Translations under genes and position numbers: made by a program
In this document: positions 1 to 64,000 of the stretch, piece after piece
Numbering within the stretch: the stretch's first letter is position 1
Layout: each line of letters begins with the position of its first letter
Origin: Thauera sp.
GTDB lineage: Bacteria; Pseudomonadota; Gammaproteobacteria; Burkholderiales; Rhodocyclaceae
NCBI GenBank assembly: GCA_017302295.1
Contig: JAFLDS010000001.1
Span: 124,001 to 188,000 of the forward strand
Direction: 5' to 3'
Length of the DNA: 64,000 bases
Notes under the pieces: generated by a model
Database searches by the model: none
Told to the model about the DNA's origin: nothing
Seen by the model: the letters and a program-made list of their open reading frames with translations, nothing else

Positions 1-30
1 GAACTAGAATAGCGTCGGAGGGAGGAATAG

Positions 31-399
31 ATGAAAAGAAAGATCCTGATCGCGGACGATGAGCAAAACATCGTCATATCGCTCGAGTTCCTGATGAAGC
101 GCGAGGGGTACGAGGTCGCGATCGCAAGCGATGGCGAGGAGGCGGTGCAGCGCATGCGCGCCGACCCGCCGGATCTGGTGCTGCTCGACGTGATGATGCC
201 GAAGAAGAGCGGCTTCGACGTCTGCCAGGAGGTGCGTGCCGACCCCGCGCTGGCGGGGGTGCGCATCCTGATGCTGACCGCCAAGGGGCGTGACACCGAA
301 GTGGCCAAGGGGCTTGCGCTCGGGGCCGATGCCTACATGACCAAACCCTTTTCGACGAAGGAGCTGGTGGAGAAGGTTCGCGGCCTGCTGGAGGCCTGA
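31..399 (+). CDS. Receiver-only response regulator (CheY-like)
   Basis: A 122-residue stand-alone receiver domain with no output domain. The acidic pair D9/D10, phospho-acceptor D53 (in LLDVMMP), T83 and K105 (in TKPF) are all in place, so it should be phosphorylatable. A strong purine-rich ribosome site (ggagggagga) sits just upstream of the ATG. Its stop lies 2 nt before the sensor/exonuclease gene, so the two are co-transcribed and probably form a signalling pair that controls the symporter gene downstream; that coupling is inferred from order. Output would have to be through protein-protein contact. Confidence 0.93.
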
Positions 400-401
400 C
401 G

Positions 402-2621
402 ATGTCGGCGCGCGCGCGTTTCGTGCTGGCGGTCGTCGTGCTCGGATTGCTGATGACGGGCCCCTTTCTCCTCACCGCGCTGCTGGTCTGGGTCGAGACA
501 CCGGAAGCTGCGCGGGGTCAGCTCGCTGCCCTGATCGCGCCTCACTTCGCGCTCGGCAGCCTGCTGACGCTGGTGGCTTTTGGGGCGGGGGTCGGTGTGG
601 TTCGCGGACTGTTCCGGCAATACGTTCAGGGCTTGCTGCGCATGTCCGAGAACCTGCGGCTGATGCTGGGCGCGAACCGCGGCTTCCGGGTGGAGCCGGA
701 GGGGCCGCCCGAGGTGCGGGCGCTGGCGAGCACCGTGAATGAGCTGGCCGAGCAACGCGATGCCTTGCTGACCGACGTCGAGGCGCAGATTTCCCGTGCC
801 AAGGCCTCCGTAGAGGCGGAGAAGAATCGCCTTGCGGCGCTGATGTCCGAGCTGACGCAGAGCGTCGTGGTGTGCAACCTCGACGGCCGGGTGCTGCTAT
901 ACAACAGCCGTGCGCGGCAGCAATTCCGCGCGCTTTCAGATGCGCCTGCGGTCGGTGGCAGTGAGCTGATCGGCCTCGGGCGTTCGATCTACGCGGTGTT
1001 CGAGCGCAGCCTGATCGCGCATGCCCTTGAAAACATACAGCAGCGTCTGCGGCGCGGCGCGGCACAGGCACAAGCCAATTTCGTGACCGCGACCCGCGCC
1101 GGGCAACTCCTCAGGGTGCAGATGGCACCGGTTCTTGCGACGGCGACGGAAGAGGCGGCTGCGGTTGAACCCGCGAGTTCGGACGAAACCACGGCGGCAG
1201 CCTGCGCGCCCGCCGACCGCACGGTGACCGGCTTCATCCTGATGCTCGACAACATCACGCGCAATTTCGAATCCGAGTCCCGCCGCGATCAGATGCTGCA
1301 TGATCTGACCGAGGGCAATCGTGCCGCCTTGGCCAATGTGCGTGCCGCGGCCGAAATGCTCGAGTACCCCGATCTGCAGGACGAACTGCGCGAACGCTTC
1401 AGCGGTGTGATTCGCGACGAGGTGCAGGCAATGAGCATGCGGCTCAACGAGTCGGCGACCGAGTTTGCCGATTCGCTGAAGTCGCGCTGGCCGCTCGAGG
1501 ACATGCTGGGTGTCGAACTGATCGCCGCGGTGCAGCGCCGCATCGAGAGCCGGCTGCAATTGCCCACCAAGCTGGAGGAAGTCGACGAGTCCCTGTGGGT
1601 GAAGGTCGACAGCTTCTCGCTGATGCAGGCGCTCACCTATCTCGCCAGCCGGTTGTCGGACGAGTTCGAGGTGCGCGAGGTGCGATTCCGGCTCAGTGGG
1701 GCGGGGCGGCGCGCGCATCTGGACCTGATCTGGTCGGGGCAGGCGATGAGCACCGAGACCGTGATGAGCTGGGAACTCGAGCCGATGCGCCTGGAGGGCG
1801 AGAGCACGCCGCTCACCGTGCGCGACGTGGTCGAGCGGCACGACGGTGAGATGTGGCTGGAGCGCGAGAAGGTGCGGCATCGCGCCTTCTTCCGCATTCT
1901 CCTGCCGGCGGCGACGCCGCAGACCGAGATCGAGGCGGATGTCCACCTTCGCGGCGAGGGGCGCCCTGAGTACTACGATTTCGATCTGTTCAAGTGGTCC
2001 GAGAAGTCGCATGCGCTCGATGAGCGCAAGCTCTCCGAGCTCGTCTATACCGTGTTCGATACCGAGACCACCGGGCTCAATCCGTCCCAGGGTGACGAGA
2101 TCATCCAGATCGGGGCGACCCGCATCCTGAACGGCAAACTGCTGCGCAGCGAATCGTTCGAGCAGCTTGTCGATCCCGGCCGGCCGCTCGCGCCCGAGTC
2201 GTCCGCGATCCACGGCATCAGCGAAGACATGCTGCGGGGTCAGCCCGACATCGACACGGTGCTGCCGGCTTTCCATGCGTTTGCCGCCGACACCGTTCTG
2301 GTTGCGCACAATGCCGCCTTCGACATGCGCTTCCTGCAATTGAAGGAAGACCGCACCGGGTTGCGTTTCGACCAGCCGGTACTCGATACCCTGCTGCTGT
2401 CGGCCGTCATTCATCCCAACCAGGAGTCGCACCGGCTCGAGGCGATCGCCGAGCGCCTGGGGCTGACCATCATCGGGCGTCACACCGCCCTGGGCGACGC
2501 ACTGGTCACAGCCGAGGTCTTCCTCAAGCTGATTCCGCTGCTCGCGGAGAAAGGCGTGCATACGCTGCGCGAGGCGCGCGAGGCGGCGGAGAAGACCTAC
2601 TACGCGCGGGTGAAGTACTGA
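402..2621 (+). CDS. Membrane sensor with degenerate kinase core fused to DnaQ-like 3'-5' exonuclease
   Basis: 739 residues. Two N-terminal membrane segments (about residues 8-28 and 48-68) are followed by a coiled linker and a PAS-like region (about 135-230). A histidine-kinase-like part begins around H300 (LHDLTEG). The H-box proline is missing and the ATP-binding region is eroded: no clear N-box or DxGxG is seen, although an ERHDGEMWLE stretch resembles the G2 region. The C-terminal third (about 548-730) is a DEDDh exonuclease of the PolIII-epsilon family with D553, E555, D641, H694 and D699 visible. Seen: domain order and motifs. Inferred: a sensor whose output may be nuclease activity or scaffolding rather than phosphotransfer. 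It lies between a receiver and a symporter, an arrangement I recall from Azoarcus/Thauera-type genomes. Confidence 0.85.
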   Translation: MSARARFVLAVVVLGLLMTGPFLLTALLVWVETPEAARGQLAALIAPHFALGSLLTLVAFGAGVGVVRGLFRQYVQGLLRMSENLRLMLGANRGFRVEPEGPPEVRALASTVNELAEQRDALLTDVEAQISRAKASVEAEKNRLAALMSELTQSVVVCNLDGRVLLYNSRARQQFRALSDAPAVGGSELIGLGRSIYAVFERSLIAHALENIQQRLRRGAAQAQANFVTATRAGQLLRVQMAPVLATATEEAAAVEPASSDETTAAACAPADRTVTGFILMLDNITRNFESESRRDQMLHDLTEGNRAALANVRAAAEMLEYPDLQDELRERFSGVIRDEVQAMSMRLNESATEFADSLKSRWPLEDMLGVELIAAVQRRIESRLQLPTKLEEVDESLWVKVDSFSLMQALTYLASRLSDEFEVREVRFRLSGAGRRAHLDLIWSGQAMSTETVMSWELEPMRLEGESTPLTVRDVVERHDGEMWLEREKVRHRAFFRILLPAATPQTEIEADVHLRGEGRPEYYDFDLFKWSEKSHALDERKLSELVYTVFDTETTGLNPSQGDEIIQIGATRILNGKLLRSESFEQLVDPGRPLAPESSAIHGISEDMLRGQPDIDTVLPAFHAFAADTVLVAHNAAFDMRFLQLKEDRTGLRFDQPVLDTLLLSAVIHPNQESHRLEAIAERLGLTIIGRHTALGDALVTAEVFLKLIPLLAEKGVHTLREAREAAEKTYYARVKY

Positions 2622-2658
2622 TGCGGCGCGGTTCGAGCCCGCGGCCGGAGCGCGGCGC

Positions 2659-4749
2659 GTGAGACGTCAGTCGGCATTCTCGAGGCGGCTGCGTCGCTAC
2701 TACACCTGGTATACCGGCGTCTTCGTCCTCTTCGTCGGCCTGCTTGCGCTTGCGGAGCAACTCGGCTTGTCGGAGCGGGTGATCAGCCACGTCTTCCTGT
2801 TCGTCACGATCGCGATCTATGCCGGCATCGGCGTCATGAGCCGGACCTCGGACGTGTCCGAGTATTACGTCGCCGGGCGACGCGTCCCGGCGGTGTTCAA
2901 TGGCATGGCGACGGCCGCCGACTGGATGAGTGCCGCGTCCTTCATCGGTCTGGCTGGCACGCTGTATTTCTCCGGCTTCGAAGGGCTGGCCTTCGTGACC
3001 GGGTGGACCGGGGGATTCGTCCTCGTGGCCCTGCTGCTGGCGCCGTATCTGCGCAAGTTCGGCCAATACACGATTCCCGACTTCCTCGGCGCGCGCTACC
3101 AGGGCAACGTCGCCCGCCTGGTCGGCCTGGCCGCCACCGTGCTGGCGAGTTTCGTCTATCTGATAGCGCAGATCTACGGGGTCGGCCTGGTCACCAGCCG
3201 CTTCGTCGGGATGGAATTCGAGATCGGCCTCTTTGTCGGTCTGGCCGGCATCCTCGTGTGCTCGTTTCTGGGTGGCATGCGCGCGGTGACGTGGACGCAG
3301 GTCGCCCAGTACGTGATCCTGATCTTCGCCTATCTGGTCCCGGTGGTGATCCTGTCCTACAAGCTGACCGGCATCCCGATTCCGCAGGCGGTCTATGGCG
3401 GTGTGCTGCAGCAGATCAGCGTGCGCGAGACCGAGCTCTTCGAGGCGCCGAGCGAAATCGAGGTGCGCAATCTCTACCGCCAGCGCGCGGCGGAGTACGA
3501 GCGCAAGATCGCTGAACTTCCGCTGTCGCTCGAGGTTGAGCAAAGGCAACTGGTCGACCGGCTCAACCAGTCGCGCCTGAACAACGCGCCGGCCCGCGAG
3601 ATCGCGCTGACCGAGCGCGCCTTGCGCGATCTTCCCCGGTCGCCCGCCGATGCGAGGCAGCGCTGGGAGCGCGTGCGTGCGGAGTCGCTGGAGCGCTCGC
3701 GTCCGCCACCGCGGCATGCCGAGGCACATCCGGGCCGCAACGAGGCGGAGTCGAACGTGGTCCGCAACAACTTCCTCGCCCTGATGTTCGTCCTGATGGT
3801 CGGCACCGCGGCGCTGCCACATATACTCATGCGCTACTACACGACACCGGGCGTGGTCGATGCGCGGCGTTCGGTCATGTGGTCGCTGTTCTTCATCTTC
3901 CTGCTCTACGTCACTGCACCGGCTTACGCCGTGTTCGCGAAGTGGGAGGTCTATTACAACGTCGTCGGTGCCACGCTGAACATTCTTCCCGACTGGGTCG
4001 CATCATGGGGCAAGGTCGGCCTGGTGCGCATCGAGGACATGAATGGTGACGGCGTGCTGCAGTTGGCCGAGCTCAGCCTCAACACCGACGTGATTGTCCT
4101 CGCCACGCCCGAGATCGCCGGCCTGCCCTACGTGGTGTCGGGCCTGGTGGCGGCCGGGGGGCTGGCCGCGGCGCTGTCGACGGCCGACGGCCTGCTGCTG
4201 ACGATCTCGAACGCGCTGTCGCACGATCTGTATTACAAGGTCATCAACCCCGAGGCGACGACGCATCGCCGCCTGGTGATCTCCAAGTCGCAACTGCTGA
4301 TCGTGGCGGCGGTCGCGGCGTGGGTCGCGTCGCTGCGGCCGGACAACATCCTGTTCCTCGTCGGGCTGGCGTTTTCGATCGGTGCATCCGCGTTCTTCCC
4401 CGCGCTCGTGCTCGGCATCTTCTGGAAGCGGGCCAACCGTCCTGGCGCGGTGGCCGGGATGCTGGCCGGGCTCGGCATCACCCTCTACTACATGGCGCGT
4501 ACCCACCCGTTCTTCGGTGGTTCGATCGGCAACGCCTGGTTCGAGATCAACCCGATCTCCGCGGGGGTGTTCGGCGTTCCGCTGGGTTTCGTCGTCATCG
4601 TGCTGGTCAGCCTGCTGACACCGCCGCCGCCGCAGGAGATACAGGATCTGGTCGACTACGTGCGCTATCCCCATCTGCGTGAGCCGGAAGGGATCGCGAT
4701 CGAGGCGCATGCGACGAGGGCGACGACGGCGGCGCGGCAGACGCCCTGA
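2659..4749 (+). CDS. Sodium:solute symporter, VC_2705-type
   Basis: A 696-residue, multi-pass SSS-family transporter, probably for acetate or another small carboxylate in exchange with Na+. The GTG start follows the sensor gene by 37 nt. Family hallmarks include the [14 protein letters not shown] segment after the first helices and the [20 protein letters not shown] helix. Two soluble insertions stand out. One is a charged, helical stretch of about 95 residues (around 260-360). The other is a perfect EF-hand-type loop at residues 460-471 ([12 protein letters not shown]) just before the core AALSTAD helix. Position behind the receiver and sensor genes suggests sensing linked to uptake. The substrate cannot be read from sequence. 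Confidence 0.88.
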
Positions 4750-4766
4750 ATCGCGCGCCTGCGACC

Positions 4767-4794
4767 CTTGAAGCGCGGCCAAATCGCCCCACAT
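4767..4794 (+). promoter_or_regulatory. Sigma-32 (heat-shock) promoter of clpB
   Basis: CTTGAA at 4767-4772 and CCCCACAT at 4787-4794 are separated by 14 nt. This matches the RpoH consensus CTTGAAA-N(13-15)-CCCCATnT closely. It lies 35 bp upstream of the ClpB start, as expected for a heat-shock chaperone. Confidence 0.85.
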
Positions 4795-4829
4795 AGAGGT
4801 CAGTTCGATTTCCAGCCAGGGTGCCCGAG

Positions 4830-7412
<2,583 letters not shown>

Positions 7413-7477
7413 GACGCAGCATCAGCCGGCGACAGGGAGGGCTGCAGGAGCGGAGGGCCCGGCAGCGGGCGTTCCGC

Positions 7478-10400
7478 TCACGCAACCTCAACGGTGAAGT
7501 CGGCAAGCCAGGCTTGGAGCGCATCGGCCGTGAGTGGGCGTGAGAACAGGTAGCCCTGCATCGCGTGACAGCCGCGATCGGTCAGATAAGCCTGCTGGTC
7601 GTGCGTCTCCACGCCCTCGGCCACGACCTGCATGTCAAGATCGCGGGCGAGGGCGAGCGCGGCCGAGGTGACCGCGGCATCCTCCGCGCTACCAGGCAGG
7701 TCGGCGACGAAGGACCGGTCGATCTTGAGCCGTGCGATCGGCAGCCGCTTCAGGTAGGCGAGACTGGAATAGCCGGTGCCGAAGTCGTCCAGGGCCAGCG
7801 TCAGCCCGAGATCGACCAGGCTCTGAAGCCGGGCGGAGAGGTCCTCGCCAGGCTGCATCAGTGCGCTTTCGGTGATCTCGAGTTCGATATTGGCGGGGTC
7901 CGCGCCGGTTTCCCGCAGGATGTTCGCCACGGTGGCGACGAAATCCGCCTTGCGGAACTGCAACGCGGAGATGTTGACCGCGACGATGAGCGGTGCCAGC
8001 CCCGCTTCGCGCCAGCGCACCTGCTGGGCGCATGCCTCGCGCAGCACCCATTCGCCCAGGGGAATGATGAGGCCGGTCGATTCGGCCAGCGGGATGAACT
8101 GGTCCGGCCGGATCAGTCCGCGCTCGGGGTGGATCCAGCGCACAAGCGCCTCGCAGCCATACGGCAGGCAGCTTCCCGCCTCGATCTGCGGCTGGTAGTG
8201 GAGGATCATTTCCTTGCGCTCGATCGCGCGGCGCATGTCGTTCTCCATCACGAGGCGCTCGGTCGCCTGTGCGGTCATGGCCGGCACGAAGAACTGGAAG
8301 TTGTTCCGGCCGGATTCCTTGGCAACGTACATCGCGGTATCGGCGTGCTTGAGCAAGGTGTCGACTTCCTCACCATCCTGCGGATAGAGGGCAATGCCGA
8401 TGCTGACCGAGAGGTGCAGGTCATGGCTGTCGATATGAACCGGCTCCGACAGCACTCGCAGGATCTTGCCCGCGACCACGGCGGCGTCTTCCGGATGGGT
8501 CAGGCGAGGCAGCAGAGCGGCGAATTCGTCGCCGCCGATGCGGGCGAGGAGATCCTCGGTACGCATGCAACGGGAAAGGCGCTGCGCGATCGCTGCAAGC
8601 AGGCGGTCTCCGGCCGGGTGGCCGAGCGAGTCGTTGACCGTCTTGAAGTTGTCCAGGTCGAGGAACAGCACGGCGAGGATGTCGCCGTGCCGTTGCGCCT
8701 GCTGAAGCGCGCGGCGTGCCTGCTCCTGCCAGGCGCTCCGGTTCGGTAGCCCGGTAAGCGTGTCGTAGTGCGCCAGATACTGGATCTGCGCCTCGGCTTC
8801 GCGAGCAGCGGTCACGTCCTGCGCAGTGCCCCGGATCGAGACCAGCTGTCCATCCTGCCATTGGCTCTCCATGCGGAAATGGAGGATCCGGCGTGGAAGC
8901 GCGTCAAGCTCGCAGTCGAGCACGAGTCTGCCAGGGGCTTCGGCCAGCGTCTCAAGTGTTTGGGCGAGGGCCGACCGGCTGCTCGGGGCGACGGCCAGGG
9001 TCAGGTCCGCGAGACTGCCCAACTGCGCGTCGTCACGATCCAGCAGGCGCTGAAGTTCGGTCGTCGCGCGAAAGCCGTTGCGCCCCTCGACGGTTTCCCA
9101 ACTGCCGAGGCGGGCCAGCCGCTGCGCCTCCGCGAGCGCCTCCTGCTGCTCGTGCAGGCGTCGGCTCGCCGCTTCGAGCTCGGTTGTGCGCTGGTCAACC
9201 AAAGCCACGATGCGTCGCTTGCTGCCGGTCGTGATCAGCAGCAGAGCGCCGAGCATGCCGGTTGCAAGCAGGCTGGCGGCAATCGTCATCCACGCGGCCC
9301 AGCTTCGTAGCGACTCGAGATACGCTCGTCCGGCGCGGCTGCGAAGCTCCCAATCGCGCCCGGCGAAGCTGATCGCGGTCCGGTGGATCAGGCCACGCGC
9401 AAGCCACTCCTGCGCCTCGCATCCGGCAGTGCCCGCAAGGCGGACGATGTGGTCAGCCGCGTCGCGGTCGGCCAGGCAGACTTCGAGTCCCTCGGGCGTC
9501 TCGTGCGCGAGTGCGGCGGTGAGCAAGTCGTCCATGCGCAGCGTGGCGGAAATGATCCCGCGCAGATTCGATTCCGCGTCGCGCACACCCAGATAGATGA
9601 CTACGCCCTGCTGGCCCGAGCTTTCCTGGACGAGGCGCAGTGCATCGGTTGCGGCGGGGCGTTCGCTCGCCCGCGCGCGCTGCAGTGCGCTTGCGGCTGC
9701 GGGCAGAGACAGCGGGTTGAGCCCGAGCGCGCTTGCGTTACCGGCGAAGGGCTCGATATAGACGATCGGGAGGTACTCTATGGCCTCAGCGGCCGGGAAG
9801 GTCCGCCCGTTTCGGTCCCGATCGAGGATCCTGAAATCCTCTGCGCCGCCCGAGCGAACTTGTGTCTCGAAGTCCGCGCGCCGGGCGTGCTGCACCAGGG
9901 GGCTCCAGCCGAAGCTCTGTGTGCCCGGGTAGCGCTCGATCCAGGGGGCGACAAAGCTGCGGAACTGTTCCCGGCTGACCGCCGGGGTGACGGCAAGGAA
10001 GCGCTCCAGCGCACGCATCATGTCGAGCTGGATCTCCAGCCGTTTGCTCAATGCGCTCCCCATGTGGTCGGCGTCGCGCGCGAACTGAGCCTTCTCGCGC
10101 ATGTCGTCCCATTGCAGCACCTGCCGAAAAGTGACACCGATCAGCAGCAGGGCAACGAGCAGGGGAAGGGCAACGCCCAGTCGCCGTGAGCGCCATTCAG
10201 CCGCGGGCTGGCCGAAGAAGACGAACATCAGGGGCGCGGCAATCAGCACGCCCAGGGTGTCTCCCGCCCACCAGGTACACCAGTTCAGGGCGAACTCCGC
10301 CTCGGACACAATGCCGGCCCAGACGAGCGCGGGCACGGCGATCGTCGGGTTGATCAGGGAGCTGACCGGCGCCGCGACCGCCAGGAAGCGCAAAACGGCC

Positions 10401-10744
10401 CGTGGTGTGTCGAGCGTGTTATGGGCGCCGATCAGGCGACGGGTCAGCATCGCGCCGGCAATGGCCTGCAGGGTGGCGCCCAGAGGCACGAGCATGGGAC
10501 CCAGCGGATTCCAGCCGGGAACGCCGATCAGCGGCCACGCTGCCGACAGCTGTACCAGCGTTGCGCCGACGTAAACCGCGGGCCATACGCGCAGCCCGAA
10601 GATCACCAGTGCCGAAAGCGCGATCCCGGCAGGCGGGAATGCCGGGGCCGTGTATCCGGGTGGAACGGCAAGCTGCAGTGCCGCCAGCCCGGTCAACCAG
10701 TAAGCAAAACCAATGAAAATGATTCTTGAAGTCGTTGCGCGCAT
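7478..10744 (-). CDS. MASE1-CHASE-PAS-GGDEF-EAL cyclic-di-GMP enzyme
   Basis: 1088 residues. The N-terminal MASE1 membrane sensor (about 1-200) is followed by a periplasmic CHASE-type ligand domain (about 230-430), another membrane helix (about 480-505), a PAS-like region, then GGDEF and EAL. The cyclase signature GGDEF is intact and is preceded by RTED five residues upstream, a product-inhibition I-site. The phosphodiesterase signature EALVRW and the DDFGTGYSSL loop are also intact, so it could make and break c-di-GMP. I use the ATG at 10744 (MRATTSRII) because the membrane domain begins there; the open frame extends 41 codons further without family similarity. Divergent from ppiD. Confidence 0.93.
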   Translation of the reverse strand: MRATTSRIIFIGFAYWLTGLAALQLAVPPGYTAPAFPPAGIALSALVIFGLRVWPAVYVGATLVQLSAAWPLIGVPGWNPLGPMLVPLGATLQAIAGAMLTRRLIGAHNTLDTPRAVLRFLAVAAPVSSLINPTIAVPALVWAGIVSEAEFALNWCTWWAGDTLGVLIAAPLMFVFFGQPAAEWRSRRLGVALPLLVALLLIGVTFRQVLQWDDMREKAQFARDADHMGSALSKRLEIQLDMMRALERFLAVTPAVSREQFRSFVAPWIERYPGTQSFGWSPLVQHARRADFETQVRSGGAEDFRILDRDRNGRTFPAAEAIEYLPIVYIEPFAGNASALGLNPLSLPAAASALQRARASERPAATDALRLVQESSGQQGVVIYLGVRDAESNLRGIISATLRMDDLLTAALAHETPEGLEVCLADRDAADHIVRLAGTAGCEAQEWLARGLIHRTAISFAGRDWELRSRAGRAYLESLRSWAAWMTIAASLLATGMLGALLLITTGSKRRIVALVDQRTTELEAASRRLHEQQEALAEAQRLARLGSWETVEGRNGFRATTELQRLLDRDDAQLGSLADLTLAVAPSSRSALAQTLETLAEAPGRLVLDCELDALPRRILHFRMESQWQDGQLVSIRGTAQDVTAAREAEAQIQYLAHYDTLTGLPNRSAWQEQARRALQQAQRHGDILAVLFLDLDNFKTVNDSLGHPAGDRLLAAIAQRLSRCMRTEDLLARIGGDEFAALLPRLTHPEDAAVVAGKILRVLSEPVHIDSHDLHLSVSIGIALYPQDGEEVDTLLKHADTAMYVAKESGRNNFQFFVPAMTAQATERLVMENDMRRAIERKEMILHYQPQIEAGSCLPYGCEALVRWIHPERGLIRPDQFIPLAESTGLIIPLGEWVLREACAQQVRWREAGLAPLIVAVNISALQFRKADFVATVANILRETGADPANIELEITESALMQPGEDLSARLQSLVDLGLTLALDDFGTGYSSLAYLKRLPIARLKIDRSFVADLPGSAEDAAVTSAALALARDLDMQVVAEGVETHDQQAYLTDRGCHAMQGYLFSRPLTADALQAWLADFTVEVA

Positions 10745-10895
10745 GCGCGGAGTATAGCGTTTAGACAAAGGGCATATCGTGACGTGCCTCATGCAGGCAG
10801 GCAGATTCATGCTGCGATGCGCTACACTTCCGCCCTTTGGCGTCGCAGCGCATGCTGCTTCGCCCACCCCTTTTCTGGCTCAAACGGAAATCGAG

Positions 10896-12791
10896 ATGTT
10901 CGAGGCTGTTCGTAACAACAAGCGCGTTGCTCAAATCATTCTGGCGTTGCTCGTCGTGCCCTTCGCCTTCTTCGGGCTGGATGCCTACTTTACGGATGCG
11001 CCGGGTGGGGCCGAGGTCGCGATCGTCAACGGGCAGGCGGTCAGCGCCGCGGAATTTGATCGAGCGCTGCGCGACCAGCAGGACCGCCTGAGGAATGCAG
11101 CCGGCGGGCAGGTCGATCGGGCGATGCTCGAATCCGAGGAATTGCGCCGCGCGGTGCTCGACAATCTCGTCAATCAGCGCCTGCTGGCGCTTTACGGTGC
11201 CGAGAACCGACTTGCCGTCACGCCGGCCGAGCTGCAGAAGACGATTGCCGGGCTGGAGGGCTTCCAGCAGGACGGCCGATTTTCGCTCGAGCGCTACGAG
11301 GCGCTGCTGCGCGCGCAAGGCATGACGCCGGCGATGTTCGAAGCTCGTGTTGCACAGGATGTGCGCATCCAGCAACTCGCCACCGCGGTGGGAGAGGCTG
11401 GTGTCGTTCCCGCCGTTTCGGCGCGACGTTTCCTGGCGGCGCAGCTCGAAGAGCGAAAGATCCGCGAGATGCGCTTTCCTGCGGCCCGCCACATGGCCGA
11501 GATCAAGCCGACCGACGACGACATCACCCGCTTCTATGAGGCCAACGCGCCGCTGTTCGAGCGCCCCGCCCGCGTGAAGCTCGAGTATGTCGTCCTCGAT
11601 CAGGCTGCGGTCGAAGGGCAGGTCAAGGTCGGTGAAGAGGAAGTTCGCGCCTTTTACGACAGCAATCTGCAACGCTTCGGGCAACCCGAGGAGCGCCAGG
11701 CACGCCACATCCTGCTGCAGCTCGATCCCGCGGCCCCGGAGGCCGAGGTGCAGAAAGTCATGGCGCGCGCACAGGAACTGGTTGCCCAGTTGCGCAAGGA
11801 CCCCGGCCGCTTTGCGGCATTGGCGAAGGAAGTTTCGCAGGATCCGGGCTCGGCGGCGCGTGGCGGTGATCTGGGTTATTTCGGCCGCGGGATGATGGTG
11901 AAGGCTTTCGACGATGCGGCGTTCGCACAGAAGCAGGGTGAAGTCGGTGAGCCGGTGCGCTCGGATTTCGGTGTGCACATCATCGAGGTGACCGCGATCA
12001 AGCCGGCAACGGTGCGTTCGCTCGATCAGGTTCGGAGCGAAGTGACCGCCGAACTGCGCACGCAGGCTGCCGCTCGACGTTTCGCCGAGCTGGCGGAGCA
12101 GTTCTCCAACACGGTGTACGAACAGGCGGATAGCTTGGCGCCGGTGGCTGAGGCACTCAAGCTCGAGATCCGGCGCACCGACTGGGTGGCTCGCGGTAGC
12201 GAGTCTGTGGCCGGTTATCGCAGCGAGCGACTGATGAACGCGGTGTTCGCCGACGAGGTTACCCAGGCCGGGCGTAACACCGAGGCGATCGAGGTGGGGG
12301 CCAATACCCTCGTGGCGGCGCGAGCGAGCGCGTTCGAGCCGGCGCAGCGCCTGCCGCTCGAGGAGGTCAAGGGCCAGATCGCGGAGCGGCTGCGTGCGTC
12401 GGGGGCGGCGAAGAAGGCGGAAGAGGAGGGGAGCGCCCTGCTCGCCAAGCTACGCAATGGCGAACAGCCATCCGCGGCCTGGGGCGAGGCGCGCAGCGTG
12501 CAGCGTGGCGCGCCGGGCCTTCCCGCCGCGGCAATGCAGGCCGTGTTCTCGGCGCCCTCGGCGACGCTGCCTGCGTATGCAGGCGTCGCAGTGCCAGGTG
12601 GCGATTACACGATCTACCGCATCGACGAGGTCAAGCGTCCCGAGCTGGCGGCCGACGATCCGCGCATCGCGGCGGTCAGCGCCCAGTATCGGCGCCTCGT
12701 CGCGGAGCGGGATTTCACCGCCTTTCTCGGCGAGTTGCGCAAGCGCTACAAGGTCGAGCTCAAGCTACCGGCCGCCCGGCCGGCCGAGTGA
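10896..12791 (+). CDS. ppiD: Periplasmic folding chaperone PpiD (parvulin-type)
   Basis: 631 residues. A short cytoplasmic lead, one membrane anchor (about 13-33) and a SurA-like N-domain are followed by a parvulin domain (about 265-365, beginning ERQARHILLQLD) and a long C-terminal region. It helps newly exported proteins fold at the Sec exit site. The start at 10896 (MFEAVRNNKRVAQ) matches the family; the frame is open 39 codons further upstream but that part is not conserved. It is transcribed alone and ends in a strong bidirectional terminator shared with fabI. Confidence 0.95.
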   Translation: MFEAVRNNKRVAQIILALLVVPFAFFGLDAYFTDAPGGAEVAIVNGQAVSAAEFDRALRDQQDRLRNAAGGQVDRAMLESEELRRAVLDNLVNQRLLALYGAENRLAVTPAELQKTIAGLEGFQQDGRFSLERYEALLRAQGMTPAMFEARVAQDVRIQQLATAVGEAGVVPAVSARRFLAAQLEERKIREMRFPAARHMAEIKPTDDDITRFYEANAPLFERPARVKLEYVVLDQAAVEGQVKVGEEEVRAFYDSNLQRFGQPEERQARHILLQLDPAAPEAEVQKVMARAQELVAQLRKDPGRFAALAKEVSQDPGSAARGGDLGYFGRGMMVKAFDDAAFAQKQGEVGEPVRSDFGVHIIEVTAIKPATVRSLDQVRSEVTAELRTQAAARRFAELAEQFSNTVYEQADSLAPVAEALKLEIRRTDWVARGSESVAGYRSERLMNAVFADEVTQAGRNTEAIEVGANTLVAARASAFEPAQRLPLEEVKGQIAERLRASGAAKKAEEEGSALLAKLRNGEQPSAAWGEARSVQRGAPGLPAAAMQAVFSAPSATLPAYAGVAVPGGDYTIYRIDEVKRPELAADDPRIAAVSAQYRRLVAERDFTAFLGELRKRYKVELKLPAARPAE

Positions 12792-12816
12792 GTCTGGGCA
12801 TTCGCGGCTAGAGCGC

Positions 12817-12863
12817 CGCAAAAACACAAACGCCCGGGAGTTCCGGGCGTTTGTGTTTTTGCG
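12817..12863. terminator. Bidirectional intrinsic terminator between ppiD and fabI
   Basis: A perfect 21-bp stem with a 5-nt loop. It has a GC-rich top (CGCCCGG/CCGGGCG) and A-rich/T-rich flanks, so a U-run follows the hairpin on both strands. It serves the convergent ppiD (+) and fabI (-) genes. Confidence 0.95.
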
Positions 12864-12919
12864 CTCAGATTCGACCCGCCCGCGTTGCTGGCGGGCGAGT
12901 CCGATCAGGCTGATCGAGG

Positions 12920-13711
12920 TCAGGGCTGCTCGGCGTTGCCGAGTGCGGTGGTGTTGAAGCCGCCGTCGACGTACATGATCTCGCCGGTGATGCCGCTCGC
13001 CAGGTCGGAGCACATGAAGGCGGCTGCGTTGCCGACTTCATCGATGGTGACATTGCGGCGCAGCGGCGCGTTGTGCTCGTTGAACGCGAGCAGCTTGCCG
13101 AAGCTGCCGATGCCCGACGCGGCCAGCGTCTTGATCGGGCCGGCGGAGATCGCATTCACGCGTGTGCCTTCCGGCCCGAGGGTCACCGCCATGTAGCGCA
13201 CGGATGCCTCCAGGCTGGCCTTCGCCATGCCCATGATGTTGTAGTTGGGCATCGTTCGCACCGCACCGAGGTAGGACAGGGTGAGCAAGGAGCCGTTGCG
13301 CCCCTTCATCATCGGCCGTGCTGCCTTGGCCAGGGCCGGGAAGCTGTAGGCGCTGACTTCCTGCGAAATACGGAAGGCTTCGCGCGACAGGCCGTCGAGG
13401 AAGTCGCCCTCCAGTGCCTCGCCTGGGGCGAAGGCGATCGAATGCACGAGCCCGTCGAGGCCGTCCCAGTGCTGACCGAGCTGTTCGAACAGGCCGTTGA
13501 TCTGGTCGTCTTCCTGGACGTCGAGCGGCAACACGAGCTGACTGCCGAAGTCAGCTGCCATCTTCGAGACGCGTTCCACGAAACGTTCGTTCTGGTAGGT
13601 GAAGGCGAGTTCGGCGCCCTCGCGGTGCATGGCCTTGGCGATGCCGTATGCGATCGAACGATTGCTCAGCAGTCCAGTGATGAGAATTCGCTTGCCGGCG
13701 AGAATGCCCAT
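12920..13711 (-). CDS. fabI: Enoyl-[acyl-carrier-protein] reductase (NADH) FabI
   Basis: 263 residues, typical length. It catalyses the last reduction of each fatty-acid elongation cycle. It is an SDR fold with the FabI-specific N-terminal motif [11 protein letters not shown] for NADH and the catalytic Tyr-Lys in [14 protein letters not shown]-terminal GGFNTTALG tail closes the protein. It is monocistronic and converges on ppiD with a shared terminator. Confidence 0.97.
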
Positions 13712-13850
13712 GAATCCAACTCCAATTGACAGATCGCCAGATTATACCCAAAGCCGGCGTGGGCAATCTGTTCATGCGGCCTGAGGCGAAACCTGACAGA
13801 ATCCGCGCTCCGGGGCCCGGTCACCCCCCCGCACTCCCATCCTGCCACCG

Positions 13851-16100
13851 ATGCGTTTCCTGCCGTTTCACGCTTCCCGTCCGCGCCTGCGCATCGCGCA
13901 GCGCGTCCGCTCCGCCTTCCTGACGGTGGTGGTGGGGAGCCTGCTGGCCGCCTGCGGGCCGTTGTGGAACGACCCCTATCCAGCAGCCGAACGCGGGCAG
14001 AACATCCTCTACACGGCCTTCACCGAGCGTCCCAAGCATCTTGACCCGGTGCAGTCCTATAGCGAGGACGAAGCCACCTTCCTCTATCAGATCGTCGAGC
14101 CACCGCTGCAGTACCACTACCTGAAGCGGCCGTATGTGCTGGAGCCGGGCGTCGCTGCGGCGATGCCCCGTGTTCGCCGCTATGATGCCGCCGGGAAGGA
14201 ATTGCCGGTTAACGCGGATGCGGCGAAGGTGGCGAAGAGTGTGTATGAGATCCGCATTCGCCCCGGCATCCTTTACCAGCCGCACCCTGCTTTCGCGGTC
14301 GGCGAGGACGGCTCGCCGCGGTACCTCGCGCTAAGCGCGGAAGATCTGCGTGGCGTCCGCGGCATCGGCGACTTTCCCGAAACGGGCGCGCGCGAACTCG
14401 AAGCGGCGGATTTCGTGCATCAGATCAAGCGTCTGGCGCATCCGCGCCTGCATTCGCCGATCTTCGAGCTGATTGCGGAGTATCTGTCAGGGCTGAAAAG
14501 TCTGCAGGCTGAACTGGCCGCCGAGGCGAAACGCAATCCGGGCTGGATCGACCTGACCCGGTTCGCGCTGCCCGGTGTCGAGGTGGTGGATCGATACACC
14601 TACCGCATCACCCTCGAGGGGGCCTATCCGCAGTTCCTGTTCTGGCTGTCGATGCCGTTCTTCGGCCCGGTTCCGCCCGAGGCTGACCGCTTCTTCGGGC
14701 AACCGGGCATGACCGAACGCAATCTGACGCTCGACTGGTGGCCGGTGGGAACCGGCCCCTACATGCTGGTGGAAAACAACCCGAACGCGCGCATGGTGCT
14801 GGCGCGCAACCCCAACTACCGCGCCGACACCTATCCGTGCGAAGGCGAGGGCGAGAACGGCGCCATCGACCGCGAGGCGGGCCTGCTGGCCGATTGCGGC
14901 AAGCCGATGCCATTCATCGACAAGGTGGTGTTCTCCCGCGAGCGCGAGGGCATCCCGTACTGGAACAAGTTCCTGCAGGGCTATTACGACGCTTCGGGCG
15001 TATCGTCCGACAACTTCGACCAAGCGGTGACGATGACCAGCCAGGGCGAGGTGACGCTGTCCGACGACATGGAAGCGCGCGGCATCCGTCTGCTGACCTC
15101 GGTGTCGCCGTCGATCTACTACCTCGGCTTCAACATGCTCGATGCGGTGGTGGGGGGCGGCGAGACGAAGGAAGGCCGCGAGCGGGCGCGCAAACTGCGC
15201 CAGGCGGTGGCGATCGCGCTCGATATGGAGGAATTCGTGTCGATCTTTCTCAACGGTCGCGGCGTGCCAGCGATGAGCCCGATTCCGCCCGGCATGTTCG
15301 GCGCGCGCGAGGGCGAGGCGGGCATCAATTCGGTGATCTACGAATGGCGCAATGGACAGCCGCAGCGCCGCGGGCTCGAGGAGGCGCGGCGTCTGCTGGC
15401 CGAAGCCGGCTGGCCCGGCGGCCGCAATGCGAAGACGGGCGAGCCTCTGATCCTGAACCTGGACACCACGCCCGGCGGTCTGGGCGACAAGTCGCGCTCG
15501 GACTGGCTCGCCAAGCAGTTTCGCGAGCTGGGCGTGCAGTTCGTCGTGCGCCCGACCGACTTCAACCGCTTCCAGGACAAGGTGCGCCAGGGCAGTGCGC
15601 AGCTTTTCTTCTTTGGCTGGAATGCCGATTACCCCGACCCCGAGAACATGCTCTTTCTGCTCTACGGACCGCAGGGCAAGGTGAAATTCCAGGGGCAGAA
15701 CGCGTCGAATTACGAGAATCCGGAGTACGACGCACTGTTCGAACGCATGAAGGCGATGCCCGACGGGCCCGAGCGGCAACGGACCATAGACCGTATGGTC
15801 GCCATTCTGCGGTACGACGCGCCCTGGCTGTTCGGTTTTCATCCGAAGTCCTATTCCCTGCAGCACGGCTGGGTGCACAACCGCAAGCCGGGAAGCATGG
15901 TGCGCAACACCTTGAAGTACCAGCGCGTGGATGTGGCGCGGCGCGAGGCAGCGCGCGCGGATTGGAACCGGCCGATGCTGTGGCCGCTTGTCGTCGTCGC
16001 GCTCCTGCTCGCCGCCGTGATTGCGCCCGCGCTCCTCCACTGGCGCCGGCACGAGCGCGCGACCGCGGCCGGCTGCACTGCACAAGGCGGGAGGCCTTGA
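13851..16100 (+). CDS. Peptide/oligopeptide ABC transporter substrate-binding lipoprotein (SBP family 5)
   Basis: 749 residues. A signal peptide with lipobox LLAAC (C35) is followed by a DppA/OppA/YejA-type solute-binding fold. Unusually, there is a C-terminal hydrophobic helix (MLWPLVVVALLLAAVIAPAL) after the binding domain. It captures peptides or similar ligands in the periplasm for the two permeases downstream. The stop overlaps the next start by one base (TGATG), so they are translationally coupled. The extra helix could double-anchor the protein. Ligand unknown. Confidence 0.9.
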   Translation: MRFLPFHASRPRLRIAQRVRSAFLTVVVGSLLAACGPLWNDPYPAAERGQNILYTAFTERPKHLDPVQSYSEDEATFLYQIVEPPLQYHYLKRPYVLEPGVAAAMPRVRRYDAAGKELPVNADAAKVAKSVYEIRIRPGILYQPHPAFAVGEDGSPRYLALSAEDLRGVRGIGDFPETGARELEAADFVHQIKRLAHPRLHSPIFELIAEYLSGLKSLQAELAAEAKRNPGWIDLTRFALPGVEVVDRYTYRITLEGAYPQFLFWLSMPFFGPVPPEADRFFGQPGMTERNLTLDWWPVGTGPYMLVENNPNARMVLARNPNYRADTYPCEGEGENGAIDREAGLLADCGKPMPFIDKVVFSREREGIPYWNKFLQGYYDASGVSSDNFDQAVTMTSQGEVTLSDDMEARGIRLLTSVSPSIYYLGFNMLDAVVGGGETKEGRERARKLRQAVAIALDMEEFVSIFLNGRGVPAMSPIPPGMFGAREGEAGINSVIYEWRNGQPQRRGLEEARRLLAEAGWPGGRNAKTGEPLILNLDTTPGGLGDKSRSDWLAKQFRELGVQFVVRPTDFNRFQDKVRQGSAQLFFFGWNADYPDPENMLFLLYGPQGKVKFQGQNASNYENPEYDALFERMKAMPDGPERQRTIDRMVAILRYDAPWLFGFHPKSYSLQHGWVHNRKPGSMVRNTLKYQRVDVARREAARADWNRPMLWPLVVVALLLAAVIAPALLHWRRHERATAAGCTAQGGRP

Positions 16101-17077
16101 TGTTCGCCTATCTCGTCCGCCGCGTGCTGTACGCGATCCCCATCCTGATCGGCGTGAACATGCTGACCTTCGTGCTGTTTTTCGTGGTCAATTCGCCCGA
16201 CGACATGGCGCGCATGCAGATCGGGATCAAGCGCGCCACGCCCGAGGCGATCGAACGCTGGAAGGTCGAGCGCGGCTACGACAAGCCGCTGTTCTTCAAC
16301 GATGCGGCAAGCGGAACCGGGCGGCTGACCGACACCATCTTCTTCGACAAGTCGCTGCGCATGTTCGCGTTCGATTTCGGCCGCGCCGACGATGGCCGCG
16401 ACATCGCGCAGGAGATCCGCGACCGCATGGCGCCCTCGCTCGCCATCGCACTGCCGACCTTCGCGCTGGGCTTGTTTGCCGCCGTCAGCCTTGCGCTGTT
16501 GCTGGTGTTCTTTCGTGCCACCTATCTCGATTTCTGGGGTGTCGTCGGTTGCGTGGCGATGATGTCCATCTCCAGCCTGTTCTACATCATCGGTGGGCAG
16601 TGGCTGGTGTCCAAGCTGTGGGCGCTGGTGCCGATCTCGGGTTACGCGGCCGGCATCGACGCGGCGCGCTTCCTGGTCCTGCCGGTGCTGATCGGTGTGG
16701 TCGCCGGCATCGGCTCGAGCACGCGCTGGTATCGCACGATCTTCCTCGAAGAGATCTCGAAGGACTATGTGCGCACCGCACGGGCGAAGGGGCTGTCCGA
16801 GTTGCGCGTGCTGTTCCGCCATGTGCTTAAGAACGCCATGATCCCCATCCTGACCGGCGTGGTGGTGGTGATACCCCTGCTGTTCATGGGTAGCCTGCTG
16901 ATGGAGTCCTTCTTTGCCATTCCCGGCCTGGGGAGTTACACGATCGACGCCATCAACGCGCAGGATTTCGCGGTGGTGCGTGCGATGGTGTTCATCGGCT
17001 CGGTGCTCTACATCGTCGGCCTGATCCTGACCGACATCTCCTACACGCTGGTCGATCCGCGGGTGAGGCTGGAATGA
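16100..17077 (+). CDS. Peptide ABC transporter permease (OppB/YejB-type)
   Basis: 325 residues. It begins with the classic MFAYLVRRVLYAIPILIGV helix and carries the ABC-permease EAA-like loop (EISKDYVRTARAKGLSE). About six membrane helices are expected. It overlaps the lipoprotein gene by one base and the next permease by 4 nt (ATGA), so it is the second gene of the operon. It forms the inner-membrane channel with the OppC-like partner. Confidence 0.93.
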   Translation: MFAYLVRRVLYAIPILIGVNMLTFVLFFVVNSPDDMARMQIGIKRATPEAIERWKVERGYDKPLFFNDAASGTGRLTDTIFFDKSLRMFAFDFGRADDGRDIAQEIRDRMAPSLAIALPTFALGLFAAVSLALLLVFFRATYLDFWGVVGCVAMMSISSLFYIIGGQWLVSKLWALVPISGYAAGIDAARFLVLPVLIGVVAGIGSSTRWYRTIFLEEISKDYVRTARAKGLSELRVLFRHVLKNAMIPILTGVVVVIPLLFMGSLLMESFFAIPGLGSYTIDAINAQDFAVVRAMVFIGSVLYIVGLILTDISYTLVDPRVRLE

Positions 17078-18510
17078 GCATCCAGCCGGTGGTCCTGTGG
17101 ACCGACGCCTTGCTGTTCGCCCTCGTCGTGGCCGGGTTGCTGGCAGCGCTGCATGTGCGCAGGACTGAACCGCTGCGCGAAGCCTGGCGCGCAGTGGGGC
17201 GGCGCCCGACGGGGATGGCCGCGGCCACGGTGCTGCTGGCCTTCGTCGTCGTCGGCCTGCTAGACAGCCTGCATTACCGGCCGCTGTTGCCCGAGCTGGA
17301 GCAGGGCGCTGAAGTCTCGGCCGGCGCCCAAGGCCAGCGTTCGCCGATCTATTCGGCGGAAGTGCTCTCCGCGCTCGATGCGATCCTTGCGCCGCTGCGG
17401 CTGCAAACCGAAAAAACTTACTCTGCGCCGCTGGCGGCGACCTTGTACCAACGCGAGACGGTTGTGGCGCCGGACGGCGGGCAGGTGCGCGTGTATCCCC
17501 GGCTGGTGCACGGCGCTTCGCACTTGACGGACCCGCCGGCCCAACTCGCCGCCGATGTGGCCTGGCGTGTGGTGAAGGCGGTGGCGATCGCCGCAGCGGT
17601 CTGGAGCCTCGCCTTCGTGCTGGTGGTTTTCGGCGTTGGCCGGGGTTCGCAATTGCGCTGGGGCGAGGCGGTGTCCGCCGTGGTGCGCGGAAGGACGGCT
17701 CTGGCGTGGCGCGCTGCACTGCTGAGCTTCGGCGTACTGCTGCTGATCACCTCCGTGTGGGCGATGCTTGCGACGCATTACCACGTGTTCGGCACCGACA
17801 AGGTGGGCCAGGACGTGCTTTACCTGGCTTTGAAGAGCGTGCGCACCGCGCTGGTGATCGGCACGATCACGACCCTGGTGATGATGCCGTTTGCGGTGGC
17901 GCTGGGCATCGCGGCGGGCTACCTCGGTGGCTGGGTCGATGACGCCGTGCAGTACGTGTACACGGTGCTCAACGCGATTCCCGGCGTGCTGCTGATCGCA
18001 GCGGCGGTGCTGATGATGCAGGTCGTGATCGACACCCACCCGCAGTGGTTCGACACCGCAGCGCAACGTTCGGATGCGCGCCTGCTGGCCTTGTGCTTCA
18101 TCCTCGGCATGACGAGCTGGACCGGGCTCGCGCGCCTGTTGCGCGGCGAGACGCTGAAGCTGCGCGAGCTGGAGTACGTGCAGGCGGCGCGGGCCTTCGG
18201 CGTGGGGACGGCGGCGATCCTGCGCCGGCACATCCTGCCCAACGTGATGCATATCGTGTTGATTGCGCTGGTGATGGATTTCTCGGGGCTGGTGCTGGCC
18301 GAGGCGGTGCTGTCCTACGTGGGCATTGGGGTCGATCCGACGACGATCAGCTTCGGCACCATGATAAACATGGCGCGCGCCGAACTTGCGCGCGAACCGA
18401 TGGTCTGGTGGTCACTGGCGGCGGCGTTCGTATTCATGTTCGTGCTGGTGCTTGCCGCGAACCTGTTTGCCGATGTGGTGCGGGACGCGTTCGACCCGAG
18501 ACGTTCATGA
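17074..18510 (+). CDS. Peptide ABC transporter permease (OppC/YejE-type), long form
   Basis: 478 residues, clearly longer than ordinary OppC (about 300). The conserved permease half is C-terminal (from about residue 220, with the EAA loop [17 protein letters not shown]). The N-terminal half adds two further hydrophobic segments around a soluble region that may be periplasmic. Its stop overlaps the selO start (ATGA). No ATP-binding subunit follows, so the ATPase must be encoded elsewhere. Confidence 0.9.
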
Positions 18511-20075
18511 GAAACCTTCGATTCGACAATCGCTTCGTGCGGGAACTCCCGGGCGACCCTGAGCCGGGTGGCCATGTGCGGCAAGTGCACGGAGCCTGCT
18601 ACTCGCGGGTGATGCCGACGCCGGTGCGCAAGCCGCAATTGCTGGCCTGGTCGCCGGAGGTCGCGGCGCTGCTGGGGCTGAACGGGGCGGATTTGCGCTC
18701 GCCCGAGTTCGCTGACGTCTTTGCCGGTAACGCACTGCTGCCGGGCATGGAGCCTTACGCGGCCTGCTATGGCGGGCACCAGTTCGGCAACTGGGCAGGG
18801 CAGTTGGGCGACGGCCGGGCGATCACGCTGGGCGAAACGATCAACGATCGCGGCGAGCGCTGGGAACTGCAACTGAAAGGAGCGGGGCCCACGCCCTATT
18901 CGCGCAGGGCCGATGGGCGCGCGGTGCTGCGCTCCTCGATCCGCGAGTTCCTGTGCAGCGAGGCCATGCACCATCTGGGCGTGCCGACGACGCGCGCGCT
19001 GTGCCTGGTCGGCACCGGCGAGCGGGTGATCCGCGACATGTTCTACGACGGCAATCCGCGGCCGGAGCCCGGCGCGGTCGTGTGCCGGGTCGCGCCGTCC
19101 TTCATCCGCTTCGGCAACTTCGAGATCTTCGCGTCGCGCGGCGAGGAGGCGCTCCTTGGCCGGCTGATCGACTTCACCATCGCCCGCGACTTTCCCGAGA
19201 TCGAGGGCGATCCGGCAACGCGGCGCGTCCGCTGGTTCGAAGAAGTGTGCCGGCGCACCGCGGTGCTGATGGCGCACTGGACGCGGGTGGGCTTCGTGCA
19301 TGGCGTCATGAACACCGACAACATGTCCATCCTCGGCCTGACGATCGATTACGGTCCCTATGGCTGGATCGACAACTTCGATCCTGAGTGGACGCCCAAC
19401 ACCACCGACGCCGGCGGGCGGCGCTACCGCTTCGGGCATCAGCCGCAGGTGGCGCACTGGAATCTGTGGCAACTCGCCAACGCGATCTACCCTGCGATCG
19501 GCGACGTCCAGCCGCTGGAGGCAGCGCTCCTCGCGTACGCCGACATCCACGAACGCGAGAACCGGCGCATGACGGCGGCCAAGCTCGGATTTGCCCAATG
19601 GCAGGACGCCGACGGCGCGCTGGTGGCCGATCTGCATCGCTTGCTGCAGGACGGCGAGATGGACATGACGATCTTCTTCCGCCGGCTGGCCGATGTCGAT
19701 GCGCCGAGCGACGCCGGCCCGGTGCCGGCGAGGTTCGCGGACGTCTTCTACACGCAAGACCGGCGTGCCGTGGTGCAGGAGGGGTTCGCGGCGTGGCTGC
19801 TACGCTATGGCGAACGCATCCGCCAGGAGGCCCTGCCAGCGGCCGAGCGTCGGGTTGCGATGAATGCGGTCAATCCGCTCTTCGTGCCGCGCAACTATCT
19901 CGCGCAGCAGGCGATCGATGCAGCGGAGCAGGGTGATCTGTCGCTCGTTGAGGAATTGCTCGATGTGTTTCGCCGGCCTTACGACGACCAGGCCGGGCGT
20001 GAGCGCTTCGCCGAAAAACGGCCTGATTGGGCCCGGCACAAGGCGGGCTGCTCGATGCTGTCGTGCAGCTCCTGA
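18507..20075 (+). CDS. selO: Protein adenylyltransferase SelO (YdiU/UPF0061)
   Basis: 522 residues, full length. SelO is a pseudokinase-fold enzyme that transfers AMP to protein hydroxyls and is linked to redox homeostasis. Visible family segments are [39 protein letters not shown] and the metal-binding [13 protein letters not shown]. The C-terminus ends in [11 protein letters not shown]. Two cysteines stand where several eukaryotic homologs carry selenocysteine, as usual in bacteria. Start at the ATG overlapping the permease stop. Being the last gene of a peptide-uptake operon is unusual and may reflect only translational hitch-hiking. Confidence 0.95.
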
Positions 20076-20078
20076 GGT

Positions 20079-20525
20079 TTACACCTTTACCCGCATCAGG
20101 CGCTGCTTCTCGCGGTCCCAGTCCTTTTTCTTCTCGTCTTCACGCTTGTCGTAGAGCTTCTTGCCCTTCGCCAGGCCGATCTCGCACTTGATGCGGCCCT
20201 TCACGTAGTGCAGGTCGAGCGGCACCAGGGTGAAGCCGGCGCGCTCGACCTTGCCGATCAGCCGTGCGATCTCGCCGGCGTGCAGCAACAGTTTGCGTGT
20301 GCGCACCGGGTCGGCATGGACGTGCGTGGAAGCGCTGGCGAGCGGCGTGATGTGCATGCCGAAGATGAAGATTTCCTCATCCTTGACGATGACGTAGGCT
20401 TCCTTGATGTTTGCCCGTCCAGCGCGGATGGCCTTCACTTCCCAGCCCTCGAGGACGAGGCCGGCCTCGTATTTCTCCTCGATGAAGTAGTCGTGGTACG
20501 CCTTGCGGTTGTCGATGATGCTCAT
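20079..20525 (-). CDS. smpB: SsrA-binding protein SmpB
   Basis: 148 residues, normal size. It binds tmRNA and takes it to stalled ribosomes for trans-translation. The beta-barrel core ([20 protein letters not shown]) and the basic C-terminal tail ([15 protein letters not shown]) that fits into the mRNA channel are both present. It converges on selO with only a few bases between the stops and is divergent from ratA. No tmRNA gene is seen nearby. Confidence 0.97.
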
Positions 20526-20669
20526 GTCACGGAAATCCAGTCGTCACGCATTCGCTCGTCCAGCCGCTTCGCGGTTCCCGAGCGAATGGAGGGCGGTTTC
20601 ATGCGGTAGAATCGCGCATCTTAGCAGTTCGGCTCCCGCCGCCGACCCCGAGTTCATTCCTTCGTTGTC

Positions 20670-21107
20670 ATGGCCGATGTCAAGAAGCTGGTTCTGATCG
20701 AATTCACGCCCGCGCAGATGTTCGACCTCGTCGATCGCTGCGAGGACTATCCCAAGTTCCTCCCCTGGTGCGGGGGCGCGGAAGTGCGTGAGCGCACGGA
20801 TACGCTGACCGCCGCGACGATTCATATCAACTACCACGGCATCAAGGCGCATTTCAGTACCGAGAACACCAAGCGGTGGCCGCAGGAGATGCACTTGCGC
20901 CTCACCGATGGCCCGTTCACCCACCTTGACGGCGAGTGGCGCTTCACGCCGCTCGGCGATACCGCCTGCAAGGTGGAGTTCGGCTTGCGCTACCAGTTTT
21001 CGAGCAAGCTGCTGGAGAAGGTGCTGGGCCCGGTGTTCAACCACATCGCCAACACCTTCGTCGATTCCTTCGTCAAGCGCGCCGCACAGGTCTATTCAAA
21101 GGGTTGA
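20670..21107 (+). CDS. ratA: RatA-like START-domain protein (coenzyme Q-binding family)
   Basis: 145 residues of the polyketide-cyclase/START fold (COQ10 family). In E. coli the homolog RatA is reported to interfere with ribosome subunit association; other homologs bind ubiquinone. The N-terminal DVKKLVLIEFTPAQMFDLV and the DLVDRCEDYPKFLPWC segment are typical. It is divergent from smpB and 2 nt from rnfH, the usual smpB-ratA-rnfH neighbourhood. Confidence 0.92.
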   Translation: MADVKKLVLIEFTPAQMFDLVDRCEDYPKFLPWCGGAEVRERTDTLTAATIHINYHGIKAHFSTENTKRWPQEMHLRLTDGPFTHLDGEWRFTPLGDTACKVEFGLRYQFSSKLLEKVLGPVFNHIANTFVDSFVKRAAQVYSKG

Positions 21108-21109
21108 AC

Positions 21110-21436
21110 ATGGCGGAAACCATTCGCGTCGAGGTCGTCTATGCGCTGCCGCAGCGCCAGGAACTGGTGGCCTTGCAGATGCCCGAAGGAGCGACTGCGC
21201 GCCAGGCGGTCGAGGCATCGGGCCTGCTGCAGAAATACCCCGACATCGAACTCGACGGACGCAACAAGCTCGGCATCTTCGCCAAGCTCACAAAGGCCGA
21301 CACCGTGCTGCGCGATCGCGATCGGGTGGAAATCTATCGGCCGTTGATCGCCGACCCCAAGGCGGTGCGCAAGAAGCGCGCCGACGAGGGCAAGGCCATG
21401 AAGAAGGGCGGCGGCCCGGCCGAAGAGCAGGCCTGA
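21110..21436 (+). CDS. rnfH: RnfH family protein
   Basis: 108 residues with a ubiquitin-like beta-grasp fold of the RnfH/YfjF family. Conserved stretches are IRVEVVYALPQRQELVAL and VEIYRPLIADPKAVRKKRA. The role is poorly defined; the family is often found next to ratA, as here. The ATG at 21110 immediately follows the ratA stop. A lysine-rich tail follows the domain. Confidence 0.92.
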   Translation: MAETIRVEVVYALPQRQELVALQMPEGATARQAVEASGLLQKYPDIELDGRNKLGIFAKLTKADTVLRDRDRVEIYRPLIADPKAVRKKRADEGKAMKKGGGPAEEQA

Positions 21437-21469
21437 GCCACGCCCGCCCGCCAGTCCGGCGGCGCACGC

Positions 21470-23504
<2,035 letters not shown>

Positions 23505-23526
23505 TCGCGCATCTTCGAAACACTCC

Positions 23527-23556
23527 AGGCGGCTGCAAGGCCGCCTTTCCTTTTTT
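23527..23556 (+). terminator. Intrinsic terminator or attenuator between guaB and guaA
   Basis: A 7-bp stem AGGCGGC/GCCGCCT with a 6-nt loop is followed by a T-rich tract ending in six Ts. It ends 21 bp before the guaA ATG, so it may end guaB transcription or partly attenuate guaA. Confidence 0.75.
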
Positions 23557-23577
23557 GACGCTAGAGACGTTCGCGCC

Positions 23578-25143
23578 ATGGCTCACCAGAAAATACTCAT
23601 CCTCGACTTCGGTTCCCAGGTCTCCCAGTTGATCGCGCGCCGTGTGCGCGAGCAGCAGGTGTATTGCGAACTGCATCCCTTCGACGTGTCCGACGAATTC
23701 GTCCGTGCGTTCGCGCCGCAGGGGATCATCCTGTCGGGCGGACCGAACTCGGTGTACGAGGCTGAGGACTGGCGCGCGCCGCAGGCGGTGTTTGAACTTG
23801 GCGTGCCGGTGCTGGGCATCTGCTACGGCATGCAGACGATGGCCAGCCAGCTTGGCGGCAAGGTGGAAAGCTCGGCCAAACGCGAGTTCGGCTATGCCGA
23901 AATGCGCGCACGCGGCCACTCGAAATTGTTCCAGGGCATCGAGGATCGCACGAACGATGAGGGCCATGGCCTGCTCGACGTGTGGATGAGCCACGGCGAC
24001 AAGGTCACCGAGCTGCCGCCGGGCTTCAAGGTGATCGGCAGCAACGAGTCGACCCCGATCGCGGCGATGGCCGACGAGGCGCGCGGCTTCTACGGCGTGC
24101 AGTTCCACCCCGAGGTCACCCACACGATCAAGGGCAAGGAGATGTTCGCCCGCTTCGTGCACGACATCTGCGGCTGTGGCCATGACTGGAACATGCCCGA
24201 CTACATCGCCGAGGCGGTGCAGAAGATCCGAGAGCAGGTGGGTGAGGAAGAGGTCATCCTCGGCCTGTCCGGTGGCGTGGATTCCTCGGTGGCCGCGGCG
24301 CTGATCCACCGCGCGATCGGCGAGCAACTCACCTGCGTGTTCGTCGACCACGGCCTGCTGCGCCTCAACGAGGGCAAGCTGGTGATGGAAATGTTCGCCG
24401 GCCGGCTACACGCCAAGGTCGTCCATGTCGACGCCACCGAGCAGTTCATGGGCCACCTCAAGGGCGTCACCGACCCCGAGCAGAAGCGCAAGATCATCGG
24501 TCGCGAGTTCGTCGAGGTGTTCCAGGCCGAGGCCAAGAAACTGCCGAACGCCAAGTGGCTGGCGCAGGGCACCATCTACCCGGACGTGATCGAATCCGGT
24601 GGCGCCAAGAGCAAGAAGGCGCACACGATCAAAAGCCACCACAACGTCGGCGGCCTGCCCGAGACGCTCGGCCTCAAGCTGCTCGAGCCGCTGCGCGACC
24701 TGTTCAAGGACGAAGTGCGCGAGCTCGGCGTGGCGCTCGGCCTGCCGCACGACATGGTCTATCGCCACCCCTTCCCGGGGCCGGGCCTGGGCGTGCGCAT
24801 CCTTGGCGAGGTCCGCCAGGATTTCGCCGATCTGCTGCGCCGCGCCGACGCGATCTTCATCGACGAACTGCGCGCGGCCGGCTGGTACGAGAAGACCAGC
24901 CAGGCCTTCGCCGTCTTCCTGCCGGTGAAGAGCGTGGGCGTGATGGGCGACGGCCGCACCTATGAATACGTGGTTGCGCTACGCGCGGTCGAGACGCAGG
25001 ACTTCATGACCGCGCACTGGGCCGAACTGCCGCACAGCCTGCTCGGCAAGGTCAGCAACCGCATCATCAACGAGGTGCGCGGCATCAATCGGGTCGTTTA
25101 CGACATCAGTGGGAAACCGCCAGCAACGATCGAGTGGGAATGA
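23578..25143 (+). CDS. guaA: GMP synthase (glutamine-hydrolysing)
   Basis: 521 residues. It aminates XMP to GMP. The N-terminal class I amidotransferase domain has its nucleophile in GICYGMQ and the His-Glu pair in QFHPEVTHT. The ATP-pyrophosphatase domain has the P-loop SGGVDSS, followed by the dimerisation domain. The gene is intact to its last codons, ending in the conserved IEWE. This 3' end is a recognised integration target for genomic islands, and an island starts directly downstream. Confidence 0.98.
25126..25143 (+). other. Putative attL: guaA 3'-end integration site
   Basis: The last codons of guaA (ACGATCGAGTGGGAATGA) form the usual core of guaA-type attachment sites. The change from betaproteobacterial housekeeping genes to a P4-type integrase within about 320 bp supports this. 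The matching attR would lie beyond the window's right edge, so the exact core length cannot be set here. Confidence 0.6.
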
Positions 25144-25259
25144 TTTTTACCCCTCCGGCAGTATCCGTTTGTACGCCATAGAACTACCTAACTAGCTGAA
25201 TAACAACAATAAACCTCGCATCGTCTATCACGATCTATCGAGGGGCAGCGTTCCGATTT

Positions 25260-25419
25260 GACGGTATAGAGGACGGTATGGGGGAGCTTGTTCGATCAGA
25301 GATTTCGCTATACCGTCACGGCTAAGAGAGCTGACGACGGTATAGTTTTTGGCCGTAAATATTTGAAAAAACGAGGGAAATTCGCTTCTAGCGCTCCCCG
25401 TTTTGGCCTGACGGTATAA
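25260..25419. repeat. Iterated GACGGTATA repeats upstream of the integrase
   Basis: The guaA-integrase gap (25144-25461) holds no gene but carries five copies of a 9-10 bp repeat. Direct copies start at 25260, 25272, 25336 and 25410; an inverted copy (CTATACCGTC) is at 25308-25317. A sixth copy (GACGGTATG) is at 25528 inside the integrase, and a related TACGGTATG overlaps the AlpA gene start (26975-26983). Number, spacing and position fit arm-type integrase or excisionase/AlpA binding sites and control of int. This is inference from layout. Confidence 0.75.
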
Positions 25420-25461
25420 TTGGCGCCTCTCTGCTGTTTTTGGACAGATTTGGAGGCCCCC

Positions 25462-26718
25462 ATGCTTACTGACACAGCGGTTAAGGCACTGAAGCCGCAG
25501 AGGAAATTGTACAAGGTGAGTGATCGTGACGGTATGTACGTCGTGGTCCAGCCGTCAGGTGCGATCGTGTTCCGGTACGATTATCGACTCAACGGACGGC
25601 GCGAGACGCTGACGCTCGGTCGATACGGCCCCGACGGCCTCTCGCTTGCCAGGGCTCGCGAGAAGCTGATCGATGCGAAGCGGGCCATTTCAGAGGGACG
25701 GTCGCCTGCTCAAGAGAAGCAGCACGACAAGCGTCGACTGAAAGAGGCGAAGCGGTTCGGCGAGTTCGGCGAAAAGTGGTTCCAAGAGTCGCGTATGGCC
25801 GACAGCACGCGGGCTATGCGGCGTTCCATCTACGAGCGCGACATCTTGCCAACATTCCGAAACAGGCTCCTGTCGGAGATCGCGCCTGACGATCTCCGCA
25901 TGATGTGCGGAAAAGTGAAGGATCGCGGTGCTCCAGCTACAGCCGTCCATGTGCGGGATATCGTGAAGCTGATCTTTGCGTTCGCGATCTTGCATGGCGA
26001 GAAGGTCGCCAACCCGGCGGATGAAGTTGGGCCCGCGTCTATCGCAACCTTCGTACCGAAGGATCGTTCGCTATCACCCGCGGAGATCCGCGTCATGCTC
26101 GGTCAGCTCGAGCATGTCCCGACCCTGCCGACTATACGGCTGGGAATGAAGCTCTTCCTTCTGACGATGGTCAGAAAAAGCGAGTTGCAGGACGCGACGT
26201 GGGATGAGGTCGATTTCGAGAACGCTGTCTGGTCGATCCCAAAAGAGCGAATGAAGCGGTCGAAGGCACACAACGTCTACCTGTCGGAGCAGGCGGTGGA
26301 CATCTTTGTCGCGCTGAAAACTTGCGCGGGTAACTCGCGCTATGTCCTTCCTTCGCGATACGACGCTGACGCACCGATGTCGCGGGCGACATTCAATCGG
26401 ATAACGACAGCGGTCGTCGTCAGAGCGAAAAAAGAGGGGCTGCCGCTCGAACCGTTCACTGTCCATGACCTACGACGCACAGGTTCTACCCTGCTGAACG
26501 AGCTGGGCTTCAATAGCGACTGGATCGAGAAGTGCTTGGCGCATGAGGACGGAAGGTCCTCGCGTGGCGTCTATAACAAGGCGGAGTACGAGCATCAACG
26601 CCGCCATATGATGCAGGAGTGGTCCAATATGTTGGACGCCTGGGTCTTGGGTCAGAAGTATCGTCCGACGCTGCTCCCGGCTACAATGGAATTGCTTGAG
26701 TTGGAGCCTAGTGTTTGA
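25462..26718 (+). CDS. P4-type tyrosine integrase (guaA-associated)
   Basis: 418 residues. The N-terminal DUF4102 arm-binding domain (ALKPQRKLYKVSDRDGMYVVV), a core-binding domain and a C-terminal catalytic domain are all present. The catalytic set is visible: Arg in MVRKSELQ, HDLRR, the later His in CLAHEDG and the tyrosine in RGVYNKAEY. It inserts and excises the element at the guaA 3' end. The start at 25462 follows a GGAGG site; upstream codons are not conserved. Its last 11 bp overlap the converging AlpA gene. Confidence 0.94.
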   Translation: MLTDTAVKALKPQRKLYKVSDRDGMYVVVQPSGAIVFRYDYRLNGRRETLTLGRYGPDGLSLARAREKLIDAKRAISEGRSPAQEKQHDKRRLKEAKRFGEFGEKWFQESRMADSTRAMRRSIYERDILPTFRNRLLSEIAPDDLRMMCGKVKDRGAPATAVHVRDIVKLIFAFAILHGEKVANPADEVGPASIATFVPKDRSLSPAEIRVMLGQLEHVPTLPTIRLGMKLFLLTMVRKSELQDATWDEVDFENAVWSIPKERMKRSKAHNVYLSEQAVDIFVALKTCAGNSRYVLPSRYDADAPMSRATFNRITTAVVVRAKKEGLPLEPFTVHDLRRTGSTLLNELGFNSDWIEKCLAHEDGRSSRGVYNKAEYEHQRRHMMQEWSNMLDAWVLGQKYRPTLLPATMELLELEPSV

Positions 26719-26977
26719 CGGGCCGCGAACGGCGCAGCCTGACGTCAGGGCTTGGAGCACGTTTGATCGCATTTGCGCGAGAGGCATGACGCCGAGCATC
26801 AAGCCAGGCTTCCACCTCTGCCAAGTCCCAGACGACGCAGCGCGAGGTGAGATAGAAGCGCTGCGGGAATTCTCCCCGCTGCTCCATGTCGTAGATCGTG
26901 CTGTCGGCAAGCGGTACGATCTCTCGTAACTGCTGCCGGCGAATTGTTCTTCGGGCGACATGTGGGGCAGTGCTCAT
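26708..26977 (-). CDS. AlpA-family transcriptional regulator / excisionase-like
   Basis: 89 residues with the MerR-like winged helix of AlpA proteins (REIVPLADSTIYDMEQRGEFP, then VWDLAEVEAWLDARR). Such proteins activate or assist excision of P4-type islands. I use the ATG at 26977, preceded by ggaga. The tail overlaps the integrase stop on the opposite strand by 11 bp, so the two transcripts are complementary at their 3' ends. The repeat-like TACGGTATG covers the start codon, suggesting self-regulation. Confidence 0.85.
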   Translation of the reverse strand: MSTAPHVARRTIRRQQLREIVPLADSTIYDMEQRGEFPQRFYLTSRCVVWDLAEVEAWLDARRHASRANAIKRAPSPDVRLRRSRPVKH

Positions 26978-27198
26978 ACCGTATCTCCACTTCTTTGCTC
27001 TTGTGGAGATAGAAGGCGATAGATCCTCCGCTTTGAAGCCCACGCGTGAACGTGTGCGGTAATATCGGGCTATAGCGTGTACATCGGACGGGTGGTCTCA
27101 ACGGGCAAGTGTCGTCTAGGAGCGGCGGCCGACCCTTTGGCTCTTGTTCGAAGCGGCGCCAACCATGGAATTTCAGCCCGGTGGAACCCGCGATTCAC

Positions 27199-27217
27199 TT
27201 CAAAATCCGGTTCCGAG
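27199..27217 (+). pseudogene. 5' part of a tRNA-Leu(CAA) 3'-half remnant, split by IS21
   Basis: The 19 nt TTCAAAATCCGGTTCCGAG match the anticodon loop (TTCAAAA, anticodon CAA), the 3' anticodon-stem strand and the start of the variable arm of a bacterial tRNA-Leu. The continuation lies on the far side of the IS21 element (29708-29741). There is no acceptor 5' strand, D-arm or 5' anticodon strand upstream, so this was never a whole tRNA here. A fragment from anticodon loop to CCA is the usual footprint left by tyrosine integrases. Confidence 0.72.
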
Positions 27218-27360
27218 TGTCAACGAGCATTGAATCGGGACCCCTTATTTGCACCGAAGAAGGACCCCTCTTGCCGACCGTGTCGCGACGGAGGGAGGGC
27301 GTAGCCCGACTGAAGTTGCGACACGGCCGGCAGTGAGTTCCTGGAGGTTGTCGCCGCTGC

Positions 27361-28089
27361 TCAGGCTCGGTCCTTGAGGCGCCAGCTATCGTTGCCGGTC
27401 TCGACGATGTCGCAATGGTGCGTGAGCCGATCGAGCAATGCTGTGGTCATCTTGGGATCCCCGAAGACGCTTGGCCACTCGCCGAAGGCGAGGTTAGTCG
27501 TCACGATGAGGGATGTGCGCTCGTATAGTCGGCTGATCAGATGGAAGAGCAATTGCCCGCCCGTCTGCGCGAACGGGAGATAGCCAAGTTCATCGAGCAC
27601 GACGAAGTCGAGGCGCGTCAGATAATCTGCAAGTCGTCCCTGACGACCGGCGCGGCCCTCCGCCTCGAGCCGGTTGACGAGATCGATTGTCGTGTAGAAG
27701 CGGCCGCGTTTGCCGTCACGGATGCAGCTACGCGCGATGGCGATCGCCAGATGCGTCTTGCCCGTGCCGGTTCCGCCGACAAGCACGATGTTGCGCTGAT
27801 GCGCGATGAAGTTCCCGCCGGCCAGATCGCGGACGAGGCCTTCGTTGATCGAGGTTCCCGGGAACGTAAAGTCATCGACGTCCCTGGCCAATGGAAGCTT
27901 GGCGACCGTGAGCTGGTATTTGATCGAGCGCGCCTGCTTCTCCGATATCTCCGCTTTCAACAGGTCGCCGACAAGGCGCTGAGGCTCATGCTTGCGCTTG
28001 AGCGCTGTAGCGAGCGTCTCGTCGTAGGCGGTGCGCATGCCATACAACCTGAGTTCGCCCATCAGGTCGAGGACTTCGGTTCGTTCCAT
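27361..28089 (-). CDS. istB: IS21-family helper ATPase IstB
   Basis: 242 residues of the DnaC/IstB AAA+ family. Walker A is [10 protein letters not shown] and Walker B lies in [13 protein letters not shown]. It is the ATP-dependent target-selection partner of IstA. The start at 28089 ([15 protein letters not shown]) comes 2 nt after the istA stop, the standard IS21 arrangement. Confidence 0.95.
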
Positions 28090-28091
28090 GA

Positions 28092-29588
28092 TCACGGCCT
28101 CCTCAGTTGATCGTATCGGGAGCAATCGGCGATCGGCGCCTGGCGAAGCGTCAGCGCCTCGGGCGTCATGATCGTCGCAGACGGGCCTGGATCGCGCCGG
28201 CGCGCGAGAATGTTCAAGATCACATCGGCCGAATGGACATTCTCGGCCAACGCCTCAACGCACGCCGCTTCCACCCCCTGCAACCCATCGGTGAGCACAG
28301 CAGAGAGGATTTTGACCATCTGACGGTCGCCATCATCGGAGCCCGCGAGCTTGCGACGCACCCTTTCCAGCGCCGCTGGCAACACCCAGTCTTTGAATGG
28401 CGCGCCATTGCGCAAAGCGCCGGGCTTGCGGGCCAGAACCGGCACGTAATGCCAGGCGTCGTAGATCGTCTCACCCCGTCCATAGCAGCGCGCATGCTCC
28501 GCGACGGCACGTCCATCCTGGCGGATGACGATGCGATCGGCGTAGGCGTTGATCTCCACGGGCCGCCCGACGGCGCTGGCGCTCACGGAGTACTTGTTGT
28601 TGTCGAAGCGGACGAGACAGGTCTTCGACACCGCGGCTGGCAGCGAATGGAATCCATCGAACTGGCCACGATAAGGAACGAGTTTGGGGCGCTCCTCATC
28701 GAAGGCTTCCCAGATCGTCTTGTCCGGTCGCTCGGGATGCGCGTGCGCCCTGGCGTAAGCGACGGTCTTGTCCATCAACCACGCGTTCAGCTCATCATAG
28801 CTTTTGAAGCGTAATCGCGGCGTGAAGAAGCGCTCGCGCACGAGCCCGACCTGGTTCTCGACCTGACCCTTTTCCCAGCCGGACGCTGGCGTGCAAGCGA
28901 CGGGCTCCACCAGATGATGCGAGCACATTTGCAGAAAGCGACGGTTGTATTGGCGATCCTTGCCAACAAAGATCGCATCGACCGCCGTCTTCATATTGTC
29001 GTAGATACCGCGAGCGCACGCGCCCTTAAAGAACGCGAAGGCGCGTTCATGCGCGTCAAACACCATCTCCTGCGTCTCGCGCGGATAGGCTCGAACAAAA
29101 AACATTCGACTATGACAAAGGCGCATGTGGGCAACCTTCACGGTCGTCGTTACGCCGTTCATCAGAACGATCTCGTGACTCCAGTCGAACTGGTAAGCCT
29201 CGCCGGGCGCAAACGACAAAGGCACATAAGCGTCCGCAGTCGCGCTCGCCCGTTTACTGCGCCAACTGATCGCATAGCGACGAACAGAGGCATAACTTCC
29301 ACCGTAACCGAGGTCGCGCAAATCCTCGAATAATCGAATAAGCGTCAGCCGCTCGCGCGATGATTTACCCTCGTTCGCCGAAAGGAGCGCTTCCAACTGA
29401 TCACGCCATGGGCCGATCCTTGGAAACGGCTGGGTCGAACGCTCGTAACGAAACTCGGTGGCGTCCGAACGAATAACCTTGCGCACGACCTTCCGCGAGA
29501 CACGAAGGTCACGACAAATCTCCTTGATCGGCTTGCCGAGAGAAAAATAAGCCCGGCGAATCTTGGCGATCGTTTCCACAATCAGCAT
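28092..29588 (-). CDS. istA: IS21-family DDE transposase IstA
   Basis: 498 residues. An N-terminal helix-turn-helix ([19 protein letters not shown]) precedes a DDE/RNase H-like core ([10 protein letters not shown], then YDNMKTAVD and the KGQVENQVG glutamate region). The C-terminal domain is typical of Mu/IS21 transposases. The start at 29588 ([15 protein letters not shown]) matches family length; 15 upstream codons are open. No frameshift or internal stop. Confidence 0.94.
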
Positions 29589-29707
29589 TCCAATCTCGGC
29601 CTCCAGGAAAACTGGAGACCTTTGTGGACCCATTTGCCCGGGGTCCCGATTGGACGAAAATCAACCCCATAGCGGGGTCCCTATTCCACGAAAAAACACA
29701 TTCCGAG

Positions 29708-29741
29708 AGGAGTGTCGGTTCGATTCCGACCACCCGCACCA
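29708..29741 (+). pseudogene. 3' part of the tRNA-Leu(CAA) remnant (T-arm, acceptor strand and CCA)
   Basis: After the duplicated TTCCGAG the tRNA continues: AGGAGTG completes the variable arm, GTCGG-TTCGATT-CCGAC forms a perfect 5-bp T-stem with a 7-nt loop, and CACCCGC plus ACCA gives the acceptor 3' strand and encoded CCA. Joined to 27199-27217 with one target repeat removed, it makes a 53-nt fragment from anticodon loop to CCA. The missing 5' half would have to begin GCGGGTG, which I do not find. Confidence 0.75.
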
Positions 29742-29785
29742 CCTTTAATCTCAAGGTAAACCGACGGCCAAAAAGTTCGAATCTC

Positions 29786-30252
29786 ACCCGGCTCGCCAGG
29801 CACTCCCTTGTGAACTCATCGATCACATTCAGCATGCGGAACCTCCGCCCGTTATGGGTGCGGTCCTCGACGAAGTCGTAGGACCAGACGTGGTTGGGAT
29901 ATTCCGGCCGCAGCCGAATGCAGGACCCGTCGTTCAGCCACAAGCGGCCCTTCTTCGGCTGCCTGTACGGCACCTTGAGCCCCTCCCGCCGCCAGATCCG
30001 CTCGACGCGCTTCATATTCACCACCCAGCCCGCCCGGTGCAGCAAGGCCGTGATCCGACGATAACCATAGCGCCCATAGCGGGTGGCGAGTTCGACGATG
30101 TCGGCGGTCAGGGCCGCCTCCTCGGCTCGCGCCATCGGCATCTTGCGCTGTGTGGATCGATGTTGCCCCAGAACCCGGCACACCAGCCGCTCCGATACGC
30201 CGAGCTTGGCTCTGACGTGCTCGACACAGCGCCGGCGCCGGGCGGGGCTCAG
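29786..30252 (-). pseudogene. IS3-family transposase orfB, 3'-truncated
   Basis: Reads as the N-terminal 130 or so residues of an IS3 OrfB: HTH-like RYGYRRITALLHRAGW, then WSYDFVEDRTHNG with the first catalytic Asp, and LNVIDEFTRECLA. The sequence after LASRV is unrelated, so the second Asp and the Glu of the DDE triad are lost. It is in the -1 frame relative to orfA, as in normal IS3 programmed frameshifting. Confidence 0.88.
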
Positions 30253-30527
30253 AAGTTTCCCGACGCAGCTTCCTTCAGGATCAGCTTCTCCAGTGTCAGG
30301 TCAGACACCGCCTTGCGCAGCCGCTCGTTCTCCTTCTCGAGATCCTTCAGCCGCTTAACCTGGTCGCTCTTCAGGCCGCCAAATTCCTTGCGCCAGCGAT
30401 AATAGGTGAATGCCGTCACCCCGATCGCCCGGATCGCCTCGGCTACCGGCCGTCCCTGCGACACCAAAACGTCGACCTGCCGAAGCTTCGAGACAATCTC
30501 TTCAGGCTTGTGCTTCTTCTGCGCCAT
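30249..30527 (-). CDS. IS3-family OrfA
   Basis: 92 residues: helix-turn-helix (MAQKKHKPEEIVSKLRQVDV, then VTAFTYYRWRKEFGG) followed by a leucine-zipper-like coil (RLKDLEKENERLRKAVSDL). It normally binds IS ends and limits transposition. The frame is intact, but its partner orfB is truncated, so at most it could act as a repressor of related elements. Confidence 0.9.
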   Translation of the reverse strand: MAQKKHKPEEIVSKLRQVDVLVSQGRPVAEAIRAIGVTAFTYYRWRKEFGGLKSDQVKRLKDLEKENERLRKAVSDLTLEKLILKEAASGNF

Positions 30528-30587
30528 CGCTCAATCCTCCAAAGGCTCGAAAGCCTAATTCAGGGAGGACCACTTTTCAGGGGGCAG

Positions 30588-30882
30588 ACCAGTCGATGTC
30601 GCGCAGGTGAGCTTCATCGCGCCTATCATCGTGGATACGGCGCTCGGCGCGATCGACCGTCACATCGGCGAGTTCAAAGTGCTGGTTCACTGCAACCAGG
30701 GCCTCTCGCGGTCGCCCTCGATTGCGTTGCTTTATCTACTGAAACACACGGACGCGCTGGGGTCGCAAGATCCCGCTGCCGCACTTTTGGCGTTTCGGAG
30801 GCTCTACCCGCCGTACGCACCTGCTCAGGGCATGGCGGACTATGTGCGGCTGAATTGGGCGAAGTATTTGCAGGATGGCTAG
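30588..30882 (+). pseudogene. Dual-specificity/tyrosine phosphatase, 5'-truncated by IS3
   Basis: The C-terminal part of a DSP-type phosphatase with the P-loop HCNQGLSRSPS (Cys-X5-Arg intact), then IALLYLLKHTDALG and a tail ending YLQDG. The frame is open right up to the IS3 end, with no start or ribosome site of its own; a GTG at 30607 could only give about 91 residues. The N-terminal half with the general acid region is missing, so loss by IS3 insertion is the simplest reading. Confidence 0.8.
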
Positions 30883-30999
30883 CTCACTTTCGGAGCTGTT
30901 CCAAAGATGACCTTTCGGGAGCGGGAGCCGCGAGCCTACTTGTGACCGACTCGCGTGGAGTGTCCGCTTCCGGCACTGAACCCAAGTTCCGCTAGTGAC

Positions 31000-32579
31000 C
31001 GAGGCTGTGTGAAAACGCGGCAGGATCGAGCAAATCAGGATAGCCTTCTGGGGTCAGCAGGAGGTGGGTATGAGCCGCTTCGTTCAGGGTGCAGACCGCC
31101 GGCAGCCGACGCTGCTTCCCGAATGTCTCGATGATTATGTGGCCGAGGACTGTCCGGTCCGGGTGGTCGATGTCTTCGTCGACGAGTTGGATCTGAAGAG
31201 CCTGGGCTTTGAGGGCATGACGCCGGCGGCGACGGGACGACCCGCCTACCATCCGGCCATGCTGCTCAAGCTCTACGTCTATGGCTATCTGAACAAGGTG
31301 CAGTCGAGCCGCCGGCTGGAACGCGAGGCGCAGCGCAATGTCGAGCTGATGTGGCTGACGGGGCGGCTGGCGCCGGATCACAAAACCATCGCCGACTTCC
31401 GCCGGGAGAACGGGCCGGCCATCCAGGCGGCCTGCGCCCGGTTCGTGGTGCTATGCCGCCAGCTGGGCCTGTTCGGCGCCGCCCTGGTCGCGATCGATGG
31501 CTCGAAGTTCAAGGCGGTGAACACCCGCGACCGCAACTTCACCGCCTACAAGGTGAAGCGGCGGATCGAGCAGGTCGCCGAGCACATTGCCGGCTATCTG
31601 CAGGACCTGGACGCGGCGGACCGGCAGGAGAGCGAAGCGGCCGAGGCCCGGTCCGGTCGTCTGGTCGAGAAGATCGATCGGCTGCGCGCCCAGATGGCGA
31701 TGCTGAAGGCGATGGAGGCCGAGGTCGAGGCCTCGCCTGACAGCCAGGTCTCCCTGACCGATCCCGACTCCCGCGCCATGGCGACGTCCGGCCGGGGCAG
31801 CGGCATCGTGGGCTACAACGTCCAATCCGCCGTCGAAGGCGAGCACCATCTGATCGTCGCCCATGACGTGGTCATGACAGGCAGTGACCGCGAGCAGCTC
31901 GCGTCGATGGCGGCCAAGGCCAAGGACGCGATGGGCGTGGAGGCGCTCGATGTGCTGGCCGACCGCGGCTACTTCTCCGGCGAGGAGATCCTGGCCTGCG
32001 AAACCATGGGCGTGACGCCCTACGTCCCGAAACCACAGACCTCAGGCGCCAAGGCCGTGGGCCGCTTCGGCAAACAGGACTTCGTCTACCAGCCCGACCA
32101 GGACGCCTACCGCTGCCCGGCCGGCGCACTGCTCCGGCGACACATGACGACCGTCGAGAAGGGCATGACCCTGCATCGCTACTGGGACCGGGCCAGCTGC
32201 ACCGGCTGCCAGCTGAAACCGCAGTGCACCCCCAGCATCGAGCGGCGGGTCACCCGCTGGGAGCATGAAGCCGTGATCGACGCGCTCCAGACCCGGATGG
32301 ACCTGGCGCCCCGCGCCATGCGCGTCCGACGACGGCTGGTCGAGCACCCGTTCGGCACCATCAAGGCCTGGATGGGCCACACCCACTTCCTGATGAAGCA
32401 CCTGCCCAACGTGAAGACCGAGATCGGCCTCCACATCCTGGCCTACAACATGAAACGGGTGATGGCGGTGCTCGGAACGAAGCCGCTGATGGAGGCGATG
32501 CGGGCCTGAGGCGATGCCGCTTCGCGCCTCGATGCCGCCTCGGCACCCTTGCAGCTCAGCGCGTTTTTACACAGCCTCG
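31000..32579 (+). mobile_element. IS1182-type insertion sequence
   Basis: 1580 bp bounded by imperfect 20-bp terminal inverted repeats: CGAGGCTGTGTGAAAACGCG at 31000-31019 and its near-complement CGCGTTTTTACACAGCCTCG at 32560-32579 (one mismatch). One intact transposase fills it. I cannot see a clean target duplication in the flanks. Confidence 0.88.
31070..32509 (+). CDS. IS1182-family DDE transposase
   Basis: 479 residues. The N-terminal DUF772-type domain (PTLLPECLDDYVAEDCPVRV, then GRPAYHPAMLLKLYVYGYL) is followed by the catalytic region with IDGSKFKAVN as first Asp, a coiled insertion, VLADRGYFSG and the C-terminal IERRVTRWEHEAVID region. The ATG at 31070 is used; a GTG two codons upstream is also possible. 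Intact. Confidence 0.92.
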   Translation: MSRFVQGADRRQPTLLPECLDDYVAEDCPVRVVDVFVDELDLKSLGFEGMTPAATGRPAYHPAMLLKLYVYGYLNKVQSSRRLEREAQRNVELMWLTGRLAPDHKTIADFRRENGPAIQAACARFVVLCRQLGLFGAALVAIDGSKFKAVNTRDRNFTAYKVKRRIEQVAEHIAGYLQDLDAADRQESEAAEARSGRLVEKIDRLRAQMAMLKAMEAEVEASPDSQVSLTDPDSRAMATSGRGSGIVGYNVQSAVEGEHHLIVAHDVVMTGSDREQLASMAAKAKDAMGVEALDVLADRGYFSGEEILACETMGVTPYVPKPQTSGAKAVGRFGKQDFVYQPDQDAYRCPAGALLRRHMTTVEKGMTLHRYWDRASCTGCQLKPQCTPSIERRVTRWEHEAVIDALQTRMDLAPRAMRVRRRLVEHPFGTIKAWMGHTHFLMKHLPNVKTEIGLHILAYNMKRVMAVLGTKPLMEAMRA

Positions 32580-32797
32580 ACTCGTTTCGGACCTTCAGCA
32601 TGTCAGCTTCGCGTCCGCACGATAAGCTGACATGCCCGGGAGCTTCAGTCTTTTCTGGCGGAGTGCGCATTGCCCATCGGCCATATCCAGGTGTCCAACT
32701 CCGATGGCACGCAAACGCTGAAGCGGCAGCGCGACGCGGTGTTCGCGACCAACCTTTCCGGTCGATAACGTACTGGTCATTTTGCCGAGCTTGCGGA
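32580..32797. other. Gene-free spacer with an 11-bp inverted repeat
   Basis: Between the IS1182 element and bdcR I find no intact gene. A perfect inverted repeat CATGTCAGCTT/AAGCTGACATG (32599-32609 and 32624-32634, 14-nt spacer) lies close to the IS end. It could be an operator or part of an older mobile-element end. A short open stretch on the plus strand (from about 32670) looks like a gene scrap but is not identifiable. Confidence 0.5.
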
Positions 32798-33391
32798 TTA
32801 GCCGCGAACCACCTGCTCAAGACCAGCCCCGGCGAGCCGGGCGGCGGCGAGCAGGCGATCGAGATCGTGCCCGTTGCGAGCGCTGGCGGACAGGCCGGCC
32901 ATGACGGTGCTCATATAGTCGGTCACGCGCTCGGCCTGTTCGGGATGGCGCGCGGCGACGAAGCGATGGATCGCCTCCTCCGCCGCCGCAAGGAACGTTC
33001 CGGCCGCCTCGCGTGCCTCGCGGTCGGTGCAGCGCACACCCTCGATAACGAGGCACCCCGCCGCGTCCGGATCGGCGGCATAGCGCCGCGCCGCCGCTTC
33101 CAGCACCGCGACGAGGCATTCCGCGACCGGGCGATCGGCGTTCAGCAGATCGAACAGCGGGATCGCGCCGGTACCGGCATAGCGATCGAGAATGCGGCTG
33201 TAGAGCTCGGCCTTGCTGCCGAAGGCGGCATAGAAGCTGGGCGGGTTTATCCCGATCGCCTGAGTCAGGTGCGCGATGCTGACGGCATCATAGCCACGCG
33301 AATGGAACAGCCGCTGGGCGGTCGCGACCGCTTCGTCCGGGTCGAACAGGCGCGGTCTGCCGCGTGCGCGGGATAATTTTGTATGAACCAC
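32798..33391 (-). CDS. bdcR: TetR-family regulator, BdcR-like
   Basis: 197 residues. The N-terminal TetR helix-turn-helix (SRARGRPRLFDPDEAV, then GINPPSFYAAFGSKAELYSR) and a TetR_C-type ligand domain with AAGCLVIEGVR are recalled from E. coli BdcR (YjgJ), which it resembles along its length. The GTG start gives MVHTKLSR, aligning with that family. It is divergent from bdcA with 71 bp between; a TTTGTA-N8-TACAAA repeat overlaps its start, so it likely represses itself and bdcA. Confidence 0.88.
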   Translation of the reverse strand: MVHTKLSRARGRPRLFDPDEAVATAQRLFHSRGYDAVSIAHLTQAIGINPPSFYAAFGSKAELYSRILDRYAGTGAIPLFDLLNADRPVAECLVAVLEAAARRYAADPDAAGCLVIEGVRCTDREAREAAGTFLAAAEEAIHRFVAARHPEQAERVTDYMSTVMAGLSASARNGHDLDRLLAAARLAGAGLEQVVRG

Positions 33392-33397
33392 TACAAA
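33378..33397. promoter_or_regulatory. Candidate BdcR operator
   Basis: Inverted repeat TTTGTA-N8-TACAAA covers the start codon of bdcR and lies in the divergent bdcR/bdcA promoter region, a typical place for TetR-family operators. Assigned from position and symmetry only. Confidence 0.5.
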
Positions 33398-33462
33398 TAC
33401 CTTGACGGGTGTTTCAAGTCGTTTATGTAGCGAGTCGTAAGTTATTGATCAAGGAAAGTCCG

Positions 33463-34176
33463 ATGGGTGTGTTTGAGGCGAAATCCGTTCTCGTGCTGGG
33501 TGGCAGTCGGGGGATCGGCGCGGCGATCGTTCGGCGTTTTGTGGCAGATGGCGCGAAGGTGACCTTTACCTATTCCGGTTCGCCTGACGCGGCCCACGCG
33601 CTGGCGGCCGAAACGGGCAGCACCGCTGTCGAGACGGACAGCGCGGATCGCGACGCGGTGATCGCGCGCGTGAAGGACAGTGGCGCGCTCGACGTGCTGG
33701 TCGTCAATGCCGGAATCGGTGTTTTCGGCGATTCTCTGGAGCAGGATCCGGACGCAATCGACCGGCTGTTCCGGATCAATATCCACGCGCCCTATCATGC
33801 CTCGGTCGAGGCCGCGCGCCAGATGCCCCAGGGTGGCCGGATCATCGTCATCGGATCGGTGAACGGCGACCGGATGCCCGTTCCAGGCATGTCCTCCTAC
33901 GCGCTCAGCAAGTCTGCGCTGCAAGGGATGGCGCGCGGGCTGGCACGCGACTTCGGGTCCCGCGGGATCACGATTAATGTGGTGCAGCCCGGCCCGATCG
34001 ACACCGACGCCAATCCGGCGGACGGACCGATGAAGGAGCTGCTGCACAGCTTCATGGCGATCAAGCGCCACGGCCGGCCAGAGGAAGTCGCGGGCATGGT
34101 GGCGTACCTCGCCGGCCCGGAGGCGGGGTTCGTTACGGGCGCCATGCACACCATCGACGGCGCGTTCGGTGCCTGA
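33463..34176 (+). CDS. bdcA: SDR-family oxidoreductase BdcA-like (c-di-GMP-binding dispersal protein)
   Basis: 237 residues. Rossmann SDR with GGSRGIGAAIVRRFVADGA, NAG motif VVNAGIGVFG, and YALSKSALQ containing the catalytic Tyr-Lys. Close over its whole length, from memory, to E. coli BdcA (YjgI), which binds c-di-GMP and promotes biofilm dispersal. That role is established only for the E. coli protein. The start at 33463 follows aaggaaag. It is paired with bdcR as in enterobacteria, unusual cargo for an alphaproteobacterial-style element. The next gene begins within a 20-bp hairpin right after its stop. Confidence 0.88.
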   Translation: MGVFEAKSVLVLGGSRGIGAAIVRRFVADGAKVTFTYSGSPDAAHALAAETGSTAVETDSADRDAVIARVKDSGALDVLVVNAGIGVFGDSLEQDPDAIDRLFRINIHAPYHASVEAARQMPQGGRIIVIGSVNGDRMPVPGMSSYALSKSALQGMARGLARDFGSRGITINVVQPGPIDTDANPADGPMKELLHSFMAIKRHGRPEEVAGMVAYLAGPEAGFVTGAMHTIDGAFGA

Positions 34177-34179
34177 TCC

Positions 34180-34231
34180 GACCTCGCCCGCGCCGATGAC
34201 CACCATCGGCATCATCGGCGCGGGCGAGGTC
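34180..34231 (+). repeat. Perfect 20-bp inverted repeat over the start of the NADP-oxidoreductase gene
   Basis: GACCTCGCCCGCGCCGATGA (34180-34199) and its exact complement (34212-34231) flank a 12-nt loop. The left arm contains the ATG of the next gene. In mRNA this would be a very stable hairpin hiding that start, pointing to translation coupled to bdcA, whose stop is 3 nt upstream. Confidence 0.85.
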
Positions 34232-34849
34232 GGCAGCCAGATTGCCCGCGCCGCCATCGCCAACGGCTATCGGGTTGTCATCGCCAACTCGCGGGGGCCC
34301 GAAACCCTGGCCGGGCTGGTCGCGGAGCTCGGGCCGCCTGCCCGCGCCGCGACCGCTGCCGGTGCGGCGGAGGCGGGAGAATTCGTCGTGATCGCGGTCC
34401 CGCTCAAGCTGGTCAACGACATGCCCGTGGCGCAACTGGCGAACAAGATCGTGCTCGACACCAACAACTATATGCCGTGGCGCGACGGGCGCTATGCCCT
34501 CGTCGATACCGGCGCGAAGACCGAGCACGAACTGCGGCAGGACCAGCTGCCAACGTCCAAGGTCGCGAAGGCGTTCACGCATATCCAGGCACCGCGCCTG
34601 TTGCTGTCGGCGCGGCCCGCTGGCACGCCGGGGCGGCACGCGCTGTCGGTGTCGAGCGACTATCCCGAAGCGGTGGCGCTGGTCACGCGACTGTACGACC
34701 AGTTCGGCTTCGACACGGCGGACAACAGCCCGCTTAGCGAGTCCTGGCGGAGCGCTCCGGGTCAGCCCGCATGGCACGCGCACGACCATCAAACGCGTCC
34801 CGCGCTGATTGCGAACCTTGCCAAGGCGACACCGCTCCCACCGAGATAG
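34196..34849 (+). CDS. NADP-dependent F420-type oxidoreductase (NADPH-binding family)
   Basis: 217 residues. The N-terminal Rossmann domain has GIIGAGEVGSQIARAAIANG and VIANSRGPET of the F420H2:NADP oxidoreductase-like/NAD-binding family (Pfam F420_oxidored). The substrate is unknown; bacterial members outside actinobacteria are often simply NADP(H)-binding reductases. I use the ATG at 34196, although a GTG at 34169 inside bdcA is also in frame. Probably the second gene of a bdcA operon. Confidence 0.8.
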   Translation: MTTIGIIGAGEVGSQIARAAIANGYRVVIANSRGPETLAGLVAELGPPARAATAAGAAEAGEFVVIAVPLKLVNDMPVAQLANKIVLDTNNYMPWRDGRYALVDTGAKTEHELRQDQLPTSKVAKAFTHIQAPRLLLSARPAGTPGRHALSVSSDYPEAVALVTRLYDQFGFDTADNSPLSESWRSAPGQPAWHAHDHQTRPALIANLAKATPLPPR

Positions 34850-35445
34850 GGCAGACTGCCTCTGCCCGACCACACCGCCCATGCCTACGAGGTCTTCGCC
34901 GTTCTCGCCCGCGCCGGCATCACGTTCATGTCGGCCTGCGCCTGCCGCGGTCGGTATCGCTGAGAGGGCAGCAGCGATCCGCGATCCCGCCGACAAGGCC
35001 TACGGTGTTCGACTGAAAGCGGGAGTCTGTGTGAAGAGCGGAATGTCGCCTTTCAGCCAAGTCGGTAATGACCGCTGCTGGCGCGAAGCCGAAATGCGCC
35101 GCCGATCGCCTGTCTTTCCACGCCATGGCCACCGATTATGCGACGGGCGCGCTGAAGGGGTGGGCGAGCTCGGTACGTAACGCTATTCTACGCCTGCCTT
35201 CGATCGCTCTTGCGGCCCTGCGCTGGCCAAGCCAACAGGATCGCACCGGATCGTAGCGTAGGGAAACATCGCACGCCAGCGCACAGTATCGCGCCATGGC
35301 GTAGGAAAAAGCGTGGCTCGCCGGAGTCGGTGAAAATGCGAACTTCGATCTGCCGATTCCCCTCAATCATATCCAAAGGCCCGCCGTCAAGATGCGCAAG
35401 CGTGATCGACTGAGAGCAGAAAGGATTGTCGCTGCCGGCGGGCCG
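34850..35445. other. Gene-poor stretch, about 600 bp
   Basis: No confident gene. Short open frames exist on both strands (for example a 62-codon minus frame at 35188-35376 beginning MDMIEGNRQIEVRIF), but none has a recognisable family or clear ribosome site. The first 100 bp read like the tail of a degraded gene on the plus strand. Confidence 0.5.
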
Positions 35446-35622
35446 ATGCCGAATCTCCGAGAGCGCGCAGTGATGTTGGCGGAGAAGCTAGGCGAAGTCC
35501 GCACCCGTGATTTGACGGAGGTCGGCATTCCTCGGTGCTACTTAACAAGGATGTGCGAGGAAGGACTGTTGATCAAGGTTGGCTACGGGCGTTACCGCGC
35601 TGTTCCGCGGCGAGCCGCTTAA
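35446..35622 (+). CDS. Small AbiEi-type antitoxin winged-helix protein
   Basis: 58 residues from the ATG at 35446 (76 if the ATG at 35392 is used). MPNLRERAVMLAEKLGEVRT followed by PRCYLTRMCEEGLL is the N-terminal winged-helix of AbiEi antitoxins (type IV toxin-antitoxin), which binds the promoter of its own operon. Only this DNA-binding domain is present: the antitoxin C-domain and the AbiEii nucleotidyltransferase toxin are absent. It may be an orphan regulator or a remnant. Confidence 0.65.
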   Translation: MPNLRERAVMLAEKLGEVRTRDLTEVGIPRCYLTRMCEEGLLIKVGYGRYRAVPRRAA

Positions 35623-35684
35623 CCGGAACGCTGCCGACCGTCAGTCCGAAGATGGGCCGAATAGGCGCACCGCGCTGTCGATGA

Positions 35685-35840
35685 TCAGTTGGGGTCGTGG
35701 TTGGTGTAGTTGAGAGCAACCCAGGCGTATCCGACAGGGTTGCGGCGGACATGGCCGATTCCGGGGAACGCCGTATGGAGCATGGCAATCAAGGTCTCAT
35801 TGCGCGCGAACTCGTCGAATGCTTCAGCGCGGAGCCGCAT
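35685..35840 (-). CDS. Small conserved-looking protein of unknown function (51 aa)
   Basis: 51 residues, beginning MRLRAEAFDEFARNETLIAM and ending ALNYTNHDPN. Codon use is like its neighbours, and the ATG comes 5 nt after the msrA stop on the same strand, so it is probably the last gene of the dps-msrA operon. No family is recognised. Its ribosome site is weak, which would fit translational coupling. Confidence 0.5.
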   Translation of the reverse strand: MRLRAEAFDEFARNETLIAMLHTAFPGIGHVRRNPVGYAWVALNYTNHDPN

Positions 35841-35845
35841 TAGAA

Positions 35846-36376
35846 CTACGAACCATCACCGCTATCGATGACTTGCCGGACAGTCGGGTTCGCTTCAGGG
35901 AGCGCCAGTTCCGAAAAGTGCCGTCGGATATGATCCAGCTTGGGATCGATGTAGCGGCGGCAGAAGGGCCTGCTCGGGTCGGTTCGATAGTAGTTTTGGT
36001 AACGCTCGTCCGACGCTCTGAAACCTTTAAACGGGAGGACCAGGGTGTGCACCGCCTTGGCAGACGCGCCGGCGAAGCGGACGATCGCCTGTTCGGCCTC
36101 CGGCCGCTGGCTCTCTTCAAAGATGTAGATCGCGCTGCGGTACTTGCTGCGAGGCGAGCGGGCCCTGGCAGCGGAATGCGTTCTGAGATGCACCTCGGAC
36201 AGCGTCGCCAACGGAATAACCGATGGATCGAAGGTGACGATCACCCCTTCTGACCAGGTATCTGCCGGCGCGTCCGACCGGACAAAGCCCTGGTCGACCT
36301 GGGCGACGCCGCGCAACGCCTGGAACACTCCCTCTGTGCACCAATGGCATCCCCCTCCAAAGCCGGCCTTCGCCAT
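35846..36376 (-). CDS. msrA: Peptide methionine sulfoxide reductase MsrA, CHWC variant
   Basis: 176 residues from the ATG at 36376, chosen because a GGGAGG site is then 5 nt away; two more in-frame start codons lie just upstream. MsrA fold, but the active-site motif is GGGCHWCTEGVFQ instead of GCFWG, putting a second Cys three residues after the catalytic one. It reduces methionine-S-sulfoxide in proteins. The C-terminal part (YRTDPSRPFCRRYIDPKL) contains a further Cys that could resolve. Follows dps in the same operon. Confidence 0.85.
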   Translation of the reverse strand: MAKAGFGGGCHWCTEGVFQALRGVAQVDQGFVRSDAPADTWSEGVIVTFDPSVIPLATLSEVHLRTHSAARARSPRSKYRSAIYIFEESQRPEAEQAIVRFAGASAKAVHTLVLPFKGFRASDERYQNYYRTDPSRPFCRRYIDPKLDHIRRHFSELALPEANPTVRQVIDSGDGS

Positions 36377-36430
36377 CATCACCTCCCACGCCGAGGCGTG
36401 ATTCCTGACGTAGGTTTGCCCGGCAAAGCG

Positions 36431-36925
36431 CTAGCGGCTGATTTCGAAGAGGAACCACGCACGGCGCTCAGCCTCGTCCGTCCAGGCATCGATCAGGCCG
36501 GACGTCGCATTATCCTTCGCCTTGTCCGCGACGTCCTTTGCGCGGCGAAACGACTCGACCATGTGGAGATTGTCGGCGCGGAGCTCGCCCAGCATGTCCT
36601 GCGGTGTCACGAACTCAGCATCATTGTCCTTGATCGTCTGGTGGCGCGCGATATCGCCGATCGATCGAATGGTGGTGTTGCCCGTCTTTCGGGCGCGCTC
36701 GGCGATCGCATCGGTGACGGCGAGGATCTCTGCGGCCTGCTCATCAAGAAGCAGGTGATAGTCCCTGAAGTAGGGTCCGGAGACGTGCCAGTGGAAATTT
36801 TTTGTCTTCAGGTAAATCGCGTAGCTGTTCGCCAGAATGATCTTCAGAGCGTCGGCGACAGTCATCGCCGCGCATTCGTCAAGATCAGAAGGTGTCGGAA
36901 GGGCGGAGGCATTGTTGTTCGTCAT
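36431..36925 (-). CDS. dps: Dps-family DNA-protection/ferroxidase protein
   Basis: 164 residues, four-helix ferritin-like fold. The ferroxidase ligands are visible in KNFHWHVSGPYFRDYHLLLDEQ (His, His, Asp, Glu). It stores iron using peroxide and shields DNA during stress. First gene of a dps-msrA-small-gene operon. A LysR-type box lies at 37034-37048, about 110 bp upstream of the ATG, with the same geometry as in front of msrB and the Mo-oxidoreductase. Confidence 0.93.
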   Translation of the reverse strand: MTNNNASALPTPSDLDECAAMTVADALKIILANSYAIYLKTKNFHWHVSGPYFRDYHLLLDEQAAEILAVTDAIAERARKTGNTTIRSIGDIARHQTIKDNDAEFVTPQDMLGELRADNLHMVESFRRAKDVADKAKDNATSGLIDAWTDEAERRAWFLFEISR

Positions 36926-37017
36926 CGCTTAGACTTTCTCAATCTGGCTACACGGGATCCAGCACCGATTCCCCCACGGATGGCGATGTATAGAAGATGA
37001 ATTCATTGCCAGACGAA

Positions 37018-37048
37018 GTCCAATGGCCGGTGGCTATAGTTTTGATAC
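37018..37048 (-). promoter_or_regulatory. LysR-type box and -35 element upstream of dps
   Basis: CTATAGTTTTGATAC (37034-37048) is one mismatch from the CTAT-N7-ATAG palindrome. The -35-like TTGGAC (minus strand) ends at 37023, leaving exactly 10 nt between box and hexamer. The downstream -10 is poor at normal spacing, so this promoter would depend on an activator. Confidence 0.65.
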
Positions 37049-37123
37049 CTTTGAGCGACATGCGCAGTCTTGGGGGGCCGGGCGTCGCAGGCGGACCGGT
37101 CGGCCGGGACCTCCACCTGCCCG

Positions 37124-37390
37124 TCAGGGGGCCGGTCGGAAATCCAGCACGAACGCGACGACCTTTTCGGCGGACATCTCGCACGGCTTCAGCAATGTTC
37201 TATCTGATGTAACGCGATAGAGGTTGAAGCTGACAATGTCGGTCCCGGCCAACTCCCTGGCGAACAGGCTGTTGCGACGTCCGTCACCGGATCGCCGGAC
37301 AGTCACGCCGAAACGCCGGCCTTCGTAGGCGCCTTCGCTGTATCCCTCGGGAAGCTGCGCGAAGGCGGCATCGAACTCGGCATGCTCCAT
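37124..37390 (-). CDS. Conserved hypothetical protein (88 aa)
   Basis: 88 residues, MEHAEFDAAFAQLPEGYSEG to VVAFVLDFRPAP. Similar small proteins occur in sphingomonads, but I know no function. The start is placed at 37390 because the family-like part begins there; the frame is open 53 codons further with low-complexity, Arg/Pro-rich content. It follows the DUF427 gene in the same direction and likely ends the Mo-oxidoreductase operon. Confidence 0.65.
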   Translation of the reverse strand: MEHAEFDAAFAQLPEGYSEGAYEGRRFGVTVRRSGDGRRNSLFARELAGTDIVSFNLYRVTSDRTLLKPCEMSAEKVVAFVLDFRPAP

Positions 37391-37560
37391 CTCAATCCAG
37401 TCGTCTTGATTCGACAGAAGCCCAAGGGTCCGAGGCCCTCGGCGCCAGTCCGCGGAGAAGGTCCGGGGCGGAGCCCTGTAGCCGACGCGGCCTGGGATGG
37501 GCGGAAAAGCCGTCCCGCGGGCGCTTGCACATGGCGCTGAGGCCGCCACCTGTCCGCCTG

Positions 37561-37842
37561 CTACGCAACCTCCACGCCTTTCCAGAAGGCGATATGATCC
37601 CGGATGCCCTCGGCGCCTGGCGTCGGATCTGGATAGGTCCAGGCTGCGTTCACGTTGAGCGCGTCTCCCACACGCACATGGAAGTAGCGCGCGGTGCCCT
37701 TGATCGGGCAGACGGACGTGTGCGGGCTCATCTCAAGCAGGCCAAAATCGACTGCCGACGGTGGGAAGTAGTGGTTTCCCTCGACGACGACCGTCTCGTT
37801 GCTTGTGGCGATGGTGGCGTCATTCCAGATAGCTGAGACCAA
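37561..37842 (-). CDS. DUF427 domain protein
   Basis: 93 residues covering the whole DUF427 fold: ETVVVEGNHYFPPSAVDFGL, then CPIKGTARYFHV and a C-terminal IAFWKGVEV. The family has a beta-tent shape and unknown biochemical role and is common in redox-stress gene sets. It starts with TTG preceded by AGGAGA at 5 nt, which decides the start. 69 bp after the glutaredoxin gene. Confidence 0.85.
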   Translation of the reverse strand: MVSAIWNDATIATSNETVVVEGNHYFPPSAVDFGLLEMSPHTSVCPIKGTARYFHVRVGDALNVNAAWTYPDPTPGAEGIRDHIAFWKGVEVA

Positions 37843-37911
37843 CGGACTCTCCTTTCGTATTCATCAACCGGCACGGGGCTTGCGGGCTGTCTGCCCCAAG
37901 GCCGCACCCCC

Positions 37912-38184
37912 TCAGATGGCGGGCGGCGTGCGCCCCAGGAGTTTGTCGAGTTCGCCTCTGACATCGAGCTCGAAAAGCTCGTCGGAGCCACCGACATGCG
38001 TGCCGTTGATGAAGATCTGCGGCACGGTGTTTCGACCCGACGCTTCCGTCATGGCCTGCCGGTGAACCGGATCCGCCTCGATATCGAGTTCCTTCCATTG
38101 CACGCCCTTCTCCTCGAGGAGCATCTTCGCCCGGCGGCAGAACGGGCATCAGTTCGTGATGTACAGCAGCACATCAGTTGTCAT
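37912..38184 (-). pseudogene. grxC: Glutaredoxin interrupted by UGA directly before its CPFC active site
   Basis: From the ATG at 38184, with a GGAG site, the frame reads MTTDVLLYITN, then TGA at 38149-38151, then CPFCRRAKMLLEEKG and an otherwise complete Grx3-type domain ending GRTPPAI, about 90 residues in all. The stop takes the place where many glutaredoxins have Trp (TGG). Everything else is intact (TVPQIF, GGSDEL glutathione-binding parts). Restart at the ATG at 38124 would lack both active-site cysteines. It is either a fresh nonsense mutation, readthrough, or a sequencing error. UGA as selenocysteine is unlikely at this position. Confidence 0.82.
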
Positions 38185-38236
38185 ATCGCGTCTCCGACAG
38201 TTGGAAGCGGATCGCTGTCATGGCGTTGATCTACCG

Positions 38237-39502
38237 TCAGCCGCGTTCGAGGAGGGCGACTGTGCCTTGACCGCCGTCGGCGCAGATGCTGACGATTGCG
38301 CGCGATCCGGGCGGCATGGCCCAAAGTTCCTTTACCGCCTGGCTGAGGTCGCGCGCGCCTGTAGCGCCGAACGGATGACCCAGGGCGACCGAGCCTCCAT
38401 TGGGATTGACGCGGTCCCAGTCAAAATCGCCCATAGCCGCCTGGACACCGGCTGTCGCGCGCACCCACTCCCGATCGGTGATGGCCGCGACGTTCGCCAG
38501 GACCTGGGCTGCAAAGGCTTCGTGGATTTCCCAGAGTGCGATGTCGGAGAAGCTGAGTTGATGCCGCGCGAGCAGGCGCGGAATGCCATAGGAGGGCGCC
38601 ATCAGCAGGCCCTCGGTGTGGAGATCGACGGCAGAGATCTCGTAGTCGACGAGCCGCGCGTAGGGGGTGCCCGCCGGGAGTCTCGCCACACCGGCTTCGG
38701 TAGCGACCCAACACCCGGCGGCTCCATCCGTAATCGGTGAGCTGTTGCCGGCGGTCAGGGTTCCCCTCCCGCTGTCGCGATCGAAGGCGGGCTTGAGTGC
38801 GGCCAGCCGTTCGGGCGACGTATCGGCGCGCGGGTTCGCATCGCGCGCCAGCTCAGGCAGCGAAATCACGAGATCGTCGAAGAAGCCACGTTCCCAACCA
38901 GCGACTGCCCGCTGGTGGCTCTTGAGCGCCCAATCATCCTGCGCGACGCGCGAGACCCGCCAAGCCTTGGCGGTCTCCTCCATATGATCACCCATCGTCC
39001 TTCCGGTGATCCGGTTTGCCCAGCCCTTTGTGGGGAGCACGTAGTCTCGTGGAGTCAGAGACTGGAGGGCGGCAAGCGCGGCGGTCGCATCCTGCGCAAA
39101 GAGGTCGGTGAGCCGCTTCGATGCATCGGCCGTCAGGGCGATTGACGGCCGGCTCATGACTTCGGACCCGCCGACCATGGTGAGGTCGGTTCCTCCGCCC
39201 AGCATCCCTGCCGCAGCGAAGGTCGCCGTCATGCTGGTCGAGCATGCCAGGACGACGGAGAACGCCGGAACAGTCGGATTGAGCTTGGCATCAAGCCAGG
39301 TTTCGCGAGCAATATTGCTCCAGCCCAAATTCGGGATCACGGTTCCCCAGACGAGGAGATCAGGCTCCGCCTGCGCCGCCATCGCCTGCACGACAGGCAC
39401 GGACAGAGAGATGGCATCGTAGGCAGCCAACGCGCCTCCGCCGCGGCCGAAAGGCGTCCGAAGGCCAGCGGCAATGAAGACGGGTTCGGCAAAGCGGCTC
39501 AT
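38237..39502 (-). CDS. Thiolase-family acetyl-CoA acyltransferase
   Basis: 421 residues. The N-terminal nucleophile Cys lies in VVLACSTSMTATF. HEAFAAQV, GHPFGATGAR and a C-terminal CADGGQG complete the thiolase catalytic set, so it should cleave or form 3-ketoacyl-CoA. Start at the ATG at 39502 behind ttggaga. It lies between redox genes (flavin reductase upstream, glutaredoxin downstream), so its physiological link here is unclear. Part of the Mo-oxidoreductase operon by orientation and spacing. Confidence 0.9.
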   Translation of the reverse strand: MSRFAEPVFIAAGLRTPFGRGGGALAAYDAISLSVPVVQAMAAQAEPDLLVWGTVIPNLGWSNIARETWLDAKLNPTVPAFSVVLACSTSMTATFAAAGMLGGGTDLTMVGGSEVMSRPSIALTADASKRLTDLFAQDATAALAALQSLTPRDYVLPTKGWANRITGRTMGDHMEETAKAWRVSRVAQDDWALKSHQRAVAGWERGFFDDLVISLPELARDANPRADTSPERLAALKPAFDRDSGRGTLTAGNSSPITDGAAGCWVATEAGVARLPAGTPYARLVDYEISAVDLHTEGLLMAPSYGIPRLLARHQLSFSDIALWEIHEAFAAQVLANVAAITDREWVRATAGVQAAMGDFDWDRVNPNGGSVALGHPFGATGARDLSQAVKELWAMPPGSRAIVSICADGGQGTVALLERG

Positions 39503-39570
39503 GATGATCTCCAAAATTAATCCGTGGGCTGCACGTCCACGATCGGCGGGACGCGAAGTAGCTTGCGCCG

Positions 39571-40314
39571 CTAGCCGCCGTAGCGCTCGGTTTTGACAAT
39601 GGAGGGGTCCAGGCCGGCCAGCAGCGCGCCCTCGGTCGCGATGTTGACGAAACCGTTGGACCCGCAAACGAATACTTGTGTGGGCTTTCGGTGAAGCCGG
39701 GCCAGAACTTCTTGGACCATCACGCCGTCGATCCGTCGCGCAAAGTCCGATGCGCGGATCGGGTTCTCGCGCGTAATTGCCAGCGCCAAGGCGAATGCCG
39801 GATCGCTGCATTCGATGGAATGAAGCTCTTTTGAGAAGAGAACGTCTTCAGCGGTTCGTGCGGACAGGAGCAGCGCTGTCGGCACGACCTGGGCTAGTGC
39901 GCGGCGCTGCCGGATCATCGCCATCAACGGCACGAGGCCGGAGCCTGCCCCGATCAACAGCACTGGGTCTATGGCAGGTTCAGGCCATAGGAAATGGCCG
40001 CCGAGCGGACCACGAAGCTCGATTTCGTCTCCGATCGCCGCGACATCGTGGAAGAACGGCGAAACTTCGCCATCCGGCAGGCGCTCGATAGCGAGCTCGA
40101 CCGTCGGGAACGAGATTGCCGAAGACGCAATCGAGTAACTCCGCATCGCACTGTAGCCACCGGGCGCGGTCAGCCGGACATCGACGTGCTGCCCTGCGAT
40201 GTGCGCGAACGGTTTGCTCAACCGAAGGAAGAAGCTCTTGATACTCGGGGTTTGCTGGACGATTTCGTCGATCACGCATGACTGCCACGCGATTTGCGCG
40301 CCGTTTTCAGTCAT
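39571..40314 (-). CDS. FAD/NAD(P)H ferredoxin-reductase-type oxidoreductase
   Basis: 247 residues: an FAD-binding beta-barrel with MRSYSIASS and an NAD(P)H-binding domain with LIGAGSGLVPLMAMI and a C-terminal VFVCGSNGFV. No 2Fe-2S domain is attached. Its ATG overlaps the Mo-cofactor gene stop, so the two are translationally coupled. It most likely delivers electrons to or takes them from that enzyme. Confidence 0.87.
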   Translation of the reverse strand: MTENGAQIAWQSCVIDEIVQQTPSIKSFFLRLSKPFAHIAGQHVDVRLTAPGGYSAMRSYSIASSAISFPTVELAIERLPDGEVSPFFHDVAAIGDEIELRGPLGGHFLWPEPAIDPVLLIGAGSGLVPLMAMIRQRRALAQVVPTALLLSARTAEDVLFSKELHSIECSDPAFALALAITRENPIRASDFARRIDGVMVQEVLARLHRKPTQVFVCGSNGFVNIATEGALLAGLDPSIVKTERYGG

Positions 40315-40912
40315 TGGTGTATCGCTGCTCGCGCCACGGATCGCCATAGATGTGATAGCCGCGCAGCTCCCAGAAGCCCGCCTCGTCACGCGTTGTGAAT
40401 TGCAGCGCGTTCACCCATTTGGCGGACTTCCAGAAGTAAAGGTGCGGAACCAGAAGACGCGCCGGCCCTCCATGATCGCGGGGAAGCGGCTTGCCCGCAT
40501 AGTTGAGGGCGACCATCGCTTTCCCGGAGAGCAGATCCGCCAGCGGGACGTTTGTCGAGTAATTATCGTAGCAGTGCGCCAAGACGAAATCGGTGGGCCG
40601 ATCGAGCCCTGCATCTGCAAGGATGTCTTCGATGAGTACGCCCTCCCAGGCGGTATCCAGCTTGGACCAGGACGTGACGCAGTGAATGTCTCGGGTCATC
40701 TTGGTCTTCGGTAGGGCGTTGAACTCGCTCCAGTTCCACACTTTGACGGGCTTCGGACCGATCTTGACGGTGAATTTCCAATCGGAGGGCTCCACGCTCG
40801 GCGTTGGCCCGGCCGTCAGAACAGGGAAATTCTCCACGAGATGCTGACCCGGCGGTATCCGATCGGACTGGTCGCCGCCTGGACCGCGGCCTGTGAAACC
40901 TCTGGTGACCAT
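40307..40912 (-). CDS. Molybdopterin-dependent oxidoreductase (sulfite oxidase/MsrP-like fold)
   Basis: 201 residues of the oxidoreductase molybdopterin-binding domain. The Mo-ligand Cys is in DIHCVTSWSK. Further pterin-pocket residues are in RDHGGPARLLVPHLYFWKS. No Tat signal is present, unlike periplasmic MsrP, so it is probably cytoplasmic. Paired with a flavin reductase and embedded among methionine sulfoxide reductases, it may reduce sulfoxides or oxidise sulfite; the substrate is not readable. First gene of its operon, behind a LysR-box promoter. Confidence 0.85.
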   Translation of the reverse strand: MVTRGFTGRGPGGDQSDRIPPGQHLVENFPVLTAGPTPSVEPSDWKFTVKIGPKPVKVWNWSEFNALPKTKMTRDIHCVTSWSKLDTAWEGVLIEDILADAGLDRPTDFVLAHCYDNYSTNVPLADLLSGKAMVALNYAGKPLPRDHGGPARLLVPHLYFWKSAKWVNALQFTTRDEAGFWELRGYHIYGDPWREQRYTND

Positions 40913-41089
40913 AGCGAAACCCCCTTGCTTGTCACGACAGACCAGAACCTGATTCAGTTCAGAATTCTGTAAAAGATCTTTGCGCGCACAACCGCCGAAC
41001 GAGCCAATTCACTGAAAATCAGAATACCGGATTCTCTATTAGCGTAGAGAAAAGTGTTGGACCATTTTGAGTCGTGGTTATGCGTGAAG

Positions 41090-41145
41090 ACTATAGCGTC
41101 AGTCCAGTATGATTTCCCAATACCCTGTAGCTATAGTTTCGATAG
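41090..41145 (-). promoter_or_regulatory. LysR-type box and promoter of the Mo-oxidoreductase operon
   Basis: On the minus strand: perfect palindromic box CTAT-N7-ATAG (41131-41145), 10 nt, -35 TTGGGA (41115-41120), 19-nt spacer, -10 TATAGT (41090-41095). Same box-to-hexamer geometry as at dps and msrB. Fits a LysR activator binding near -65. Confidence 0.72.
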
Positions 41146-41397
41146 CTTCGAATCGGCATTGCAGGCGTATCCCCGTCAGCGGATTTCGAGCGGACGCCGT
41201 CGCTTGCCAACGTTGGTGTGAGACCGGCGGGCGAGATCGCCCCTGCCAACGCGACCGCTGAGAGGTCGACTCCTCAACCGCTTGGGCGCTTATCGCCTCC
41301 ATCCGGATGCTCACCCGCCGAACAGCAATAAACCGCTATTTTCGATAAACTTCTGAATCCGGCTCCGAGGTATGGAAACTATGTCGTACCGCTATTG

Positions 41398-41416
41398 GAT
41401 ATGTTGCGCGCATACC
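41398..41416. promoter_or_regulatory. Weak MarR-type palindrome upstream of the quinone-reductase operon
   Basis: GATATGTTGCGCGCATACC shares 14 of 19 positions with the TATATGCTTCGCGCATAGA site in front of marR at 58.5 kb. It lies about 100 bp before the ATG at 41518. Confidence 0.4.
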
Positions 41417-41517
41417 TTCATAGTCTGACACGCGAAATCTTTAAATCCCGAGTATATTTCGGAAGAAATTTCGATCTGATCGATAAGACTTCAGGATACA
41501 GCAAGCTGGAGACACCG

Positions 41518-42531
41518 ATGAAAGCCGTTGGTTACAAGGTTCCGGGACCCATCGCCGAGGACGCCTCTCTGGTCGACATTGATCTGCCTCGGCCTGTCGC
41601 TGAAGGAGGCGATATCCTGGTTGAGGTGAAGGCTGTCTCGGTCAACCCGGTCGACTACAAAATCCGCAGCAGCACGCCGCCCGCTGATGGCGATTGGAAA
41701 GTGCTGGGATGGGATGCGGCCGGGATCGTGCAAGAGGTCGGCCCCGACGTGACGCAGTTCGCGGTAGGCGACGAGGTCTATTATGCCGGATCGCTCATAA
41801 GGCCTGGCACCAATGCGGAGTTCCATCTCGTCGACGCCCGGATCGTCGGTCGTAAACCCGCGTCGCTCGACTGGGCGGAAGCGGCGGCGCTGCCACTCAC
41901 GACGTTGACGGCCTGGGAAGCCATGTTCGATCGCCTGGACGTGACGAAGCCCGTTCCCGGGGCGGCGGCGGCGATCCTCATCATCGGTGGTGCGGGTGGG
42001 GTCGGGTCGATCGCCATCCAGATCGCTCGACAGCGCACGGATCTCATCGTCATCTCCACCGCCTCTCGGCCGGAAACCCAGGAGTGGGTTAAAGGGCTTG
42101 GGGCTCATCATGTCATCGACCACTCTCGGCCGCTCGCGCCACAGATTGCCGAGCTCAACATCGGCGCTCCCGCTTTCGTGTTCTCGACCACGCATACCGA
42201 GCAGCATGCATCCGACATCGCCGAACTGATCGCCCCGCAAGGACGGTTCGGATTCATCGACGATCCCAAGGCGCTCGACGTCATGCTGTTCAAGCGCAAG
42301 GCAGTGTCGATCCACCACGAGCTGATGTTCACACGGTCGCTCTACGGCACGCCCGACATGGATGAGCAGGGCAAGATCCTCAATTCGCTGGCGGTGCTGG
42401 TGGACGACGGCAAAATTCGCACGACGCTAACCGAAAAATTGTCGCCAATTAATGCCGCCAATCTGAAGACGGTGCACGCACTGATCGAAAGTGGCGCGGC
42501 AAGAGGCAAGATTGTCCTCGAAGGCTTCTGA
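41518..42531 (+). CDS. Zinc-binding-alcohol-dehydrogenase-family quinone reductase (MDR)
   Basis: 337 residues. GroES-like N-domain (ILVEVKAVSVNPVDYKIR, VLGWDAAGIVQEVG) and nucleotide-binding domain with IIGGAGGVGSIAIQIAR. No zinc-ligand cysteine cluster is seen, as in NADPH:quinone reductases. It probably detoxifies quinones or enals. Start at 41518 (MKAVGYKVPG), after ctggaga; the frame is open 41 codons upstream. First gene of a plus-strand operon with the GlcG, DUF1330, thioredoxin-like, DM13 and MFS genes. Confidence 0.9.
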   Translation: MKAVGYKVPGPIAEDASLVDIDLPRPVAEGGDILVEVKAVSVNPVDYKIRSSTPPADGDWKVLGWDAAGIVQEVGPDVTQFAVGDEVYYAGSLIRPGTNAEFHLVDARIVGRKPASLDWAEAAALPLTTLTAWEAMFDRLDVTKPVPGAAAAILIIGGAGGVGSIAIQIARQRTDLIVISTASRPETQEWVKGLGAHHVIDHSRPLAPQIAELNIGAPAFVFSTTHTEQHASDIAELIAPQGRFGFIDDPKALDVMLFKRKAVSIHHELMFTRSLYGTPDMDEQGKILNSLAVLVDDGKIRTTLTEKLSPINAANLKTVHALIESGAARGKIVLEGF

Positions 42532-42604
42532 TGACTGCCACCGCCGAACGTCTTTTCTAACCTCAAGAACGCCGGACGGATTACGCCACGGCGAAGGAAA
42601 TTTC

Positions 42605-43036
42605 ATGACGAAATCCATTGCCACCGCCTCGATCAACCGCGAAACCGCCGTCGCCCTCATCGACGCGGCGATCGCCGCGGCACGCACAATCGGCATCCCG
42701 GCTGCGGTCGCCGTCGTCGACGCCACCGGTAACCTGGGCGCGTTCGAGCGCACTGATGACGCGCCGTTTCTCACCGTCGATGTTGCCATCGACAAGGCTT
42801 GGAGTTCCGCCTCGTTTGGGTACCCCACCCATGTCTGGAACGACTATGTTTCGAACGATCCAAAAGTGGCGCCGCTGGCCTATCGCCCCCGGATGGTCGC
42901 TGTCGGCGGAGGCTATCCGATCCTGGAAGACGGGAAGTTGATCGGCGGGATCGGCATCTCCGGAGGCAACTATCAGCAGGATCAGGATGCGTGCGTCGAG
43001 GCACTCACGAAAATCGGGTTCGAGCTGCCAGCCTGA
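42605..43036 (+). CDS. GlcG/HbpS family heme-binding-type protein
   Basis: 143 residues: full GlcG/HbpS fold (ETAVALIDAAIAAARTIGIP, AVVDATGNLGAFERTDDAP, GGIGISGGN). HbpS relatives bind heme and sense redox stress; most members are uncharacterised. Cytoplasmic here, with no signal peptide. Start at 42605 after gaagga. 73 bp after the quinone reductase. Confidence 0.87.
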   Translation: MTKSIATASINRETAVALIDAAIAAARTIGIPAAVAVVDATGNLGAFERTDDAPFLTVDVAIDKAWSSASFGYPTHVWNDYVSNDPKVAPLAYRPRMVAVGGGYPILEDGKLIGGIGISGGNYQQDQDACVEALTKIGFELPA

Positions 43037-43083
43037 CGACTTTAAGGCCATCGCCAGCGGCGGTGGCCTGCAGATGCGACCTT

Positions 43084-43389
43084 ATGAAAGACTTTAAGAT
43101 GGAAGCGTTCGTCGTCTTCACCCGCGAAGAAACCACCGATCCGGAAGAACTCGCAACCTATTCTGCAGGCGTCGGCCCATCGTTCGATGGCCACGACGTA
43201 ACCTTTCTCGCCGCTTATGGCACGATGGAGCATTTGGAGGGGCCGCCCGTCGAAGGGGCCGTAATTTTGCGGTTCCCGACGATGCAGGCCGCCCGTGATT
43301 GGTATCATAGCCCCGCCTACCAAACCATCGCTGCGCACCGTTTTGCCGGTTCCCGCTATCGCGCCTTTGTCATTGAGGGGCGGCGGTGA
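43084..43389 (+). CDS. DUF1330 family protein
   Basis: 101 residues. Dimeric alpha/beta-barrel of DUF1330: VEGAVILRFPTMQAARDWYH followed by SPAYQTIAAHRF is the diagnostic stretch. Function unknown. The ATG at 43084 is used, but the ATG at 43099 with gaaag in front is equally possible. Third gene of the operon. Confidence 0.85.
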   Translation: MKDFKMEAFVVFTREETTDPEELATYSAGVGPSFDGHDVTFLAAYGTMEHLEGPPVEGAVILRFPTMQAARDWYHSPAYQTIAAHRFAGSRYRAFVIEGRR

Positions 43390-43540
43390 CACACCGACGG
43401 AAGAACGGCGGGGCTGGCCACGAGGTATCGGTCGGCGAACTCGCATCCTACAACCTGTAGGGGATCAAGGCGGTGAGGTTCGCGTGCCATCGCCACAAGC
43501 GACCACTCATCGGACTTCTGCATCGGAATTGGAGGATCAG

Positions 43541-44011
43541 ATGAGCGTCGACGAACGACAAGCCCCCGAGCTGCGGGTGCAGAGATGGATTGGCGCGGAT
43601 GGAGAAAGCATCGCGCCGCTCAAGCTGTCGGATCTCGGCACCGGCCCGAAAGTCCTCTTCGCCTTCCAGCACTGGTGCCGTGGCTGCCATTTGCATGGAT
43701 TTCCGACGCTACAAAGGTTGCATGGTGCATTGAGCGCCAAGGGCGTGGGCTTCGCGGTGATCCAGACCGTCTTCGAAGGAGCGGATGAGAACACCTTCGA
43801 GAAGCTGCGCGTGAACCAGCTCAAGTATGCGCTTCCTGTCGCGTTCGGTCAGGACGAGCCACCTGCCGGCGCGACGCTTCCCACCTTCATGGAGGACTAC
43901 CGCACGCGGGGAACGCCCTGGTTCTCCGTGATGGACGCTGGCGGCCGCATCGTATTCTCGGACTTCCATCTCGACGCCGATCAGCTCGTGAAGGGACTGG
44001 AGCTGGTGTAA
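43541..44011 (+). CDS. Thioredoxin-like (AhpC/TlpA-type) redox protein
   Basis: 156 residues, thioredoxin fold with a CxxC motif in HWCRGCHLHGFP and the cis-Pro region GATLPTFMEDY. It lacks a signal peptide or anchor, so it is cytoplasmic, and could reduce disulfides or act as a peroxiredoxin-like partner of the Msr enzymes. The start at 43541 has a perfect GGAGG 6 nt upstream. Precedes the DM13 gene by 3 nt. Confidence 0.85.
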   Translation: MSVDERQAPELRVQRWIGADGESIAPLKLSDLGTGPKVLFAFQHWCRGCHLHGFPTLQRLHGALSAKGVGFAVIQTVFEGADENTFEKLRVNQLKYALPVAFGQDEPPAGATLPTFMEDYRTRGTPWFSVMDAGGRIVFSDFHLDADQLVKGLELV

Positions 44012-44014
44012 CCG

Positions 44015-44527
44015 ATGCGGCGCTGGGTCATCCTGATTGCCACCCATCTCGCGATGCTCGCCATGGGCTTCGCGGGCGGTGTCTACACGCTGCCGATCCT
44101 GACCGCCCCCCAGGCCCCGGACGCGGCGGCCTTGCGGACCATCTCAGCCGAGACGCTCTACGCAGGGCGTCTGGCCCGCGATCTCAAAGGCAGCGACCTG
44201 CTTCACTGGGGGGAAGGCGAGATCCGGGTCTCGCGCGACCGTATCGCCCATATCGGGCGCCTCGCCCCTGGTCCCGACTACAAGCTCTACCTCGCACCAC
44301 GTTTCGTCGACACGAAGGAGGCCTTTCTCCTAATCAAGGACAGATCAGTCCGCGTGGGCGATGTGAAGACGTTCAACGGCTTCATCGTCGAGGTGCCTGC
44401 CGGCATCGATGTCCGTGACTACAACACGGTCGTCATCTGGTGCGAAGCATTCGACCAGTTCATCAGTGCGGCAGAGTATCAACCCTCAAGTCAGGCCCGA
44501 GAACGAGCCCGGCGATGGATACCATGA
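44015..44527 (+). CDS. Membrane-anchored DM13 domain protein
   Basis: 170 residues. One N-terminal helix (VILIATHLAMLAMGFAGGVY) is followed by a DM13 domain with GEGEIRV, YKLYLAPRF and the diagnostic VVIWCEAFDQFISAAEY. DM13 domains are proposed electron-transfer modules with a redox-active Cys. It faces the periplasm. Overlaps the MFS start by 4 nt (ATGA). Confidence 0.85.
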   Translation: MRRWVILIATHLAMLAMGFAGGVYTLPILTAPQAPDAAALRTISAETLYAGRLARDLKGSDLLHWGEGEIRVSRDRIAHIGRLAPGPDYKLYLAPRFVDTKEAFLLIKDRSVRVGDVKTFNGFIVEVPAGIDVRDYNTVVIWCEAFDQFISAAEYQPSSQARERARRWIP

Positions 44528-45786
44528 GGTCGGCGGGCAAGCGCGGCCTCGTTCTCGCGCCGGTGGCGGCGCTGCTGCTGAGCGTCGCCGCTCTGCTGCT
44601 GGGCAATGGCCTGCTGAGCACGCTCCTGATCGTGAGAGCCGGCCATGAGGGGTTCTCGACCGGCGCGATCAGCGCGATGATGTCCTTCTATTTCGCGGGT
44701 TTCACGATCGGCGCGCTCGTGTTGCCACCGATCATCGTCTCCGTGGGACATGTCAGAACCTTCGCCGGCTTCGCGGCCATTGCCTCGATGACCGCCCTTC
44801 TCCATGTGGCGTTCGTGGAGCCGATCGCCTGGATGCCGCTTCGCCTGATTACCGGCTTCGCCTACGCGGGCATGATCCTCGCAACGGAGAGTTGGCTCAA
44901 CGCCCACGCATTGCCATCCACACGCGGGCAGCTCCTGTCGATATTCGGAGTTGTCTCTATGGGCTCATGGGCAATCGGGCAGGCGTTACTCAACATCGCA
45001 CCGCCCGCCGACGTGACATTGTTCCTCATCGTGTCGCTGCTGATATCAGCGGCGGTGGTTCCGATCACCTTGCTGCCCAGTCATCCGCCGGCCCAGGTGG
45101 AACAGGAATGGGTCGCGTTCAGGGACCTCGTCCTCGTATCACCTCTCGCTGCGGCTGGCGCTTTCCTGGCCGGCCTGGCTATCGGTGGTTTCTGGGGCAT
45201 GGGCGCGAACTTCGCCCAGAGCATCGGCCTCGATGTGGGCGGTATCTCCGCCTTCATGGCTGCGGTTCTTGGTGGAACGCTCGCCTTCCATTGGCCACTC
45301 GGTTGGCTTTCGGATCGAGTGCCCCGGAATCTTGTCATCGCCGGTGCGGCGCTGGCGTCCGCAGCGTCTGCCATCGGCGTAGCGTTGGCGGTGGAAGCGC
45401 CTCTGCCGCTGCTCCTTGCGGCAGGTGCGCTGTTCGGCGGCTTTGGCATCCCGATTTATTCGTTGTGTCTCGCCGTCGCAAACGACGATCTTCCGGCCGG
45501 TCGGCTACTCGGCACCGCGCGCGGGCTTCTGTTGCTCAACGGGATCGGGACAGCCGCTGGCCCCCTAATAGGAGCAGCTGCAATGAATATCGTCGGCCCT
45601 GGCGGCCTGTTCCTTTATGCGGCGGCGTTGCTCACGCTCCTGGCAGTGCTGGCCATCGCCCGCAGGCAGCCGAGGCGCGCCAACCAGGCCAAGGCGGCCC
45701 CCCGTTCTCCGAGCACGCCGATGATAACCGGATCTCTCGATACGATGATATGCATGGAGAAGCGGGCGCAGGGCGTGCGGGATTAG
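44524..45786 (+). CDS. MFS transporter (YcaD-like)
   Basis: 420 residues, about twelve membrane helices. The cytoplasmic loop WLSDRVPRN and the early STGAISAMMSFYFAGFTIGA resemble the YcaD-type branch of the major facilitator family. Substrate unknown; an efflux role would fit a stress operon. Start by overlap with the DM13 stop. Last gene of the plus-strand operon; converges with ridA-like. Confidence 0.87.
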   Translation: MRSAGKRGLVLAPVAALLLSVAALLLGNGLLSTLLIVRAGHEGFSTGAISAMMSFYFAGFTIGALVLPPIIVSVGHVRTFAGFAAIASMTALLHVAFVEPIAWMPLRLITGFAYAGMILATESWLNAHALPSTRGQLLSIFGVVSMGSWAIGQALLNIAPPADVTLFLIVSLLISAAVVPITLLPSHPPAQVEQEWVAFRDLVLVSPLAAAGAFLAGLAIGGFWGMGANFAQSIGLDVGGISAFMAAVLGGTLAFHWPLGWLSDRVPRNLVIAGAALASAASAIGVALAVEAPLPLLLAAGALFGGFGIPIYSLCLAVANDDLPAGRLLGTARGLLLLNGIGTAAGPLIGAAAMNIVGPGGLFLYAAALLTLLAVLAIARRQPRRANQAKAAPRSPSTPMITGSLDTMICMEKRAQGVRD

Positions 45787-45816
45787 CGCGGCACGGCGCC
45801 TGCACGAACCGCGGGG

Positions 45817-46218
45817 TCAGGCGATGATAGCTGTTACGCGAATTTCGATACGCATGGTTGGAAGCCCCAGCGCTTCGATTCCCAACTGCGTCCAGATTGG
45901 AGCGCGGTCGGGCATGTAGTGGCGATACAGCTTGGCCATTGTTTCGTTGATCACGGGAGGGAATCCACCGACGTGATAGGAATTGACGTGGACCACATGC
46001 GGCCAGCGTGCTCCGGCGGTCGCGAGCGTCCGTTCCACGTTCTTGAACGCCTGCTCGATCTCTTCCTCAATCGACTCCGGAATGACGAGATCGTCGTTCC
46101 ATCCGCCCTGTCCGGAGATCTCCACGCGGTCACCAATGCGCATTGCCTGAGAATAATGAAGCGCGTCATGCAGGCGCGTCCCGTATCCGGGGGTGATGAA
46201 GAATGAAGGTGTTGTCAT
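45817..46218 (-). CDS. RidA-family (YjgF) protein
   Basis: 133 residues of the trimeric RidA fold: HYSQAMRIGDRVEISGQGG, FKNVERTLATAG and RAPIWTQLGIEALG. The catalytic Arg of true RidA is not obvious at the C-terminal RIEIRVTA. Members remove reactive enamines or act as chlorine-activated chaperones. Start at 46218. Last gene in the long msrB operon. Confidence 0.85.
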   Translation of the reverse strand: MTTPSFFITPGYGTRLHDALHYSQAMRIGDRVEISGQGGWNDDLVIPESIEEEIEQAFKNVERTLATAGARWPHVVHVNSYHVGGFPPVINETMAKLYRHYMPDRAPIWTQLGIEALGLPTMRIEIRVTAIIA

Positions 46219-46324
46219 GAGTTTGCCTTTGATGAGCCAGGTCAACGCGGCTGCAAGTGACCGTATGCATGCAGAAAGAGATGCAGGGCGTTCGGCACTA
46301 GCGCGCCGGCTGCGGTGGAGGGCT

Positions 46325-46774
46325 TTATTCCACGTCTTCTACGGTGAGGTCCCGGCCGTTGAACTGCACGGTCTCCCCGGCTCGGGCACCCTCGATCGCT
46401 TCGAAGATCGGCGCCATCGTGGAAATGCCCATGAGCTCACGCCCCTGACAGGTAAACTTGCTCGTTGACACCGCGATCACAAAGTGGCGGCCGGACAGCT
46501 TGACGACAGCGCCTTCGTTGACGGCCAACTTGGGGCCGAAATCGATCGTCCTGAGCTTTTCGAGTTTATTGGCGTAGTCATGGAGCGTGTCATCGAGCGC
46601 TTCAGCGAAGTCGCTCGCGACCTCGGCCTGAGCTAGTTCGTCGTTTTCGATCGGTTCGCTCCGATCGAGCCGAGCGGTAGAGACATAGTCCAGGTAGTTT
46701 TCGCGAGCGCTGTGCAACGCTGCTGTCTCCAGCAAGAGCATAGTTTCTCGTATGTGGTCCTTGTTCCAGTCCAT
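46325..46774 (-). CDS. Hypothetical protein with GreA/GreB C-terminal-like domain
   Basis: 149 residues. The N-terminal half is helical and acidic; the C-terminal half (VNEGAVVKLSGRHFVIAV, ISTMAPIFEAIEGARAGETV) resembles the FKBP-like domain of GreA/GreB and Rnk. It may bind RNA polymerase. The helical half is too short for a full Gre coiled coil, so cleavage stimulation is doubtful. The ATG at 46774 follows a perfect AGGAGG site. Confidence 0.65.
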   Translation of the reverse strand: MDWNKDHIRETMLLLETAALHSARENYLDYVSTARLDRSEPIENDELAQAEVASDFAEALDDTLHDYANKLEKLRTIDFGPKLAVNEGAVVKLSGRHFVIAVSTSKFTCQGRELMGISTMAPIFEAIEGARAGETVQFNGRDLTVEDVE

Positions 46775-46861
46775 AATCACCTCCTAATTTTCGATGTTCT
46801 TAAAGTTCAGCCTGCAGATGTGTGGGCCAGGAAGGCCAGCCTTTCCGGCTAAGCGACACCG

Positions 46862-47434
46862 CTATTCGTCGCTGATGACGTCTTCGCCCTGGTATGGAAC
46901 CCTGATCAGCCGAGGATCTCGAATGATGCTCGTGACGAGCCAGACATATTCCTGCTCGGCGGTATCGAAGCCGAGGATGCTGAAGGATTGGCCGAAAGGG
47001 CATGGCGGGAAGTCTGGAAAGCCCTCGCGCAGAACGTAACGCTCGGGATCGCTGTGAAACTCGCTCTTGTAGACTTTCCGTAGTCCGTGCTTGCTCGGCG
47101 CGTCCTGGTCACCTGCCGGTGCTGTTTCCCGATGCGCCACAAGGCGCTCGGACAAGTCGCGGGGGCAGATTTCGTGGAACACGTCGAAGGCGTCGATCAA
47201 CAGGCCTTTATGCTCTGTCGCCGGATCGGTGATCGCGTAGATGTTGGAGGCATCTTCGCCGTCGTCCCCGCTCTCGAGGCGCAACGCCGCATCGACGCGA
47301 ATGCTGCATGCATCGAGGGTTGACCCTAGTTCGAGATCGACGAGATTGCCGTCCTTGACGCGGTATTCGCGGTCATAGCCTTTGGCGATGAATGACTGGA
47401 CTGCTTCTAGAACGTCGGTCACCTGGGAGGTCAT
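46862..47434 (-). CDS. Conserved hypothetical protein (190 aa)
   Basis: 190 residues from the ATG at 47434. The N-terminal part (VLEAVQSFIAKGYDREYRVK, then VDAALRLES and AITDPATEHKGLLIDAFDV) looks like small proteins sometimes labelled phosphoribosylpyrophosphate synthetase, a doubtful name with no synthetase motif here. The C-terminal half is unfamiliar. Downstream of corA in the msrB operon. Function unknown. Confidence 0.7.
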   Translation of the reverse strand: MTSQVTDVLEAVQSFIAKGYDREYRVKDGNLVDLELGSTLDACSIRVDAALRLESGDDGEDASNIYAITDPATEHKGLLIDAFDVFHEICPRDLSERLVAHRETAPAGDQDAPSKHGLRKVYKSEFHSDPERYVLREGFPDFPPCPFGQSFSILGFDTAEQEYVWLVTSIIRDPRLIRVPYQGEDVISDE

Positions 47435-47525
47435 GGAAGCACCTTCATCTTGAACTGGATTGGACACGCTCGCGCACAAAGCGCGCTGTGACTCGGCGGA
47501 CGGAGAAGCTCGCGAAGTGCGTTAC

Positions 47526-48494
47526 TCATAGCCACTTGGCCTTCTTGAAGCGCATGAATAGGAGAAGGCAGAACACCGCTATCACTCCGAGCACGACGAA
47601 GTAGCCATATGGCGTGTCCAGTTCCGGCATGTGCTTGAAGTTCATGCCATATATTCCGGCGATCGCCGTCGGGACCGCCAAGATCGCCGCCCAGGCCGCG
47701 AGCTGGCGAGTGACCACACCGATCCTTTGCGCTTCCAGAAGGCTGCTGGCCTCGAAGACCGTGGACAGGACAAGCAGGAGGCCGTCGACCATGGACTGCA
47801 CGCGGTGGACATGGTCCGCGACGTCGTGGAAATATGGTGTCATTTCGGCGCTGATGCAGGGAAAGTGGCCGCGAACGAGCTTTCGCACCAGCTCGGCCAT
47901 AGCCCCGAGCGTGCGCTGGAACCGCGTGAGTTCGGACCTTAGTTCGAAGATTCGCGCCACCTCTTCTGGCCCGAGGAAATCGTGCAGCGACCGTCGCTCC
48001 ATCGCCAGGACGTCGTCCTCGATCATTTCGAAGATGGGCAGATACTGGTCGACCACTCGGTGCAAGATCGCGTGCAGCACATAGTCGACACCCTTGCCGA
48101 ACTGCGTCGGCGATGCCTCGAGTTGCTCCCGAAGTTTGCCCAGCGCTCCGGCATTGCCGTGCCGCACGGTGATAAGGTGATTGTGACCGGTGAAGATCGC
48201 CATCTTGCCGTAGCTGATCCGGTCGCCGACCAGCTCGGCGGTCTGGGCGACGACGTACAACTCATCGTTGTAGACCTCGAGCTTGGGCGGGCACAGCGGG
48301 TGCATGGCGTTGTCGATCGCCAAAGGATGGAGGTTATACGTCGTCTGGATCGCGCTGAGTTCGTCTGCGGTGGGCTCGCTAAGCGCGATCCAGCAGAAGC
48401 CCGAGCGATTCTCGTTTAGTTCGACGTGCTCATCGAGCCTGATTTCACGGACTCGCTTACCTTCGTTGTAATAATATGCGGCGATAATGGTCAT
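47526..48494 (-). CDS. corA: CorA-family magnesium/cobalt transporter
   Basis: 322 residues. A long cytoplasmic funnel is followed by two C-terminal membrane helices with the signature YGMNF between them. CorA moves Mg2+ (and Co2+/Ni2+) down its gradient as a pentamer. The loop PELDTPYGY follows. The start at 48494 (MTIIAAYYYNEGKRV) overlaps the glutathione transferase stop by 4 nt, so it is translationally coupled. Confidence 0.92.
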   Translation of the reverse strand: MTIIAAYYYNEGKRVREIRLDEHVELNENRSGFCWIALSEPTADELSAIQTTYNLHPLAIDNAMHPLCPPKLEVYNDELYVVAQTAELVGDRISYGKMAIFTGHNHLITVRHGNAGALGKLREQLEASPTQFGKGVDYVLHAILHRVVDQYLPIFEMIEDDVLAMERRSLHDFLGPEEVARIFELRSELTRFQRTLGAMAELVRKLVRGHFPCISAEMTPYFHDVADHVHRVQSMVDGLLLVLSTVFEASSLLEAQRIGVVTRQLAAWAAILAVPTAIAGIYGMNFKHMPELDTPYGYFVVLGVIAVFCLLLFMRFKKAKWL

Positions 48495-49195
48495 GCAGGC
48501 CTCGCAGGAATTCGCAGGCCACGCTGTACAGCCGGTCGCGCCAGCCCGCGTTCGAGCCATGCCTGCACGTTCGAATAGCTGCTTAGGCCGAGGATGTCGC
48601 CCGCTGCGTAGAATTCGACCAGCGCATTCACCCAGCCAAACGTCGCAATGTCCGCGATCGAGTAATCATCGACAATCCATTCACGGCCCTCCAGCCGGTG
48701 ATCCAGGACCCCGAGAAGACGCCTGGATTCATCAACAAAGCGCTGCCGAGGTCGCTTGTCCTCATAGTCCTTGCCGGCAAATCGCAGGAAAAAGCCTAGC
48801 TGTCCGAAGGTCGGCCCAACGCCCGACACCTGAAAGAACACCCAGGCCAGAGTCTCGTACCGCTGGGCGGGTGTTGTTGAGATGAGCTGCCCCGTCTTGT
48901 CGGCCAGATAGATGAGGATCGCACCGGTTTCCCATATGCCAATGGGCTGGCCGTCAGGGCCAGCCGGATCGATGATCGCGGGTATGCGGCCGTTGGGATT
49001 CAACGACACGAACGCTGGATCCTTCGACTCGTTGTTCGAGATGTCGACGAAGTGGGGCTCATACGGCAGGCCAGTCTCCTCCAGCATCATCGAGACCTTG
49101 ACGCCGTTGGGCGTGGGGGCCGCGTATAGTTGCAAGCGATCCGGATAAGATGCTGGCCAGCGCTGCGTGATGGGAAAGGAGGAGAGGTCTGTCAT
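48491..49195 (-). CDS. Glutathione S-transferase (YghU/Ure2p-like)
   Basis: 234 residues: thioredoxin-like N-domain (LYAAPTPNGVKVSMMLEETG, LNPNGRIPAIIDP, WETGAILIYLADK) and an all-helical C-domain. The TPNG motif is typical of YghU-type enzymes, which bind glutathione disulfide and reduce peroxides. Start at 49195. Between msrA and corA in the same operon. Confidence 0.93.
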   Translation of the reverse strand: MTDLSSFPITQRWPASYPDRLQLYAAPTPNGVKVSMMLEETGLPYEPHFVDISNNESKDPAFVSLNPNGRIPAIIDPAGPDGQPIGIWETGAILIYLADKTGQLISTTPAQRYETLAWVFFQVSGVGPTFGQLGFFLRFAGKDYEDKRPRQRFVDESRRLLGVLDHRLEGREWIVDDYSIADIATFGWVNALVEFYAAGDILGLSSYSNVQAWLERGLARPAVQRGLRIPARPA

Positions 49196-49327
49196 ATCTG
49201 GATCCTGGCACTGCGACGGCGGCTGAATGGAATGATCTGCTTCAAGGCCGGGTTCGACGACCGCGTCGATTGACGCGGTCGTCGGAGGTTGCGAACCGGA
49301 TCGGCGCGGCACTAACGGCAGCGAAGC

Positions 49328-49867
49328 CTATTCCGCTGCAGCCCCGGCCGCAGGGCTCACATCGCCGGCCTCATGCCGCTTTGGAAGAACCCAGTCGGGA
49401 CGGACGAAGTGGCAGGTGTAGCCGCCCGGCCGCTTCTCCAGATAATCCTGGTGATCGGGCTCGGCCTCCCAGAACTCGCCGACCGGCTGGACCTCGGTCA
49501 CCACTTTGCCATCCCACAGCCCCGAGGCATCCACATCGGCGATCGTATCCTCGGCGACGCGCTTCTGCTCCTCGTCGACATAATAGATGCCCGACCGGTA
49601 GGAGAGCCCACGATCATTGCCCTGGCGGTTCAGCGTCGTCGGATCGTGGATCTGGAAGAAGAATTCCAGGATGTGCCGGTAGCTCGTCACTGTCGGGTCG
49701 AAGACAATCTCGATCCCCTCGGCATGCGTGCCGTGATTACGATACGTGGCGTTCGGAATATCGCCGCCCGTGTAACCCACACGGGTCGAGATGATGCCGG
49801 GCCGCTTGCGGATCAGATCCTGCATGCCCCAGAAACATCCTCCTGCGAGAACAGCGCGCTGATGCAT
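49328..49867 (-). CDS. msrA: Peptide methionine-S-sulfoxide reductase MsrA
   Basis: 179 residues with the classical [11 protein letters not shown] active site, GYTGG and YHxG-like [11 protein letters not shown] regions, and FFQIHDPTT. It reduces Met-(S)-sulfoxide using thioredoxin. A second Cys in YTCHFVRP can resolve. One base after the msrB stop, so msrB-msrA form an R/S-sulfoxide repair pair. Confidence 0.95.
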
Positions 49868-49868
49868 G

Positions 49869-50312
49869 TTAAGCCTCCTCTACTTGATCGAGATATTCAC
49901 CGTATCCCTCGGACTCCATCTCGTCGCGCGGGATGAAGCGAAGGGACGCAGAGTTGATGCAGTAGCGCAGACCGCCGCGGTCGGAAGGACCGTCCGGGAA
50001 AACGTGGCCCAGATGGCTGTCGGCGTGTACCGACCTGACCTCCGTCCGGACCATGCCGTGTGCACTGTCCCGCACCTCGTTCACGTTTGCCGGAACGATC
50101 GGCTTGGTGAAGCTGGGCCAGCCAGTACCCGAATCGAACTTGTCCGTTGAAGCGAACAGCGGCTCTCCCGACACTATGTCGACGTAGATGCCAGGCTCCT
50201 TGTTGTCGTTGTGCTCACCCGTGAAGGGCCTTTCGGTCCCCGAATCCTGGGTAATCCGGCGTTGCTCGGGGGTCAGGCGGTCAACTGCTGCCTGTGACTT
50301 CTCAAACTTCAT
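49869..50312 (-). CDS. msrB: Peptide methionine-R-sulfoxide reductase MsrB
   Basis: 147 residues. The catalytic Cys is in [11 protein letters not shown] and the GTGWPSF substrate pocket is present. The zinc-binding CxxC pairs of many MsrB proteins are replaced ([11 protein letters not shown]), so this is the zinc-free type. Start at 50312, four codons inside the open frame. First gene of the long operon msrB-msrA-gst-corA-hyp-hyp-ridA, behind a LysR-box promoter. Confidence 0.95.
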
Positions 50313-50379
50313 GATAGTCTCCAATAATTAATCTAGAGAGCTCGACACACTGTCATTTATCTTTGCAGTCATTGCGCCG

Positions 50380-50434
50380 ACTATAGCAGTGCGCCCCAGA
50401 TTTATCCAATACGCTGCGCGTATAGTTTCCATAG
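50380..50434 (-). promoter_or_regulatory. LysR-type box and promoter of the msrB operon
   Basis: On the minus strand: box (GTATAGTTTCCATAG on plus, 50420-50434), 10 nt, -35 TTGGAT (50404-50409), 18-nt spacer, -10 TATAGT (50380-50385), about 70 bp before msrB. The lysR gene next door is the obvious candidate regulator. Confidence 0.75.
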
Positions 50435-50458
50435 CGCCGAAGCTCTTCACGTCGTGAT

Positions 50459-51334
50459 TCAGTTCCACTCATACCGGGCTGCCAGCTGCGCGATGTTCCG
50501 TATCTCGACCGTTGCCGTGGAGCCGGATACTGTCGCGATCACGACTTCGCGCTCCAAGACAAATCCGTCGATCGGCCGAGTGACGAGGCCTTGCACGGTC
50601 GGCGATCGTTCCGGAAGAATGCATATGGCGTGGCCGTCAGCGACGACCCGTTGCACCCAGTCCTCGCGATCTGATCGAAAGCGAGGTCGCATGAGCAAGT
50701 CCCGTCGCGCGAAGTGATCGAGGATCCGATCGCGAAACTCGCATTTCAGGCGATCGACGAAAGGAAACTCGAGCAGGTCTTCGCCGCGCACGATCTCGTT
50801 GGCAGCCAAGGGATGGTTTGCAGAACAGCCGAGCACGAAGCGCTCCCGAAATAGAGGATGCACATCCAGCTTGCGTTCCGGTCTTGTTTCACGCGGCATG
50901 ATGCACGCGTGGTATTTTCCTGAAAGCACCTCCGATGTGTCCTCGTTCGACTGGAGCGAGTGCAGCTTGATTTCGATGGATGGCATCTCCGCCAATGCGC
51001 TCTCGAAGAATGCCGTAAATTCCTTTGGTCCGACGGTGGGCGCGACGGCGACATCCAGCACGCGGTGCCCCCCCATCGCCCAGTGCTCCGAGTGATTGCG
51101 AACGCTCTTCATCGCGACCACCATGCGCCGGAATTCTGCCTCGACGTCATGGCCAAGGCCAGTCAGGCGGCTGTTCTTCCCGTCGCGATAGATCAGCGGC
51201 CCGCCAAGCTCATCTTCCAAGCGGCGGATCGCGCGGGTCAGACTTGGCTGTGACACACCGCTCAAGCGAGCGGCCGCTGTGAAATTCAGCGTCTCGGCCA
51301 AGTTGATGAAATAGCTGACTTGATTGAGTTCCAT
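50459..51334 (-). CDS. LysR-family regulator of the stress module
   Basis: 291 residues. The N-terminal LysR helix-turn-helix (FTAAARLSGVSQPSLTRAIR) is followed by a periplasmic-binding-type effector domain with LGCSANHPLA. The single Cys near the effector cleft (FVLGCSANHP) and others such as CEFRDRI could make it redox-responsive; this is speculative. Start at 51334 (MELNQVSYFINLAETLNF). Located directly upstream of the msrB promoter and divergent from the hydrolase-OsmC operon. Confidence 0.9.
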   Translation of the reverse strand: MELNQVSYFINLAETLNFTAAARLSGVSQPSLTRAIRRLEDELGGPLIYRDGKNSRLTGLGHDVEAEFRRMVVAMKSVRNHSEHWAMGGHRVLDVAVAPTVGPKEFTAFFESALAEMPSIEIKLHSLQSNEDTSEVLSGKYHACIMPRETRPERKLDVHPLFRERFVLGCSANHPLAANEIVRGEDLLEFPFVDRLKCEFRDRILDHFARRDLLMRPRFRSDREDWVQRVVADGHAICILPERSPTVQGLVTRPIDGFVLEREVVIATVSGSTATVEIRNIAQLAARYEWN

Positions 51335-51402
51335 AGTCCTTTGGCCCACGCGCCTGACTGATACCTCTTCCGTGAGACCGCCTTTGGAAAGCAGGTCGCA
51401 GA

Positions 51403-51461
51403 AGTATGCTTGGCGCATATAATCATGGTATAGGGGCTTGTCTATATGCGCCAGACATATA
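51403..51461. promoter_or_regulatory. Two MarR-type palindromes in the lysR/hydrolase-OsmC gap
   Basis: AGTATGCTTGGCGCATATA (51403-51421) and TATATGCGCCAGACATATA (51443-51461) are two 19-bp sites. The second is a perfect TATATG-N7-CATATA repeat. They lie 40 bp apart centre to centre between the divergent genes. Confidence 0.7.
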
Positions 51462-51562
51462 AATGATAGCCTGAGATGACGATTACCGGTTGGCGGTGCG
51501 CTCCGCTCAGCTCCGTCGAAGGTTCTGAGAGCGCAACCGCCAAGCCGCGTGCTGGAGGTTTG

Positions 51563-52795
51563 ATGGACATGGCAGGAAGATCATTTACGTTTGTCAGTGG
51601 GGCTGGCTCTCCGCTGTCCGGGCACCTCGAACCGCCGGAAGGGACGCCGCGGGGCTGGGCGATCTTCGCCCACTGCTTCACGTGCGGGAAAGACAGTCGC
51701 GCCGCTGTTCACATCTCGCGCGCGCTGTCGCGTGCGGGCATCGGGGTCTTGAGGTTCGATTTCGCCGGGACCGGGATCGGCGGTGGGACGGGAGAACCTG
51801 TGAACTTCGCGTCGGACGTCGAGGACCTTCGGGCCGCCGCAAATGCGATGGCGGCGGCGGGCATGTCACCGTCCCTCCTCGTCGGGCACAGCCTGGGTGG
51901 CACCGCTGCGATCGTAGCCGCCGCCGACATGCCTGATATTGCGGCGGTAGCGACGATTGGTGCGCCGGCCGACCTTCAGCATATCTTGCGCCTCTTCGGA
52001 CCGAATGATCTGGACACCATCGCGAGCGAGGGCGAGGCCTCGGTGGAGATTGCCGGTAGGCCCTTCCTCATTCGCCGAGGGTTCCTTGAGGCGGTTGAGG
52101 GGATCGACGTCGAGAAGGCCATTGCCTCCCTGCGACGGCCGGTGCTGGTCATGCACTCTCCGCTGGATCAGGTGGTCGGCATCGACCACGCGTCGCGCAT
52201 CTTCGTCGCGTCCAGGCACCCTAAAAGCTTCATCTCGCTCGACAACGCGGATCACCTTCTCACCGACGTCGCGGACGCGAACTACGCCGCGGCCATGGTG
52301 GCGGTTTGGGCGAGCCGCTTTCTCCCACCACTCAGCGCGGATCTTCCGCAGGTCGAGGTTGCGGAGGGCGTCGTCTCCACCGAAACTCTTGCAGGGACGT
52401 TCCAGCTCAAGGTCCGCAGCGGCGAGCACACTCTGTTCGCCGACGAGCCAGCATCGGTCGGTGGCCTCGGGACCGGACTATCTCCCTACGAACTCGTATC
52501 TGCCGGCCTCGCAGCCTGCACGGTGATGACGATGCGTCTCTATGCGAACCGCAAGGGCTTTCCGCTCGAACGGGCGAGCACGACCGTGCAGCACGAGAAG
52601 GTGCCGGACATGATGCCACCCGACCGGTTCACCCGCACCATTGTCCTCGATGGGCCGCTGAGTGATGATCAGCGCGCTCGGATCCTCGCGATCGCTGATC
52701 GGTGTCCCGTCGATCTGAGTCTCATCCGGGGTTCGGACGTGCAGACCGAGCTCTTGAGCGCCAGTCAGGCTGCGGATCCCGCGAGGCTGGCTTGA
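51563..52795 (+). CDS. Bifunctional alpha/beta hydrolase-OsmC family protein
   Basis: 410 residues. The N-terminal alpha/beta-hydrolase has nucleophile motif GHSLGG, a late Asp in HSPLDQVV and His in NADHLLTD. The C-terminal OsmC/Ohr fold ([20 protein letters not shown]) has its redox Cys in AACT; a second Cys in RCPVDLSLI completes the Ohr-like pair. Such fusions probably hydrolyse esters and reduce organic peroxides. The start at 51563 follows GGAGG. First gene of an operon with msrA and a quinone reductase. Confidence 0.92.
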
Positions 52796-52827
52796 CCGTG
52801 GCGCACACGGAGGAGGGCGAACGGACT

Positions 52828-53391
52828 GTGAGCCAATCGCCTACCGGCAATAGGGCGGCCGCGACAGAGCGAGCAATTCTCGCAGGCGGCTGCTTCTGGG
52901 GCATGGAGGATTTGCTGCGCCGAGCCAGGGGAGTCATTTCGACGCGTGTCGGTTACACAGGCGGAGAAATGCCTGATCCGACCTACGCGAGACATTACGG
53001 CCATGCGGAAGCAGTGGAAGTGACCTTCGACCCTTCCGTTCTCGCCTATCGCTCGCTCTTGGAACTCTTCTTCCAGATACATGACCCCACGACCTACGAG
53101 CAACAAGGCAGCGATGTCGGTCCGAGCTATCGATCGGCGATTTTCTACACCACCGAAGTGCAGAAGGAAGTCGCCCTCACAACCATCGCGGAAATCGAGG
53201 CATCAGGAAGCTGGCCAGGCCCGGTCGTGTCGGAGATCAACCCAGAAGAACCCTTTTGGGAGGCGGAGCCAGAGCACCAAGAATACCTGGTGCGCTATCC
53301 TGGGGGCTATAGCTGCCACTTCGTGCGCCCGACCTGGCGGTTGGACCGCTCAGACGAACGCCCAGCTGTAATACTTGACAGAAAGAGTTGA
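52828..53391 (+). CDS. msrA: Peptide methionine-S-sulfoxide reductase MsrA (third copy)
   Basis: 187 residues from the GTG at 52828, chosen because AGGAGGG lies 10 nt upstream; a GTG at 52798 directly after the upstream stop is an alternative. Canonical [16 protein letters not shown] and FFQIHDPTT, and resolving Cys in YSCHFVRP. It is clearly a paralog of the copy at 49.3 kb (same [11 protein letters not shown] segment). Overlaps the next start. Confidence 0.92.
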
Positions 53392-54416
53392 TGATGACCG
53401 AAACCGTGACTAATCAGGCCGCCTGGCAGAAAGCGCCGGGGCAGCCACTGAGGATCGGTGTCACCGCTCTGCCGCATCTGGCGGCGAACGAGATATTGAT
53501 CCGCAACGCGGCCATCGCGATCAACCCACTCGACTGGATTCTGCAGGACGTCGCGCTTTTGCCATGGCTCGACTATCCCGCGATTCTCGGCAGCGACGTC
53601 TCCGGTGAGGTCGCGGCGGTCGGTGGCGCGGTCGAGCGGTTCAAGGTCGGCGATCGAGTCATCGGACAGGCGGTCGGGACAACCGTAAATCAACCTGCGC
53701 AGGGTGCGTTCCAGCACCACACGATCGTGCTGGACCACATGGCGGCGCCGATCCCCAACAACATTGCCTTCGCTGATGCGGCAGTCCTCCCGCTTGGCCT
53801 TGGCACCGCCGCAAGCGGGCTCTACGGACGGACACAGTTGGCTCTCGCGCCACCGTTACACTCGCCGACCGCGCGTCCAGAGGTCGTTCTGGTCTGGGGT
53901 GGATCGTCGAGCGTTGGCTGCAACGCCATCCAGCTCGCGGTGGCGTCGGGCTACAGGTGCGTCGCCACCGCTTCGGCGCGCAACGTCGGCCTGTTGAAGG
54001 AGCTGGGTGCAAGCGAGGTTCTTGACCACTCGAGTCCAGCCATCGTGGAAGACGTGATTGAGGCAATGCGCGGGCGCAGTCTCGCTGGAACGCTTCACGC
54101 GACCGGTCACATGAAAGACTGTTTTGCCGTAGTTGCGAGATGCGAGGGCTCGCGCCGGGTGGCAGCGACGCTGGCCCCGCCCGACGAGCGTTCATTTGGA
54201 GTCGAGGCGACGCACATCTCCGGGACGAGCCTCAAGGATGACGAGGTTGGTCCAATGATCTACCGCGAATTCCTGCCGCAGGCTCTCGCGGCGCGCACGT
54301 TCGTCCCCGCCCCTCCGGCGAAGATCGTGGGCCAGGGCCTTGAAATGCTCCAGGCTGCCTTGGAAGCCCTGAAGGCGGGTGTATCCGCAGCGAAAATCGT
54401 CGTTACCCTGCCTTGA
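53391..54416 (+). CDS. MDR-family zinc-type alcohol dehydrogenase/quinone reductase
   Basis: 341 residues. GroES-like N-domain (ILIRNAAIAINPLDWILQDV, ILGSDVSGEVAAVG) and Rossmann domain (VWGGSSSVGCNAIQLA). No zinc-site cysteines are seen. Similar in type to the enzyme at 41.5 kb but from a different subgroup (CipB-like). ATG overlaps the msrA stop; a second ATG follows at 53394. Confidence 0.88.
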   Translation: MMTETVTNQAAWQKAPGQPLRIGVTALPHLAANEILIRNAAIAINPLDWILQDVALLPWLDYPAILGSDVSGEVAAVGGAVERFKVGDRVIGQAVGTTVNQPAQGAFQHHTIVLDHMAAPIPNNIAFADAAVLPLGLGTAASGLYGRTQLALAPPLHSPTARPEVVLVWGGSSSVGCNAIQLAVASGYRCVATASARNVGLLKELGASEVLDHSSPAIVEDVIEAMRGRSLAGTLHATGHMKDCFAVVARCEGSRRVAATLAPPDERSFGVEATHISGTSLKDDEVGPMIYREFLPQALAARTFVPAPPAKIVGQGLEMLQAALEALKAGVSAAKIVVTLP

Positions 54417-54681
54417 GTGACCAGCCAGGCGGTTTTTCGCGTTCGCAGTCTGAGGTGGCCCGCACTTTGCCGATTGGGAAGCTCTACCGGGAAAACGCGT
54501 TTGGGACGCGCGCTGCGCTCCTGCCGGAGCATGCGTTCCCGAAACCTGTTCCCGACTGCTTTTCCCCGAAACTACCTATCGGACATAGAGAAATGGGAAT
54601 GCAGCGAGTGGTTTGAACGGCCGCTTCCGAAACCGCGTTCCGATCAATTGAGCGGCTAAAAGTGGGGCGATCACCGACATA
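54417..54681. other. Gene-free stretch
   Basis: No recognisable gene. Short open frames on both strands lack ribosome sites and similarity. It borders a recombinase remnant, so it probably marks an old recombination joint. Confidence 0.5.
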
Positions 54682-54812
54682 TTAGAATGAGACCGCCATG
54701 CCCGATCGGCCGGCTTGACGCGTAGCCAAAAGAATGCGGCTGATGGTAGGCTCGCTGACATTATGAAGCCCCGCCATCTGAGCAGCGTTGAGCTGCCGCA
54801 ATTGCGAGTCTC
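54682..54812 (-). pseudogene. Serine recombinase (resolvase) C-terminal remnant
   Basis: On the minus strand, directly after marR, the frame reads QLRQL, NAAQMAGLHNVSEPTISRIL and then RQAGRS to a stop. This is the C-terminal helix-turn-helix of resolvase/invertase proteins. The catalytic N-domain is absent. Confidence 0.6.
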
Positions 54813-55352
54813 CTACGCGTCGTCGTTCTTCTCGCGGTCCACACCTCGCTCATGCAATTCGGCATCGACGGGGCAGTTCGTGCAGCCCTCGTAGCAGCAC
54901 AAGCGGCAGATGCGGTATGACTGCTCGAGGTTTTCCAAGCGATTTCGGAGAACGCGTTCAGCGATGTCCGATAAGGTTTTCAGTTCGTCTGGATTAAGGA
55001 TCGATAGCCCTTCGGCAATCACTTGATCGCGCGAGGCCAGGACCTCGTCGCTCGCGACCTTGCCAGTTGGAGTAAGATAGAGGGATCGCGCGCGCCCGTC
55101 TGTCGAATGCTCCCTACGCTCGATCAATCCCTCGCTTACCAATCTATCCACCAGGCGAACAGTTCCAGCATGTGAAAGGCCCACCCCGATCGCAAGCATA
55201 CGGATCGAGAGCCCGGGCTTGTGCGCGAGCAACGCCAGCGCTGAGGCGGCGGGTCCAGCTTCCGGCGCCCGCGATGAACTAGCGCGAACGATGTCGTCGC
55301 TGATCATGAGTGCGAACGCCCCGAAAATGTTTCGATCTCGAGGTCCATCCAT
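54813..55352 (-). CDS. MarR-family regulator with Cys-rich tail (copy 1)
   Basis: 179 residues. Winged helix with LSIRMLAIGVGLSHAGTVRL and the wing EGLIERREHSTDGRARSLYL. The C-terminal tail ICRLCCYEGCTNCP holds five cysteines, suggesting metal binding or thiol sensing. I use the ATG at 55352; 12 upstream codons are open but overlap the palindrome at 55362-55382, which then sits just before the start as an autoregulatory operator. Related to the MarR at 58.0 kb. Confidence 0.87.
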   Translation of the reverse strand: MDGPRDRNIFGAFALMISDDIVRASSSRAPEAGPAASALALLAHKPGLSIRMLAIGVGLSHAGTVRLVDRLVSEGLIERREHSTDGRARSLYLTPTGKVASDEVLASRDQVIAEGLSILNPDELKTLSDIAERVLRNRLENLEQSYRICRLCCYEGCTNCPVDAELHERGVDREKNDDA

Positions 55353-55361
55353 TGCCACATC

Positions 55362-55382
55362 TATATGTGCGCGGAGCATAGA
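55362..55382. promoter_or_regulatory. MarR-type palindrome before marR copy 1
   Basis: TATATGTGCGCGGAGCATAG with a final A; same half-sites as the other copies but 2 bp longer in the centre. It lies 10 bp upstream of the chosen ATG. Confidence 0.6.
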
Positions 55383-55623
55383 CAGCAAGCCATACCGTGG
55401 TCCTCTTCCTCCGCGCGGCTTGTGGAAAATGTCCTGTTTTAGAAGGGTTTCGGAGGATTTCGACTGATCGAGCGCGCCGAAAAAAACGGGTCCGGCTCGT
55501 TAAGGCCGCGGAACCGTTGATACCTGGCGGCTATAGGGCAAGCCTTTTCGCTCGGAATCGCCGTAGGTCGCGCCCGAGAATCACTCCGCGTCAGCGCTGT
55601 CATCCAGGCCGCGCAGGTGCAGA
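55383..55623. other. Intergenic stretch without recognisable gene
   Basis: No supported gene. Some open codons on the plus strand resemble a gene fragment but no family is recognisable. It lies between marR and the rpiA remnant. Confidence 0.45.
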
Positions 55624-55800
55624 TCAGCGAGACCTAGCTTGCCCCCGGCGTCGCACTTCCATCGTGTCACCGCGCGCGATCACGATTGTATCAATCCCAT
55701 TGAGGAACAGTCCGTGCTCCACGACGTCGGGGATTGCGGCGAAACGGGCGAAGACCGCGTCGCCATGCAGCTGAGCGCCTCCGGGCTCGATATCGCGACG
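55624..55800 (-). pseudogene. Ribose-5-phosphate isomerase A, C-terminal fragment
   Basis: The stretch FARFAAIPDVVEHGLFLNGI followed by DTIVIARGDTMEVRRRG is the C-terminal end of RpiA (IPGVVEHGLF... in the family). The catalytic N-terminal parts are missing and the upstream sequence does not align, so it is a broken remnant left by rearrangement. Confidence 0.65.
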
Positions 55801-55864
55801 GAGCATCCATGCCCCGCGGAGGTTCTGCAGGATTTGCACGCCCGCCGTCACGAGAGGACCACAG

Positions 55865-56353
55865 TCACGAGAGCACAAGCGCCCCTCTGTGGCGGACCGA
55901 AGCACGCAGCAGCACGAGGGACGCCGCTAGCAGAACTGCGTCCTTCAGTAGAAACTGCCCTGGTGCAGCCGAAATCGCAGGAAAGCCGCCGGCAGTCTGC
56001 TCCGCGACACCTGGAGTGGTGATGAAAAAGGTCAGCGTGATCAGATAGGTCGCTGCTGACATTAGTGCGCCTAGCGCAGAGAAGAGTGGACGAAATGCAC
56101 CAAGGATCAGAACGAGACCGGTCGATAACTCGATAACGCCGATGAAATAGCTTTGCCCCTGCGTCCCGAACATGCCGAGCCAATTCATGATCGGGCTGTG
56201 TTCGATAAACGGGGCGATACCATAGGCCTCGTACGCTGTGAACTTCATCGCGCCGAACCACAGAAATACGATCACGAGAGCCCATCTAAGCAGGCCAAGA
56301 TCCCTCCGACCGTGCTCGGGGACAAGAAATTCATAACGGTCGAAAATGCTCAT
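55865..56353 (-). CDS. DUF417/RclC-like inner-membrane protein
   Basis: 162 residues, four membrane helices of the DoxX-like DUF417 family. RWALVIVFLWFGAMKFTAYE, IAPFIEHSPIMNW and FPAISAAPGQFLLKDAVLL match E. coli RclC (YkgB), part of the reactive-chlorine resistance operon. Biochemical role not established. A near-perfect MarR-type palindrome lies about 75 bp upstream, so control by the flanking MarR proteins is likely. Confidence 0.87.
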   Translation of the reverse strand: MSIFDRYEFLVPEHGRRDLGLLRWALVIVFLWFGAMKFTAYEAYGIAPFIEHSPIMNWLGMFGTQGQSYFIGVIELSTGLVLILGAFRPLFSALGALMSAATYLITLTFFITTPGVAEQTAGGFPAISAAPGQFLLKDAVLLAASLVLLRASVRHRGALVLS

Positions 56354-56423
56354 CTAAAATTCCTCAACAGTGGTCCCGTGGGAACGTCACGAACGTCGTC
56401 TACGTGCTTCGGGCAGGCGTTGC

Positions 56424-56446
56424 AGTATATGCGCGACGCATATACT
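56424..56446. promoter_or_regulatory. Perfect 10-bp-arm MarR-type palindrome upstream of the rclC-like gene
   Basis: AGTATATGCG and CGCATATACT are exact complements around a CGA centre. Best copy of the module's MarR box; core 56426-56444 is TATATGCGCGACGCATATA. Confidence 0.8.
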
Positions 56447-56616
56447 AATAAGCGAGATATGTCGAGCGGCTGGCTCGCGCTTCGCTGCCTCACGAAGCCA
56501 TCCTCATCGGCGATGCCTTTACCCAGCAAACGCGCGACCTTTGCGGGATTTTGACTTGATGGGGCTGGCGCTCCGGGTGGGCCTATAGCCCGTTGGCAAA
56601 CGTCCAGCCTGTACGG

Positions 56617-57003
56617 ATGGACGCGGCCCTGGACGAGATAACCATGCCCACCGAAATCGTAGCAGCGATCGGCGAAGGCGCGCTCGCTTATCGAGAGAGC
56701 GGCATTCTCTCACTGGCAGATGGCAGAGTATTCTCCGCGTGCCGGCAGTATCGCTATCGCTTGAGCGAGGACAGTGTTGTCGTCGAGTTCGCAGACGGAC
56801 CTCATATCGGGACGCAGTTCCTCAGCTTGAGTTTCTCGCGGACGGATACCGGGTTGGAAGCGAGTGGCGTCTATGCCTGCGGAGACGACACCTACCATGC
56901 AACCTACAGGATTCTGGGGCCGGCGGCCTTTGAAGTGGTCATCATGGTCCAAGGGCCTGCAAAGGCATACGAGCTAGTCAGCCGATATTCCCGGTCGGGA
57001 TAA
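56617..57003 (+). CDS. Small protein resembling DUF6314
   Basis: 128 residues from the ATG at 56617; TTG at 56593 and ATG at 56644 are alternatives. GALAYRESGILSLADGRVFS, VVVEFADGPHIGTQF and the later Y/W-rich strands look like a lipocalin-type DUF6314 fold lacking its usual N-terminal part, so it may be truncated. No clear ribosome site. Tail-to-tail with the YeeE/YedE gene. Confidence 0.55.
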   Translation: MDAALDEITMPTEIVAAIGEGALAYRESGILSLADGRVFSACRQYRYRLSEDSVVVEFADGPHIGTQFLSLSFSRTDTGLEASGVYACGDDTYHATYRILGPAAFEVVIMVQGPAKAYELVSRYSRSG

Positions 57004-57041
57004 ATGCTCATGTCAGGAGGGCAAGTCCTCTGTTGCCCTTA

Positions 57042-58001
57042 TCATGGCCGTGAAAGGCAGCGCCGGAATAACTTACCACGCGCTGCAAATCCGAAGACGA
57101 TTGTCGTCGTCATCAGAAGGTAGGCGACTATCCCACCAGGTGAAAGAGTCGGAACCGCTGCGAGGATCAACCCATCATTCCCGCCGGGTATGAGCGCGAT
57201 GCCGATACCCATCAATGTGCCGCCGACGACAGATCGCAGAATGCCATTGGCTGTCGGCAGTTGGAGACGCAGATTGCCTTGGCGAAAGGAGGCGGTTAGG
57301 GCGCCTGCGATCGAAGAGATCACCGCAGTGAGCGCGACCTCGCCGGCCGGGGACATTCTGAGAGGAAGGGCGCGTTGAATCACGTCTGCGAAGGTCCAGG
57401 CCGGCGAGAGTGCATATAGAAGTCCGCCAGTGATACCGAGTCCAATCATCGAAGCGCCGAACGACCAACCCGGCTTTGTTCGCAGAACGCTCTTCGTGGA
57501 AACGAAAACGAGTGCCAGCACGAGCACAACTAGGAAGGCTAGGAGAGTAACGAGGCCTGTTGCGCTCGGTTTGGAGATTAAGCTTGGCCATGTTGAATCG
57601 TAGCCGAACCTGCCATGGTCGGCAGCCAAGATACCAATCGTTAATCCCAAGGGTAGAGCTAGAAGTCGCATCTCCCCATCCCCAAGCCGCGCCAGCGATC
57701 CGAGCAGGCATGTGTCATTAATGAGTGCGCCGAGGCCGAAGGCGATGGCGCCGATGAGCAGGAGGAAATTGATGCTGGTCGAGGGTGCGAGTGTTGCGCC
57801 CAGTGTTCCCGTCCAGACTATCGGGACCGCAACCAGGCCTGCCGCTGCCGACGCTGCGAGAAATCCGACGAACATTTTCGGCGGCTGTCTTCTGTGTAAC
57901 TCATGAGCGGCCACCACTAAACAGGTTCCGCCTTGGTTCGCCGCATATCCGAACCCGAAGGCAAGTACGCATAGAAGAAGTTCGAGCGCAAACGATCCCA
58001 T
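57042..58001 (-). CDS. YeeE/YedE-family transporter (thiosulfate/sulfur-type)
   Basis: 319 residues, about nine membrane helices. The two family signatures with conserved Cys are GYAANQGGTCLVVA and GALINDTCLLGS. Characterised members import thiosulfate or other sulfur species. Its presence in a thiol/sulfoxide stress set fits sulfur supply or sulfane detoxification. 26 bp after marR copy 2 in the opposite order (downstream of its own start, same strand as marR). Confidence 0.87.
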   Translation of the reverse strand: MGSFALELLLCVLAFGFGYAANQGGTCLVVAAHELHRRQPPKMFVGFLAASAAAGLVAVPIVWTGTLGATLAPSTSINFLLLIGAIAFGLGALINDTCLLGSLARLGDGEMRLLALPLGLTIGILAADHGRFGYDSTWPSLISKPSATGLVTLLAFLVVLVLALVFVSTKSVLRTKPGWSFGASMIGLGITGGLLYALSPAWTFADVIQRALPLRMSPAGEVALTAVISSIAGALTASFRQGNLRLQLPTANGILRSVVGGTLMGIGIALIPGGNDGLILAAVPTLSPGGIVAYLLMTTTIVFGFAARGKLFRRCLSRP

Positions 58002-58027
58002 TATTTCAAGCCTGCCTGATCATATCG

Positions 58028-58561
58028 TCAGCCTTCTGATGCGACGTTCCAGCGTGGCGAGCGCCCCGGCTTAGCTTTACCACGGGAAGGCGCGATCCTG
58101 CTGTAGCCGCACAGATGGCAAAGGCTGACCGAGCCATCTTTGTCGAAGCCGTTTGCCACAAGGAGCCGCTCCGACAGCATGCCTAGAATGTCGAGGTCAT
58201 TGGGCGACAGGGGCGAAATACATTCGGAGATCACCTGCTCCCGTGCCTTGAGCAAGGCGTCCGTTATCTTCTTCCCCGAATTGGTGAGGTGAATGAAACG
58301 GGCCCGCCTGTCGGTGATTTGTCTTCGTCGTTCCACCAACTGTTCGCGCTCGAGCCTATCGATCAATCGCACCGTCCCGGCATGAGAAAGCCCGATCGAG
58401 GTAGCCAAAACGCTGATCGGCAGTCCGGGCTCCATGCTGAGTAACACCATCACGGCGGTCCCCGGGCCGCTTGGTGAAAACGAGGCCGAGACACTGGCGA
58501 TGCTGTCTGCAACGGCCAACGCGAGTGCACCTAAATGGTACTTGGCGACCTCAGGCTCCAT
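58028..58561 (-). CDS. MarR-family regulator with Cys tail (copy 2)
   Basis: 177 residues. Winged helix LPISVLATSIGLSHAGTVRL and wing EQLVERRRQITDRRARFIHL, nearly the same recognition helix (GLSHAGTVRL) as copy 1, so the two should read similar operators. The tail SLCHLCGYSRI has two cysteines. I start at 58561 (MEPEVAKYHLGALAL); 22 upstream codons are open but run through the palindrome at 58572-58590. Upstream of and on the same strand as the YeeE/YedE gene. Confidence 0.87.
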   Translation of the reverse strand: MEPEVAKYHLGALALAVADSIASVSASFSPSGPGTAVMVLLSMEPGLPISVLATSIGLSHAGTVRLIDRLEREQLVERRRQITDRRARFIHLTNSGKKITDALLKAREQVISECISPLSPNDLDILGMLSERLLVANGFDKDGSVSLCHLCGYSRIAPSRGKAKPGRSPRWNVASEG

Positions 58562-58571
58562 ACCGCAAGAA

Positions 58572-58590
58572 TATATGCTTCGCGCATAGA
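58572..58590. promoter_or_regulatory. MarR-type palindrome before marR copy 2
   Basis: TATATGCTTCGCGCATAGA, 19 bp, 11 bp upstream of the chosen ATG. Suggests autoregulation. Confidence 0.7.
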
Positions 58591-58817
58591 CTTCAAGCGT
58601 GTGAAAATGTATGACCGCCGCATGCATCTATGACAGATTCGGACATGGTCATGCTCATTGAGGGGCTCAGCTCGGATTCCACATCTGAGATCAACGGACG
58701 TGCTCGTTCCCCAGGCGCTAGCGGGGGTGGGCTCGATGAAAGTGGACGTGCATGGGTGCCGCTCACCGGGCGCAGGCGGTTCGCCGATGAGACCGCCGGT
58801 ATGATCGGACGGGTCTC

Positions 58818-59714
58818 ATGCCCGACCTGACTCTTGATCTCCGATACCTGAAGTACGCCGTTCAGGTCGCCGAGGCCGGCAGCTTCCGCCGAGCGGCGGA
58901 GCGCCTATCGATATCGCAATCCACCGTCAGCCGACGTGTGCAGCTGTTTGAGCGCCAACTTGGCTTTTCTCTCTTCAAGCGTACGCGAGCGGGGGCAGGG
59001 CTGACTCCAGAAGGTGAGCGCTTCCTTCAACAAGCGGTGGTGGGAGCGCGCTACCTTCGTAACGCCGCAACGGAGATCCGCTCCGCGCGGAAACTCAAGA
59101 CCGGGCTCGTGAGGTTTGGAATGCTTGAAGCTTTCCCGGCGTGCCCGATCATCAACATTCTCTCGGCATTCAGAAATAGACATCCGACGATCGAGGTAAA
59201 GCTTGAGGAAGGCACTTCAGAAGAAAACACTTTGGGGGTGAAGCGCGGATTACTGGACGCAGCAATCAGCCTGAGTGCGAGCAAGAGCCCTCAGTTCCAA
59301 GTTCGACGTCTCTGCGAACCAGATCTGTTCGTGGCATTGTCCCCGCTTCACGAGTTGGCAGCACGGCCACAGCTGTCGTGGGAGGACGTTTGTGACGAAG
59401 TCTTCCTCGTTCGCTCGGATGGCGCTGGGCGTGAGCTCGCTGGCATACTCCGGCGCATGGTGGGCGCCGGAGACGGAGCGGTTCAACTCTCGATCCAACA
59501 AGTCAGCCGAGAAACCCTGCTGACGATGGTCGAACAGGGCTTCGGCTTGACCATCACCAGCGTGATCTACCGGCCGGATATCGCGTTGATCCCGCTCCCA
59601 TCGGCGCGGGCGCCGACGGCCGCTATAATTTCTTCCAGTGACAACGACAACCCGACTCTGCCGCTGCTGCTGAAGTGTTTCGACACCCCCTCTAGAGCAG
59701 GGACCACGGATTAA
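58818..59714 (+). CDS. LysR-family regulator at the transfer-gene boundary
   Basis: 298 residues: helix-turn-helix GSFRRAAERLSISQSTVSRR and a short substrate-binding domain. LysR genes of this type commonly stand beside DUF2274 and trbI in sphingomonad-type integrative elements, so it may control transfer or accessory genes; known only by association. It converges on the DUF2274 gene, overlapping it by 4 bp. Confidence 0.88.
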   Translation: MPDLTLDLRYLKYAVQVAEAGSFRRAAERLSISQSTVSRRVQLFERQLGFSLFKRTRAGAGLTPEGERFLQQAVVGARYLRNAATEIRSARKLKTGLVRFGMLEAFPACPIINILSAFRNRHPTIEVKLEEGTSEENTLGVKRGLLDAAISLSASKSPQFQVRRLCEPDLFVALSPLHELAARPQLSWEDVCDEVFLVRSDGAGRELAGILRRMVGAGDGAVQLSIQQVSRETLLTMVEQGFGLTITSVIYRPDIALIPLPSARAPTAAIISSSDNDNPTLPLLLKCFDTPSRAGTTD

Positions 59715-59947
59715 TCGGCGCTCCCCGGCGTCAACGTTCGCCTGGCTTTGGCGAAGCCACGGTCTGTCGCGATGAACCGTTGTAACATCGGGACGATTAA
59801 CCGAGCTGGGTCAACAGCGGACTGACCTTGCTCTCGGCCCAATAGGTGGGCGTAGTCAACAAGGTCCTGGTGGAGAGCTGCAGGTAGCTCGACCTGTACC
59901 TTAAGCGGCTTGTCGTCCGCGATGGGGCCTAGCTTAAGCTTCGACAT
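59711..59947 (-). CDS. DUF2274 family protein
   Basis: 78 residues: KPLKVQVELPAALHQDLVDY and RFIATDRGFAKARR are typical. A ribbon-helix-helix-like small protein that routinely follows trbI in alphaproteobacterial conjugative elements; role unknown. ATG at 59947 behind GGAGGG; adjoins the trbI stop. Confidence 0.9.
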   Translation of the reverse strand: MSKLKLGPIADDKPLKVQVELPAALHQDLVDYAHLLGREQGQSAVDPARLIVPMLQRFIATDRGFAKARRTLTPGSAD

Positions 59948-59949
59948 CA

Positions 59950-61170
59950 TCACCCTCCATATGGCTCCAGTACCAAGTCTCGCGTCACGATAACGCGCAC
60001 GGGAAATCCGGGCCGAATAGTGATCGTGGGCGCGACGTTGAGCTGACGCCTCACAATCTGCTGCCCTGCGTCGTTGATGGTGTCCTGCCCACCGTTCCGG
60101 ATCGCCTGAACGAGCTGATCGTCGTTGTCGACCGCGAGTTCGGCCCCGACGCTCAGCAGTGTCGACAATCCCGCAGCCTTGGCCAGATCCCACCAATGGT
60201 AATCGACGCCATCCTGCAGCCCGGCGAACCCTTCAGCGTCAGCACCAGGCTGGCGCTCGAGAACGATCGAGCGCCCGTTCGGGAAGACGAGCCGAGTCCA
60301 GACGAGCAGGACTCGGCTCTGGCCGAACTGCACGTTGTTGTCGTACTGCCCGACCACACGAGTGCCTTGCGGCACAAGCAAGATACGGCCGGTTGGGCTG
60401 TCGTAGATGTTTTCGGTGACCTGCGCGGTGATCTGGCCGGGTAGATCGGATCGGATGCCGGTGATCAGCGCCGCGGATATCACTGCTCCCGCCTGAAGGA
60501 CGTTCGGCGATACTGGCGCAGCGACGCGATCGGGCGCAACCGTCCTGCGATCGGCCGCGGCGTTCAGAAACGCGTTCTGCCGGTCCTGCGCCGAGGGCGT
60601 GGCGGGCGGCGGAGCGAGGCCAATGCTCGCCAAATCCGGCACCGGCGCGAGCGCTGGGGCAGCTCCCGCAGCAGCGGGTGTGCCCCGGCTTTCCGATCCG
60701 GAGAAGAGACGGCTGGTGCGCGCGGTCTCGATTTCCTGAAGGCGGCGCTGCTCTTCCGGGCTGATGCCGGGATTGGGCGTGGCCGTCCCGGGTGTGGGCA
60801 CCGGCTGTCCGCGATCCTGGGTACTAAGGATCGGCCGGCCGAGGTCACCGGGAAGAGGGGGACCGAGCTGTGGCACGCCACTGTAATCTCGCGGCAGGCC
60901 GGCCAGTCCGTCAGCGGTCGAGCGGTTCTCGGTCGAATAGAGTTCGTCGTTCGGCCGACCGGCGTCGCGGGTCTGAAGCGCGTAGATCAGCGCACCTCCG
61001 AGCCCGACGCTGGCGACAAGACCGAGGCCGGCGAGAACCTTCCGCGACAACCGGGTGACGCGGGGCGGTTCGGCCCGCAGCCGCATCGGCGCAGGCCCGA
61101 CCGGCTCGCCGGTCAGGGGCTGCGCATCGTCGTCCGGCACTTCCTCAATCCGGGGCGGGTTCTCGCTCAC
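59950..61170 (-). CDS. trbI: Conjugal transfer protein TrbI (VirB10-like)
   Basis: 406 residues. A short cytoplasmic N-terminus and one membrane helix (LAGLGLVASVGLGGALIYAL) lead into a Pro-rich periplasmic linker and the C-terminal TrbI/VirB10 beta-barrel (GRILLVPQGTRVVGQYDN). It spans both membranes and opens the outer-membrane pore. Its start overlaps the trbG stop by 4 nt. Confidence 0.95.
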   Translation of the reverse strand: MSENPPRIEEVPDDDAQPLTGEPVGPAPMRLRAEPPRVTRLSRKVLAGLGLVASVGLGGALIYALQTRDAGRPNDELYSTENRSTADGLAGLPRDYSGVPQLGPPLPGDLGRPILSTQDRGQPVPTPGTATPNPGISPEEQRRLQEIETARTSRLFSGSESRGTPAAAGAAPALAPVPDLASIGLAPPPATPSAQDRQNAFLNAAADRRTVAPDRVAAPVSPNVLQAGAVISAALITGIRSDLPGQITAQVTENIYDSPTGRILLVPQGTRVVGQYDNNVQFGQSRVLLVWTRLVFPNGRSIVLERQPGADAEGFAGLQDGVDYHWWDLAKAAGLSTLLSVGAELAVDNDDQLVQAIRNGGQDTINDAGQQIVRRQLNVAPTITIRPGFPVRVIVTRDLVLEPYGG

Positions 61171-62216
61171 GAGGTCGGCCTCCCGTCTGTGCGGACGATC
61201 CTGACGCGCTTCTGCTCGCGGCCGGAGCCGAAGCGAAGTTCGGCAGCCGCGAACAGACGATCAACGATCATGTGGTGGCCGCGAACGCGATAGTTCACGA
61301 GCTCAGAGGTGTTGCCCTCGGGGCCGACGACGAAGAGTGGCGGCATCTCGCCCTGACCGATGCCGCGCGGAAACTCGATAAAGACCTGGCGTCCGTCGTC
61401 GAAGGCGCGCAGCGGCCGCCACGGCGCACGGTCGCCCTCGATCGCATAGCGGAAGTTGACGTTCGCGAGATCGACGCCGCTCGCCACCGGCTGGGCCGCC
61501 TGCGCCTCGGCGTTCTGACGGCGCAGCGCAATGAGCTGGTCTTGCGGATACTGCCATGAGACCGACGCCATATAGGTGCGCTCTGTCGAGCGCAGCTCCA
61601 TGTGATAGGTGCGCATGTTGGTGTTGATGACGAGGTTTGTCATCAGGTCGGCGCGGGTGGGCTTTACTAGGATGTGGATCTGGCGCGTTGCCCCCGATCC
61701 GCTCTCGGTGTCGCCGATGATCCAGCGCACTGTGTCGCCGGCGGCCACCGGGCCTGCGCCGACAAGCTGCTCCCCGGGTTGGAGCGCGATGTCGGTGATC
61801 TGCCCGACGGCGGTATAGACTTGATAAAGCGCCCCTTGAGTCCACGGGTAGACCTGCATCGAGTTAATGAAGCCGTCGCGCACCGGCTGGACTCGTGCCG
61901 CCTCGTTTGCCTGGTTGACGCGAGCGGTCGGATTAGAAGGCTCCGGGGCACGCCGCGTCTCCTCCACACGCTGCAATTGGCCAGGCAGCGGCAGCGGCCG
62001 GGGCAGCTCGACCACGGTGACCGGCGCGGGTGGATCGACGGTCTGCACCGCCGGAGCCGCATTGTCGTAGGAAATCTCCGGCGGCGGATTGGTGGTCGCG
62101 CAGCCCGCGAGCGCGGTCGCCGCTAGCAGAACGACCGGGAATGCGGCTCTACGGAGAGCCGGGAGTACGTGTGTGTGTGAAGCCGGGTTTCCGGCTTTAC
62201 GGAAATACGGCTTCAT
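61167..62216 (-). CDS. trbG: Conjugal transfer protein TrbG (VirB9-like)
   Basis: 349 residues. A signal peptide with lipobox LAGC precedes a Pro-rich linker and the VirB9/CagX-type C-domain (HMIVDRLFAAAELRFGSGRE). It forms the outer-membrane ring with TrbI. The N-terminal 25 codons are odd: they consist of a 34-bp palindrome and a CA repeat (62168-62213) ahead of the normal signal peptide (LPALRRAAFPVVLLAATALA). Overlaps trbF and trbI by 4 nt each. Confidence 0.94.
   Translation of the reverse strand: MKPYFRKAGNPASHTHVLPALRRAAFPVVLLAATALAGCATTNPPPEISYDNAAPAVQTVDPPAPVTVVELPRPLPLPGQLQRVEETRRAPEPSNPTARVNQANEAARVQPVRDGFINSMQVYPWTQGALYQVYTAVGQITDIALQPGEQLVGAGPVAAGDTVRWIIGDTESGSGATRQIHILVKPTRADLMTNLVINTNMRTYHMELRSTERTYMASVSWQYPQDQLIALRRQNAEAQAAQPVASGVDLANVNFRYAIEGDRAPWRPLRAFDDGRQVFIEFPRGIGQGEMPPLFVVGPEGNTSELVNYRVRGHHMIVDRLFAAAELRFGSGREQKRVRIVRTDGRPTS
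62180..62213. repeat. Palindrome at the very start of trbG
   Basis: Arms AAGCCG and TTTCCG are mirrored by CGGAAA and CGGCTT with only 2-nt and 6-nt breaks, forming a hairpin from codon 2 of trbG. A (GT)n run (62168-62178) follows immediately. It looks like a small mobile palindrome read in frame. Confidence 0.65.
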
Positions 62217-62896
62217 TGCCCAAGCTCCCGTGACCAGTTGATGGCGTTGACGTAGATGCCGAGCGGGTTCGCCCTGAGCCGGTCGGCGTTTCGGGGGATC
62301 TGCACGACGATCGTCAGGATCGCGGTCCAGCGCGTGGTCTCGGCGAGCTGGCCATTTTCGTATCGGCGCTCGACCCAGGCGACGCGGAAGCTGTCCGGGG
62401 ACGCGCGGATGACGCTGGAGACGTCGACAGCGACCTGCTGCCGGCCGACCCGTGTAAAGGGGTCGTTGGAGCGGGCGTAGTCATTGAGCGCCATGGCGCC
62501 GCGGTCAGTCGTGAAGTCGTAGGCGCGCAGCCAGTTCTGCCGGACGATGATCGCATCGGCCGGAATGCTCCGGACCTGCTCGATGAAGCGCGCTAGGTGG
62601 AAGGCAATCTGCGGATCGGTCGGACGATAGTCGGCCTCGGCGGGCGCGACGGCCTGCGCCTGACCGATGCGATCGACTTGGACCACCCAGGGTACGATCG
62701 TCCCGCGTGCTGACTGCACGACGAGCGCGGTGGCGAACCCGGCCGATAGGATCAGCGAGCCGAACGCCATGAGCCGCCAGTTCTTGGCCTGCACGCGCGA
62801 GGCGCCGATGCGCTCATCCCAGACCTGGGTGGCGCGTTGATAGGGCGTCGCCGGCTCGGGGGCCTTGCCATAATGGGTAGAGGGTCGTTTGAACAT
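62213..62896 (-). CDS. trbF: Conjugal transfer protein TrbF (VirB8-like)
   Basis: 227 residues. One N-terminal membrane helix (LMAFGSLILSAGFATALVVQ) is followed by a periplasmic NTF2-like VirB8 domain (IVRQNWLRAYDFTTDRGAMA, then NPLGIYVNAINWSREL). An assembly factor of the inner-membrane complex. Start overlaps the trbL stop. Confidence 0.95.
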   Translation of the reverse strand: MFKRPSTHYGKAPEPATPYQRATQVWDERIGASRVQAKNWRLMAFGSLILSAGFATALVVQSARGTIVPWVVQVDRIGQAQAVAPAEADYRPTDPQIAFHLARFIEQVRSIPADAIIVRQNWLRAYDFTTDRGAMALNDYARSNDPFTRVGRQQVAVDVSSVIRASPDSFRVAWVERRYENGQLAETTRWTAILTIVVQIPRNADRLRANPLGIYVNAINWSRELGQ

Positions 62897-64000
62897 CAGC
62901 GATCGCCTTCGGAAAGATTGATGGAAGAGCCGCCGCCGTGGGCGTCGCCGGAGCGGACGGCATGGGCCGTGGCCTGGACGGCATGGGTCACGTGCTGGGA
63001 TCGGCGCATCCGCTGCGCCCAGGCCGGCGGACCGCCGGCGTTCGCGGAACCGGCGGCAGCGGCGCCATCACCGGCCGCGTCACCGCCGATCGAGCCCATG
63101 GTGGAAGTGCCGCCTGTCGCCTCAAAGGCGGCCTTGCCGCCAGCGTTGAAGCTTGAGCGCATGCTTTCGGCGGCACGCGATGCGGCGCGACGCAGAGGTG
63201 AGACGGCGGCGCTGCCGCCGGCACGCACGACCCCGCCGAGACCGGAAGCGACACCGACCGCGCCGGCCTGCCCGGCTGAGCCAAGGCTGTAAGCGGTGGA
63301 CGCGCCGCCGGCGATCGCAGCACCGCCACGAGCGGCGGCGGCGGCACCACCGGCCAGCGCAGCACCACCCGACGCAGCGGCGCCGACGGCGCCAGCGCCG
63401 AGCGCGACCATGCCGCCTGCGGCCAGGCCAGTGCCGACTGCTGCTCCGGCGCTGAGCTGGGGACCACCGGAGACGATGCCGCTTGCAATACCGGGACCGA
63501 AGATACCGAGGCCGAGCAGCGACAGCGCGGCGAGCACGATCGCCATCGCTTCGTCGATTGTCGGGTTCTGGCCGCCGAAACCGGATGTGAATTCTGAGAA
63601 GAGCGTCGAGCCGATGCCGATGATGACGGCCAGCACCAGCACCTTGATGCCGGAGGAGATGACGTTGCCGAGCACGCGTTCGGCCATGAAGGCCGACTTG
63701 CCGAACAGGCCGAACGGGATCAGCACGAAGCCGGCGAGCGTCGTCAGCTTGAACTCGATGAGCGTGACGAAGAGCTGGATGGCGAGGATGAAAAAAGCGA
63801 GCAGCACCAGCGCCCAGGCCAGGAACATGCAGGCGATCTGGATGAAGTTCTCGAAGAACGACCAGTAGCCCATGAGGCTGGAGATGGAATCGAGCAGCGG
63901 CCGTCCGGCGTCGAGCCCGGTCTGAGCGACCTTGCCAGGGCGCAAGAGGTCGGCCGTGGTGAACCCGGTGCCGCTAGCCTTCAGGCCGAGGCCGGCGAAG
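62896..64000 (-). CDS. trbL: Conjugal transfer protein TrbL (VirB6-like), 5' part outside window
   Basis: 368 codons visible including the stop; the frame is open through the right edge, so the N-terminus is missing. Polytopic core (MGYWSFFENFIQIACMFLAW, FFILAIQLFVTLIEFKLTTL) and a long Ala/Gly-rich C-terminal tail as in TrbL. It forms the inner-membrane channel of the P-type secretion system. Confidence 0.93.
   Translation of the reverse strand, partial: FAGLGLKASGTGFTTADLLRPGKVAQTGLDAGRPLLDSISSLMGYWSFFENFIQIACMFLAWALVLLAFFILAIQLFVTLIEFKLTTLAGFVLIPFGLFGKSAFMAERVLGNVISSGIKVLVLAVIIGIGSTLFSEFTSGFGGQNPTIDEAMAIVLAALSLLGLGIFGPGIASGIVSGGPQLSAGAAVGTGLAAGGMVALGAGAVGAAASGGAALAGGAAAAARGGAAIAGGASTAYSLGSAGQAGAVGVASGLGGVVRAGGSAAVSPLRRAASRAAESMRSSFNAGGKAAFEATGGTSTMGSIGGDAAGDGAAAAGSANAGGPPAWAQRMRRSQHVTHAVQATAHAVRSGDAHGGGSSINLSEGDR

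Follow-up and report, generated by a model that had tools for sequence, protein, structure and literature searches.

Several promoters in a 64,000-nucleotide stretch of Thauera sp. DNA (the window, meaning the whole stretch that was analysed) carry a similar palindromic box, and a lysR gene adjoins one of them. This raises the question of whether one regulator, travelling with the element, controls the genes behind all of the boxes. Judged from sequence comparisons, it is quite probable that a self-contained LysR regulon travels on the element, in which the resident LysR would bind four boxes and activate about 20 oxidant-repair genes.

Four promoters share one box and one layout

The LysR protein matches PF00126 (N-terminal HTH; E 1e-17) and PF03466 (substrate-binding; E 5.1e-25). 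As the first-pass annotation had claimed, its gene lies beside a target; it stands upstream of msrB and points in the same direction. That annotation had also placed three boxes at an exact 10-nt distance from a TTGG, with a perfect TATAGT -10 element in two of the promoters; all of this was borne out, and the three boxes lie on the minus strand. However, a fourth box, on the plus strand before the adh operon, had been overlooked.

50459..51334, minus strand: LysR-type regulator, proposed binder of the four boxes
37034..37048, minus strand: LysR-type box 1, GTATCAAAACTATAG, serving dps, an exact match to the composite motif (see below); TTGGAC at 37018-37023, -10 CATCTT at 36994-36999
41131..41145, minus strand: LysR-type box 2, CTATCGAAACTATAG, serving the molybdopterin-oxidoreductase (moco) operon; TTGGGA at 41115-41120, -10 TATAGT at 41090-41095
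41370..41384, plus strand: LysR-type box 3, GTATGGAAACTATGT, serving the divergent adh operon; TTGGAT at 41395-41400, -10 CATAGT at 41419-41424
50420..50434, minus strand: LysR-type box 4, CTATGGAAACTATAC, serving msrB, between lysR and msrB; TTGGAT at 50404-50409, -10 TATAGT at 50380-50385

The 10-nt distance to TTGG holds at all four boxes, and the -35/-10 spacer measures 19 nt in the moco promoter and 18 nt in the dps, adh, and msrB promoters. The box centre is ~54-55 nt upstream of the predicted transcription starts, about 10 nt nearer than the site near -65 that had been proposed. CTAT-N7-ATAG, reported for three boxes, is exact only at 41131-41145, and the other two have 1 mismatch. The box is a 15-bp T-N11-A palindrome with the ideal form CTATRGAWTCYATAG. 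Such palindromes are a signature of LysR-type regulators, upstream of the target and beside the regulator's own gene. T2-N11-A14 is present in boxes 1, 2, and 4; position 14 of box 3 is G, as it is in 38 of 138 collected sites.

The genes behind the boxes are as follows.

36431..36925, minus strand: dps (ferritin-like, PF00210), first gene after box 1
35846..36382, minus strand: MsrA-like ORF that follows dps and is presumably co-transcribed with it; the name comes from its own sequence and the adjoining genes
37561..40912, minus strand: box 2 set
40307-40912, minus strand: molybdopterin oxidoreductase (box 2 set)
39571-40317, minus strand: ferredoxin reductase (box 2 set)
38237-39505, minus strand: thiolase (box 2 set)
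37912-38124, minus strand: glutaredoxin-like ORF, name taken from a plasmid copy (box 2 set)
37561-37842, minus strand: DUF427 (box 2 set)
41518..45786, plus strand: box 3 set, with a gene order matching plasmid copies; includes HbpS-like, DUF1330, and MFS genes
41518-42531, plus strand: zinc-binding ADH (box 3 set)
43529-44011, plus strand: thioredoxin-like protein with CxxC (box 3 set); its L042 relative has an AhpC-TSA match below the cut-off (E 1.5e-4)
44015-44527, plus strand: DM13 (box 3 set)
45817..50324, minus strand: box 4 set; includes GST, CorA, and two unnamed proteins
49869-50324, minus strand: msrB, first gene (box 4 set)
49328-49867, minus strand: msrA (box 4 set)
45817-46245, minus strand: RidA (box 4 set)

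About 15 genes had been assigned to the boxes; the number is ~20, with operon membership predicted from gene order and strand.

The composite motif is specific

Bare CTAT-N7-ATAG was too weak as a search motif. With up to 1 mismatch, it gave 10 matches in the window versus 4.81 expected, and 1 of 100 shuffles reached 10. We used the composite motif (C/G)TATnRAAWCTATR-N10-ATTGG instead. It had four exact matches in the window and none in 200 dinucleotide shuffles. With up to 1 mismatch, these four were the only sites in the whole 4.1-Mb genome, and a reversed-pattern control found none. A slightly altered pattern returned four sites again (0-1 mismatch) plus one with 3 mismatches; its reversed control returned 3 sites.

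The gap of 10 was also strict. Across 92 sequences, a count that takes in duplicates and window copies, it gave 130, 38, 17, and 6 sites with 0, 1, 2, and 3 mismatches, and the other gaps from 5 to 15 gave at most 2 exact sites each. At 3 mismatches, a gap of 8 was matched too, for 7 of 43 msrB genes. The -10 element, which lies outside the search pattern, is conserved as well: of the 138 sites, 107 have A at box position 51 and 105 have T at position 52.

The sites accompany the LysR gene in relatives

The first-pass annotation had named boxes missing from relatives that keep the lysR as evidence against a regulon. Loci were picked by their LysR, not by the motif, and the regulon withstood this test: with up to 2 mismatches, the composite site precedes msrB in 40/43 LysR-bearing loci, moco in 19/21, adh in 6/8, and dps in 3/5. 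The msrB exceptions (L053, L065, and L085) match only at 3 mismatches, which brings msrB to 43/43. The site is absent from moco and dps in L044, moco in L065, dps in L048, and adh in L024 and L025. It was found before none of 27 other gene families in these loci, and the reversed control also gave 0. For hydOsmC, no LysR box was found in the window. L056 and L062 have one, which the count in LysR-bearing loci (0/10) leaves out, probably owing to the filtering of hydOsmC gene starts.

Assignment of the boxes to one regulator was likewise supported, in that sites track LysR presence. In the Thauera genome and 40 relatives, the site is present in 2/2 genomes with the LysR versus 0/39 without it. 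Among 298 genomes of another family, exact sites were found in 3/3 with the LysR (at least 79% identical) versus 0/295, where the best 8 or fewer LysR candidates per genome were scored and a weaker LysR was possibly missed. An msrB homologue is present in 252 of those 298 genomes. Sites with up to 1 mismatch numbered 1 to 9 in 28 of 30 LysR-bearing genomes and none in the other 2; the reversed control was 0 in all 30.

Conservation extends to distant proteins. Sinorhizobium and Ensifer keep the box before msrB with a LysR 59-61% identical, and G113 has it with one mismatch and a LysR 42% identical. Neither msrB nor the box is nearby in three of four loci of 37-42% paralogues. In Phyllobacterium sophorae, an exact box precedes a second msrBA on contig C33, and the sole LysR is on contig C11, which makes this msrBA an unlinked target. 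Some box-selected genes in relatives are unlike oxidant repair (LuxR-type, transglutaminase-like, and amino-acid binding proteins). Joint transfer as a single linked block could account for much of the co-occurrence.

The rhizobial box has a variant, T at position 9. LysR residues 23-25 and 37, which we looked at for this variant, vary by clade, but R37 occurs once with T, Q37 once with A, and RRS once with A. Because of these exceptions, no single LysR residue is proven to be behind the variant.

Three LysR cysteines are invariant

Cys144, Cys198, and Cys238 are invariant in 41/41 representatives and in 21/21 aligned sequences, 37-42% paralogues included. The peroxidatic and resolving cysteines of OxyR are Cys199 and Cys208. 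Cys198 is not exactly at the peroxidatic position, because the alignment puts it one residue before, and a resolving cysteine nine residues further, at 207-208, is absent from all 21 aligned sequences. No internal methionine of the window LysR is invariant; the best, Met215, is kept in 34/41 representatives.

A second palindrome lies upstream of lysR

The region upstream of lysR has its own repeated palindrome, TATGCG-NNN-CGCATA, which recurs at two nearby genes.

51405..51419: palindrome with 1 mismatch, upstream of lysR
51445..51459: second copy, 40 bp away, with 2 mismatches
54813..55388, minus strand: MarR-type regulator (longest ORF), candidate for binding this palindrome
55366-55380: degenerate copy with 2 mismatches, at the MarR-type gene
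55865..56353, minus strand: DUF417 protein (family of RcrB/RclC)
56428-56442: exact copy, upstream of the DUF417 gene

The conserved palindrome upstream of lysR is probably a MarR operator. This suggests, tentatively and with rather more doubt than confidence, a two-tier mobile chlorine-oxidant response in which MarR would control lysR, itself, and DUF417 through this operator, and a thiol-switch LysR would control four or more operons. A MarR match is absent in 3 of 25 representatives bearing the operator, which we counted against the two-tier circuit. Under it, the layout would work in Alpha-, Beta-, and Gammaproteobacteria because the regulator and boxes travel together. If true, one oxidant-defence circuit would be common to bacteria of hospitals, sewage, and disinfected water.

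Discussion

We propose that LysR binds the T-N11-A palindrome ~54 nt upstream of the four predicted starts and makes a second contact with the invariant ATTGG 10 nt downstream of the box, overlapping a weak -35. The promoters would be poor on their own because of their 18-19-nt spacers, and LysR would activate them. The predicted output is methionine-sulfoxide and thiol repair plus iron storage, encoded in four blocks: dps-msrA, the molybdopterin oxidoreductase set, adh-HbpS-DUF1330-thioredoxin-like-DM13-MFS, and msrB-msrA-GST-CorA-RidA.

As for the signal, a thiol oxidant acting on the conserved LysR cysteines is most likely, as suggested by their invariance and by the nearby DUF417 (RcrB/RclC-type) gene. 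Reactive chlorine species would be the leading candidate inducer, with a likelihood of about one half. A regulon that is correct but induced by peroxide, quinones, or another electrophile comes close to being an even bet. The GST, ADH/quinone-reductase-type, and HbpS genes suit electrophiles or haem, and a profile comparison places an OxyR closest among solved structures. A known target of OxyR is dps, according to the available part of one article (PMC7464077). However, RidA, OsmC-like, Dps, and yedY are named in the accessible text of a review on hypochlorite responses, and DUF417 includes RcrB, a homologue of RclC, as far as the available portion of another source describes it (PMC9600549).

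It is improbable that the boxes serve another regulator of the element, MarR or TetR, with LysR a bystander. Genes of both types sit in the same element as the boxes, and MarR homologues were found alongside most sphingomonad-type loci. However, the palindrome found at the starts of the MarR genes themselves is a different one, the T-N11-A form is a LysR signature, and 11/11 rhizobial representatives keep the box beside LysR with no MarR match in the locus.

More improbable still is an alternative sigma-factor promoter, with the box and TTGG as its elements instead of an operator. The box-TTGG--10 distances are rigid enough for one, and the Sinorhizobium genes msrA1-3 and msrB1-2 are placed in the RpoHI regulon in the available part of a review (PMC8226930). 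However, the -10 elements are sigma-70-like (TATAGT and CATAGT), the box is palindromic, and no exact site occurs in the 295 genomes without this LysR, nearly all of which would have general sigma factors. That the four promoters are alike only because their DNA was recently duplicated or has a common ancestor is barely credible: the Enterobacteriaceae copies are all near-identical DNA, but the window promoters differ outside the box, ATTGG, and -10 and drive unrelated genes, and the same gene blocks are retained in loci with LysR proteins 42-60% identical.

The LysR regulon would make one testable unit out of an annotated stress-gene cluster: its regulator is named, the operator layout is unusually strict, and the type of signal is predicted. 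It would also explain how a many-operon oxidant response stays regulated after transfer across proteobacterial classes. A total of 239 plasmid records contain the lysR-msrB stretch, and in 167 of these the identity is at least 99%. Plasmid copies cut between the box and msrB, some of which we saw, are predicted to have lost LysR control.

In the open PMC literature, we found no description of the present LysR regulon or its boxes. However, an msrB-msrA-yfcG-corA fragment next to blaAFM or blaNDM has already been published, in the portions available, as passenger DNA adjoining ISCR/IS91 elements (PMC9984417 and PMC12210851). Its gene order equals part of the box 4 set, but those portions list no lysR beside it in their gene orders and do not discuss regulation.

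In E. coli RcrR-RcrB and RclR-RclABC, too, a redox regulator controls a DUF417 membrane protein, as described in the accessible part of one source (PMC9600549). Unlike the window regulator, neither RcrR nor RclR belongs to the LysR family, and the window DUF417 gene adjoins the MarR-type palindrome, not a LysR box. LsrB of Sinorhizobium meliloti, compared here by its description, is a LysR-type antioxidant regulator in a rhizobium that also has the present LysR, on pSymA, but the LsrB targets, as named in the part of the source available, are gshA and lrp3-lpsCDE.

HypT/YjiE is LysR-type, MsrA and MsrB belong to its biology, and it is activated via three methionines (Met123, Met206, and Met230), according to the available text (PMC7464077). 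The window LysR has invariant cysteines, not methionines, and with HypT compared by description, the lack of conserved methionines led us to reject a HypT-type switch. No HypT entry is named among 20 PDB matches at E 1e-6, some with general titles. OxyR, a LysR-family regulator of oxidant defence, dps included, is the best profile match among solved structures (4x6g; E 3.1e-26). However, its full-length sequence similarity to the window LysR is modest, and the window regulon is small and strictly local, with a rigid box-TTGG layout.

Four LysR-type boxes in the window

The first-pass annotation had described three CTAT-N7-ATAG boxes, each 10 nt from a TTGG, as LysR sites near -65. All three lie on the minus strand at the positions it gave, and TTGG follows each after exactly 10 nt. 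The CTAT-N7-ATAG form is exact in the middle box only and inexact in the other two, and -65 is too far upstream because the box centre is at about -54 or -55 of the predicted start. Scanning for box, gap, and TTGG found a fourth site before a divergent adh operon. The sites, with putative operons behind them, are as follows.

37034-37048 (-), dps box; predicted -10 CATCTT, spacer 18 nt; dps, MsrA-like ORF
41131-41145 (-), moco box; predicted -10 TATAGT, spacer 19 nt; molybdopterin oxidoreductase, ferredoxin reductase (fdr), thiolase, glutaredoxin-like, DUF427
41370-41384 (+), adh box; predicted -10 CATAGT, spacer 18 nt; adh, HbpS-like, DUF1330, thioredoxin-like protein, DM13, MFS
50420-50434 (-), msrB box; predicted -10 TATAGT, spacer 18 nt; msrB, msrA, GST, CorA, two unnamed proteins, RidA
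50459-51334 (-), resident LysR-type regulator gene

The box is palindromic about its eighth base, with the ideal form CTATRGAWTCYATAG. It contains T-N11-A, the signature of LysR-type regulator sites, with G replacing A in the adh box and in 38 of 138 distinct sites. We searched for the composite motif (C/G)TATnRAAWCTATR-N10-ATTGG. The four window sites are the only ones in the genome (4,110,904 bases, 53 contigs) at one mismatch or fewer, and the pattern read backwards had no site in it. A slightly different pattern found the same four plus one 3-mismatch site (reversed control, 3 sites). Both the composite motif and the box half alone were absent from 200 dinucleotide shuffles of the window.

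The motif is conserved before the same genes

Three LysR sequences were aligned and used to scan a collection of species genomes; the best 80 of 112 relatives were retained (LysR identity, 47 to 100%). In 92 sequences, which include copies of the window sites and near-identical loci, the gap-10 motif had 130, 38, 17, and 6 sites at 0, 1, 2, and 3 mismatches. Gaps of 5 to 9 and 11 to 15 gave at most 2 exact sites, and up to 26 at three mismatches.

We also used a locus set chosen independently of the motif (41 LysR representatives at 97% identity, plus L166), searching 300 bases before each placed gene for the motif with at most 2 mismatches over 18 scored positions. It was upstream of msrB in 40/43 cases, moco in 19/21, adh in 6/8, dps in 3/5, and HbpS in 1/9. 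The loci beyond 2 mismatches were L053, L065, and L085 (msrB), L044 and L065 (moco), L024 and L025 (adh), and L044 and L048 (dps). The other 27 gene families, some represented by just 1 to 4 genes, had none (fdr 0/19, CorA 0/26, msrA 0/43, lysR 0/42, and marR 0/26, for example). Upstream sequence read backwards gave zero throughout, and a wrong gap of 8 gave 7/43 for msrB at 3 mismatches and zero for all other families. These counts leave out a hydOsmC site in L056 and L062 and a thiolase site in L164, found by reading the first ORF after sites. Outside the search pattern, A is conserved at position 32 (109/138 sites), as is A-T at 51-52 (107/138 and 105/138).

The first ORF was read after each of the 138 distinct sites, with Pfam on selected ones. 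Candidate targets added from relatives were hydOsmC, thiolase, thioredoxin-like, DUF2218, cytochrome P460, Sulf_transp, 6-phosphogluconate-dehydrogenase-like, ABM, metallo-beta-lactamase fold, DUF427, methyladenine-glycosylase-like, amino-acid binding protein, transglutaminase-like, and LuxR-type genes. The 138 sites were partly picked by the motif itself, and some of the added ones may be chance. The box precedes cytochrome P460 genes, which the window lacks, in several loci (L063, L067, and L126).

The motif and the LysR gene occur together

Among the window's own genome and 40 relatives, 2 have a full-length, ~100% identical LysR, and the same 2 have the motif. In the remaining 39, the LysR proteins reach ~39% local identity at most, and there are no motif sites. 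The family of Sphingopyxis witflariensis (L056) was covered with 298 genomes, at most 8 LysR candidates being scored per genome. The exact motif occurs in 3 of these, and the same 3 are the ones whose LysR is 79% identical or more. Four others carry paralogues of 37-42% identity and lack an exact motif. One of them (G113) has a box with one mismatch before an msrB; the other three have no msrB and no site at 2 mismatches or fewer in the 9.5-10.5 kb examined. An msrB homologue is present in 252/298 genomes, so motif absence is not gene absence.

When 30 LysR-bearing genomes were searched whole, 28 had 1 to 9 sites at one mismatch or fewer, and reversed matches were found in 0/30. In the remaining two (G061 and G062), the lysR-msrB gap has only 2-mismatch and 3-mismatch versions. 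A Devosia MAG has eight sites at one mismatch or fewer on one contig (G054:C78; loci L151-L153), and the two LysR genes there share 80% and 67% identity with that of the window.

Linkage is a caveat on co-occurrence because much of the data is one moving block. Phyllobacterium sophorae is a case free of this caveat. Its single LysR at E 1e-30 is on contig C11, and a second msrB-msrA pair with an exact site is on contig C33 (this msrB shares 83% identity with that of the window). Computationally, there is good support for a real and conserved regulon linked to this LysR, and the resident LysR carried with it is probably its regulator.

Spread on plasmids

Plasmid records with a match to 50300-51500 number 239, of which 167 reach 99% identity or more; counted by first word, the 239 include Citrobacter (65), Sinorhizobium (51), Klebsiella (40), and Enterobacter (29). 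The same stretch is in 5/5,426 E. coli genomes, always on plasmids. For 36400-51500 (403 records), 23 of the best 30 rows begin at window position 41036, so the last three boxes are kept and moco is not. pFBAOT6, with three sites, is an example; pKAM339_1 has all four boxes. Sinorhizobium and Ensifer have lysR, msrB, and msrA adjacent and the box present, with DNA identity of 66-75%.

A break between the msrB box and msrB (~50331-50338) recurs among plasmid records. Among the matches listed (of 239), 15/60 records match only from query base 32 onward; in others, only bases 1-36 or 3-39 matched, with msrB. Two reports describe an msrB-msrA-yfcG-corA piece as passenger DNA beside blaAFM and blaNDM, and the break fits this piece, as placed there beside ISCR27/IS91 (PMC9984417, PMC12210851).

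A second palindrome and a putative MarR layer

Palindromes of the form TATGCG-NNN-CGCATA lie upstream of lysR. At least one copy (one mismatch or fewer) is 50-115 nt before lysR in 25/41 representatives, and 18/41 have two copies 40-41 bp apart. No copy at that threshold was found in 11 rhizobial representatives, L084, L085, or L166, and none at 50-115 nt in L036 (a short contig), L051, or L067. MarR-type genes have the same palindrome at their 5' end, and it also lies near DUF417 and Sulf_transp genes. A MarR homologue is within the locus in 22/25 palindrome-bearing representatives (missing in L023, L053, and L054) and in 0/11 rhizobial ones.

Window copies are at 51405-51419, 51445-51459, 55366-55380, 56428-56442, and 58574-58588. 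In the pair upstream of lysR, one copy has 1 mismatch and the other 2. With up to 3 mismatches allowed, the palindrome is not enriched overall in the window (33 found versus 27 expected). Therefore, the MarR-operator reading rests on conservation. The palindrome is probably a MarR operator, and in the simplest reading a MarR protein would control lysR, its own gene, and the DUF417 gene. A second MarR homologue (~58000-58560, minus strand), 45.5% identical to the first, has a 1-mismatch copy at its start.

The LysR protein and its signal

Among loci L019 and L089, the LysR of Thauera phenylacetica (L019) is interrupted by an internal stop, and the match in genome G024 contains one TAA although a 373-aa open frame is reported for it. 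A 100% identical LysR also sits on a contig assigned by binning to Acidobacteriota (L010), which may reflect misbinning or a recent transfer.

In a hypochlorite-response review, RidA is named as a chaperone, and the induced genes include OsmC-like, Dps, and yedY (PMC7464077). RcrB of E. coli belongs to DUF417 and is a homologue of RclC (PMC9600549). A DUF417 gene is also part of the block (55865-56353), and it is annotated as such in plasmids pFBAOT6 and pKAM339_1. For eight of the 80 loci (L016, L023, L024, L025, L034, L054, L060, and L082), the source assemblies have names with time or co, spades, CONCOCT or DASTOOL, which is the naming scheme of a drinking-water study (PMC8567270); presumably, these assemblies are that study's own. 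We infer reactive chlorine as the signal, a reading about as likely to be wrong as right.

Cys144, Cys198, and Cys238 are invariant in 41/41 LysR representatives, and Cys170 is present in 39/41. No internal methionine of the window LysR is invariant (the best, Met215, is in 34/41). The first three are also invariant in a set of 21 sequences (21/21) with the 37-42% paralogues included, and therefore do not single out box-bearing loci. In a profile alignment to OxyR (4x6g), Cys198 is one residue before a position that reads D there, interpreted here as a Cys199Asp change of the peroxidatic cysteine. A thiol switch in the LysR is plausible, but it would differ from that of OxyR in detail.
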